Source of the DNA: a virus
IMG/VR virus record: IMGVR_UViG_3300018423_000042
Span: 1 to 30,700 of that record
Direction: 5' to 3' (one strand)
Length of the DNA stretch: 30,700 nt
Part shown: one piece after another, positions 1-30,700 of the stretch
Position numbering within the stretch: the stretch's first letter is position 1
How the letters are laid out: the number at the start of each line of letters is the position of its first letter
The notes under the pieces: model-generated
Seen by the model: only the letters and a program-made list of their open reading frames with translations
What the model was told of the DNA's origin: nothing
The model's database searches: none
Translations under genes and position numbers: made by a program

Positions 1-740
1 CGTGTCATTACATGGGTATATCTTTCTGCGTTTTCTAGTGACGACTCATCATCGCCAATAACAAAATCTTGGGCAGGCACGAACATGGAGCACGGCCTGC
101 CAAGGGTCGGGTCGTAGTAAATCTTTCTGAACGCAGCGCCAGCCAAGGGTAAACTAAACAGCATCTTTTCAGTCTCTGACCTGTATTCAGTCATAACCTC
201 AAGAAGCTGGTAGTTCATGTACTCCTGTACACGATGCGCCTGCTCTGTGATTTCTTCGGTAGCCTCTCCCCAAATTTTTGTTTTTACTGGGCCCTTGGCA
301 GGAAAAATTTCCTGAATTGTCTGAGCTTGAAACCGAACAACAGACTCAGACAAGAGTGGATGAAATACCCCACAGGCTCCGGGCCACGGATTTGTCCGGT
401 CTTCCATTTCAAGCCCGAGAAGATCTAAGCCCTCTTCGTAAGTCCGTTCCCAATCAGCACGACTGCTTCTGTCGTCCTGATACATCTGAATAAGCTTTGA
501 GGCGCAATGCCTTAGATCGTTTTCATCAACGTACTCAGCAAGATTAGAGTCGTGACGATCAAGCATTTCGGTGACAAAATCTTGTGGACTAAAGTCTACT
601 GTTACCGTGCCGTCTTCACTTTCAGTAATGACGATATCCGAGTCGACGATTTCGGCTGTATCATCAATTTCGACCTCCAGATCCTCCTCCACTGGAACTG
701 GCAGGCGAAACTCGGAAAGCAACGTTTTGTCAACAGCCAT
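1..740 (-). CDS. Phage portal protein, N-terminal part (gene continues past the left edge)
   Basis: Portal proteins form the dodecameric ring at the capsid vertex through which DNA is packaged and ejected. I translated this frame by hand: an ATG at 740-738 opens a frame that runs off the window after 246 residues. A GAGGAA ribosome site lies about 7 bases upstream. The stretch NPWPGACGVFHPLLSE at about residues 117-132, followed by a helix containing VVRFQAQTIQEIFPAKGPVK, resembles the N-terminal core of podovirus- and siphovirus-type portals that I associate with marine phages. The acidic N-terminus (residues 18-48) looks disordered. The gene follows TerL by 17 bases on the same strand, the usual TerL-portal order. 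The C-terminal part is missing. The portal call is fairly sure; the exact subfamily is not. Confidence 0.82.
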   Translation of the reverse strand, partial: MAVDKTLLSEFRLPVPVEEDLEVEIDDTAEIVDSDIVITESEDGTVTVDFSPQDFVTEMLDRHDSNLAEYVDENDLRHCASKLIQMYQDDRSSRADWERTYEEGLDLLGLEMEDRTNPWPGACGVFHPLLSESVVRFQAQTIQEIFPAKGPVKTKIWGEATEEITEQAHRVQEYMNYQLLEVMTEYRSETEKMLFSLPLAGAAFRKIYYDPTLGRPCSMFVPAQDFVIGDDESSLENAERYTHVMT

Positions 741-757
741 AATTTATTCCTCGGGCT

Positions 758-2260
758 CTAATAATAATCTGCCCTTCTGTGCCTATAAAAATCTTCTTCC
801 TGATGATCGGATGGAACACGAATAAATCCACCCTGTCGAAATCTTAAAAGAGCTTGAGTGCTCGCATCGACAAGATCATCGTGGTCCCCAGCAGGAAAAG
901 CAGCGAACTGTTCAACGACTTCTTCTGCCCATCTCGTCTTGGGGGCCCAGACAAGACCCGACGAAAAAAGATCTGAAATCGCATTGACTCTGGCAATCTT
1001 ATCTCTGCCCCGGCTTGGCGTGTACTCGGAGACCGGGATGCCCATCCTGCGTAGCTCAAAGATCAGGGGGGTGCCAGAGGCCTTTGCTTCTACAATAAAT
1101 GCATCAGGCTCGAACTCTTTATACATCTCATATGCACGGGCCTTCAAGTCTGGAAACTCTAGTCTTTCTTGTAATGCATCAAGCAGAATAATATTAGAGT
1201 TACCGTCATCATCATAGAATACGCCCCATGTGGTACAGGCGCTATAGTCTGCTGTTTCTTTTGCAAGAAATGCAGTATCCCATGATTGAATAACAAAATC
1301 ACATCTCGGGGGATTCTTGCCCTCCCATTGATTCCACCACTCGCGCTTTACGATTGCGCCTTCTTCGGAGGTAGGGTCTTGCTGGTACTGAGCACTCCAC
1401 TTCGACAGGGGAAGCTCGGCCTTTAGTGCCTCTAGCTGATCGATGGGCCAGAATCCGGGCCACAGGGGTGATCCGCTGGGCAGGATGGCAGGAAGCTCAA
1501 TGACCTCCCATTCATCTGAGCCACCACGTTCAATTGACGACTTGATGATTTGCCCTGTCAGGTCTCGCTTGGCCCAGCGTGTCATCACAATACAGATGGC
1601 ACCTCCGGGCTGTAATCTCTGACGGGGTCCAGACGTATACCATTCGTAGGTCTTGTCGTAAATAGACGGATCATTCATCGCAGCTTCCTGCTCAGAATGT
1701 GGATCGTCAATGATAAGAACGTCTGCACCTTTACCAGTTACTGCACCGCCAACACCAATAGCAAAGTACTCACCCCTCTTGTTGGTGCTCCACCTACCGG
1801 CAGCCTTTGAATCAGATGACAGCGAGACATCCTTGAAGACATCCTGATAATCTTCTGAGTTCACAAGGTTGCGGACCTTACGCCCAAAACCCACAGCAAG
1901 TTCTGCTGTGTGAGCAGTCTGGATCACTTTCTTTTCCGGGTACTTGCCCAGAAACCATGCAGGAAAAAGATGGGATGCAAACTCTGACTTTGTATGCCGT
2001 GGAGGCATATTAATAATCAGACGCTTCAGTGACCCATCAGCAATGCGGTTGAACGCATCTGACATCACCTTGTGATGCTCGCCTTCAATAAATGCTGGCC
2101 ACACTACTTTTACAAAAGACAAAAAGTCAGACTTGGCAGACTGTCTTGTCTTTGCATTTTTCAGTTGATCTAAAAGATCTAGTATTTCTACTTGTTGATC
2201 TTCCGGCAACCCAGAGATCTGCTGAAATACTTTTACTGGATCAATAGTGGACAGGGACAC
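758..2260 (-). CDS. terL: Terminase large subunit (TerL)
   Basis: This is the motor of DNA packaging: an ATPase that pumps DNA through the portal, joined to a nuclease that cuts concatemers. At 500 residues it is a normal length. The ATPase Walker A motif is PPRHTKS near residues 86-92, where most relatives have PPRHGKS, so a Thr replaces the usual Gly. Walker B is DVLIIDDP near 180-187. The RNase H-like nuclease has its acidic residues in QSWDTAF (about 325-331), FIVEAKASG (about 388-396) and HDDLVDA (about 460-466). The start is GTG with no clear ribosome site, 14 bases after the stop of the 603-residue gene, so translation may be coupled. The portal gene follows. TerS is not adjacent but lies 4.6 kb away. 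Confidence 0.95.
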   Translation of the reverse strand: MSLSTIDPVKVFQQISGLPEDQQVEILDLLDQLKNAKTRQSAKSDFLSFVKVVWPAFIEGEHHKVMSDAFNRIADGSLKRLIINMPPRHTKSEFASHLFPAWFLGKYPEKKVIQTAHTAELAVGFGRKVRNLVNSEDYQDVFKDVSLSSDSKAAGRWSTNKRGEYFAIGVGGAVTGKGADVLIIDDPHSEQEAAMNDPSIYDKTYEWYTSGPRQRLQPGGAICIVMTRWAKRDLTGQIIKSSIERGGSDEWEVIELPAILPSGSPLWPGFWPIDQLEALKAELPLSKWSAQYQQDPTSEEGAIVKREWWNQWEGKNPPRCDFVIQSWDTAFLAKETADYSACTTWGVFYDDDGNSNIILLDALQERLEFPDLKARAYEMYKEFEPDAFIVEAKASGTPLIFELRRMGIPVSEYTPSRGRDKIARVNAISDLFSSGLVWAPKTRWAEEVVEQFAAFPAGDHDDLVDASTQALLRFRQGGFIRVPSDHQEEDFYRHRRADYY

Positions 2261-2274
2261 GGTTTGTTACGCGT

Positions 2275-4086
2275 CTATCTGTTCTGAGGTATTGTTAGCA
2301 ATCCCTTACGCCAATCTGGGTTAGCAAGCCTGTATTCTCTTTTTGGGGTACGGCTTCCTGCCCCCACATACTGACCAAGCGGATTAAATATTTCTGTTGG
2401 GTCGCCACTATAGGCACGCTCAAAAGCTTCCTGCTTGAGCCTTTCTGTTTCTCGAAGCCTTCTTCGTTCAATGGCTTCCATAATTTCTGGTCCCGCAAAA
2501 GTCTCTTTTATGGCTTCTCGTCGTTCTTTTCTGCGTAGTGCTTCTTTTGCTTTCTCGCGACGAATCAAATTTCTCCTTCTCCCGCTAATCTCGCCTCTTC
2601 GCCCAGTATCAACATTACGCATTAAATATGTAGCTGCATCTTTACCAGACTCTTCTAGTGTTGCCCTGCCAACATTTATTGCAACATCGCTAGGCACAGC
2701 GTTAAGTGCATTTGTTACCGCACTTATAAGTTCATCCCTCGTAGCACCCTGAAACTCTGGCATATCTTGCAGTTCATTTACAATGCTATTGAAATCCAAG
2801 CTTGTAGGAATGTTCTCGCCATATACTTCCTCTAGTTGCTCACGATATGTACGCAGATCTCTAACGTCTTCAGGATCATACAAACCCTCTACAGGCAACA
2901 ATTCTTCAGTTGAATCTGCGCGTAATGGATGATGTGCTGGCACCTCATCCATATCAATCATGCCAGCCCTTCTTTGAATAATTTTGCTTGCAGCGAAGTC
3001 CATCTCAGTAGGCTCGTTAAGAAAATCAATTCTCCTCAAAGGACGGTCTGCCTTTGCAATAGCCGGACGCCGATCAATTTCTACATCGTACAGTCCTCTC
3101 CCCTCAACGGGCGCAATCCCCTCAAGTCCAGCGCCTTGCTCTCTCATGGAGCGTTGCTGTTGTGGGTACAAAGCCTGTAAAAACTTCTGCTCTGGGGTTA
3201 GCGATCTGATTCCCCTGCCGGCATCCAGAGATCTCTGTGTTTCTACAACCCTGTCAACCGCACCACCAAGTCGTTCTGCAAATTCTGCATCTGGCATATC
3301 TGGAAACTGCCTACGCACAGCGGCTACTGCATCCGCAGCAGTTTCAGAAGTCATAAATGCACGTTGAACAGCAAAGTCAAATGCATTTCCAGATTTTTCG
3401 TCAGAAACCCCACGCACAACACTCTGGAGAGCGCTATCCATTTGTTCTCGGGTCAGGGGCTTTGGCAGATCCTCAACCTCAAGCTTTCCGGCAGCAAACT
3501 CATCGCCTCTGCCGGTTACGGCTTCTCTGGCTGCCGCATCATCAATCGGTCTATTTCTGAGAGGCTGACCAAAAGATTCAGGCTGAACTTCGGGGACAAG
3601 GGAGGCAATACCCTCTTGCTGTGGAGGCCGTCTTGCCACGCTTGCAGCTTTTTCTGCCTCGACCGTAGCCCTCCTCTGAGCAACATCTGCAAGTTCTTCA
3701 CGGGAAGAACCCGGAGATCTCCGCAACAAATCTTTAAAAATTTCTGCTGCCCGACCCGATAGTGTTCTTGAGCCAACCCTGATCTGAGAACCCGTCGCAA
3801 AGGGCAGTGCAAGGCCACCAAGCCCAAAAAGCGTGCGTACTGGATCTCGGGTGGCAAGGCCTGCCCCAGTGTCATAGAGGTCTTGGGTAAGCCCCACCAA
3901 GGGGTTGGTGCCCGCAGCGATTGAGGCAGCCACCTCCGCGCCTGTTTCCGGCTCCAGCAGCGCCATGAGGCGTGCCCGTTGACGGTAGGCTTCTGGACTC
4001 CGTGGCATTGACGCCGCCATGCGAAGAACGTCTGCCTGACGACCAGCCTGAATCCTACGAAGGATGTCTTCTTCGTTCGTGGCCAT
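2275..4086 (-). CDS. Uncharacterised 603-residue protein between the HNH cassette and TerL
   Basis: I do not recognise a family. The protein is long, mostly helical and rich in Ala, Arg and Glu. There is one small-residue hydrophobic stretch at about 85-100 (FGLGGLALPFATGS) preceded by another at 50-65, then a long charged region. The C-terminal third (about 510-560) is dense in Arg, Lys and Glu and probably coiled. The composition, a G/A-rich hydrophobic N-terminus followed by a helical charged body, resembles the start of the giant protein at the right end of the window, so a virion-internal or ejected protein is possible; that is inference. ATG 4086 lies 3 bases after the stop of the 75-residue gene and has only a poor ribosome site, so coupled translation is likely. 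Confidence 0.75.
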   Translation of the reverse strand: MATNEEDILRRIQAGRQADVLRMAASMPRSPEAYRQRARLMALLEPETGAEVAASIAAGTNPLVGLTQDLYDTGAGLATRDPVRTLFGLGGLALPFATGSQIRVGSRTLSGRAAEIFKDLLRRSPGSSREELADVAQRRATVEAEKAASVARRPPQQEGIASLVPEVQPESFGQPLRNRPIDDAAAREAVTGRGDEFAAGKLEVEDLPKPLTREQMDSALQSVVRGVSDEKSGNAFDFAVQRAFMTSETAADAVAAVRRQFPDMPDAEFAERLGGAVDRVVETQRSLDAGRGIRSLTPEQKFLQALYPQQQRSMREQGAGLEGIAPVEGRGLYDVEIDRRPAIAKADRPLRRIDFLNEPTEMDFAASKIIQRRAGMIDMDEVPAHHPLRADSTEELLPVEGLYDPEDVRDLRTYREQLEEVYGENIPTSLDFNSIVNELQDMPEFQGATRDELISAVTNALNAVPSDVAINVGRATLEESGKDAATYLMRNVDTGRRGEISGRRRNLIRREKAKEALRRKERREAIKETFAGPEIMEAIERRRLRETERLKQEAFERAYSGDPTEIFNPLGQYVGAGSRTPKREYRLANPDWRKGLLTIPQNR

Positions 4087-4089
4087 GCT

Positions 4090-4317
4090 TTATGGATCTA
4101 AGTGTTTCTGGAAATACAAGAAGATTTGATCAGCCTTTTCTCTATGGTGATCAGCCTCATCATACTTCTCGTTCATCATGCAAGTCTGGGCCTTCATCAT
4201 AAGACCGCCATAATGCTTAAGCAAATCAGATTTTCTGAATGACGAAAGGTAGTTTGTTAATTGAGCACCTGAAGGCCAAGTCTTCTTTATCGAATATCCC
4301 ATGCTCTGCTTTATCAA
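4090..4317 (-). CDS. Small helical protein of 75 residues, unknown function
   Basis: ATG 4317 is preceded by AGGAT six bases upstream (minus strand), a fair ribosome site. The frame overlaps the 3' end of the upstream 120-residue gene by 92 bases, which is long even for a phage. Starting instead at the paired ATGs near 4302 or 4200 would shorten or remove the overlap. The second half looks like a compact helical hairpin rich in Lys, His, Asp and Met. No family is recognised. Its position, tight against the 603-residue gene, suggests it belongs to the same late transcript. Confidence 0.55.
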   Translation of the reverse strand: MIKQSMGYSIKKTWPSGAQLTNYLSSFRKSDLLKHYGGLMMKAQTCMMNEKYDEADHHREKADQIFLYFQKHLDP

Positions 4318-4588
4318 TTACTATCCTAGATAGGTCACACCACATAGCACTGCATTTATCCAGCCCATGTTGTGTCAAGTATTCTTCTAGAATGTGATCT
4401 GCCGAAGGACCAATGTACCGCACCTTCTGGTGATTGTTTGTACGGTACAGCTTCTTAATCTTGGAACGAGATCCCCGCATGGCTGCCGTGGAGCGTGTGT
4501 AAGCTTCAACGGCCCTGTCGATGACTTCTTCCATCTCCGTGATCACGAAAGGCCTTACAGGCTCTTCTACGGCCAAGTGTCCCCCCAC
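4226..4588 (-). CDS. Unknown protein of about 120 residues next to the HNH nuclease
   Basis: The frame is open from GTG 4588, which overlaps the end of the HNH gene by 22 bases and has no clear ribosome site. An internal GTG at 4546 has AAGG at a good distance and is a plausible alternative start giving about 106 residues. The protein begins with an acidic helix (MEEVIDRAVEAY), followed by a basic patch (GSRSKIKKLYR) and a mixed helical C-terminus. Its place between an HNH nuclease and TerL would fit a packaging accessory, but a convincing TerS is encoded elsewhere (6864-7301), so I do not call it one. The last 30 codons are overlapped out of frame by the next gene. Confidence 0.55.
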   Translation of the reverse strand: MGGHLAVEEPVRPFVITEMEEVIDRAVEAYTRSTAAMRGSRSKIKKLYRTNNHQKVRYIGPSADHILEEYLTQHGLDKCSAMWCDLSRIVIDKAEHGIFDKEDLAFRCSINKLPFVIQKI

Positions 4589-4848
4589 TTGGCATGGTAG
4601 TCCCGTGCCAACTTCATGTGATCGTGGATCCCGTGATCCTGAAAAAAGGTCTTGATCCCACGATTGTGCTGATCAATATGGCACATGCGACAAAGGGGGA
4701 CCAAATGCTCACTGGTACCCCCGGCACCCCGAGATCTCATGTGGGCAGGATCGCTGGGCCCATGCTTGCCACAGGCAGCGCAGGGAAGGGTGCGAATCCA
4801 CGCAGCCTTGGCACCAAACTGCTCCTCGTATTTCTTGCCCAAAAGCAA
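4567..4848 (-). CDS. HNH endonuclease (DUF968-like)
   Basis: This is a small HNH-fold nuclease of about 93 residues. Zinc-binding cysteine pairs are CAAC (about residues 23-26) and CRMC (about 53-56). Between them lies the catalytic His region PAHMRSRGAGG, and HxxxH-like residues follow in CHIDQHNRG. This layout matches the HNH/DUF968 type found in phages, often beside terminase genes, where HK97-type HNH proteins assist packaging cleavage. The only start codons before the domain are TTG 4848 and TTG 4842; no ATG or GTG exists between the in-frame stop at 4882-4884 and the domain, so a TTG start is likely. It is the first gene leftward from the AT-rich control region, with the 16-bp palindrome only 15 bases upstream. 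Confidence 0.85.
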   Translation of the reverse strand: MLLGKKYEEQFGAKAAWIRTLPCAACGKHGPSDPAHMRSRGAGGTSEHLVPLCRMCHIDQHNRGIKTFFQDHGIHDHMKLARDYHAKWGDTWP

Positions 4849-4862
4849 ATCCCGGCCCGGAG

Positions 4863-4878
4863 TATATACTAGTATATA
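4863..4878. repeat. 16-bp perfect palindrome TATATACTAGTATATA
   Basis: This is a perfect 16-bp dyad centred at 4870/4871. Its 12-bp core TATACTAGTATA recurs at 4957-4968. It lies 15 bases upstream of the TTG start of the HNH gene. It could be a dimeric repressor site or a very AT-rich promoter core. Confidence 0.7.
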
Positions 4879-4956
4879 ATATTATATAATAAAATAAAAA
4901 AAAATAAGTGTAATTAAGTCCTTTATATAATAGTATAAGTGTATAACACTCTTTAT

Positions 4957-4968
4957 TATACTAGTATA
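4957..4968. repeat. Second copy of the TATACTAGTATA palindrome
   Basis: This is a perfect 12-bp dyad, identical to the core of the palindrome at 4863-4878. The centres are 92 bp apart. Paired sites of this kind can serve cooperative repressor binding or looping; that function is inferred. Confidence 0.65.
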
Positions 4969-5260
4969 TTATCGATTGCCCTGAGACTTTCATTTTTGGT
5001 GCAAAAATTTTCACTGAAAATACGCGTAGTGTCTGCCAATACTAATGGGGGTGAAAGGGTTTTGTAGAATGTGCAGAATTGTGTTTATAGAAAAAACAGC
5101 AGCCATCCGGCAGAGGGCCTCCCCCTCCCCACTGGGGGTGCCGGTCCCGGCATTGTGGACCCAGCACTGAACTAGACTTGCACAATCAGACGTGCATATC
5201 AAAAGCGTGAGTGTCCGATTTGATGAAGGTGAATCACTCACTTGTCCAACGGAGACAACG

Positions 5261-5449
5261 ATGGCAAAGAAGCACACGATGGCACTGGGACGGATGACGG
5301 GAAACGCAACCGTCACTGCTCGTCCGAACAAGGACGGCACGGTTCGTCTGACCTACAGCCGCACGGTGCCCGCCGAGGAGGCCAGAGCGTTCTGGGTCAA
5401 GCAGCGGGATCTGGAGCTGACCACCCCCCTCGCTGAAGAGGGGGCGTGA
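5261..5449 (+). CDS. Small unknown protein (62 residues), first gene of a rightward group
   Basis: ATG 5261 has GGAG six bases upstream, so I prefer it to the earlier in-frame ATG at 5192. The protein is MAKKHTMALGRMTGNATVTA followed by a charged helix and a C-terminus ending EEGA. The pattern of alternating Thr and hydrophobic residues (ATVTARPNKDGTVRLTYSRTV) suggests a small beta hairpin followed by a helix. No family is recognised. The next gene starts 1 base after its stop, so the two are likely co-translated. Confidence 0.6.
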   Translation: MAKKHTMALGRMTGNATVTARPNKDGTVRLTYSRTVPAEEARAFWVKQRDLELTTPLAEEGA

Positions 5450-5450
5450 C

Positions 5451-5666
5451 ATGGAATCTCCAGACACGAGGAGTGCGGTGACGGAGTATTTGGCGGTGCG
5501 TGACGCCCTGCGTGCCCGCAAAAAGTACGAGATAGCCTGCGAGAGGCTGTACGACTTCCTGCTCGTAGATTTCCCGGAGCTGGAAGAGATGCTGAAGATC
5601 GGCAAGCGCGGCTCAAAAGTACGCCAAGAAGAGCGTAGAGAGCGTGAAGAAGGAGGTGCGGCATAA
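5451..5666 (+). CDS. Small charged helical protein (71 residues), unknown
   Basis: ATG 5451 follows the previous stop by a single base. The protein is helical, with an aromatic patch (YDFLLVDFPELEEML, about residues 34-48) and a C-terminus dominated by Arg, Lys and Glu (about 50-68). No motif is recognised. Position and spacing support a real gene in a short rightward transcript. Confidence 0.6.
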   Translation: MESPDTRSAVTEYLAVRDALRARKKYEIACERLYDFLLVDFPELEEMLKIGKRGSKVRQEERREREEGGAA

Positions 5667-5751
5667 ACTTTCATATCAACTGCGTCAGTGGTTGATTTCT
5701 CAGAGTGGAAGTCGTTCCACTCACTCACTGATCCATCCCCAAGGAGGAATC

Positions 5752-6489
5752 ATGGATCTGAAGCACCTCACTCCCGAAATCATCGGGAAAGTGTCGGAGT
5801 TCGCTGGCAAGTCTCTCGACTGCATCGTCGCCTCGACGAAGTCGAAAGCTGCCGACGCATCAGCGGCTTTCACCATGCTGAGCCTGATGCGCGACCTCGT
5901 GAACACCAAGGCCGAAGAGGCCACCATCCTCAACACGTACAAGTACGGGTTGCAGGAATGTCGCGAGGCAGCAGTCGAGGCTTACGACGAGGGCACGTAC
6001 GTCCTGTCCAAGCCCACAGGTAAGGCGTCGACGGACAGGAAGACCGCCGGTCAGGCTGGTGCAGCGCGTATGCTCACCTACGCCAAGCATCTGGCTCTCC
6101 TGTCGTGGGCAATCACCACCGACTACGCTCTTGCTACGGATTCCGTGGCCGAAGCCAAGTCGGGTCTGTCCACAATGGCCGACAGGTCGAGGCTGCTGCA
6201 AGACGCCTTCGACCGTGCCATGCTCGTTCCATCCAAGACCAAGGTGAAGATGGTCTCGCTGGGTGGCATGGAGTGGGATCTCGAATTCGTCGAGGGCCTG
6301 AAAGACGAGGAGAAGGCCATGATCGGCTTCACCGACTCGTCGGACACCATCAACCGGGAGCTTGGTGCGACGTACAAGCGCCTTCAGCACCAGATGGCGC
6401 TCGCGAAGCTGCGTAATCGTCACAACAGCGGCACCATGAGCCGCTGGCGCAGGGAGCTGGGCCTTCCTGAAATCTCAGGCAACGCCTAG
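5752..6489 (+). CDS. Uncharacterised 245-residue protein
   Basis: The start is ATG 5752, which has a strong AAGGAGG five bases upstream; the frame is open further left but without a ribosome site. The protein is largely helical, rich in Ala, Lys and Glu, with no Cys cluster, nucleotide-binding motif or membrane segment. Residues 90-110 (KASTDRKTAGQAGAARML) are basic and flexible. It ends with a basic helix (SRWRRELGLPE). A rho-independent terminator follows 14 bases after the stop, making it the last gene of this short rightward group. Codon use is noticeably G/C-rich at third positions compared with the flanking AT-rich control region. Function unknown. Confidence 0.75.
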   Translation: MDLKHLTPEIIGKVSEFAGKSLDCIVASTKSKAADASAAFTMLSLMRDLVNTKAEEATILNTYKYGLQECREAAVEAYDEGTYVLSKPTGKASTDRKTAGQAGAARMLTYAKHLALLSWAITTDYALATDSVAEAKSGLSTMADRSRLLQDAFDRAMLVPSKTKVKMVSLGGMEWDLEFVEGLKDEEKAMIGFTDSSDTINRELGATYKRLQHQMALAKLRNRHNSGTMSRWRRELGLPEISGNA

Positions 6490-6502
6490 CAGGTCGTAGA
6501 TC

Positions 6503-6545
6503 GGGGGGAGTCGCTGGCTTCGGTCAGTGGCTCCCCCCTTTCTTG
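6503..6545 (+). terminator. Rho-independent terminator after the 245-residue gene
   Basis: GGGGGGAG (6503-6510) pairs with CTCCCCCC (6531-6538), and the inner CGCTG (6512-6516) pairs with CAGTG (6525-6529), allowing one G-U pair. The loop is GCTTCGGT, and TTTCTT follows. The stem is strong, but the T tract is interrupted. Confidence 0.82.
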
Positions 6546-6660
6546 TGCTCGCGATGAGTCCCCGCCACGTTCGACCACGCAGAAACACTGCGTCGGGGCC
6601 CCTGTAAGCTTCGCCACAGTCGCGGCGGCCACCCCACCCCACCCCGCCCCGGCCCGCGTC

Positions 6661-6676
6661 ACGCAAAGCACCGTCA
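6661..6676. repeat. 16-bp direct repeat ACGCAAAGCACCGTCA, copy 1
   Basis: This matches 6729-6744 exactly, 68 bp apart, in the gene-free gap 6546-6863. The two copies bracket the 17-bp palindrome at 6684-6700. Iterons for replication initiation, or operator sites, are possible. Confidence 0.7.
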
Positions 6677-6683
6677 ACAATCG

Positions 6684-6700
6684 GGCAAAAATTTTTTGCC
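6684..6700. repeat. 17-bp palindrome, perfect copy GGCAAAAATTTTTTGCC
   Basis: Two 8-base arms (GGCAAAAA / TTTTTGCC) flank a single central T. This is the only copy without a gene start close by; it lies between the two 16-bp direct repeats. It is the best sequence to represent the family of ten copies. Confidence 0.85.
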
Positions 6701-6728
6701 GTCTGTTTTGGTGGGTGTGTGAGGCGTT

Positions 6729-6744
6729 ACGCAAAGCACCGTCA
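6729..6744. repeat. 16-bp direct repeat ACGCAAAGCACCGTCA, copy 2
   Basis: This is an exact copy of 6661-6676. The remainder of the gap 6546-6863 holds a C-rich run near 6628-6655 (CCCCACCCCACCCC type) and no convincing gene. Confidence 0.7.
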
Positions 6745-6863
6745 GAAGCCGGAGACGCCCGCCTAAGACGTTTCGTGGCCCGAGCCCTTATATCCCCCCA
6801 TAAACGGGTCTGAAGTGCGTTAGAGAGCCTTCTGTGCGCTCCCTACCACATTTCTTTGGGCTA

Positions 6864-7301
6864 TCAGTGCTCTGCCCCGAACATCTCCTCCAACCTCTGC
6901 TTCAGCTCACGCTCCACATCTTCCGGCTTCCTGTGTTCGACTGTCAGCCGTGTACTCTCCTCGAATATTCCTTCTGACTTACCTAGCAATTCGAGAGCAC
7001 GTACCCGTGTGCTTGGTGGGTTGGATTCATCCATTGCTTCATCTGCCAGACGTTCAAGAATCCATTTGCCCGTGAGCTTTTTGTGGGCCTTCTTGGTTTC
7101 CTTGTTGTCTGCTTTCAGCTCCTCGACTGCACGTTGCACACGCTCGTCCTTCATCATGCGTGATGCTTCGACTGCGAGGGCGGGCTTGCTGTAGTTCTCC
7201 GCGCCGTATGCCTTCCGGTATGACTCTGAATACGTGAGTCCCTTGGCAACGAATCCGGCGAACGCCATCTGTTTCGGCGTTAGGGGTCTGTCCTTTTCCA
7301 T
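6864..7301 (-). CDS. terS: Terminase small subunit (TerS)
   Basis: TerS recognises viral DNA and loads TerL. At 145 residues it has the usual length. It opens with LTPKQMAFAGFVAKGLTYSE (about residues 7-26), the typical helix-turn-helix start of Terminase_2-type small subunits, followed by SYRKAYGAE and an A-R-M-M-K repeat-like helix (about 45-60). The middle and C-terminus are strongly charged and probably form the oligomerising coiled coil. It stands alone on the minus strand, between two rightward gene groups and 4.6 kb from terL, which is unusual. ATG 7301 has only a weak AGGTG upstream at long spacing. A copy of the 17-bp palindrome lies 37 bases before the start. Confidence 0.85.
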   Translation of the reverse strand: MEKDRPLTPKQMAFAGFVAKGLTYSESYRKAYGAENYSKPALAVEASRMMKDERVQRAVEELKADNKETKKAHKKLTGKWILERLADEAMDESNPPSTRVRALELLGKSEGIFEESTRLTVEHRKPEDVERELKQRLEEMFGAEH

Positions 7302-7338
7302 ACCACACGCTACACCTGTTTACGCCCCTTAGCAAGAT

Positions 7339-7355
7339 GGCAAAAATTTTTTGCT
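7339..7355. repeat. 17-bp palindrome copy GGCAAAAATTTTTTGCT
   Basis: It differs from the perfect copy only at the last base. It lies 37 bases upstream of TerS on the minus strand and about 49 bases left of the -35 box of the rightward promoter, so it could serve either direction. Confidence 0.8.
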
Positions 7356-7372
7356 GTTGTGTTTGTTTGCAG

Positions 7373-7399
7373 GCAAATACTAACGATAGCAAATACTAA
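7373..7399. repeat. Tandem GCAAATACTAA repeats just before the 7404 promoter
   Basis: GCAAATACTAA occurs at 7373-7383 and 7389-7399, a 16-base period. The second copy ends 4 bases before the -35 hexamer. This position suits an activator or repressor binding site. Confidence 0.6.
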
Positions 7400-7403
7400 A
7401 GAC

Positions 7404-7432
7404 TTGACAAACTTATCACATTATACTAGATT
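7404..7432 (+). promoter_or_regulatory. Sigma70-like promoter for the rightward genes from 7551
   Basis: A perfect -35 TTGACA (7404-7409) is followed after 17 bases by TAGATT (7427-7432), which matches the -10 consensus at four of six positions. Transcription would begin near 7440 and give a leader of about 110 bases before ATG 7551. The leader carries the palindrome copy at 7513. Confidence 0.65.
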
Positions 7433-7512
7433 TATATTGTGAGAAATCAGTTACGTCTCTCGCGCCGCCAGGGCGGCTATGTGTGTGGGGAGACGTGTGC
7501 CCATAAGTCACG

Positions 7513-7529
7513 GGCAAAAATTTTTTGCT
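7513..7529. repeat. 17-bp palindrome copy GGCAAAAATTTTTTGCT before the 7551 gene
   Basis: It is identical to the copy at 7339-7355. It ends 21 bases before ATG 7551, whose ribosome site is a weak AAGG. Confidence 0.8.
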
Positions 7530-7550
7530 TCTCTAGCCAAGGCCTAGACC

Positions 7551-7991
7551 ATGACAGCCGAGCAATACTTTCAGCAACGCGAGAGTATACGGCGCAGCGT
7601 TAGCGCAGTCGTGCCCGAGTCTCTGCGGCGTGTCGATCCCATCGCATACCGCAAGGCTCTAGCTGCCGACTCCGTAGCTGCTGCCGAGCGCATCGTTCGA
7701 CGGTACGCTGACCAACTCTCCATCCCTGTCGTTCAGAGCTTCCGGTCTCGCAAGCGTGACCAGATGAAGTTTCTTCGCACGACAAGCCAGTTCTCTCAGG
7801 ACAACAGCGACCCACGCACGTTCGAGCATCGTGAGCCGGTGCCCACGGGCGCAGTCGAGTCCTTCAGTCCTGACGCGCACAAGCCGAAGCGCAAGACGCG
7901 CCGCCGTCCTGCCCATACCATCGCTGTCCCGACGACCGAGTACATCGGTCTCCCATTCAATGCCCGTCCGACTTCGGAGCTTGAGGGCTGA
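7551..7991 (+). CDS. Unknown basic protein of 146 residues
   Basis: This is the first gene after the promoter at 7404. The N-terminal half is helical with many Arg residues (YFQQRESIRRSVSA). The C-terminal half is basic and low in structure (AHKPKRKTRRRPAHT, about residues 107-121). The high positive charge suggests nucleic-acid binding, but no fold is recognised. The palindrome copy ahead of it, and another 5 bases after its stop, place it in the repeat-controlled block. Confidence 0.7.
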   Translation: MTAEQYFQQRESIRRSVSAVVPESLRRVDPIAYRKALAADSVAAAERIVRRYADQLSIPVVQSFRSRKRDQMKFLRTTSQFSQDNSDPRTFEHREPVPTGAVESFSPDAHKPKRKTRRRPAHTIAVPTTEYIGLPFNARPTSELEG

Positions 7992-7996
7992 CAACA

Positions 7997-8013
7997 GGCA
8001 AAAATTATTTGCC
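7997..8013. repeat. 17-bp palindrome copy GGCAAAAATTATTTGCC before the 8026 gene
   Basis: It has one mismatch to the perfect dyad. It is followed with no gap by AAAGGAGG, the ribosome site of ATG 8026, so the element and the ribosome site form one unit. Confidence 0.85.
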
Positions 8014-8025
8014 AAAGGAGGAAAC

Positions 8026-8325
8026 ATGGTAGACGTAGCACTCGCCTTCGCCAAAGGCGAACACGTTCACGATGTCTACAACCCGTTCGTAATTCAGATC
8101 GGGTCAACGACAGAGATCAGGCTCACGTACTCGCAGGCCATGAATCTTTTTCATCGTCTGGGAAAATGCATCCATGCGTACGAGACAACGGAGGACCCGG
8201 ACCAGTACGGCACGTTCTCATGGTCTGCCTCTGCCTCGATGCGCGAAGCCCAGCTCCTTGCGTACAAGCCGAGGGCGATCATCCGGTCAGGCTATGACCA
8301 CCACCACCCAGAGGCGGGCAAATAA
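8026..8325 (+). CDS. Small unknown protein (99 residues)
   Basis: ATG 8026 has a perfect AAAGGAGG (8014-8021) and is clearly the true start, although the frame is open from 7831. The protein has a beta-rich first half (NPFVIQIGSTTEIRLTYSQ), a helix (AMNLFHRLGKCIHAYE), and a tail of His residues (DHHHPEAGK). No family is recognised. Its stop codon TAA lies inside the next copy of the 17-bp palindrome. Confidence 0.72.
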   Translation: MVDVALAFAKGEHVHDVYNPFVIQIGSTTEIRLTYSQAMNLFHRLGKCIHAYETTEDPDQYGTFSWSASASMREAQLLAYKPRAIIRSGYDHHHPEAGK

Positions 8326-8333
8326 AATTTGCC
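8317..8333. repeat. 17-bp palindrome copy GGCAAATAAAATTTGCC overlapping a stop codon
   Basis: Perfect 7-base arms GGCAAAT / ATTTGCC flank AAA. The centre diverges from other copies but stays palindromic, so the dyad itself is conserved. It contains the TAA stop (8323-8325) of the previous gene and is followed directly by AAAGGA for ATG 8347. Confidence 0.82.
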
Positions 8334-8346
8334 AAAGGATGCTGTG

Positions 8347-8646
8347 ATGAGAAAGGATTGCCAACGTACGTTAGATGCGTGGATCAAAGACGAGCCCTTC
8401 GGCAAGCGAGGGGATTCGATCTGGACAGATGGAGACGGGATCTACTCGTACAGCACATGGATTGTGTGCGAGTGCTACGGGCGTCTCCCGACGTATTCGT
8501 TCAACGCGACGAAGTACAGCCAGACGACCACAACCCACCAGAACGCGATCCGCGCATACATGGAGAGCCACGGGTTCAACTTGCGGGTGTACTACCACGT
8601 ACCAATGGGCACCTCCTACAAGGTGCCAGAGCTAGGGGGGTATTGA
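8347..8646 (+). CDS. Small unknown protein (99 residues)
   Basis: I chose ATG 8347 because AAAGGA (8334-8339) lies 7 bases upstream; the frame also contains an earlier TTG inside the palindrome. The protein is rich in Tyr, Trp, Ser and Thr (DGIYSYSTWIVCECYGRLPTYSF), suggesting a beta-rich fold, and ends VPELGGY. No family is recognised. It is the same length as the preceding product, but I see no clear sequence likeness. Confidence 0.68.
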   Translation: MRKDCQRTLDAWIKDEPFGKRGDSIWTDGDGIYSYSTWIVCECYGRLPTYSFNATKYSQTTTTHQNAIRAYMESHGFNLRVYYHVPMGTSYKVPELGGY

Positions 8647-8648
8647 AG

Positions 8649-8900
8649 ATGAGCACCAAGCTGAGAGATGATTTCGTGTCGATGTTCAGGGTACACTTTG
8701 CCAAGCATCCAGAGACCCATGTCCCAATTCCCCCTTCGGGGTGTGAGTTGCGTCGGATCAATGCTGACGGGTCGATCACATATGTGTCCGAAGAGGTCAG
8801 GACAGCTCGTGTCGGTGGCCGTGCGTGCAACGTCTGGCGTGACTACTACGACCAGTACGGATACAGGCACACGATACCCGAACCTGACGGGGACGTATGA
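8649..8900 (+). CDS. Small unknown protein (83 residues)
   Basis: ATG 8649 follows the previous stop by 2 bases, with AGGGGGG about 8 bases upstream. The product has a helical N-terminus (DDFVSMFRVHFAKHPE), then what look like beta strands (CELRRINADGSITYVSEEV) and a Tyr-rich end (WRDYYDQYGYRHTIPEPDGDV). No family is recognised. Its TGA overlaps the ATG of the next gene (ATGA), which indicates coupled translation. Confidence 0.68.
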   Translation: MSTKLRDDFVSMFRVHFAKHPETHVPIPPSGCELRRINADGSITYVSEEVRTARVGGRACNVWRDYYDQYGYRHTIPEPDGDV

Positions 8901-9118
8901 AGTGCGCGGTCGCAGGATGCGAGGAGGCTGTTCACCCCGTTCGGGTGGAGTGTGGGATCTACACTTGCATTACGCATGGCAACCATGCAAAGACGCAAGG
9001 TGTCATGCTCCCGACGAACGGTAAGTGTGGGATGACTCTGCAATTAATTCCCGGAGAAGCCAGACACTTGCAGGGTCTTATGAAGAAACAGGCACAGCGC
9101 AATCGCTGGGCTGGTTAA
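8897..9118 (+). CDS. Small Cys/His-rich protein, likely zinc-binding (73 residues)
   Basis: It starts in an ATGA overlap with the previous gene. The N-terminal half carries cysteines at residues 3, 8, 19 and 24 and a histidine at 27, so a single zinc site is plausible. The C-terminus is basic (LMKKQAQRNRWAG). No named family is recognised. A palindrome copy begins 10 bases after its stop. Confidence 0.65.
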   Translation: MKCAVAGCEEAVHPVRVECGIYTCITHGNHAKTQGVMLPTNGKCGMTLQLIPGEARHLQGLMKKQAQRNRWAG

Positions 9119-9128
9119 ACCAACAGCA

Positions 9129-9145
9129 GGCAAAAATTATTTGCC
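9129..9145. repeat. 17-bp palindrome copy GGCAAAAATTATTTGCC before the 9162 gene
   Basis: It is identical over all 17 bases to the copy at 7997-8013. AACAAGGAGG follows at once, and ATG 9162 is 16 bases after the palindrome. Confidence 0.85.
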
Positions 9146-9161
9146 AACAAGGAGGAGTGAG

Positions 9162-9425
9162 ATGGATCCGGATTACGCAGTCAAGTACAAGAACCCACTT
9201 TACGAAACGGAAAAGGATAAGCTTGAGCATTTCGCTATTAGGGTGAGTGCTTACAATGCCTCCGAGCAGTCGAGCGTTACCGTAGAGAAGGAGTTTCCAA
9301 CACGCAGAGGCATGGCTTCGGCTCAGGAAGAGGCCCGTGTGCTGGCATCGACCCTGAAGAAGTACATGGGGATGAGTGCCGAAGAGATCTTCATTTGTAA
9401 AATCTCAACAGGGGAGGAAGCATGA
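9162..9425 (+). CDS. Small unknown protein (87 residues)
   Basis: ATG 9162 has AAGGAGG about 8 bases upstream and is preferred to an upstream non-ATG start inside the palindrome. The protein shows a beta-like N-terminus (EHFAIRVSAYNAS, SSVTVEKEF) and a helix (SAQEEARVLASTLKKYMG). The next gene starts within an ATGA overlap. No family is recognised. Confidence 0.66.
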   Translation: MDPDYAVKYKNPLYETEKDKLEHFAIRVSAYNASEQSSVTVEKEFPTRRGMASAQEEARVLASTLKKYMGMSAEEIFICKISTGEEA

Positions 9426-9715
9426 GCGATGTAAACTGGAAGAGCCGGGCGAAGATCAGCTATATCAGGGACTACCCGAACGAGGTAGACATGATAGAGG
9501 TTCGCATTGAAACCGAGCTTGATCGACTAGAAAGAGATATAGAAATGCTGCAAGCATCCCACGGAAAATATCGTGAGATGATCCAGCAAGACGTGGCTCG
9601 CACAAGGATGGTGATTATGCAACATGTGGAGAGCGTCAAACGTCTTTGCTTGGAAGGGGAACAGCCCCAACTGGACCCACACCAGACAGACATGTGGCCC
9701 AGCACGATTCTCTAA
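9422..9715 (+). CDS. Small coiled-coil protein (97 residues)
   Basis: The ATG overlaps the previous stop (ATGA), and GGAGG lies a few bases upstream. The centre (about residues 20-75) is a continuous amphipathic helix rich in Glu, Arg, Met and Ile (EVRIETELDRLERDIEMLQ and onwards), probably a coiled coil. No enzyme motif is seen. It precedes the transglycosylase lipoprotein by 13 bases. Confidence 0.66.
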   Translation: MSDVNWKSRAKISYIRDYPNEVDMIEVRIETELDRLERDIEMLQASHGKYREMIQQDVARTRMVIMQHVESVKRLCLEGEQPQLDPHQTDMWPSTIL

Positions 9716-9728
9716 GAGATGCAAGCAG

Positions 9729-10301
9729 ATGAACGCTCCAGCTTTAATAAAAAATATTTCTGTCATTTTTTTTATTTCCGCCTGCCAGCAGCCCGAGGTC
9801 GAGCCACACATACCCGAACCCATCGTTGCAGCCCCAAGTGTCTTAGAACGCAACGTGGGGCCTCTGGTGGGCCATCTGGAAGAGGTTCGGTGGCCATGCC
9901 ACGGATCTGGCTGTCTGGATTCAAGCGACATCGCCCGACTCGCAGAGCACATCTACGAACGATCCGATGTGCTTGGGCTAGAGGTGGCCATGATGGTTGG
10001 GATACTCATGGTGGAGAACCCTTGGCTCGACTCGCTCGCAGTCTCTAGCGCGGGTGCTGTCGGCCTTTATCAGGTCATGCCAATGCACCGGGGCGCATGG
10101 CTAGAGTGTGATGACGCAATAGAGACCGTGTCAGGTTCGGTCTGTCACGGTTCAGTGATCATTCACGACTTTCTACAAAGGAGAGATAGCAGACACATGG
10201 CCTTGCTCGCATACAACGGATGCAGTGGTGGGCCGTGCGAAGTGTACCCAGAAAAAGTTTCTGGATATTCAAATCAATTTCTCAATGAGGAGGAACCATG
10301 A
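9729..10301 (+). CDS. Lytic transglycosylase (SLT-like) with a lipoprotein signal
   Basis: The likely start is ATG 9729. It gives a short signal peptide, MNAPALIKNISVIFFISAC, ending in a lipobox (ISA before Cys19), so the mature protein would be lipid-anchored. A Pro-rich linker (about 20-45) leads to a goose-lysozyme/SLT-like domain: the candidate catalytic Glu96 lies in GILMVENPW, then AVSSAGAVGLYQVMP (about 104-118), and ALLAYNGCSG towards the end, all typical SLT landmarks. Such enzymes cleave peptidoglycan between MurNAc and GlcNAc. Paired Cys residues around 57-62 and in the C-terminal third suggest disulphides. It lies in a run of small, probably early genes rather than with the lysis-like group at 21-23.6 kb, which is odd. 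Confidence 0.8.
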   Translation: MNAPALIKNISVIFFISACQQPEVEPHIPEPIVAAPSVLERNVGPLVGHLEEVRWPCHGSGCLDSSDIARLAEHIYERSDVLGLEVAMMVGILMVENPWLDSLAVSSAGAVGLYQVMPMHRGAWLECDDAIETVSGSVCHGSVIIHDFLQRRDSRHMALLAYNGCSGGPCEVYPEKVSGYSNQFLNEEEP

Positions 10302-10516
10302 GAGACTACCCACCTGAGTACGATCTGCTGACAGAGGCAGATGTAGAGGATGACCGCATGTGTGAGTGCGGTAGAAGTGAGAAGTACGAACAGCACGACT
10401 ACTACGGCATCTATGCCGGTAGGATGTGCGATCAATGCTTCAAGGAGAAGTACAAGCAGGGTCCATATTTTGATGCCGCATATGCAGGTGAATCGCTGGA
10501 GCCAGAGGGATGGTAA
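10298..10516 (+). CDS. Small acidic protein with two Cys pairs (72 residues)
   Basis: It starts in an ATGA overlap with the transglycosylase, preceded by GAGGAGGAACC. The protein has C-E-C (residues 22-24) and CDQC (residues 44-47), spaced as in a small zinc ribbon, amid many Asp, Glu and Tyr residues. It is probably a zinc-binding adaptor; no family is recognised. It is the last gene before the promoter at 10549. Confidence 0.66.
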   Translation: MRDYPPEYDLLTEADVEDDRMCECGRSEKYEQHDYYGIYAGRMCDQCFKEKYKQGPYFDAAYAGESLEPEGW

Positions 10517-10519
10517 AAG

Positions 10520-10559
10520 CAAATTGTATCGATGGCAAATGGTACAATTTGACATTGTA
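10520..10559. promoter_or_regulatory. Operator-like cluster of ATTGTA/TACAAT half-sites over the -35 box
   Basis: CAAATTGTA (10520-10528) is the exact reverse complement of TACAATTTG (10543-10551). In addition TACAAT (10543-10548) and ATTGTA (10554-10559) form an inverted repeat around TTGAC. Three half-sites thus overlap and flank the -35 hexamer, as expected for a repressor site. The protein that binds is unknown. Confidence 0.62.
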
Positions 10560-10577
10560 ATAGATATGTATTATTAT
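10549..10577 (+). promoter_or_regulatory. Strong sigma70-like promoter for the AAA+/VWA genes
   Basis: Perfect -35 TTGACA (10549-10554), a 17-base spacer, and -10 TATTAT (10572-10577, five of six to consensus). Transcription would start near 10584. This is the best promoter seen in the window. Confidence 0.8.
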
Positions 10578-10582
10578 TATTG

Positions 10583-10604
10583 TCTGGGAGAATAGTATCC
10601 CAGA
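10583..10604 (+). promoter_or_regulatory. Hairpin at the predicted 5' end of the AAA+/VWA transcript
   Basis: TCTGGGA (10583-10589) and TCCCAGA (10598-10604) are perfect arms around an 8-base loop. They fall at the predicted transcription start, so the RNA would begin with a stem-loop. Such 5' hairpins often protect phage mRNA; that role is inferred. Confidence 0.6.
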
Positions 10605-10611
10605 ACCACAC

Positions 10612-10628
10612 GGCAAAGATTTTTTGCC
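10612..10628. repeat. 17-bp palindrome copy GGCAAAGATTTTTTGCC before the ATPase gene
   Basis: One A-to-G change from the perfect copy. It lies in the leader between the hairpin and the AAAGGAGG ribosome site of ATG 10662. Confidence 0.83.
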
Positions 10629-10661
10629 AACAACCATCGTCTTGTTCAAAGGAGGCAGACA

Positions 10662-11804
10662 ATGGACTACGAAGTAACCGCGAGCATGATGGCACCCTTG
10701 GTCTACGACGGGTGCGACCCGCTAAACCCGACCGTATTCACGGGCCCTCCGGGGGTGGGGAAGAGCGAGATCGCCTACGCACAGTGCGAAGAGTACGCAC
10801 GACAGCAGGGGCTCGTCCCGGTGGACACGCGGGAGCGGTACCCCGGCCCCGGTGAGTTCGGCATCACCCCAGTCAACTTCAGTGGCATGGCACCGGAAGA
10901 TCTCCAGTGGCCCGTGTTTCAGGACGGCGTGTACTCGCACCGGATCTCGAACCAGTTACCCTTCGCCAGTGAGGATTGGGCAAAAAACGGTGCGACACCG
11001 GAAACTTATCGTGGTGTCGTCATCGTGGACGAGCTTGGCAAGAACCCCGACCTGATGAAGTTCCCCGCGCAGTGGGTGAACGAGAGGCAGTGGGGCAACG
11101 GCCAGTTAGTTCCTGCTGGGTTGGGATTTATTTTCACAACCAACGACTCGACGCACGGTGCCGGTGCGTTCGACATGACATCCGATCTGGTGAATCGGCT
11201 CAGGGTGTTTCGGGTGGGTAGATCCGTATCGGACTTCCTGAACTACCACAGTACGGGGGGCGGCGAGCGTCTGCATCCCCTTGTGGTCAGTTGCTGCAAG
11301 TTCTTGGGAGAAGACTTCCTGTTCACTCAGGAAAAAACTGCTCCGGGGCAGCCCTTCTCATCGCCTCGCTCTCAGGTCAAGGCGAGCAGGATTCTGGACG
11401 ATGATAACTTCGATCCGCATGGGATACACAAGTACAAGCTCCACGCCACAGTGGGTACGAAAGCGGCGACCGAACTACTCGCTGCGTACTCAGCCCATCA
11501 GAACGCCGGAGACATCTGGTCTTGGATCGACAGCCCCGACACATACAAGGATGAGATCAAGACCTTGAGTGCAGACACCACCAACAATGGCAAGCTACAA
11601 ATGGCTTCGATTGTTTCGATGGTGTCAAAGCGGGTGCAGAAGAACCCATCGGATTTCGGCAATGCAATGCAATTCTTCAACATCATGGGCAATGAGGAGA
11701 CCACGGTGACATTCGTGTCCATCTGCGTTGATCTCGTACCGGAGGTCAGGACACAGGCAGCGTTCGTTCGCCACTACGCAGACAATCAAAACTTTTATTT
11801 CTAG
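10662..11804 (+). CDS. MoxR/CobS-like AAA+ ATPase
   Basis: This 380-residue protein has Walker A GPPGVGKS (residues 28-35), Walker B VVIVDELGK (119-127), a sensor-1 region FIFTTND (157-162) and a conserved Arg in DLVNRLR (about 175-181). This matches the MoxR branch of AAA+ proteins, which includes cobaltochelatase CobS. Members remodel protein complexes, usually with a VWA partner that delivers substrates or metal ions. The VWA protein is encoded two genes downstream. ATG 10662 has AAAGGAGG six bases upstream. The gene follows a strong promoter, a hairpin and a palindrome copy. Its TAG stop touches the next palindrome copy. The ATPase call is sure; the target is unknown. Confidence 0.9.
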   Translation: MDYEVTASMMAPLVYDGCDPLNPTVFTGPPGVGKSEIAYAQCEEYARQQGLVPVDTRERYPGPGEFGITPVNFSGMAPEDLQWPVFQDGVYSHRISNQLPFASEDWAKNGATPETYRGVVIVDELGKNPDLMKFPAQWVNERQWGNGQLVPAGLGFIFTTNDSTHGAGAFDMTSDLVNRLRVFRVGRSVSDFLNYHSTGGGERLHPLVVSCCKFLGEDFLFTQEKTAPGQPFSSPRSQVKASRILDDDNFDPHGIHKYKLHATVGTKAATELLAAYSAHQNAGDIWSWIDSPDTYKDEIKTLSADTTNNGKLQMASIVSMVSKRVQKNPSDFGNAMQFFNIMGNEETTVTFVSICVDLVPEVRTQAAFVRHYADNQNFYF

Positions 11805-11819
11805 CAAAAACTTTTTGCC
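11803..11819. repeat. 17-bp palindrome copy AGCAAAAACTTTTTGCC between ATPase and partner gene
   Basis: A 15-bp perfect dyad, GCAAAAA-C-TTTTTGC. It begins inside the TAG stop codon of the ATPase gene and is followed at once by AAAGGAG for ATG 11834. Confidence 0.84.
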
Positions 11820-11833
11820 AAAGGAGCAAAGCC

Positions 11834-12790
11834 ATGTCACGGCTGCACGAAAACGCATTGATCGCATCATTCCATGTCGGTCAGTTCGGCATCTTCAAGA
11901 CCAACACTGAGATTGCAAGGCAGGGTTCGTCTGCTCTTGGTGTGGACTCGCAGTACACACGGGCTCAGATCCGGCTGTACGACGAGTCGATTAACCGAGC
12001 GATCAGGAAGGTGGAAGCTGCTGCCCGATCCTATCTCCACAAGAAAACGTCACCATGGAGCGACCCACCTCATGCCGAGCGACTGTTGCTTGTCGATGAT
12101 GTGTATGAGGTCGAGCAGAAGATGGCAGATTTCCGCATGGAGCGAGAGGACGTTGCAGATAAACTCTTGTTCAAGCGGTGGGATATCCTGCGAGAAGAGG
12201 CACGCATTGCACTAAACGATCAGTTCAGGGAAGAGTTCTTTCCAGATGTATCGGTGGTGCGTCAAAGATTTAAGTGGGAGTTGAAGATCACGCCGATCTA
12301 TGACATCCGTAACATCAGAAACAACGTGCATATCAAGGCGCACGAAGAGCTTCAGGAGAGAGCTATTCAGAACAAGGAAGCTCTTCACAGAGCAAAGACA
12401 GCCAACCTTGTAGCCGATCTCATGGACGGCGTTACGTCCCTGACTAACGGCGTCATCAGCGGCATCGACTCGTACCAGTACAACGAAAAGGACGGCAAGA
12501 AGGACAACTCGCTCCCCAAAAGGCCGAGCTGGGACAATCTCATTGCGGGTGCCGAGCGCATTGAGAAGTGGGCACCTTCATTCGACAACGAGAACATGAC
12601 CAAGACTGCAACACAGGTCAGAGATCTTGTCGATCACATTCGTGCAATCGCTGACGGGGATTTGTCCAAGGCTCGCAAGGTTCTTTCGGGCGAGGACGAC
12701 TCCATGCGTCAGGATGTAAGAAAAAGACTGAGTGAGATTAATCGTACAGCATCGCAGGTGACGGGTGCCTTTGACGAGTTCATGTCCTAA
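11834..12790 (+). CDS. Helical partner protein of the AAA+/VWA module (DUF3150-like position)
   Basis: This 318-residue protein has no enzymatic motif. It is almost entirely helical and rich in Arg, Glu, Lys and Asp. Long charged helices span about 45-160 and 175-215, a polar linker lies near 215-235, and two more helices end the protein. In other phages the gene between a MoxR/CobS ATPase and a VWA-metallopeptidase gene is often a DUF3150-type protein; length and position fit, but I could not confirm family membership from sequence alone. AAAGGAG stands 7 bases before ATG 11834. The stop overlaps the next start in TAATG, so translation is probably coupled to the VWA gene. Confidence 0.75.
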   Translation: MSRLHENALIASFHVGQFGIFKTNTEIARQGSSALGVDSQYTRAQIRLYDESINRAIRKVEAAARSYLHKKTSPWSDPPHAERLLLVDDVYEVEQKMADFRMEREDVADKLLFKRWDILREEARIALNDQFREEFFPDVSVVRQRFKWELKITPIYDIRNIRNNVHIKAHEELQERAIQNKEALHRAKTANLVADLMDGVTSLTNGVISGIDSYQYNEKDGKKDNSLPKRPSWDNLIAGAERIEKWAPSFDNENMTKTATQVRDLVDHIRAIADGDLSKARKVLSGEDDSMRQDVRKRLSEINRTASQVTGAFDEFMS

Positions 12791-14124
12791 TGGAGACAGC
12801 TATGGATACCGAAGCGAAAGAAGAAATCCAGAGAGTGAAGAAGCAGCGGTCCAAGCTGTTCATGTTTGCTCCGGGTACGTACATGATGGGTGGCGATATG
12901 CCAATCGAGGCAAGCACAGACATCGACACTTACGCTACTGACGGAGAAAAGATATTTGTCAATGTAGCTTTTTCTAAAACCATGACGGACAAAGAGGTGC
13001 GTGGTGTATTGATCCATGAGATCAAGCACAAGGCTCATGCCCACCATCTTCGCAGGCCTGATTGGTGCCCGCACTTGCTCTGGAATATTGCGTGTGACTA
13101 CAGCATTAACGGCGACATCAAGCAGTCACAGAATTATGGCAAAGATTTTTTGCTGCCCGACGACGGGTTGGTTCATAAGCAACACTCATTTAGTGGGTGG
13201 TCTTGTGAGCGTATCGCCAGACATCTGAAGGACAACGACCCTGCGTTTGCTGACGAGGATGATCAGGGCAAGCCCCAGAGCGGTGACGGTGACCCCGGTG
13301 GCGACGACGGCGAAGAGAAAGACAGCAGCCAGAATCCCAACAGCAAGTCATCGTCAGGTGGCGGGGAGCAGAGCAGTCAAGACCAGAACAAAATGCCGAA
13401 GCCGTTCGGTGAGGTTCTGGATGCCCCGGTCAAAAGCGACGGTGACGCTGAGAAAATACGGGAAGCGTACCAGAAGATCCAAGAGGATCTTGCCGAGGCA
13501 GAGATCGTTGAGAAAGCGATGGGGCGTGGGGCAGGAACAAGCTTGACCGGCATGGCACTCAAGGATCTTACCAAGCCCTGTCCAACCAGAGTTATCCGCC
13601 CATTCCTACAAAAATCTTTTGAGCGCAAGCGCAGTTGGCGGCGTCCGAACAAAAGGTTCTCACGCAACGGGAATTATTTTCCCGGCAAGTCACGGGTTAA
13701 TGGCGAACTGGTCTGCTGCATTGATTCGTCCGGGTCCGTTGGGTGGAGTGAGTTTCAGAAGTTTCAGTCAGTCATCGTCAACTCTGCACTCGACTTGGGC
13801 GTAACCAAGGTGAAGGTTGCCTTCGTGGACAGCGACATCCACATGAACCCAGACACAGGAAAGCCTTGGTTTGAGTTTCAGCTTTCCCGCTCGTCTAGCA
13901 AGTCATTCAAGATGGATATCTATGGCGGCGGCGGTACGACCTTCGATCCTATCTTTGACTACATCGAAGAAAACAATGAGCAAGTCAGAGCTTTGATCTA
14001 CATGACTGACGGTTTTGGTAACTGCAACATCTCGCCGCCCCCGTACCCTGTTCTGTGGCTGACGACTCATCAGGCTCCGTGGTTCAAGAATGGTGAGTTC
14101 GGTCAGGTCGAGGTGCTATCGTGA
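12790..14124 (+). CDS. Metallopeptidase-like plus VWA-domain protein (DUF2201 type)
   Basis: The 444-residue protein has two domains. The N-terminal part holds a zincin signature, HEIKH at residues 76-80, followed by a His-rich helix and NIACDYSING (about 99-108), as in the DUF2201 putative metallopeptidase family. A long acidic, Ser/Gly-rich linker (about 150-200) follows. The C-terminal VWA domain (about 305-440) keeps a MIDAS motif: DSSGS (312-316), GGGTTF (380-385) and YMTDG (404-408). VWA proteins of this kind pair with MoxR/CobS ATPases, as CobT does with CobS. The start at ATG 12790 is in a TAATG overlap; ATG 12802, with GGAG six bases upstream, is an attractive alternative four codons later. 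The gene also contains a copy of the 17-bp palindrome at 13138. Confidence 0.88.
   Translation: METAMDTEAKEEIQRVKKQRSKLFMFAPGTYMMGGDMPIEASTDIDTYATDGEKIFVNVAFSKTMTDKEVRGVLIHEIKHKAHAHHLRRPDWCPHLLWNIACDYSINGDIKQSQNYGKDFLLPDDGLVHKQHSFSGWSCERIARHLKDNDPAFADEDDQGKPQSGDGDPGGDDGEEKDSSQNPNSKSSSGGGEQSSQDQNKMPKPFGEVLDAPVKSDGDAEKIREAYQKIQEDLAEAEIVEKAMGRGAGTSLTGMALKDLTKPCPTRVIRPFLQKSFERKRSWRRPNKRFSRNGNYFPGKSRVNGELVCCIDSSGSVGWSEFQKFQSVIVNSALDLGVTKVKVAFVDSDIHMNPDTGKPWFEFQLSRSSSKSFKMDIYGGGGTTFDPIFDYIEENNEQVRALIYMTDGFGNCNISPPPYPVLWLTTHQAPWFKNGEFGQVEVLS
13138..13154. repeat. 17-bp palindrome copy inside the VWA gene (GGCAAAGATTTTTTGCT)
   Basis: It matches 16 of 17 bases of the copy at 10612. Here it encodes GKDFLL (about residues 117-122) between the metallopeptidase motif and the linker. 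It may be a true internal site or chance. Confidence 0.6.
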
Positions 14125-14315
14125 TGCTATCCGATGAAGAGACCAAGCTTGTAGTCACGCTCCTGCGCCGGTTCGTGAAAGAAAAGCACAACAAACTGCG
14201 AAGGCTCAGGCCGCTAGATGGTCAGCCCCCCGACGTAGTGAAGCATATAAAAAAGAAGCACACCATCAGTATTAATTTCGCTCACAAAATCATCAAAAAA
14301 CTGGAGGGAGTATGA
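14121..14315 (+). CDS. Small basic helical protein (64 residues)
   Basis: GTG 14121 has GAGG seven bases upstream; ATG 14124 directly follows and may be used instead. The frame overlaps the VWA stop. The product is strongly basic (RRFVKEKHNKLRRLR, HIKKKH), all helical, and probably binds nucleic acid or a protein. No family is recognised. Its TGA overlaps the next ATG. Confidence 0.65.
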   Translation: MMLSDEETKLVVTLLRRFVKEKHNKLRRLRPLDGQPPDVVKHIKKKHTISINFAHKIIKKLEGV

Positions 14316-14638
14316 AGCTGCCGATGTTGTTCCGAGCACTGTCTTCACTGGAAGACTTGCAACATCACGGAGATCTCATCCTTGAGAACGGCATGGCTTC
14401 CGTGAACTGGAAGCAGTTCGAGGAAGACCTACACGAAGCATCTACCGTCATCAACGAAATAGATGAGCACGTAATGTTTTTCGTCGATGAGATGAATAAT
14501 CTCAGGCACGCGCTCTCCATGCTGGTAGCACATCAGGATGTCTGGCCCCTGATTTACAGGGACACTAGAGATGCCCTATCATCAGCGCACCGAACTCTTC
14601 ACAATAGTCCATTGCTCAATGCACAGGAGGAACAATGA
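14312..14638 (+). CDS. Small helical protein (108 residues), unknown
   Basis: It starts in an ATGA overlap, with GGAGGGAG just upstream. The product is a mixed-charge helical protein with several Met and His residues and a likely coiled region (about 35-75, EEDLHEASTVINEIDEHVMF). No family is recognised. Tight coupling to the AAA+/VWA genes suggests it is on the same transcript. Confidence 0.66.
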   Translation: MKLPMLFRALSSLEDLQHHGDLILENGMASVNWKQFEEDLHEASTVINEIDEHVMFFVDEMNNLRHALSMLVAHQDVWPLIYRDTRDALSSAHRTLHNSPLLNAQEEQ

Positions 14639-14838
14639 GAACGAGAGAAGCAGCCGAAAAGAAAGCAGACGCCATTCAACGAGCGGAAGAGATGGGCCAC
14701 ACGACCATGCTCCTGAATAAATCAGGCGCAATTGAATTATGGGTCTGCAAGGTGTGCGGCGGGGCGATGGATATCTGGGACAACCCCGCTCAGGTTAACG
14801 GCGCACTACCCCATGAGGTGTGCCCCGGAGAGCAGTAA
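14635..14838 (+). CDS. Small protein with a zinc-ribbon-like Cys pair (67 residues)
   Basis: It starts in an ATGA overlap with AGGAGG upstream. The N-terminal half is a charged helix (REAAEKKADAIQRAEEMG). The second half has CKVC (about 38-41) and a later Cys before the end (VCPGEQ), too few for a full zinc ribbon unless a His helps. It is the last gene before the bidirectional terminator. Confidence 0.66.
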   Translation: MRTREAAEKKADAIQRAEEMGHTTMLLNKSGAIELWVCKVCGGAMDIWDNPAQVNGALPHEVCPGEQ

Positions 14839-14841
14839 CAA

Positions 14842-14877
14842 AAACCCCTCCCCCGGTCACGGTCGGGGGAGGGGTTT
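14842..14877. terminator. Bidirectional rho-independent terminator
   Basis: AAACCCCTCCCCC (14842-14854) is the exact reverse complement of GGGGGAGGGGTTT (14865-14877), a 13-base stem with a 10-base loop. Rightward, the T tract is short (TTTCC). Leftward it reads GGGGTTTTTGTT, a better tail, so it also suits the primase-helicase transcript arriving from the right. It lies between two convergent gene blocks. Confidence 0.93.
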
Positions 14878-14950
14878 CCGTAATCACCACAGCAACGCAA
14901 AGGAGGAAGCGTGTTGGGCTTGATTAAAAATAGTGACTCAGGGCTTTTTG

Positions 14951-16711
14951 TCAATCAAAGTCCCAATCAAAGTCATCATCTTCAATCGACCAATCGTTCC
15001 ACCGGCCAGTTGGCTTGTCGAAGTTCAGCTTGCATGAGCCGTTCCGGCCAAGCCAAGACCACCGGACCTTCCAGATGTGCGCTTCGGGCGGCTCCTCGTC
15101 TTGTGGGTGCCGCCAAGCGGTAAGGCCGATGTCAGCCTTGGCGAACCATGCCGCTGACCCTGCGATGTCGTGGCCCGTGACGACCGTCTTCCTGTCAGAT
15201 CTCCTGTCGGGCGAGACCTTTGTTGGGTGTGCAACAAAGAACACATGAGCATCGTGTTCCTTCGCCCATAGCTGAACCTTTGTCAGAATCTGAGAGATAG
15301 CATCAGTCTCTCTCATGTTCTGAGATATGGTCAAGTAATTGTATGGATCAATCACAAGAACACGGCAACCCATACGCATCACTGCCGTGCTCGCGATGTT
15401 CAGGATTGATTCGATGTCAGACGGACCGTCTCTCCTGTAGTCCATGAACAAGAAATGATCATCAATGAATTGAGCAGCGTAGTCACGTTCTGCCGGTGTC
15501 ATCTTTTCCTGATGGCCATCAAAGAACGGCTTGCCCACGATCTTCTGGGCAAGTTGTGCCATGTGTAGCTCTGGTGGTTTCTCGAAAGAACAATACACGG
15601 TTTTCCAATCGTACCGCAGCGCGAAGTTCAGGCACATCTGATCGACCAGATCAGACTTGCCGCAGCTTGGGAAGCCCGTAACGACCGTAAGCATCCCGGT
15701 TGGTATCTGGATCAGCTTGTCGAGACTCTCAATGCCAGTGCTCGCGCCCTTGGCTTGACCGTTCTCGTATAGGTCCACGAACTGTCCGTGGAAGGCATCT
15801 GCATTGTGCAGTCCTACCTCTGGCAGTGGTTGTGCCTTGAAGTAGGCAGACAGCAAATATTTTTTGCCTTCTTTTTTTATTGCTTCTCCCGCATCCTTGT
15901 GACCATTGAGATTAATAGACCATGCCTTTGATCTACCAATCCTACGCACTAACTCTTCTGCCAGTGCGCTCCCCGGCTCGTCATTGTCTGTATTCAGTAT
16001 GACGCGGTCTGCCGAATCCAGTACGGACTTTGCTGCCCACACATACTGGAACTTGTTGTCGTCTGCCGGATCAATCTTGCCGTCCTTCACCTTGGGTGGG
16101 GCACCGTTGGGGATAGACACCACAGTCACATCGTCTGGCAGATCTGCTGACATCCACGCCAGTGCATCAACCTCGCCTTCACAAATCAAGATTGAATTAC
16201 CGGGGACGTAGCTCTCAATGTTGAAAAACTCTGCGCACTTACCCTGCTGACTAAACTTCTTCCCTTCAATTGATCTCCACTTAACTGATACGACCTCACC
16301 ATCTTTCTTGTACGGAAACCCAACCGCATCAACCCTCTCTCCTGCAAAACTGTATGTGCCGAGGATTGTGCGATCTTTTACAACTTGCTCATCAAGACCA
16401 CGGTCGATCATGTACTGCAATGCCGCATTATTCTCCTGTTGTGTGTTAACAATTACAGGTTCAACAGGTATTGTTGGCATTGGTGGTAGCGGTTTGGTGC
16501 CGGATGTCCTGTGCATTATGCCACCACTGGCACCGCAGTGATGGCAGTTGTACCTGAAGCCAAGATTGTCTACGGACACGGACAGCGGCTTGTCGTTCTT
16601 GTTGCTTCTCCTGTCTGCCTGACACTCAGGGCACCTGATCTTGTGCTGCCCCGGTCTCAGGGTTGAGCAAGCATCACTTATCGCCTGACTCACCACCTTG
16701 GTCTCCTGCAT
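14951..16711 (-). CDS. T7 gp4-like bifunctional DNA primase-helicase
   Basis: This enzyme lays RNA primers and unwinds DNA at the phage fork. At 586 residues it is close to T7 gp4 (566). The zinc finger has CPEC (27-30) and CHHC (55-58). The TOPRIM primase core shows CEGEVDAL (177-184) and TDND (241-244). The RecA-like helicase has Walker A GFPSCGKS (346-353), Walker B VLVIDPYNYL (451-460) and FFVAHP (about 492-497). The end is acidic and aromatic (DDDFDWDFD), like the gp4 tail that contacts its polymerase; no DNA polymerase is in this window. ATG 16711 has AAAGGAGG upstream and overlaps the RusA gene by 38 bases. A 17-bp palindrome copy lies within the coding sequence. Confidence 0.95.
   Translation of the reverse strand: MQETKVVSQAISDACSTLRPGQHKIRCPECQADRRSNKNDKPLSVSVDNLGFRYNCHHCGASGGIMHRTSGTKPLPPMPTIPVEPVIVNTQQENNAALQYMIDRGLDEQVVKDRTILGTYSFAGERVDAVGFPYKKDGEVVSVKWRSIEGKKFSQQGKCAEFFNIESYVPGNSILICEGEVDALAWMSADLPDDVTVVSIPNGAPPKVKDGKIDPADDNKFQYVWAAKSVLDSADRVILNTDNDEPGSALAEELVRRIGRSKAWSINLNGHKDAGEAIKKEGKKYLLSAYFKAQPLPEVGLHNADAFHGQFVDLYENGQAKGASTGIESLDKLIQIPTGMLTVVTGFPSCGKSDLVDQMCLNFALRYDWKTVYCSFEKPPELHMAQLAQKIVGKPFFDGHQEKMTPAERDYAAQFIDDHFLFMDYRRDGPSDIESILNIASTAVMRMGCRVLVIDPYNYLTISQNMRETDAISQILTKVQLWAKEHDAHVFFVAHPTKVSPDRRSDRKTVVTGHDIAGSAAWFAKADIGLTAWRHPQDEEPPEAHIWKVRWSWLGRNGSCKLNFDKPTGRWNDWSIEDDDFDWDFD
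15852..15868. repeat. 17-bp palindrome copy inside the primase-helicase gene (AGCAAATATTTTTTGCC)
   Basis: On the coding strand it encodes GKKYLL between the TOPRIM and helicase domains. It is the rightmost full-length copy seen, and it is followed by a T-rich run on the plus strand. Confidence 0.58.
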
Positions 16712-17147
16712 CGCACTCCTCCTTTAAAAATGCGTGTAGGGTTTCAATGATGTCGTTGCTTCTGTCCAGTGGACCGCAGCAAACGACCGCTCTGGGGTTT
16801 TCTTTATCCAATCCCCATATAATATGCTTTCCTTTTACTTGCCTATCGTTTTTGTAAATGCTGTCTTGTAATAGATCCAGTATCAAACTTTCATCTAAGT
16901 CTGGTCTTCTTGTTTGATAGTAAATCTTCATTGCAATAAAGACATCATCTTGGAAAAGATGATGTCTTGTGGGAAGAGTTTCTTTTACTTGTTTAGAATA
17001 CTTAAGTGCTTTTGAACTCTTAATAACACGGATTTTACCCTTGATACTAACAACCTTACGCGAGTTAGCCTTGCTGTATGGCTGGCCAAGAATAGTAAAC
17101 AAACTCAATGCTTCGTCAATGGGCTTGCGTTCGTTTTTCTTTGGCAT
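16674..17147 (-). CDS. RusA-like Holliday junction resolvase
   Basis: RusA-family enzymes cut four-way junctions as dimers. The product (157 residues from ATG 17147) shows the family layout: a beta hairpin start (FTILGQPYSKANSRK), a central strand (VFIAMKIYYQTRRPDLDESLILDLLQD) containing the acidic D-x-D pair, and a third Asp in IYKNDRQV. Relatives usually have DLDN; here the last residue of that motif is Glu. ATG 17147 has AAGGAT just upstream; the frame extends to 17213 without a better start. Its 3' end overlaps the primase-helicase start, so both belong to one leftward transcript. It would resolve replication and recombination intermediates before packaging. Confidence 0.85.
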   Translation of the reverse strand: MPKKNERKPIDEALSLFTILGQPYSKANSRKVVSIKGKIRVIKSSKALKYSKQVKETLPTRHHLFQDDVFIAMKIYYQTRRPDLDESLILDLLQDSIYKNDRQVKGKHIIWGLDKENPRAVVCCGPLDRSNDIIETLHAFLKEECDAGDQGGESGDK

Positions 17148-17227
17148 TATCCTTGGCTCCCTTATGGCGACAGGACCGCCGAACTTAGCCACAAATCCCA
17201 CTAGCCACAACAACCGAAGGAGGATGG

Positions 17228-17488
17228 ATGGACAGTGGACCCTCGTTCCGGGTCATACGAGACGCCGGGACGCCACCATCGTCAGGGGGTCGCCCGAAAA
17301 GATGGGCGTGGATCCCGCTAGACGACTTAGCATTGCAAGATGCTATAGAAGTAAGACTTGACGATACAGAAATGCAAGACAGTTATTCATCGATTACGTC
17401 TTGGGTTTATCGTCAAAGCAGGATGTTGGGCAAAAAGTTTTCTCTTCGTAAAACAGACACTGGCTACAAAATCTGGAGGACGCAGTAA
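17228..17488 (+). CDS. Small unknown protein (86 residues), first of a tandem pair
   Basis: ATG 17228 follows AAGGAGG by 4 bases. The protein has a Pro/Gly-rich start, then WIPLDDLALQDAIEV, a helix (SSITSWVYRQSRM), and a closing beta hairpin (GKKFSLRKTDTGYKIWRTQ). The order and key residues resemble the product of the next gene, so the two may be paralogues. It overlaps that gene by one base (TAATG). No named family. Confidence 0.7.
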   Translation: MDSGPSFRVIRDAGTPPSSGGRPKRWAWIPLDDLALQDAIEVRLDDTEMQDSYSSITSWVYRQSRMLGKKFSLRKTDTGYKIWRTQ

Positions 17489-17745
17489 TGTATGAGATTA
17501 TGAGTGACGTACCGATGCCCGTTAACAAGACGGCACCAGAAGTGTACCCGTTCGATCAGCTTGCTCCGGGGCAGTGCTTCATGGTTCCCTGCTCGAAGGA
17601 GACTGATGAGGGGCGTAAGGCAGAGCGTTCTATCCGTGCGAAGTCTTCACGGCTGAATCGCATTGAGCCCAACGTGTCGAACGGTGTCCGTTTCTCCGTT
17701 CGTCGTGTCGATGTGAACACCATCGGTTGTTGGCGGGTGTCGTAA
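17488..17745 (+). CDS. Small unknown protein (85 residues), second of a tandem pair
   Basis: The start is in a TAATG overlap with the previous gene. The protein carries YPFDQLAPGQCFMVP (about residues 20-34), a basic helix with SIRAKSSRLNR, and a final hairpin GVRFSVRRVDVNTIGCWRVS. This small domain recurs in phage genomes without a known function, as far as I recall. It shares the D-x-L, F-S-x-R and terminal WR features with the preceding product. Confidence 0.72.
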   Translation: MYEIMSDVPMPVNKTAPEVYPFDQLAPGQCFMVPCSKETDEGRKAERSIRAKSSRLNRIEPNVSNGVRFSVRRVDVNTIGCWRVS

Positions 17746-17747
17746 CC

Positions 17748-18458
17748 ATGCCAATCACGAATCAATTCGGTGCTCCTGAGCAGTTTGTCAGGGCGTTGCA
17801 GAATGACAGTTACTCTAAGGGTGACGCAGACTTCAGTGCTACCGGATTGCTTCGTCCACCGCAGATGGCCCGACTAGAAAGAGAACACGAAGATAAACTT
17901 TCGACAGATGTGTCGGATATGATCTTCGCTCTTCTAGGGACTGGCGTACACTCCTTGCTAGAGGGGTGTGCGCCAGAGGGCTCTCTGGTAGAAAAGCGTT
18001 GGTTCGCTGACATGAACGGCTACACCGTTTCAGGTGCAATCGACCTGTACAAAGACGGTCATGTCATGGACTACAAGGTCACGGGTACTTACAGCACACA
18101 GGTTGTTAAACCTGAGTGGGAGCAGCAATTAAACATCTACGCTTGGCTGCTCAGGCAGAACGATATGCCAATCAAGTCTCTGACTATTTGTGCGATCTGC
18201 CGGGATTGGTCACAGACACAGGTCAAGAGGAGAAAGAACTATCCTCAGTCGCCTATCGTGACTATCGACATACCGATCTGGCTTCCAGAAGCGGCAGAGC
18301 AGTTTGTACAGGAGCGCATTGACTACCACACATCTGACCATGTGCCTGATTGCACAGACGAGGAGCGATGGGCGAGGACAAACGGACAGTACATCAGATG
18401 CGAAAACTATTGTTCGGTAGCGGACTTTTGTCCACAACACAACAAGGAGGAAGCATGA
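17748..18458 (+). CDS. Cas4/RecB-like PD-(D/E)XK exonuclease
   Basis: This 236-residue nuclease would degrade DNA ends to make single strands for recombination. The active-site residues are Asp99 in SGAIDLY, Asp108-x-Lys110 in MDYKV, and the QxxxY motif Gln127-Tyr131 in EQQLNIYAW. Four cysteines at about 202, 218, 222 and 228 in the C-terminus fit an iron-sulphur cluster as in Cas4-like proteins. There is no cas1 or cas2 nearby and no CRISPR array, so a phage recombination role, together with the Sak3 annealing protein two genes on, is likely. ATG 17748 has only a weak GGCGGGTG upstream; it follows the previous stop by 2 bases. Confidence 0.87.
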   Translation: MPITNQFGAPEQFVRALQNDSYSKGDADFSATGLLRPPQMARLEREHEDKLSTDVSDMIFALLGTGVHSLLEGCAPEGSLVEKRWFADMNGYTVSGAIDLYKDGHVMDYKVTGTYSTQVVKPEWEQQLNIYAWLLRQNDMPIKSLTICAICRDWSQTQVKRRKNYPQSPIVTIDIPIWLPEAAEQFVQERIDYHTSDHVPDCTDEERWARTNGQYIRCENYCSVADFCPQHNKEEA

Positions 18459-19333
18459 GCAATGCACAAAAGCTGACAGTACAGAAGTTCAAGCGGTTAA
18501 TCACCAAGCCACCGGCAACTCCAGTACTGTTGACTATTACGCCAGAAGTGGCATATGAGGCTCTTACTTACAACGAAAAGACTCTGCAACGGCCTGTATC
18601 TTTCCCGACAGTAAAGAACTATGCAGAGCAGATGTCGAACATGATGTGGAGAACTGCCGCCACACCCATTGCTTTTGATACAAGTGGTGGTGTACAGAAC
18701 GGGCAGCACAGACTCCATGCGATTGTTGAATCTGGACGAAGCATCGATATGTGGTGTTTCTTCGGCATGGACTCGTCATTGTTTCACGTCTATGATGCTG
18801 GTAAAAAACGTACAGCGGGAGATATTTTTTCCATCAACGGCGTTTCGAGTCCGAATCAGGTGTCGTCTATAACCAAGTCGATTTACAGATTTCTGCACTG
18901 GACGAACCAAGATCATTGGTCGATGGATAAAAAGATCCGCAAGCTACAAATGAAGCTCCCTGCGGATGCGTACAGCTACTACGGCATACTTGGTGGAGAA
19001 CAGGCCCTGCGGCCAAGTTTGGCGCTCTACTACAAGGCAAGTTCTGAAAGCATCAGCAATCCCGGCCCCATCGGAGCACTGCACTTCCTTTGCTCTGAGA
19101 TCGATTACGACATGGCCAAGGAATTCTTTGATCGTCTTTGTACCGGGGCAAATCTTGGCCCCCGGTCACCCGTCAAGAAGCTGAGAGACCACTACCTCAG
19201 AGGCCATGGGTCAATCATGCCAATGACTACATTCGGGCTCACGGCTCGTTGTTGGAACGCTTGCCGTTCCAAGCGTCGAAGCTTCAGTCTCTCCCCGGTT
19301 AACAAGTGGGCTGATCTGCCCAAGCTCGTCTAG
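18455..19333 (+). CDS. ParB/sulfiredoxin-like fold protein
   Basis: The 292-residue product has NGQHRLHAI at about residues 82-90, the signature of ParB-type nuclease-like domains found in many phage proteins, set after ITPEVAYEALTYNEKTLQRP and a region that would bind DNA or nucleotide. The C-terminal two thirds are helical and uncharacterised, with WTNQDHWSMDKKIRK near the middle. The ATG lies in an ATGA overlap with the exonuclease gene and has AAGGAGG upstream. The function is not known; it could act in DNA modification, partition-like or recombination roles. Confidence 0.72.
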   Translation: MSNAQKLTVQKFKRLITKPPATPVLLTITPEVAYEALTYNEKTLQRPVSFPTVKNYAEQMSNMMWRTAATPIAFDTSGGVQNGQHRLHAIVESGRSIDMWCFFGMDSSLFHVYDAGKKRTAGDIFSINGVSSPNQVSSITKSIYRFLHWTNQDHWSMDKKIRKLQMKLPADAYSYYGILGGEQALRPSLALYYKASSESISNPGPIGALHFLCSEIDYDMAKEFFDRLCTGANLGPRSPVKKLRDHYLRGHGSIMPMTTFGLTARCWNACRSKRRSFSLSPVNKWADLPKLV

Positions 19334-19341
19334 GAGGAAGA

Positions 19342-20031
19342 ATGAGCAAGAGCACAGCAGCAGGAATCTGGAAAACGTTATCCAAGCTGAACGTGGACGA
19401 GCATACGGAGGACAGAAATGGCCTCTCGTATCTGTCGTGGGCTTGGGCATGGGGTATTATGATGGAGCATTACCCGGATATGACAGTGACTTGGCATGGG
19501 GATGGCACTCATGTCGATCACATTGTCTATCCGGGGGGAACGGCGTCGGTCGCCTGTACGGTCTCCATCGGGTCAGTCAGGCAGCATATGTGGCTTCCCG
19601 TGATGGATTACAGGCACAAGGCAATTGCGAATCCTGATGCCCGTGCGATCAGTGACGCAAAGATGCGGTGCATGGTGAAGTGCTTCGCTCTCTTTGGTCT
19701 TGGTCATTACATCTATTCTGGTGAGGACTTGCCATCTCCAGAAAAGCCACAAGCTGCACCATCTCAGGCTAAAAATAAATCTGCACCAAAGAAAAAGGCT
19801 GCCCCGGTACAGCGTGACAGCAACCACGAGTTTGCGTATGGGGAGGAACTGATCAAGTCGATCAAGGCCACAGCCAACAAGCTGAACGAATCGGGATGGG
19901 AGCCAGAGCCAGACTTCAAGAAGAGGATCAAAGCTGCCCTGTCGAGGGGTGAGGTTGACACCCTACTAGAAGTGAAGGCAGAACTAGAAGCATTTTTACC
20001 GGCAGCAGAACAACTTTCCACACCTTTCTAA
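19342..20031 (+). CDS. Sak3-type single-strand annealing protein (DUF1071)
   Basis: Single-strand annealing proteins pair complementary strands in phage recombination. The first 130 residues match the DUF1071/Sak3 pattern: LSYLSWAWAWGIMMEHYPD (about 28-46), a beta section with HIVYPGGTASVACTVSIG, and the conserved ARAISDAKMRCMVKCFALFGLGHYIYSGEDLP near 100-130. A Lys/Ala-rich linker (about 135-155) leads to a helical C-terminus. AGGAGG precedes ATG 19342. An exonuclease upstream and an SSB-like gene downstream complete a typical phage recombination cassette. Confidence 0.88.
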   Translation: MSKSTAAGIWKTLSKLNVDEHTEDRNGLSYLSWAWAWGIMMEHYPDMTVTWHGDGTHVDHIVYPGGTASVACTVSIGSVRQHMWLPVMDYRHKAIANPDARAISDAKMRCMVKCFALFGLGHYIYSGEDLPSPEKPQAAPSQAKNKSAPKKKAAPVQRDSNHEFAYGEELIKSIKATANKLNESGWEPEPDFKKRIKAALSRGEVDTLLEVKAELEAFLPAAEQLSTPF

Positions 20032-20038
20032 GAGAACC

Positions 20039-20383
20039 ATGAACAAAGATTACGGACCTCGCGAGCAGTTTGGACTATTCAACAACGACTACAAGAAGGG
20101 ACCAAGGCATCCCGACAAGACGGGCACGTTCCGTATGTCGAGGGAGTTCCTGAAGGCCCTTGTGAGCATGGTCAAGGCGGGACATGAGCCAGAGCTTCGG
20201 CTTGCGGCGTGGGTAAACGAGAATGTCCCCGGAAAGAAAGACAACATTCGGGTGTTTCTGTCCATCAAGAACTACGACAAGGTTCTTGGCGGGGGGCAAG
20301 AGGATATGCGCTCCTACGACGAGAAGGCGGGCGCAGCAGAGGCGCAGGCATCTTTAGATGATGGAGATGATATGCCGTGGTAA
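20039..20383 (+). CDS. SSB-like small protein with an acidic, aromatic tail (114 residues)
   Basis: The product opens FGLFNNDYKKGPRHPDKTGTF (about residues 11-31), a pattern seen in widespread small phage proteins, has strands LRLAAWVNENV and NIRVFLSIKNY, and ends DDGDDMPW. The tail resembles the acidic DDDIPF-type end through which SSB proteins recruit partners. I infer a single-stranded-DNA-binding role; the fold is not proven from sequence. An insert, RMSREFLKALVSMVKAGHE, interrupts the usual pattern. It follows the annealing protein by 7 bases. Confidence 0.68.
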   Translation: MNKDYGPREQFGLFNNDYKKGPRHPDKTGTFRMSREFLKALVSMVKAGHEPELRLAAWVNENVPGKKDNIRVFLSIKNYDKVLGGGQEDMRSYDEKAGAAEAQASLDDGDDMPW

Positions 20384-20592
20384 ACGACAAGCAGTTCTTG
20401 CTGAGACTGCCGGAAGAGATGCGTTCAGCAGTGGCAGAGGCTGCACAAAACTCTGGCTGTACACAAAGCCAATGGATTAGATTGGCAATACAGGCACAAC
20501 TGGATGGCCCTGAAGAATACGATGGCCAAAGTGCAGAAATGCCTGACACGCCAGAAGCTGCAAGGAGAATTAAAAACGCTTGGTGGTTATAA
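20377..20592 (+). CDS. Ribbon-helix-helix (Arc-like) DNA-binding protein
   Basis: A GTG start at 20377 overlaps the previous gene by 7 bases. The first 45 residues read as a ribbon (KQFLLRLPEEM) followed by two helices (RSAVAEAAQNSGCTQSQWIRLAIQAQL), the Arc/MetJ fold. Such proteins are small dimeric regulators that bind palindromes or tandem half-sites. The last 25 residues are acidic and variable. It is a candidate to recognise one of the palindromic repeats in this window, which is speculative. Confidence 0.8.
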   Translation: MVNDKQFLLRLPEEMRSAVAEAAQNSGCTQSQWIRLAIQAQLDGPEEYDGQSAEMPDTPEAARRIKNAWWL

Positions 20593-20888
20593 TGAATGAC
20601 ATAGACAAAGTCTTTCCAACATTGCAGCCATTCTCACCAGACAGTAAAGGGCAGAGCGGATACGCAGCCATGATCGGATGCGTGTTCATGCACTTTCTTG
20701 GGGGTGATGCTATGCCACCGAAGCGAGGGTGGGATCACTGGAAAGAGTTTTATTACTTGGAGTCTGACAAAGCAGGACTTACGGCAGCAGAAGCATCCAA
20801 GTTCCTGAATCAGGCTTGCTTGATTCTATGTGCAATGGGGGTCATTGACCCACCAGAAGAGCTTGATTCAAACGGAACCATTCACTAG
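20592..20888 (+). CDS. Small unknown protein (98 residues)
   Basis: I take ATG 20592, in a TAATG overlap, rather than the upstream in-frame GTG. The protein includes a hydrophobic helix (YAAMIGCVFMHFLGG) and a Trp-rich helix (RGWDHWKEFYYLESDKAG), with ACLILCAMGVIDPPEEL near the end. It might be membrane-associated. No family is recognised. Confidence 0.66.
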   Translation: MNDIDKVFPTLQPFSPDSKGQSGYAAMIGCVFMHFLGGDAMPPKRGWDHWKEFYYLESDKAGLTAAEASKFLNQACLILCAMGVIDPPEELDSNGTIH

Positions 20889-20896
20889 GAGGAAGA

Positions 20897-21076
20897 ATGA
20901 GTGCGACAGCGGCGTTGTTTGTCGGAATGATCCTTGGCTCACTGATGGGGGCACTGTCAGTTTCACTGGCAGTAATCGCTAGGCGCAGTGAGGAGGATTA
21001 CTTCTTGGTCAAGATGAACAAAGAGCAAGCAAACCACTGGAACACTATCTCAGAGCAGACACGATCACAGCCGTAG
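20897..21076 (+). CDS. Small membrane protein (59 residues)
   Basis: AGGAGG precedes ATG 20897. I translated this short frame directly: MSATAALFVGMILGSLMGAL starts one transmembrane helix (about residues 4-27), followed by ARR, which favours an inside C-terminus, and a charged tail ending SEQTRSQP. The gene overlaps the end of the convergent coiled-coil gene by 32 bases. It could be a small holin-like or antiholin-like protein, or an inhibitor of host membrane functions; none is shown. Confidence 0.68.
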   Translation: MSATAALFVGMILGSLMGALSVSLAVIARRSEEDYFLVKMNKEQANHWNTISEQTRSQP

Positions 21077-21680
21077 CCAATACGGCGGGTAGAGACTGAG
21101 AGAGGCGCTTGGGGAGCGAGGGGTTAGCCTTCGCCTTCCAAGCGTCTCTTTCGTTTCTGAGCCCCTCTGAGACGGCCTCTGAGGCCTGAATCTGCATTGA
21201 TTGGGTTTCGATTAGAGAGTCGGCCATGGCAACTCTTTGCCACAGAAATGAACGCTCCTCTTTCAATGCATCGATTTCTGTATTCATGGCTACGACAACA
21301 GAATCGTGGGACGCACGCAATAGTTCCAGCTCTCTGGCAATAATCTCATTGCCTGCACGCCGGAGACTATCTACGAGTTCCTCTGACCTCCTATCGTAGA
21401 CGGAACTGGCACGAACCGCAGCACTCCTAGCATCCACAATGACCGTGTTGAGGCTATCGCTGCGAGATCTCAGACTATCTACTATGGCCACATAACGATC
21501 ACGTACTGCGTCCAGCCTTTCATTGGCCTGAGCCAACTGTGTTTCTGCGTCGGTGGTGCGCTTTTGCAAAGCAAGCAACTCACCTGCTGGCACATAAAAA
21601 ATATTCTTTATAGAAATTATAATGACAAAAAACACAAATCCTGCTATAAAATAATTTTTGAACACAATTTTAAATCTCAA
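21045..21680 (-). CDS. Membrane-anchored coiled-coil protein, spanin-like
   Basis: The 211-residue product has an N-terminal transmembrane helix (YFIAGFVFFVIIISI, about residues 10-24), a very long coiled coil (about 35-185) rich in Glu, Arg, Ser and Asp, and a short hydrophobic end (LPAVLATAVIVSAL). An inner-membrane spanin has an N-terminal anchor plus a periplasmic coiled coil, so this fits, although the second hydrophobic end is atypical. The frame begins at TTG 21680 with a poor ribosome site; GTG 21665 is an alternative. It closes the leftward group containing the DUF5675 and holin-like genes. Confidence 0.66.
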   Translation of the reverse strand: MRFKIVFKNYFIAGFVFFVIIISIKNIFYVPAGELLALQKRTTDAETQLAQANERLDAVRDRYVAIVDSLRSRSDSLNTVIVDARSAAVRASSVYDRRSEELVDSLRRAGNEIIARELELLRASHDSVVVAMNTEIDALKEERSFLWQRVAMADSLIETQSMQIQASEAVSEGLRNERDAWKAKANPSLPKRLSQSLPAVLATAVIVSALR

Positions 21681-21924
21681 CTTTAAATCTGTATGCGGGG
21701 GTTCGTGCAGTTACGCCAGCGATTGTCTTTCTGTAGACCCTTGTGCTTTCAACGTCACCGGACTCGATCATGGAGCGGAGCATGAGGTTGATGATGCGAG
21801 CCGACATACCCGTCAATTCGACAAGCTCCCTGCTTGTGAAGGAATACGGGTCATCGTCAGGCTTCATCTCTTTTCTTTCTGCGATGGACCTAGAGATCTG
21901 CTCTAGGATCTCTGCCTCAGTCAT
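21670..21924 (-). CDS. Winged-helix DNA-binding protein (84 residues)
   Basis: The protein reads as a small winged helix-turn-helix: SFTSRELVELTGMSARIINLMLRSMIESGDVES forms helices 2 and 3, followed by a wing (TRVYRKTIAGVTARTPAYRFKVEI). It is probably a transcription regulator or a DNA-binding structural factor. Its start touches the stop of the metallophosphoesterase gene, so they share a transcript. Confidence 0.72.
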   Translation of the reverse strand: MTEAEILEQISRSIAERKEMKPDDDPYSFTSRELVELTGMSARIINLMLRSMIESGDVESTRVYRKTIAGVTARTPAYRFKVEI

Positions 21925-22775
21925 TATTTGATCTCCATTTGTGTTGGCCGATCAGGCATATATAGGATGGGCTCTATCGTGTACTTGCCTTCCGTGATCG
22001 GGACGCAGACCAGACCAACATCGGCAACGCTTTCGGCTACGCGATGCACATACTCGGTAGCCAACTGCCACGCCGGTAAAGCTACTGCGCGAGTTTTTAT
22101 TTTATGTATCTGACCGCTGTCTGCGAACTGATGAAAGTGGCTTCGGATCGCCAGATCAGGTGGGGTCAGGCCGTCCATCATGTAGTTGAAACAGATGTCC
22201 TGAGCGAACCACCGCATATACGGGCCTTTCGTGTGCGCCCTGCGGCCCATGCGCCCGTGGTGCTTCACATCGAAGTCCACGCCCCCGATGGTAACCTTGC
22301 GCCAGTATGAGGACATCTGGCCAGTGTCAGGGTCTCCCATGACAGGCCATCCCTGAGACTTCAGGGCGCGAGCTATGCCTTCCTCTGTATTGCCCGACTC
22401 TCCGACATGAGCGGCTGTGCCGCGAATGATGTGAATCGATTCAGGTTTTAGTGCAAGCGGGACACGCATAGACTCCAGAAAGCAAGTGATGTGGATTCCC
22501 GTGAGCCTGCTTGCAATCTGAGAAGTTCTGTGGTGGTCGCCATCAATGGCGTCACCGTTCACTACGATGTGAAGCTTGGTGTTTCGGCCCCGCAGCTTTT
22601 TAACGCGCTTCCATGCGTCGAGCCAGTTGCTCCAAAGCCATTCCTGAGACTTGTTCGGCTTGTACCACCCGCCGTCATCTAGCTCTAGACCCTCCTCTGG
22701 ACACAACCCCACGGTAGAACCGCAGTGAGTGTCGCCAAGAAATACTACCAGATGATCATGGTTCTTCTTCATCAT
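21924..22775 (-). CDS. Calcineurin-like metallophosphoesterase
   Basis: The residues expected for a two-metal phosphoesterase are visible: GDTHCGS (motif I, near residue 15), NGDAIDGDHH (motif II), GTAAHVGE where GNHE is usual (motif III), VKHHGRMG, and SHFHQF where GHxH is usual. Thus Asn in motif III and Gly in the last motif are replaced, but His residues are kept. Such phage proteins act on nucleic acids or nucleotides; the substrate here is unknown. I choose ATG 22775; the frame extends to a TTG at 22796, which would overlap the zinc-ribbon gene further. The product has 283 residues. Confidence 0.86.
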   Translation of the reverse strand: MMKKNHDHLVVFLGDTHCGSTVGLCPEEGLELDDGGWYKPNKSQEWLWSNWLDAWKRVKKLRGRNTKLHIVVNGDAIDGDHHRTSQIASRLTGIHITCFLESMRVPLALKPESIHIIRGTAAHVGESGNTEEGIARALKSQGWPVMGDPDTGQMSSYWRKVTIGGVDFDVKHHGRMGRRAHTKGPYMRWFAQDICFNYMMDGLTPPDLAIRSHFHQFADSGQIHKIKTRAVALPAWQLATEYVHRVAESVADVGLVCVPITEGKYTIEPILYMPDRPTQMEIK

Positions 22776-22944
22776 CGTCTTCTTCAATGAAGACAAGTGC
22801 CTCGCATGTCATGCAACGCCCGTCGTTGCCGACATCGCTCCCGCACCAAGGACACTCCATGTAGAGAGCTTCCATGTCCCAATTGCACATCCAACAAAAG
22901 CGGCTTCCTTCTGTATCAGAAGCGCACCGGGGGCACCGTGTCAT
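22756..22944 (-). CDS. Double zinc-ribbon protein (62 residues)
   Basis: Four cysteine pairs in order, CPRC, CWMC, CPWC and CMTC, form two tandem zinc ribbons. An acidic tail (IEEDDDEEEP) follows. ATG 22944 lies 2 bases after the stop of the holin-like gene. Double zinc ribbons of this size usually work as adaptors between proteins and nucleic acids. No specific partner can be named. Confidence 0.78.
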   Translation of the reverse strand: MTRCPRCASDTEGSRFCWMCNWDMEALYMECPWCGSDVGNDGRCMTCEALVFIEEDDDEEEP

Positions 22945-22946
22945 GG

Positions 22947-23183
22947 TTAATCAGATGGGTTGTTTCTAAAAACTTTTTCAAAACCAGAGATGCCAAACGA
23001 GCCTAGCGTTACAATAACAAAAGAGTTGTATACAAACTCTTGAATCTCAAGCCCATATCCGAAGAGGCCGGTTCCAATGTCAATGATACCCGTTGCAATC
23101 ATCATTGCAAAGGATAAAAAACCGATAATAGTTTTTTCATTCCAGCTATTATCGTCTCGAAAGATAGACCAGAGTTCTTTCAT
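22947..23183 (-). CDS. Holin-like small membrane protein (78 residues)
   Basis: ATG 23183 is chosen; it overlaps the stop of the DUF5675 gene (ATGA). The longer frame to 23273 adds only a basic low-quality extension. Two hydrophobic segments are visible: TIIGFLSFAMMIATGIIDIGTGL (about 18-40) and SFVIVTLGSFGISGF (about 53-68). Length, two membrane spans and the neighbour suggest a holin that would permeabilise the inner membrane, but there is no family-specific signature. Confidence 0.68.
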   Translation of the reverse strand: MKELWSIFRDDNSWNEKTIIGFLSFAMMIATGIIDIGTGLFGYGLEIQEFVYNSFVIVTLGSFGISGFEKVFRNNPSD

Positions 23184-23569
23184 TCTTCTTCTGGGTCGGA
23201 GATAACGAGAAGGTGTACGTCCTCGCCTCTGAGAGATTCCATGTATTTCTTGTGAGCCTTCTTGGAACTCCACACGGCGAGCTTTCCATCCTCAGTCTCT
23301 CCGCGAGAGGTGCCGGGAGCGATACAGCCCTCTAGCTGCTTCGCGTAATTGGCACCGTGTACCAAGATTCTGCTCCTGTTTGGTACAACGACCTCAAAGG
23401 TCTCGTAGTTCCCGCGATGGTACCAATCCCGCTTACAAAGATATTCACCTGCTGGAATTATTTTGTCTGCGTTTTCGATACTCCACATCTCAAGGCCGTC
23501 TTCGTTGTAAAGCTTACCCCAGACGGCATCGCCCTTCTTTTTTTCGCGCTTCAGAGACCATTTAATCAT
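23180..23569 (-). CDS. DUF5675 family protein, possible cell-wall enzyme
   Basis: The 129-residue product has GKLYNEDGLEMWSIE, then IPAGEYLCKRDWYHRGNYETFEVVV and ILVHGANYAKQLEGCIAPG, which matches the DUF5675 pattern of phage proteins (I-P-A-G, H-x-x-N and G-C-I positions). The His...Gly-Cys arrangement recalls L,D-transpeptidase/endopeptidase active sites, so a role at the cell wall is plausible but unproven. ATG 23569 has GGAG six bases upstream, and the start overlaps the end of the giant protein gene by 8 bases. GTG 23581 is an alternative. Confidence 0.8.
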   Translation of the reverse strand: MIKWSLKREKKKGDAVWGKLYNEDGLEMWSIENADKIIPAGEYLCKRDWYHRGNYETFEVVVPNRSRILVHGANYAKQLEGCIAPGTSRGETEDGKLAVWSSKKAHKKYMESLRGEDVHLLVISDPEEE

Positions 23570-26500
23570 CTCTTTCTCCACTGATCATGCCCCATAGTCT
23601 CTTGTTTTTCTTGACGTTGGCCACGATTTCGACAGAAAGACCCGCTATCCTTGCTCTTTCTCGCATGAGCCTGTTGTACTCAGATCTTTTTTCTGTGTCG
23701 TCGTAGAAATCAGACGCCAGAACCTCGGCCATGCGTCTGTTGATGGCCTGAATCTGATTCTTGTAGGCGTTGATCGTTGCCCTGTACGCAAACAGCGTTC
23801 TGTTGGCGTCAGTGGCTTCGTATGCGTTACGAAGATATTCGTCTCGGTTGCCCGCCTCTTCCTTGGCAGAATTCAGATCCCTGATGGCAGTGTTTAGCTG
23901 CCTGTCTAGCTCGTAGAACTCGTTCAGGACTCCCTGCCTTCTCCTCGGGTCCGTCAGGAGGCTGGCCATGACCGGCATACGGGTTACACCGTCGCCTCCC
24001 AGTGCGGCCTCAAGGCGCATGAAGTCTGCCCTGCTGCCCACCGGGGAGCGAACGTCGATCAGCTTGTCTGCTACATCGTAGAACGGTAGCTGCTGATTAC
24101 GCATGAGAGCGTCAGTCATAGTGATGCCATACAGACCCATCGTACCGAAGTACTTTGTCAGCAGATACTCCATGACCATGGGCGACGAGAGGCTGTAGTC
24201 TCCCGGAAGCAATCTGGACGCAGCGCCAAGCCCGCTTTTTTCTGCTGCACGCGCAATTAATCTTGCTGTGTCGCTGGTTCCAGTTGTGTACTGGTATCGT
24301 GGGGAAAGCTGACGAGTCAGTTCCGGTACGATCTCGCCCTTGAAGAAGGCGTCCTTGTTCAACCAGAGGTCAAAGAACGGGGCAACAACCTGTGGGCTAC
24401 CCAAGCTCAGGGTTCGCTGCACTGCATCTGCTGTCCCGGCCACGGCATCCTTGGCATCGTACTGCTCTAGGAAGATGCTTTCTGCAATGGTCTGTGGGAT
24501 TGTTTTTGTGATCAGCCCGACTTCAAAGGGCACCGGCAGTCTCAGCCATACGTGCTTCGACCACGGGATCAGGTAGTTCTCTCTGCGAAGACGTTCGTCC
24601 AGCCCTGCGTATTCCTCGTCCTCATCGTTCATACGCATGAACAATTCATACATACCACTGAGGCCAGCGAGGGCCATGAGGCCAAAGATGTAAGCCTCTT
24701 TTTGTTTCTGGAGCATGGGCTTTGCGGCGTACTCAGATTCGGTTACGCCAAAACGCTGCGCCCCCGGCCTCCTTACGCCTGTGTCCCTGCCCTTAATTTT
24801 CCTGAATCGATCAAAAGGTCTTAGTGCCCTGTACGTGACATCAAGACCCTGCAAGCGACCGCTCGCAAACGGAATCGTGGCGAGAATAACTCTGGAAACA
24901 TTGCTGGTTCCACGCTTGCCGTAATTCAGAACATCAATAGCCTGTTCAATTGCTGCTTGGTGGCTACCAGTTTTAGCCAAGACACGCTCGTAAACAGCCA
25001 TGCGTGTGGCAGCTTCAGCGTTGTCCGTAATCCTGCCAAGAGCGTTCCATGTGGCCTTCACCGCATTGAACGGATTCACAAGGTCTCTGCCGCGAAGACC
25101 CATGTCATCCAAGGTCTCTCTGCCCTTGTCTACGTTGACCTTAGACCTGTAGTAATCTGGGTCGGACGTAACCATATCGATGGGCTGTCTTACTCCTAAA
25201 CGCGCAGCCTGTCGGCTTGTAGCAGGGTCGAAAGCTTTTGATATGGCAGAGAAAAAGATGCCGGGGTCACCGAGAGTGATGGAGGCAGACAGGGAGTCAC
25301 GGAACAGGTTCCTGATCGGGAACGCTGGCATCCTTGTGACAGTTTCTCTGAGAAGCTGAGATGTGCCGAACGTGGCATCTGATGCGAACTTGGCCACCCC
25401 TTCCGGCAGGAAGTTGCCGAAGAAATCCTGAACAGTCTTTACTGGATTGATCTGTGCCGTCATTACAGCCCTGACAACTCGCGACAGGTCTGTCTGAGCA
25501 TCTTCGTCCGAAATCTTGACGATTCTTCTTTGTCCGTCTTCCTTGAAGACCAGATACTGACCCTGTAGACGGCCTTGCTTCTCTAGCTCTGCTGCATTTC
25601 TTGGCAGACTTGCTGCTTCATCTGCCAATTTCATGGATACGAGGTCGTCTGCCGTCTTCTTGGCAAGAACATTCTGAATAGACTGAGCCACAAGGCTCTG
25701 CATATTGCTATTCAGGTTTGCAATAAGCTCATGTGCGTTGACCTGAGAGCCACCCGTGAGTGTCGGATCAAGAACTGAAAGACCACTAAGGGCTCTTGAG
25801 TTCAGGACCGGAGATATTGGGTTATTAGCCTCGTCTGTATCGGTCATCAGCCCTTCATAGAAGGGCACGTACTCAAGATTAATCAGCGTCTCATAATCTT
25901 TCTGGGACAACAGGTCTGTATCTCTTGCAAGGGTCAGGTACCCCCTGTTCATAGCTTGGTACAGATCCCAGAACTTTACGATATGAGCATTATTTTCATC
26001 TGCTTCTACAGATTGAATAATGTCATCGATAAACTGAGAGTCACCAAAGTTGGTAGAAACAGTCTTACCGTCTTTGTCTGTAACCTTGACCTGCTTAGAC
26101 GCATCAAGCGCCTTTTGTGTTCTATCTCTTTCGTCTCTCAGTCCTTCGAGGGATGCATCGCTAACGCCGGTTGCCCTATAACTGTCAATGGCCTGTTGCT
26201 GAGACTCAAGTAACCCTTCCAGAGATCTGATTCTCTTGGATATTCCGTACAGGTATGCTGCTTTCTGGTCTGCGTCTGTGTTTACGAGACGAATGAGTTC
26301 TTTGAACCCACCAACGTATCGCCCAAGCTTCTCGTCGTAGTACGGCGTCGATCCAAACTGGCCGTCCAAGTACGCCATCGGGCCGATACCGAACATTCCT
26401 GAAGAGAAGGCCCTAGCGTTGTCCCGCAGAGTGGCAAGAAATGCGAGAGCAGAGCCCCTTTCCCTCTCCATGAGAGGGCCCGCCTCACTGTTCCCCGCTA

Positions 26501-29500
26501 GAAACTGATCCAGAATTTGTAGCGGCACGGAACGATCCAATAGCATTTCCCGTGTCTTGTGAGAAGACAGGGCTTCCAGCAGCTTGCCTTTACGTTCAAA
26601 AAATGATTGGTCGGATCTGACGTATTGCTCTCCGGGCAGTTCTTTTTCGGTCGGCGTGATCCTTCTTCTCTCCGCATCTTCGACAAGACGCTTGGTGCGA
26701 GAAGAAATTCTGTGTTGCTGTAGAAAAATACCTTTGAGGGCAGGCGGCATCTTGTACGGATCTCTGCCATCGAGGGCCTTCATGCCCTCATCGGCTGCGG
26801 CCCTGTTCGCCTCGCCCTGTCCACCGCTTACAAGAAGGTCTTTCTGTGGACCCAGTACAGATCTGTTTGTGGGCGCATCGTCTCTGAACGCGGCGATCTG
26901 CTGATTGCGTAACTGTACAGCCTGAGACAGGTCTAGGTCGGGGGGTGCCTGATCAAGCATTTGTTCTCGCTGATCAAGAACTTCGTCCAAAACCTTTTTG
27001 ATCTTCTCGTCTGCCTCTCTGATAAGACTCTCGGACTGCCCTTTTATACCTTTTTCTTTGTAGAGCTTACGCAGTTCGTTGAGCTGGTCTCCGGTCGCAA
27101 AGCGAAGATATTCTGAATTCTCGACGAAATTTTTATCGACAGGCGGGCGTCCACGATCCACAACTGCACCGCTGTTGATCTGGTCAAAAATCCTGAACAC
27201 ATCAATGATGTCTGGCTCGCTTAATACTGCACCAGAGAGACTCCTGTAAATGTCTCTCACAAGCTTTACAGGCGCGGCTATCTGCGGCTTTTTGATTACG
27301 CCAGAGGATGCGTCCTTAAGGACCATTGCTGCCGCAATATTGTCCAGAGTTGCCTCCGAAAGACCGCGACCCTCGTACTCTGCTTCCGCAAGGACGCGGT
27401 ACGTGGGGCTGTCGAGGCCATATGTCTCTGTGCCCTCGGGAACCTTGGCCCTCTTCGCATAATTCGACAGCAGCTTCAGGTCGCCGTCTTTCAGGTACCG
27501 GCTTGCGATAAGACTAAGGCCAGCCTCGTTGGCAGCTTCATCGATAATGGCTTCTAACGATTTCTTATCCTTGCTGGCGGATTCAAAAGAATCAAAATCC
27601 CCCTCAAAAATTATCCGTGGGTCCAACCTAGACAGGTTGAGAATGAATCGCCCTGTCTCGTTGTTGTATATTGCATCTTTGTCAAGGATGCTTGGATTAG
27701 AGATCAAAAAAACATCACTTAACACAGATGCCCAATCATCAATACTTGAAACAAGCTCAAGTTCAACTTGGCCACTAAGACCAAGATTCCTTATTGCATT
27801 CTCAAATTGATCCTTGATCCTTTTAACTGCATTTTGAACGGTATCGTAGTGCTGTTGTTTCTGTAGCTGCAAACTATTAGTTACATCTACAGGAATAGCC
27901 TGTGCATATCTCAGTGCTAGTTGTAGTTGTTCTTGAATATCTTTGCCAAGATTACCGTTGTTTTCATTTAGAGACTCAGTGATCAGGCTAATGTTGCCTT
28001 GGACGACAGAGTTAATGAATTCGCGGTCAACCTCTTGCTGAGATTGCGGCGTCAGGTCTCTGACAACACCGTATGCCGCAATTTCTTCCCAGTATTTGTC
28101 AATAAAATCTTTGTTGTTGTCGAATATATTGTCTGGGTTTCGCTGGTTGTGGGCACTGCGAAGGATCGTGATCAGATCGTCTCGACCTTCCAATGCCTCT
28201 CTGGTCTTGGCCTCATCAATAACAGGGCCGACAGAGAATCCCTCTTCGTCAATCTCCCCCCTTTCCAGAAGCTGTAGCTCAGAAACAGCAGGACGAACAT
28301 TTTCTCCATCGAACTCAATGAAGCCAGCCTCTGCCAAGCGCGTAAAGGCTTCCTCTACGCGCCCTTTGTCACCGCCCCACTCAGCCTGATCCATGTTACG
28401 CATAGCTCGCATAACGTCGGCTAGGTTTGTATTGCCTTCGGGCACAGCCGCCAAGATCTCACGGTACAGCGGATCGTTGTCTTGGATCTCTTCGGTGATG
28501 GGATCATACCCATCCATGAAATCCGACAGATACGCAGTCTGATATGCGTCGAGAGCGCCACGGCTATGGAACACGCCCCTGCGGACAAACCCATAGTTCG
28601 GTGTCATCTCTGCAAGACGGGCGTACACCAACCACTTCTGCCCAGTGCTCGCGTCTTTCCAGCTACGGGCACCCGTAAGGCTCTGTACCAGCTTCTTGAA
28701 AGCAGGGCTTTCTACACCAAGGGCAGCATCACCCGCACGGATCTTTTCGTCGCGGAGCTTTAAATTTTTTGCAGCAAGAATATCTACGATGTCTGCTTGT
28801 GTCGGCGTTCTTTTGGCATTAAGGAAGGTCTCGATTGCCGTCGCGAGTCTTTTGTTCGACGCATTGCCACCCGCATTGACCATTGGGGTGTTAGCATCTG
28901 TCAGCGTAGCTGAGAGTGATGCCATCGCCCTTGCGGCCATGCCATTACTAACAGACTCATCAATTCTATTTTTGGGATCCAAGGCCGAAATTCTTAGAAT
29001 ATCAATCGGGTCGAACGCTCGCTCGGCTTCAGCCAAGCGGTAATCATTCCCGATAGCCTGCAACACCTCTGTCGGTTGATCGGCCCGCGCCACACGTTCC
29101 AGCGCAATCCTACGTCCTTGAATGGCTTGGGCTCGGTCACGAATCCTTGCGACCATGCTTTTAAGCCATCTTGTGTACTGTTCAGTACTAAGTCCTACTC
29201 TTCCTGCCGCCTCTGCAATTTCTTCTGGGGTGCGTTGTTGTGTCAGGAACCTATTGAGATTTTCCGTCCTGATTACGTCTTGCGCCAACCTTTTTGTTCT
29301 TTGTGCAAGATTTGCGCGATTTCTAATTGCACTTCTTTCTGCACTTTGCCCTTCTGTTGCCTGTGTAGCATCAAGCATGGCAATGTCATTTGCCGCTTGT
29401 TGTATTTCTCGCTCAAGTCGAGATACTTCAGTTGTGCCATCTTCGTATGTGCTAAAAGTGTAGTCTACGATTGCACCGAGATCGCCACTGCTGATAAGGT

Positions 29501-30700
29501 TTCTGTCAGACAGCCTCTGTGGAACTAACTGGCCTTCTGCGTTCCTTTCAGGGGCCAAGATCCCGAAGTTTGATTTTGCATCTACACCGGCAGCAGACTG
29601 ACCTGTCAATGAGTTTTGTATTGCTGCGCGAACATCAAGATTGGAGTCTAGGTCCGCGGCTTGCGCGCTGCGGATAGCCTCGTCATAAGCAGCCGAAAAG
29701 ACGCCAAAGTTTTCTCTGAGTGCAGTCAGGGCCTGCTGAAGCCCAATGGTCCTTCTGTTCTGATATTCTCTGGCGAACTGTGCCCCAGCAGTGTCTCCCC
29801 CTTCCTCCAGACTGCTTGCTAATGCTTCCGCGTTGGATGACATCTCCGCAATGAGATTACTCAGTGCGTTTGCATTAAATCTTCTGGCATTAGCCAGAAA
29901 TTGATTGTTGTAGCCCTGCTTCCCCTCCGTAAGTCTTCTTACGATTTGGTTAGCTTGCTCTTCGTCAAGATTGAGGTTCTGGGCCAACTGTTGATATTCA
30001 GGAAGAAAGAATTCTTTCTGAAGAGCCCTGCTTACAGCAAGGAATGATGCTTGCCTTTCAGCCTCGCTCTCCCCACTGCGGTCCATGAATGAACCGCTGC
30101 CACCCACACGACCACCGAGAGATGCGACGATGGCGTTAGAAATTAATCCTACGCCAGCACCAACTTTTGCGTCTTCTGATGCGGCGTAAAAAATATTGTC
30201 GAGCGCATTTTCATCGTACAGGCCACGGGCCGTTGCTGCCTGACCGACATACGCCAAGCCCTCCTGCAATCCCTCCGTTGCCGCACCACCGAGGGATTCC
30301 CCAACGATCTGAGAGAAGGAACGCTTAGTCTTCCCCGCACGCCTGATCCTTGATGCTAGTCTGGCCGGGAGGATTGATTCTGCAAGGCCCAGAGCGGCAC
30401 CAGCACCGTGAGCGACTGTTTCCTTGTACCAAGGTATGTCCGCACGGGTGGCCTCCTCGTAGTCCCTGATCCTGCGTGCAGCTTCAGAAATACCGAGGCC
30501 GACACCGGCACCAATAGCAAGGGGCGCACCGACGACAGGGACAAAAGCCAAGGCTGTGAGTCCCCCTGCCTGCCCCAGACCACGCGCCAACTGGCTTGTA
30601 TACAGGCTCGCCGCTTCCGGGTCAGAGGCAGCCATGTAGATCTCTTCTGCCCTGCGTAGATCCCTTTCCAGCTTTGTGTCCCCGCCGGGGGTTAGCACAG
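23562..30700 (-). CDS. Giant polyvalent virion-type protein, C-terminal 2,379 residues (N-terminus beyond the right edge)
   Basis: The frame is open to the window edge, so the start is missing; positions are counted from 30698. Near the N-terminus (about 40-75, 95-110) are G/A-rich hydrophobic segments that could insert in membranes. Long helical, Gln/Arg/Glu-rich stretches fill 200-950. A region at 985-1070 (GRFILNLSRL, then IIDEAANEAGLS) resembles zincin metallopeptidase domains of phage polyvalent proteins but lacks the HExxH histidines. The C-terminal 1735-2230 part, with RMPAFPIRNLFRDSLSASI at 1789-1807 and a hydrophobic helix near 2002-2020, resembles LPD38, a domain of large phage-ejected polyvalent proteins. 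I infer a protein ejected with the DNA. The LPD38 and zincin links are from memory, not from a search. Confidence 0.78.
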   Translation of the reverse strand, partial: VLTPGGDTKLERDLRRAEEIYMAASDPEAASLYTSQLARGLGQAGGLTALAFVPVVGAPLAIGAGVGLGISEAARRIRDYEEATRADIPWYKETVAHGAGAALGLAESILPARLASRIRRAGKTKRSFSQIVGESLGGAATEGLQEGLAYVGQAATARGLYDENALDNIFYAASEDAKVGAGVGLISNAIVASLGGRVGGSGSFMDRSGESEAERQASFLAVSRALQKEFFLPEYQQLAQNLNLDEEQANQIVRRLTEGKQGYNNQFLANARRFNANALSNLIAEMSSNAEALASSLEEGGDTAGAQFAREYQNRRTIGLQQALTALRENFGVFSAAYDEAIRSAQAADLDSNLDVRAAIQNSLTGQSAAGVDAKSNFGILAPERNAEGQLVPQRLSDRNLISSGDLGAIVDYTFSTYEDGTTEVSRLEREIQQAANDIAMLDATQATEGQSAERSAIRNRANLAQRTKRLAQDVIRTENLNRFLTQQRTPEEIAEAAGRVGLSTEQYTRWLKSMVARIRDRAQAIQGRRIALERVARADQPTEVLQAIGNDYRLAEAERAFDPIDILRISALDPKNRIDESVSNGMAARAMASLSATLTDANTPMVNAGGNASNKRLATAIETFLNAKRTPTQADIVDILAAKNLKLRDEKIRAGDAALGVESPAFKKLVQSLTGARSWKDASTGQKWLVYARLAEMTPNYGFVRRGVFHSRGALDAYQTAYLSDFMDGYDPITEEIQDNDPLYREILAAVPEGNTNLADVMRAMRNMDQAEWGGDKGRVEEAFTRLAEAGFIEFDGENVRPAVSELQLLERGEIDEEGFSVGPVIDEAKTREALEGRDDLITILRSAHNQRNPDNIFDNNKDFIDKYWEEIAAYGVVRDLTPQSQQEVDREFINSVVQGNISLITESLNENNGNLGKDIQEQLQLALRYAQAIPVDVTNSLQLQKQQHYDTVQNAVKRIKDQFENAIRNLGLSGQVELELVSSIDDWASVLSDVFLISNPSILDKDAIYNNETGRFILNLSRLDPRIIFEGDFDSFESASKDKKSLEAIIDEAANEAGLSLIASRYLKDGDLKLLSNYAKRAKVPEGTETYGLDSPTYRVLAEAEYEGRGLSEATLDNIAAAMVLKDASSGVIKKPQIAAPVKLVRDIYRSLSGAVLSEPDIIDVFRIFDQINSGAVVDRGRPPVDKNFVENSEYLRFATGDQLNELRKLYKEKGIKGQSESLIREADEKIKKVLDEVLDQREQMLDQAPPDLDLSQAVQLRNQQIAAFRDDAPTNRSVLGPQKDLLVSGGQGEANRAAADEGMKALDGRDPYKMPPALKGIFLQQHRISSRTKRLVEDAERRRITPTEKELPGEQYVRSDQSFFERKGKLLEALSSHKTREMLLDRSVPLQILDQFLAGNSEAGPLMERERGSALAFLATLRDNARAFSSGMFGIGPMAYLDGQFGSTPYYDEKLGRYVGGFKELIRLVNTDADQKAAYLYGISKRIRSLEGLLESQQQAIDSYRATGVSDASLEGLRDERDRTQKALDASKQVKVTDKDGKTVSTNFGDSQFIDDIIQSVEADENNAHIVKFWDLYQAMNRGYLTLARDTDLLSQKDYETLINLEYVPFYEGLMTDTDEANNPISPVLNSRALSGLSVLDPTLTGGSQVNAHELIANLNSNMQSLVAQSIQNVLAKKTADDLVSMKLADEAASLPRNAAELEKQGRLQGQYLVFKEDGQRRIVKISDEDAQTDLSRVVRAVMTAQINPVKTVQDFFGNFLPEGVAKFASDATFGTSQLLRETVTRMPAFPIRNLFRDSLSASITLGDPGIFFSAISKAFDPATSRQAARLGVRQPIDMVTSDPDYYRSKVNVDKGRETLDDMGLRGRDLVNPFNAVKATWNALGRITDNAEAATRMAVYERVLAKTGSHQAAIEQAIDVLNYGKRGTSNVSRVILATIPFASGRLQGLDVTYRALRPFDRFRKIKGRDTGVRRPGAQRFGVTESEYAAKPMLQKQKEAYIFGLMALAGLSGMYELFMRMNDEDEEYAGLDERLRRENYLIPWSKHVWLRLPVPFEVGLITKTIPQTIAESIFLEQYDAKDAVAGTADAVQRTLSLGSPQVVAPFFDLWLNKDAFFKGEIVPELTRQLSPRYQYTTGTSDTARLIARAAEKSGLGAASRLLPGDYSLSSPMVMEYLLTKYFGTMGLYGITMTDALMRNQQLPFYDVADKLIDVRSPVGSRADFMRLEAALGGDGVTRMPVMASLLTDPRRRQGVLNEFYELDRQLNTAIRDLNSAKEEAGNRDEYLRNAYEATDANRTLFAYRATINAYKNQIQAINRRMAEVLASDFYDDTEKRSEYNRLMRERARIAGLSVEIVANVKKNKRLWGMISGERDD

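Follow-up and report, generated by a model that had tools for sequence, protein, structure and literature searches.

What purpose is served by a family of near-identical palindromes in front of the early genes of a phage, and which protein, if any, reads them? The window examined here, a 30.7 kb stretch of DNA, is a fragment of an uncultured tailed phage. A preliminary description had reported ten 17-bp palindromes in it, and we found all ten at the same positions (Table 1). The pattern GCAAAN5TTTGC has exactly ten matches in the 30.7 kb, which are these copies; at one mismatch it has 11, whereas dinucleotide shuffles give 1.4 +/- 1.1 and not one in 100 attained 11. A scan of the whole window bore out that full copies are confined to 6.6-15.9 kb. 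Six copies indeed precede a plus-strand ATG by 12-33 bases (21, 12, 13, 16, 33 and 14 when recomputed), those at 7997, 8317 and 11803 directly abut AAAGGA(G), and the copy at 8317 has an altered centre between perfect 7-base arms. Because the copy at 7339 stands 37 bp upstream of the terS start, the number of start-proximal copies is seven of ten rather than six. The copy at 6684 is flanked by the direct repeat GCAAAGCACCGTCA.

Table 1. Palindromes, promoters and associated genes in the window
Feature	Position	Strand	Remarks
Palindrome GGCAAAAATTTTTTGCC	6684..6700		Between convergent genes, 164 bp beyond the terS stop
terS, small-terminase (Terminase_2) protein, 145 aa	6864..7301	-	PF03592, PHROG 51, predicted fold
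Codons of TerS residues 33-51	7149..7205	-	Turn 33-38, recognition helix 39-51 (DSSP of model)
Palindrome	7339..7355		37 bp upstream of the minus-strand terS start codon
Sigma-70-like early promoter, TTGACA-17-TAGATT	7404..7432	+	Upstream of site 7513
Palindrome	7513..7529		Ends 21 bases before ATG 7551, first early gene
First gene of early operon	7551..7991	+	No function assigned; ortholog in L001
Palindrome	7997..8013		Continues into AAAGGAGG; ends 12 bases before ATG 8026
Palindrome, centre changed	8317..8333		Abuts AAAGGA; ends 13 bases before ATG 8347
Palindrome	9129..9145		Ends 16 bases before ATG 9162; downstream of exchanged gene 8897-9118
Palindrome of foreign dialect, CCAGAAAAAGTTTCTGG	10248..10264		Within 3' end of lysozyme-like gene
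Sigma-70-like promoter, TTGACA-17-TATTAT	10549..10577	+	11/12 matches; just upstream of site 10612
Palindrome	10612..10628		Ends 33 bases before ATG 10662, MoxR-like gene
Palindrome	11803..11819		Overlaps MoxR-like stop codon, abuts AAAGGAG; 14 bases before ATG 11834
Palindrome	13138..13154		Within VWA/metallopeptidase (DUF2201) gene
Palindrome	15852..15868		Within minus-strand primase-helicase gene

About 15 related contigs, nearly all of them fragments, share the same layout, in which early genes have a palindrome immediately ahead of their ribosome site. The sequence of the palindrome is specific to the lineage, and we refer to each version as a dialect. The window has GGCAAAN5TTTGCC; relatives have GGGAAAAAATTTTTCCC, GGGGAAN3TTCCCC, AACCCTCATGAGGGTT, AACTAATNATTAGTT and more, so that about a dozen different half-sites occur within one group of phages with shared core genes. 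Across dialects the sites are single palindromes with a short centre, from 13 to about 20 bp long, and number from 10 to about 40 per genome. The preliminary description had staked its reading on conservation at the same gene starts, and relatives do keep sites at orthologous starts. It had also suggested that the symmetry is under selection; in the relatives' sites both arms have changed in step, with the symmetry kept. Positions correspond closely in L001, where the ortholog of site 6684 lies at 5642 between 18-nt direct repeats, that of site 7339 at 6294 (with equivalents in further loci), and that of site 11803 at 10623, where it likewise overlaps the stop codon of the MoxR-like gene. A search of viral contigs for exact matches to GGSAAAAAWTTTTTSCC gave 53 hits. 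Most were single chance copies, and the informative ones were limited to L001, L012 and a contig near-identical to the window.

The window also holds an eleventh palindrome, CCAGAAAAAGTTTCTGG, which was absent from the preliminary description. Its dialect is that of phage G001, and the segment around it is 82% identical to G001. We observe that palindrome sites move together with exchanged genes.

Three roles had been proposed for the palindromes: operator, phage-factor promoter element, or RNA hairpin controlling translation. A promoter element is unlikely because separate, conventional sigma-70-like promoters stand upstream of sites 7513 and 10612; TTGACA/TATATT-like boxes, as judged by eye, occur at the equivalent place in many relatives. 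Two specialized promoter types were rejected. For sigma-54, the GG-GC spacing is 12 bases, not the 10 of the consensus. For the hairpin promoters of N4-type virion RNA polymerases, the hits of the large protein at 23562-30698 are confined to LPD38 and to PHROGs without an assigned function, and a match to an RNA polymerase was sought for it and not found.

That the palindromes act as hairpins in the mRNA leader, controlling translation or mRNA stability, would suit their position directly against the Shine-Dalgarno (SD) sequence and the compensatory changes that conserve their symmetry, and the GGGGAA dialect does form stable hairpins (median -7.3 kcal/mol). The CAAAAAA and GAAAAAT dialects, however, form no stable hairpin, the medians in the two dialects being 0.0 and -0.1 kcal/mol. 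In L001 one arm pair is broken in half of the copies, and the arm mismatches on the sense strand show no preference for G.U (5) over A.C (6). Given this near-zero folding, and the many sites that lie within genes or between convergent genes, we consider RNA hairpins quite improbable. The idea that the right arm acts as an anti-SD, by base-pairing to the SD sequence, was dropped because on inspection it suits the L001 dialect alone. The operator is the best of the three options, and the palindromes are very probably DNA sites for a phage-encoded protein.

Which protein might this be? The gene lying between sites 6684 and 7339 encodes a small terminase (TerS; PF03592, E 5.5e-6; PHROG 51, E 6e-16). 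The protein has the N-terminal helix-turn-helix and the TerS-type helical region of Terminase_2 proteins, and the top Foldseek matches of its AlphaFold model (mean pLDDT 86) are the small terminases of PaP3, E217 and SF6. Among the window genes scanned, none other was recognised as a TerS. Palindrome copies lie on both sides of terS in almost all related contigs. In loci whose TerS is at least 46% identical, matching perfect palindromes flank terS on both sides in 11 of 15, compared with 8 of 478 control placements within the same loci, and a relaxed scan revealed palindrome families near terS in the remaining loci too, L104 included. When 34 window genes were tested, terS alone matched the presence and absence of palindromes. 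G009 (54.8 kb), G005, DSL-LC04 and HTVC027P have neither palindromes nor terS, and nevertheless retain TerL, the primase or the large virion protein. Near the annotated terS of HTVC023P, 023Pt_psg01 and CRP-901 there are no such sites. The record of G001 has palindrome sites, and terS is not within it. This linkage suggests that TerS is probably the protein that binds the palindromes. Capture by the phages of sites for a host regulator would be a poor fit, and is very improbable, because of the many half-sites within one core-gene-sharing phage group and the linkage of the palindromes to a single phage gene.

A more distant class of TerS has one common dialect, AAAAGTTCN4GAACTTTT, in 18 contigs, each with a site at most 420 bp from terS; the pattern does not occur in 411 kb of other viral contigs. 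In the contigs inspected, further copies precede SD-led starts. The strict flank test had missed this class because it required perfect arms, and its recovery is not an independent blind test, since the scan was sequence-specific.

If TerS reads the palindromes, its DNA-contacting region might be expected to vary with the dialect. The recognition region is indeed variable: residues 33-45 have an identity of 0.28 where dialects differ, versus 0.47-0.59 where the dialect is constant, while the identity of the whole protein is equal in the two comparisons, at 0.55 and 0.57. In the class comparison this block comes out first among 122. A partial Mantel test of the recognition helix against dialect beyond the rest of TerS was negative (r -0.16, p 0.92), so the dialect follows TerS phylogeny in general.

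Alternatively, the palindromes could be operators or roadblocks of another phage DNA-binding protein, such as the winged-helix protein encoded at 21673-21921 or an early protein that we did not recognise, and terS could merely adjoin the control region. Stoperator systems do use dedicated repressors (PMC9283540). The winged-helix protein has a variable recognition helix and is found in the window, L002, G001, G019, G011, G013 and G015 and not in G009, a distribution that resembles the terS pattern but is less complete. Against it, the window has no palindrome within 5 kb of its gene, no match was found in Pag-Yong1 despite the 33 sites there, and a weak match exists in G005, which is without palindromes. 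Another reader is unlikely in our estimation. An Arc-like ribbon-helix-helix protein (20377-20589) is disfavoured as the main reader because the strand with which it would read DNA, KQFLLRL, hardly varies between dialects and because its gene occurs in the palindrome-free G009.

A different question is whether TerS binding would have any role in expression. The sites could be multiple pac-like docking boxes that mark phage DNA for packaging, in which case the gaps before genes would simply be where there is non-coding room. The flanking of terS in almost all loci, the region after the gene included, is in keeping with this, as are the direct-repeat arrays after terS in one subgroup; such arrays are clear only in L101-L103 and weak elsewhere, and we rejected them as a general feature. 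In Pag-Yong1, moreover, which is the only cultured phage in which such sites were found, the sites (33 at no more than one mismatch, with about 11 near-perfect ones within genes) span the whole genome, late genes too. Yet the early operon is where the sites cluster in the window, L001, G011 and others, and 67 of 116 sites lie at most 45 nt from an SD-led start, compared with about 27% of random positions. We consider a role in packaging only improbable.

The lineage-specific versions of the palindrome around terS suggest that TerS may also switch early genes off. We favor a reading in which the palindromes serve as operators or roadblocks at the DNA level and are bound by the TerS-type protein that the phage itself encodes, and we assign it a probability of roughly 0.45; that the binding silences the early genes and terS at the level of transcription is itself close to an even bet, and slightly short of one. 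A strong sigma-70 promoter would start the early operon, with sites in the leader, in the narrow spaces ahead of early genes, upstream of terS and shortly after its end. Once the TerS-type protein had accumulated, its helix-turn-helix would bind the two half-sites, whose centres in the window are separated by about 11 bp, and the bound protein would block passing RNA polymerase. Early genes and terS itself would then be shut down as packaging begins, and the sites next to terS might in addition define where packaging starts. More tentatively, the small terminase might double as a sequence-specific global repressor that ties early shut-off to the onset of packaging, with the recognition helix and the sites changing together into many incompatible codes within one phage group. 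It counts against TerS as the reader that known small terminases form rings and that those of pac type are often little sequence-specific in vitro (PMC7672466), and a literature search for TerS acting as a transcription regulator found no report. If the TerS link holds, a packaging protein would also be a genome-wide regulator that switches the phage directly from early expression to packaging, and the dozen or so dialect-TerS pairs would offer a natural set of cases for studying how the DNA specificity of a helix-turn-helix shifts together with all its sites. Recognition of DNA by TerS has been described as not fully understood (PMC7672466), and the palindromes offer a concrete target for that question.

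Several known systems resemble these sites in part. The preliminary description likened them to the start-associated sequences (SAS) of cluster K mycobacteriophages, which is apt as an analogy, since those too are repeats associated with the starts of non-structural genes, but does not extend to membership (PMC3203893). As described there, the SAS is a non-palindromic 13-mer, GGGATAGGAGCCC, which includes the SD sequence a few bp before the start, whereas the sites here differ in sequence and lie upstream of the SD. The 17-bp inverted repeats associated with SAS differ between subclusters and were thought to be protein sites; these ESAS are paired, imperfect and separated by a variable spacer upstream of SAS, unlike the single palindromes here, and the available portion of that account states no link of SAS or ESAS to terS (PMC3203893). 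The stoperators of L5 and other cluster A phages resemble our sites in that many copies are scattered through the short intergenic gaps of a single phage genome, and are repressor sites proposed to stop elongation. They are, however, 13-bp, asymmetric, orientation-dependent sequences bound by a monomeric immunity repressor (PMC9283540), in contrast to palindromes linked to terS, and among the scanned window genes no immunity repressor of that family was recognised. The linked protein belongs by sequence and predicted fold with the small terminases (PF03592; PaP3, SF6, E217, NV1), for which the described targets are the sites where packaging initiates, pac or cos (PMC7672466). The genomes here, by comparison, have 10 to about 40 sites each, of which many precede genes. 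Finally, the PeSL cassettes of T4-type phages are repeated intergenic elements, made of a promoter and a stem-loop, that bound exchangeable early genes; in both systems the elements are associated with exchanged genes, but the elements described here do not appear to contain a promoter.

We found that the palindromes are a real, clade-wide set of putative phage operators, lineage-specific in sequence and linked to terS, the gene for the small-terminase protein (TerS). Such a set is apparently undescribed so far. The preliminary description had reported ten 17-bp palindromes at 6684-15868, six of them 12-33 bases before a plus-strand start codon; all ten were found as described, as were the six gaps, each to an ATG, and the minimal pattern GCAAAN5TTTGC matches exactly these ten places in the window. 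With up to one mismatch the count is 11, where 1.4 would be expected. Together with the copy at 7339, seven copies are start-proximal.

Features of the window and of related viral contigs and loci (L and G handles)
Feature	Record	Position	Remark
TerL gene	window	758-2260	
terS-type gene	window	6864-7301	
Palindrome	window	6684	between convergent genes
Palindrome	window	7339	37 bases upstream of minus-strand terS
Palindromes	window	13138, 15852	within genes
Eleventh palindrome, CCAGAAAAAGTTTCTGG	window	10248-10264	absent from the preliminary description
Palindrome past terS, between direct repeats	window; L001	6650-6760; 5615-5699	L001 repeats 18 nt, exact
MoxR-like ATPase, middle and VWA/metallopeptidase (DUF2201) genes	window	10662-14124	block conserved in the phage group
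73-aa Cys-rich protein	window; L001; G001	8897-9118; 7679-7897; 1560-1778	82-90% identical between otherwise diverged phages; downstream palindrome moves with the gene
Long pentapeptide-repeat-like protein genes	L012 (G001)	1070-2212	directly behind start-associated palindromes
~395-aa protein, two TerS-like helix-turn-helix segments, possible zinc motif	G010	7346-8545	also in L070, L072 and palindrome-free G009
5-6 direct repeats (CGATCCCTC-like)	L101; L102; L103	1347-1700; 3888-4200; 5402-5700	between two palindromes just past terS
Dialect CCAGAAAAAGTTTCTGG	G001		
Dialect CAAAAAASTTTTTTG	G019, L075		
Dialect GGAAAAATAATTTTTCC	L077		
Dialect GGGGAAN3TTCCCC	G010, G011, G015		
Dialect CATTAAN4TTAATG	G013		
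Dialect CGGTTCAGNCTGAACCG	Pag-Yong1		cultured phage

Each lineage has its own palindrome, or dialect (GGCAAAN5TTTGCC in the window). The related contig L001, syntenic with the window (MoxR-like protein, 62%), carries ten sites at places matching or near the window's, mostly as GGGAAAAAATTTTTCCC; the full GGC...GCC form is kept there only past terS. Further relatives have different palindromes ahead of Shine-Dalgarno (SD) sequences. Pag-Yong1 has 33 copies at up to one mismatch, many about 21 bases ahead of starts and about 11 within genes, and the TerS loci yielded the new dialects AACTAATNATTAGTT, AACCCTCATGAGGGTT, AACTTTSATSAAAGTT, TGGTAAATTACCA and a GTGGGA type. Across eleven records, an SD-led start lies within 45 nt of 67 of the 116 sites, compared with about 27% of random positions. 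Because two foreign-dialect sites (G001 1789 and window 10248) fall in exchanged segments, sites travel with genes.

The window is an IMG/VR record of 30.7 kb; the phage collection had no near match to its 6-16.5 kb part, and L045, at 99.9% identity, is the same phage. The early operon includes MoxR-like and VWA-type proteins, the former labelled from sequence with no Pfam hit; a primase-helicase, a Sak-type annealing protein and a very large LPD38 virion protein are also encoded. Isolates with related TerL are Phage DSL-LC04, Pelagibacter phages HTVC027P and HTVC023P, and Planktothrix phage Pag-Yong1, whose gene layout is similar. Pag-Yong1 (69% GC), Synechococcus phage MinM2 and Planktothrix phage Pra-JY27 (OL906435.1, OQ594354.1, PP438419.1) all have a length of 65,014 bp and the same match scores; they are a single phage recorded from three cyanobacteria, and its true host may be a companion bacterium.

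Among 34 window genes, terS is the only one whose presence and absence match those of a palindrome family. Every site-bearing record that extends into its region contains it, the Pag-Yong1 match being weak; it is absent from G009 (54.8 kb), G005, DSL-LC04 and HTVC027P, none of which has such a family. A TerS scan yielded 80 viral and 16 genome loci. In a strict test, matching perfect palindromes flank terS on both sides in 11 of 15 loci with TerS at least 46% identical, in 0 of 68 at or below 41%, and at 8 of 478 control placements. Relaxed scans also found families near terS in four further loci (L099, L104, L110, L111), upstream only in L099 and L111. AAAAGTTCN4GAACTTTT is common to 18 of the more distant TerS loci, which are not fully independent and were scanned once the motif had been seen; in each, a copy lies no more than 420 bp from terS, and the motif is absent from 411 kb of other viral contigs. 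Among the six of the 18 that were inspected, several further copies lie ahead of SD-led gene starts on the other strand from terS. The L101-L103 repeat arrays are possibly a packaging or replication site.

The predicted structure of the window TerS has helices at 9-19, 24-32 and 39-51, then a long helix, and its closest structural matches are small terminases, with weak E-values. In palindrome-bearing phages, variability in the first half of helix 39-51 and in the turn ahead of it far exceeds that of the helix-turn-helix scaffold. Whole-protein identity is equal in the many-dialect (n=15 sequences; 0.55) and one-dialect (n=13; 0.57) classes; identity is 0.28 versus 0.59 at residues 33-38 and 0.28 versus 0.47 at 39-45. 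Among 122 blocks, 33-45 ranks first. In Mantel tests dialect follows the overall TerS sequence (r about 0.6) and the helix adds no signal beyond it (partial r -0.16, p 0.92), so the class comparison is suggestive, not proof.

An RNA hairpin had been offered as one reading of the palindromes. Median site folding energy reaches -7.3 in the GGGGAA dialect and is 0.0 in G019, -0.1 in L077 and -0.5 in L001. The third arm pair is broken in half of the L001 copies, where, in the orientation read, the left base is always C and the right one G, and sense-strand A.C mismatches (6) are as frequent as G.U (5). Because of these patterns, and of the sites within genes and between convergent genes, the hairpin is disfavoured and the sequences favour recognition as duplex DNA.

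Sites 7513 and 10612 each have a sigma-70-like promoter upstream, calls that rest on quality and place, as the regional match count is no higher than in shuffles; many relatives show similar boxes at the corresponding place. Sites follow these promoters and occupy gaps separating early genes, a placement that would suit a roadblock: TerS would bind the palindromes and early genes would be silenced. The open-licence papers searched described no role of TerS as a transcription regulator. Repressor sites that halt elongation have a precedent in cluster A phages, and we propose that the palindromes may work like stoperators; they do fall outside the stoperator definition.

Follow-up and report, generated by a model that had tools for sequence, protein, structure and literature searches.

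RavA/ViaA and CbbQ/CbbO are enzyme-maturation systems in which, as in NorQ/NorD, an AAA+ ring is combined with an arm carrying a VWA domain with a MIDAS; chaperone-like MoxR-VWA pairs, to which a preliminary description of the locus studied here appealed, do exist. In NorD, an N-terminal domain is followed by a linker and by the VWA domain, and the action of the ring twists and stretches the linker (PMC13036017). The pairing of an ATPase with a metallopeptidase-VWA protein is itself already published for N4-like and jumbo phages. In N4 it is represented by gp24 and gp25 (PHROG 1297 and 1314), a pair belonging to the core of N4-like phages of many hosts (PMC4193335); a search of open-licence PMC papers found none on their function. 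Proteins of this type are misnamed "HNH endonuclease" in many records: the label, also carried by phrog_1314, is unsupported, as Pfam gives PF13203 and PF09967 instead. In group 2.2 jumbo phages, an AAA+ gene is likewise followed by a zincin-VWA gene; the system consists of two genes only, and a role in assembly has been proposed for it (PMC7824862).

The window analyzed here is a stretch of 30,700 nt (positions 1 to 30,700 of IMGVR_UViG_3300018423_000042) from a virus of bacteria. It contains, as anticipated, three consecutive intact open reading frames, encoding proteins of 380, 318 and 444 amino acids. The first and the third belong to the same families as N4 gp24 and gp25, on the same strand and in the same order, the latter being in both cases a zincin-VWA protein with a MIDAS. 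In the window, a distant DUF3150 relative lies between the two; in the N4-like phages examined, the intervening gene, if any, is not recognized as a relative of gene 2 (HHalign was run on Littlefix gp74 only). All features are reported in Table 1.

Table 1. Features of the three-gene locus and of its surroundings in the window ("." in column "Strand": no strand assigned).
Feature	Position	Strand	Evidence or remark
8-bp inverted repeat AAATTGTA ... TACAATTT, extending into the -35 box; possible operator	10521..10550	.	weak
Sigma-70-like promoter TTGACA-17-TATTAT	10549..10577	+	11/12 consensus match
17-bp palindrome GGCAAA-N5-TTTGCC, 5' of the ATPase start	10612..10628	.	1 of 10 window copies
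Gene 1, AAA+ ATPase, N4 gp24-like, phrog_1297	10662..11804	+	E 7.4e-29 (residues 3-375); MoxR/midasin-like via relatives
Palindrome copy, immediately 5' of the gene 2 Shine-Dalgarno	11803..11819	.	same palindrome family
Gene 2, helical protein, putative distant DUF3150 (PF11348) relative	11834..12790	+	profiles, AlphaFold2 model
Gene 3, zincin - linker - VWA, N4 gp25-like, phrog_1314	12790..14124	+	PF13203 + PF09967; phrog_1314 E 7e-56; probable start 12802
Small ORF, 64 aa, no family	14121..14315	+	ORF list, Pfam
Small ORF, 108 aa, 40-residue PF19247 (DUF5895) match	14312..14638	+	E 1.6e-5
Small ORF, 67 aa	14635..14838	+	ORF list
Perfect 14-bp inverted repeat, probable bidirectional terminator	14842..14877	.	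before convergent primase-helicase gene

No other site in the window reaches the 11/12 score of the strong promoter attributed to the three genes (mean in shuffled sequences: 0.2). The operator-like repeat next to this promoter is present, but may be due to chance: when the region was shuffled 500 times, one or more 8-bp repeats of that kind arose in 33 cases. The palindromes had been regarded as elements of the module itself; GGCAAA-N5-TTTGCC, however, is found 10 times, with at most one mismatch, between 6.7 and 15.9 kb of the window (0.1 copies in shuffles, with a maximum of 1 in any of 30), and those located at gene starts are members of a phage-wide family rather than module-specific. The downstream hairpin (-31 kcal/mol) is equalled in none of 200 shuffles and probably closes a unit of six ORFs starting at the promoter. 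The window gave no Rfam match. Farther downstream, at 17.7-20.0 kb, lie genes for a Sak annealing protein and for a PD-DExK exonuclease.

Gene 1 encodes an AAA+ ATPase whose Walker A motif, GPPGVGKS, is confirmed in the sequence; its lysine, K34, and N161 are conserved in 82 of 82 aligned ATPases. The protein itself reaches no Pfam cut-off, neither for AAA_5 nor for AAA_3, so that its MoxR label rests on its relatives: at E<=0.01, 26 of 40 match AAA_5, 5 match AAA_3 and 6 bpMoxR. The closest solved structures are midasin (9.6e-12) and the MoxR-like 2r44 (5.9e-4).

For gene 3, both the metallopeptidase-like HExxH domain and the VWA domain with an intact MIDAS are borne out by motifs and by Pfam matches over cut-off (PF13203 putative metallopeptidase, 3.5e-23; PF09967 VWA-like, 2.2e-10). 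HEIKH is located at residues 76-80, the conserved D103 is probably the third ligand of the zinc site, and the MIDAS is complete (D312-S314-S316-T383-D407). The ATG at 12790 shares nucleotides with the gene 2 stop codon; translation more likely starts at the ATG at 12802, 6 nt after a GGAG. The protein is laid out as a zincin domain, a low-confidence linker and a VWA domain. By Foldseek it has no match at E<=0.001, with weak rows including MDN1-MIDAS, NorQD and selecase. Of the two folds expected from structure comparison, VIA supports the VWA part, with a match to an integrin I domain (Z 10.3, 3.1 Å over 132 residues). Since this match covers residues 303-444 only, the zincin half was tested by sequence, where it is matched by PF13203 and by the M48 structure 3c37 (E 9e-4).

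The two halves are not equally conserved. The D-x-S-x-S of the MIDAS is kept in all of 95 proteins from phages and a few plasmids, and in 20 of 20 named or window proteins. The peptidase glutamate is kept in 92 of the same 95; bacterial copies retain it in 70 of 80 cases, with all three histidines present in 80 of 80, glutamate losses included; a generally degenerate peptidase is rejected on these counts. Within the set of 20 named or window proteins, four have lost the glutamate. One of these is ASV44728.2 of the jumbo phage Atu_ph07, where HQILH replaces HExxH; peptidase activity of the HExxH type is therefore not expected of it. Collection scans were seeded with the motif around D103/N107, so that conservation there is partly by construction. 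Judging from these alignments, the invariant part of the family appears to be the MIDAS, not the peptidase, whose glutamate seems dispensable.

The helical partner turns out to be a stronger element than originally supposed, as a conserved, DUF3150-related part of the trio. Its AlphaFold2 model has a pLDDT of 91.9. Gene 2 itself stays below the Pfam cut-off for PF11348, which is also unmatched by its closest relatives (L002, L005, L010-L012, L091, L094-L096); among the 44 members of its profile family, 23 match at E<=0.1 (best 8.3e-9), 19 at E<=0.01 and 9 over the cut-off. It is therefore not filed as a DUF3150 member, but profile comparison indicates a distant relative of this uncharacterized family, a link that is new here; DUF3150 was not found mentioned among open-licence PMC papers. 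A whole-fold Foldseek search gave no match at E<=0.001. The matches by VIA, mostly at residues 174-318 (Z up to 11.1, 2.9 Å over 120 residues), are common helical bundles, uninformative on function; NorD, CbbO and ViaA domains are absent among those listed. Gene 2 has no match in PADLOC or Pfam, libraries that may hold no model of VMAP-type third proteins.

Sixty-eight viral loci containing both an ATPase and a VWA gene were available, having been fetched with gene 3 (L010-L089, minus 4 duplicates). The helical gene lies between the two in 44 and upstream in 5 (49 in total), and is undetected in 19. In some phages its position is taken by an unrelated gene of about 220 aa; its interpretation as a short DUF3150 is unsupported (HHalign probability 22%), and the same holds for Littlefix gp74. 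Hits in the scans with the helical profile adjoin an ATPase/VWA pair; L101, a locus found later by a helical query, has no VWA gene within its 10.5 kb. In the 80 bacterial loci fetched with gene 3, the helical gene is located between ATPase and VWA in 40, and is placed otherwise or overlapping in 10. Plasmid-borne copies of the trio come from Cupriavidus, Variovorax and Rhodovastum, and one of the plasmids is typed as conjugative; some plasmid or chromosomal copies could sit in phage remnants. Relatives of gene 3 occur in 719 of 50,697 phage records; collection scans with single proteins recovered few loci.

The claim that the three genes form one unit is upheld by the conserved trio and by the agreement of their trees: over 22 loci, rho is 0.91 within the trio versus 0.65 with the neighboring primase, and the partial correlation 0.84-0.85 versus 0.18-0.19. 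What appears to be new, from these comparisons, is that the helical gene travels with the pair as a unit through phages, plasmids and chromosomes. Among 150 neighboring proteins are 24 primases/helicases, 8 DNA polymerases and 4 terminases, replication genes being common in phages anyway. A Rad52-type protein is among the bacterial neighbors.

These observations are best accommodated by an ATP-driven protein-remodeling machine, acting most likely on a replication or recombination client, a reading to which a probability of about 0.45 is assigned. Gene 1 would form a MoxR/midasin-type AAA+ ring, and gene 3 the arm, whose VWA domain would dock on the ring and grip the client via the MIDAS metal. 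The zincin domain, on its floppy linker, may bind the client and, in most lineages, clip it, cleavage being optional; the layout would be that of NorD, where ring action strains the linker. Gene 2, as third subunit, would most likely be a client-recruiting adaptor. Two observations make a complex of DNA-replication or DNA-recombination proteins the most likely client: genes for these processes neighbor the trio in a variety of phages, and the trio is present on plasmids and chromosomes as well. Production of the machine would fall in the early or middle phase of infection: in N4, gp24/25 belong to the middle transcripts (PMC4193335), and the PEV2 gene located between gp24/gp25 homologues is noted as transcribed early.

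The machine might instead extract or cleave a host or defence protein, in host takeover or counter-defence, which is rather doubtful. The operon has its own host-type promoter, HipA and RES genes adjoin two chromosomal copies, and AAA+/VWA ternary systems serve in conflicts (PMC7159879); against this, the core status of the pair in N4-like phages of many hosts suggests a general task, not a single defence. PADLOC gave no match, a weak argument as its library holds defence proteins rather than counter-defence ones.

A virion-assembly chaperone, also processing structural proteins, is unlikely. It was proposed for jumbo phages by analogy with Acidianus two-tailed virus (PMC7824862), and the roseophage homologues of gp24/25 have genes for four virion proteins in their vicinity (PMC4193335). 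The example cited for the proposal, however, is ASV44728.2, devoid of the catalytic glutamate; the middle transcription of N4 gp24/25 argues in the same direction, and none of the 13 virion proteins listed for RPP1/RLP1 is a homologue of them (PMC4193335). For the window-type trio a purely assembly role is unlikely, given that replication genes predominate among its neighbors and that chromosomes and plasmids, one of the latter conjugative by type, carry it too.

Still less probable is a device of the element itself for defence or exclusion against other phages or plasmids: it would fit the distribution over phages, plasmids and chromosomes and the existence of MoxR-vWA ternary conflict systems with an extra subunit (PMC7159879), but not the lack of PADLOC matches, the frequent vicinity of replication genes and the core status in N4-like phages. 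A CobS/CobT-type metal chelatase, suggested in the preliminary description, is rejected as highly improbable: AAA+ plus VWA is also the chelatase layout and 4 of the 40 ATPase relatives have a weak ChlI match, but genes 1-3 hit none of the CobS/CobT models of NCBIfam at E<=1, the window contains no CobN-like gene, and the ATPase relatives mostly match AAA_5 instead.

The remodeling-machine reading may be extended to a general mobile-element machine of three subunits, common to phages, plasmids and chromosomal islands, which would pull apart a DNA-bound replication or recombination protein and cleave it in most lineages, proteolysis having been repeatedly lost while the ring-arm core was kept; in this full form it is rather unlikely. 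In any case, a widespread pair, core to N4-like phages and often recorded as HNH endonuclease, gains a third conserved partner; this partner, the presence on plasmids and a MIDAS apparently invariant beside a dispensable glutamate narrow the question of its job. Were the client a replication complex, the trio would represent a class of AAA+ remodeler in wide use by mobile elements.

Compared with described systems, the locus shares with NorQ/NorD the AAA+ ring and the VWA arm with MIDAS, N-terminal domain and linker; systems of that type are not known to include a zincin domain or a DUF3150 partner. With the vWA-MoxR-VMAP conflict systems it shares a MoxR protein, a VWA protein and a third protein, while the third protein and the effector domains differ (PMC7159879). 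It shares the gene pair with group 2.2 jumbo phages, whose named example lacks the catalytic glutamate. Plasmids, such as Cupriavidus pRK1-1 and others, and cyanophage MinM2, where small extra genes lie between members, carry a diverged trio known from automatic annotation only (AAA family ATPase - DUF3150 - VWA-like). Its gene content and gene order agree with those of the window locus, and each of its members is detected by the profiles constructed in this analysis.

The three consecutive ORFs at 10662-14124 were confirmed, by ORF calls on the window, as given in the preliminary description: an AAA+ ATPase (gene 1), a helical protein (gene 2) and a protein joining a zincin motif, HEIKH, to a VWA domain (gene 3). 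They open a six-ORF unit, which extends from the promoter to the inverted repeat. The 30.7 kb virus record also encodes a terminase and an LPD38-domain protein of 2378 aa, both on the minus strand, unlike the lytic transglycosylase; genes for a Sak annealing protein and a PD-DExK exonuclease are found elsewhere in the window. The AT-rich repeat cluster is a possible origin or regulatory site.

Features of the window, and palindrome arms in related loci (L-numbers indicate retrieved loci)
Feature	Position	Strand	Remarks
AT-rich palindromic repeats	4865-4978		TATACTAGTATATAAT, 3 copies clustered within ~110 bp
Lytic transglycosylase	9624-10301	plus	SLT, E 2.4e-6; directly upstream of module
Promoter	10549-10577		11/12 consensus positions; sole such match within window
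Gene 1	10662-11804	plus	AAA+ ATPase
Gene 2	11834-12790	plus	helical protein
Gene 3	12790-14124	plus	zincin-VWA protein
Perfect 14-bp inverted repeat	14842-14877		folds at -31 kcal/mol; closes six-ORF unit
Primase-helicase gene	14951-16711	minus	convergent, faces inverted repeat
GGCAAA-N5-TTTGCC	6684, 7339, 7513, 7997, 8317, 9129, 10612, 11803, 13138, 15852		palindrome copies
Arms, L005			GGGAAA/TTTCCC
Arms, L091, L094, L011, L012			GGGGAA/TTCCCC
Arms, L096			GGTGAA/TTCACC
Arms, MinM2			GGTTCA/TGAACC

Genes 1 and 3 are N4 gp24 and gp25, as records of their relatives carry those names. Their PHROG matches are phrog_1297 ("ATPase") for gene 1 and phrog_1314 for gene 3; the latter is labeled HNH endonuclease, while the Pfam domains of gene 3 are instead PF13203 and PF09967. 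Among solved structures, the best sequence relative of gene 1 is midasin, and those of gene 3 are VWA proteins and an M48 peptidase. The ATPase-VWA pair is already known: gp24 and gp25 are core genes of N4-like phages, of unknown function (PMC4193335, PMC7650795); a jumbo-phage survey describes the same kind of pair, proposing virion assembly with peptidolytic processing (PMC7824862), and a 2007 paper notes that a Bacillus phage encodes a "MoxR-type" pair of two subunits (PMC2147016). Many phage records name the zincin-VWA protein "HNH endonuclease" (e.g. NC_023719.1, NC_048697.1, OZ196439.1), an apparent carry-over from PHROG 1314; in rV5-like phages, pair members are annotated "anti-sigma factor".

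What is new is the third partner, gene 2. As a single query, it produced no match of weight in the Pfam, PHROG, NCBIfam and PADLOC libraries. Profiles started from three copies retrieved its family in many viral loci; when 44 members were aligned, PF11348 (DUF3150) was matched by 23 at E<=0.1, the best value being 8.3e-9, and in a set of 44 records 19 gave a match at E<=0.01, with 9 exceeding the cut-off. The window protein by itself does not match PF11348; by sequence, gene 2 is therefore a distant relative of DUF3150, rather than a filed member. Its predicted structure (mean pLDDT 91.9) combines a mixed N-terminal part with a long helical bundle; structure searches gave no whole-fold match, and no sequence relative was found among solved structures.

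Viral loci were retrieved with gene 3 (L010-L089; 76 after dropping 4 duplicates), and were thus not selected for gene 2. Both pair genes are present in 68, the ATPase being absent from the stretch in the other 8. Gene 2 lies between them in 44 of these 68 loci, upstream in 5, and is not detected in 19; these counts report detection and are not an independent test, since many such loci went into training the final profile. The independent point for the association is that first-pass profile matches adjoined the pair. In bacterial genomes, the trio occurs in order in 40 of 80 loci; gene 2 is elsewhere, or ORF calls overlap, in 10, while in 22 the pair occurs alone, in 5 no ATPase is present in the stretch, and in 3 the VWA gene is all that is seen. 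The trio was also found on Cupriavidus, Variovorax and Rhodovastum plasmids and in cyanophage MinM2, annotated there as MoxR / DUF3150 / VWA-like; these four loci were selected for gene 2, as they came from the helical query. In a group of viral contigs (L052, L057, L062, L071, L073, L078, L080, L083, L086), a conserved protein of about 220 aa, unrelated to gene 2 by HHalign, lies between the ATPase and VWA genes. Tunturiibacter phage Tunturi_3 (L101) encodes a helical-family protein at 4707-5666, annotated "HNH endonuclease", with no VWA gene within its 10.5 kb.

Protein trees were compared for 22 loci containing all three genes and a primase. The trio trees agree with rho 0.91 each, versus 0.65 for each against the primase (permutations, at most 0.53); corrected for the primase, trio values stay at 0.84-0.85, whereas those with the primase, corrected for a trio member, fall to 0.18-0.19. 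The trio, as judged from these trees, is thus passed on as one unit.

Conservation is unevenly distributed. The Walker A lysine K34 and N161 of the ATPase are kept in 82/82 sequences. In three partly overlapping sets of gene 3 proteins, the MIDAS residues D312, S314 and S316 are kept in 95/95, in 20/20 named or window proteins and in 79/80 bacterial copies (one gap), the peptidase glutamate in 92/95, 16/20 and 70/80, respectively. The glutamate is lost in Littlefix, OLIVR1 (which also loses ligands), a Variovorax plasmid and Atu_ph07, whose protein, ASV44728.2, is the example named in PMC7824862; all bacterial copies (80/80) retain the three histidines, including those without the glutamate. 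On such residue patterns, it is the ring-arm core that the family holds constant, and cleavage is optional.

The GGCAAA-N5-TTTGCC palindrome is present in 10 copies in the window, versus 0.1 expected. Related loci (L005, L091, L094, L095, L096, L011, L012, L098) also contain multi-copy palindromes of 15-17 bp, with the same layout and an arm sequence proper to each phage, both arms being altered together. Palindromes are mostly located right before gene starts, many directly upstream of the Shine-Dalgarno, and one copy occupies the short gap between genes 1 and 2. A small hairpin is predicted for 5 of 6 copies tested, the exception being that at 11803, which does not fold. They may act as hairpins in the mRNA or be bound by a dimeric regulator of the phage; the SAS/ESAS set described for Cluster K mycobacteriophages (PMC3203893) is the closest published likeness found.

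The trio is a real, conserved but unexplained predicted machine. As to its client, 150 of 166 selected neighbor proteins, from 59 viral loci, were scanned: 24 match primase/helicase, 8 DNA polymerase and 4 terminase (raw counts, with no random-position control), and capsid or tail families are absent from the 25 commonest families listed. According to PMC4193335, gp24/25 of N4 belong to the middle transcripts, and their homologues are missing from the 13 virion proteins listed for RPP1/RLP1, though four virion proteins of these two phages are encoded near the homologues. Replication-type neighbors, middle transcription and absence from the virion list favor, without proof, a role in DNA metabolism rather than assembly. 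Of ten bacterial neighbors, six have a clear family (HipA, RES, Strawberry-notch helicase, DUF4942, ParB, Rad52-type protein), and are in our judgement mobile-element-like.

By analogy, the mode of action is probably NorQ/NorD-like. In NorD, a linker joins the N-terminal domain to a VWA domain; a finger of the latter reaches into the NorQ ring, and the ring twists and stretches the linker (PMC13036017). Gene 1 would accordingly form a ring, on which the VWA domain of gene 3 would dock, with gene 2 as a putative adaptor; gene 3 matches NorD in layout, but carries a zincin head.
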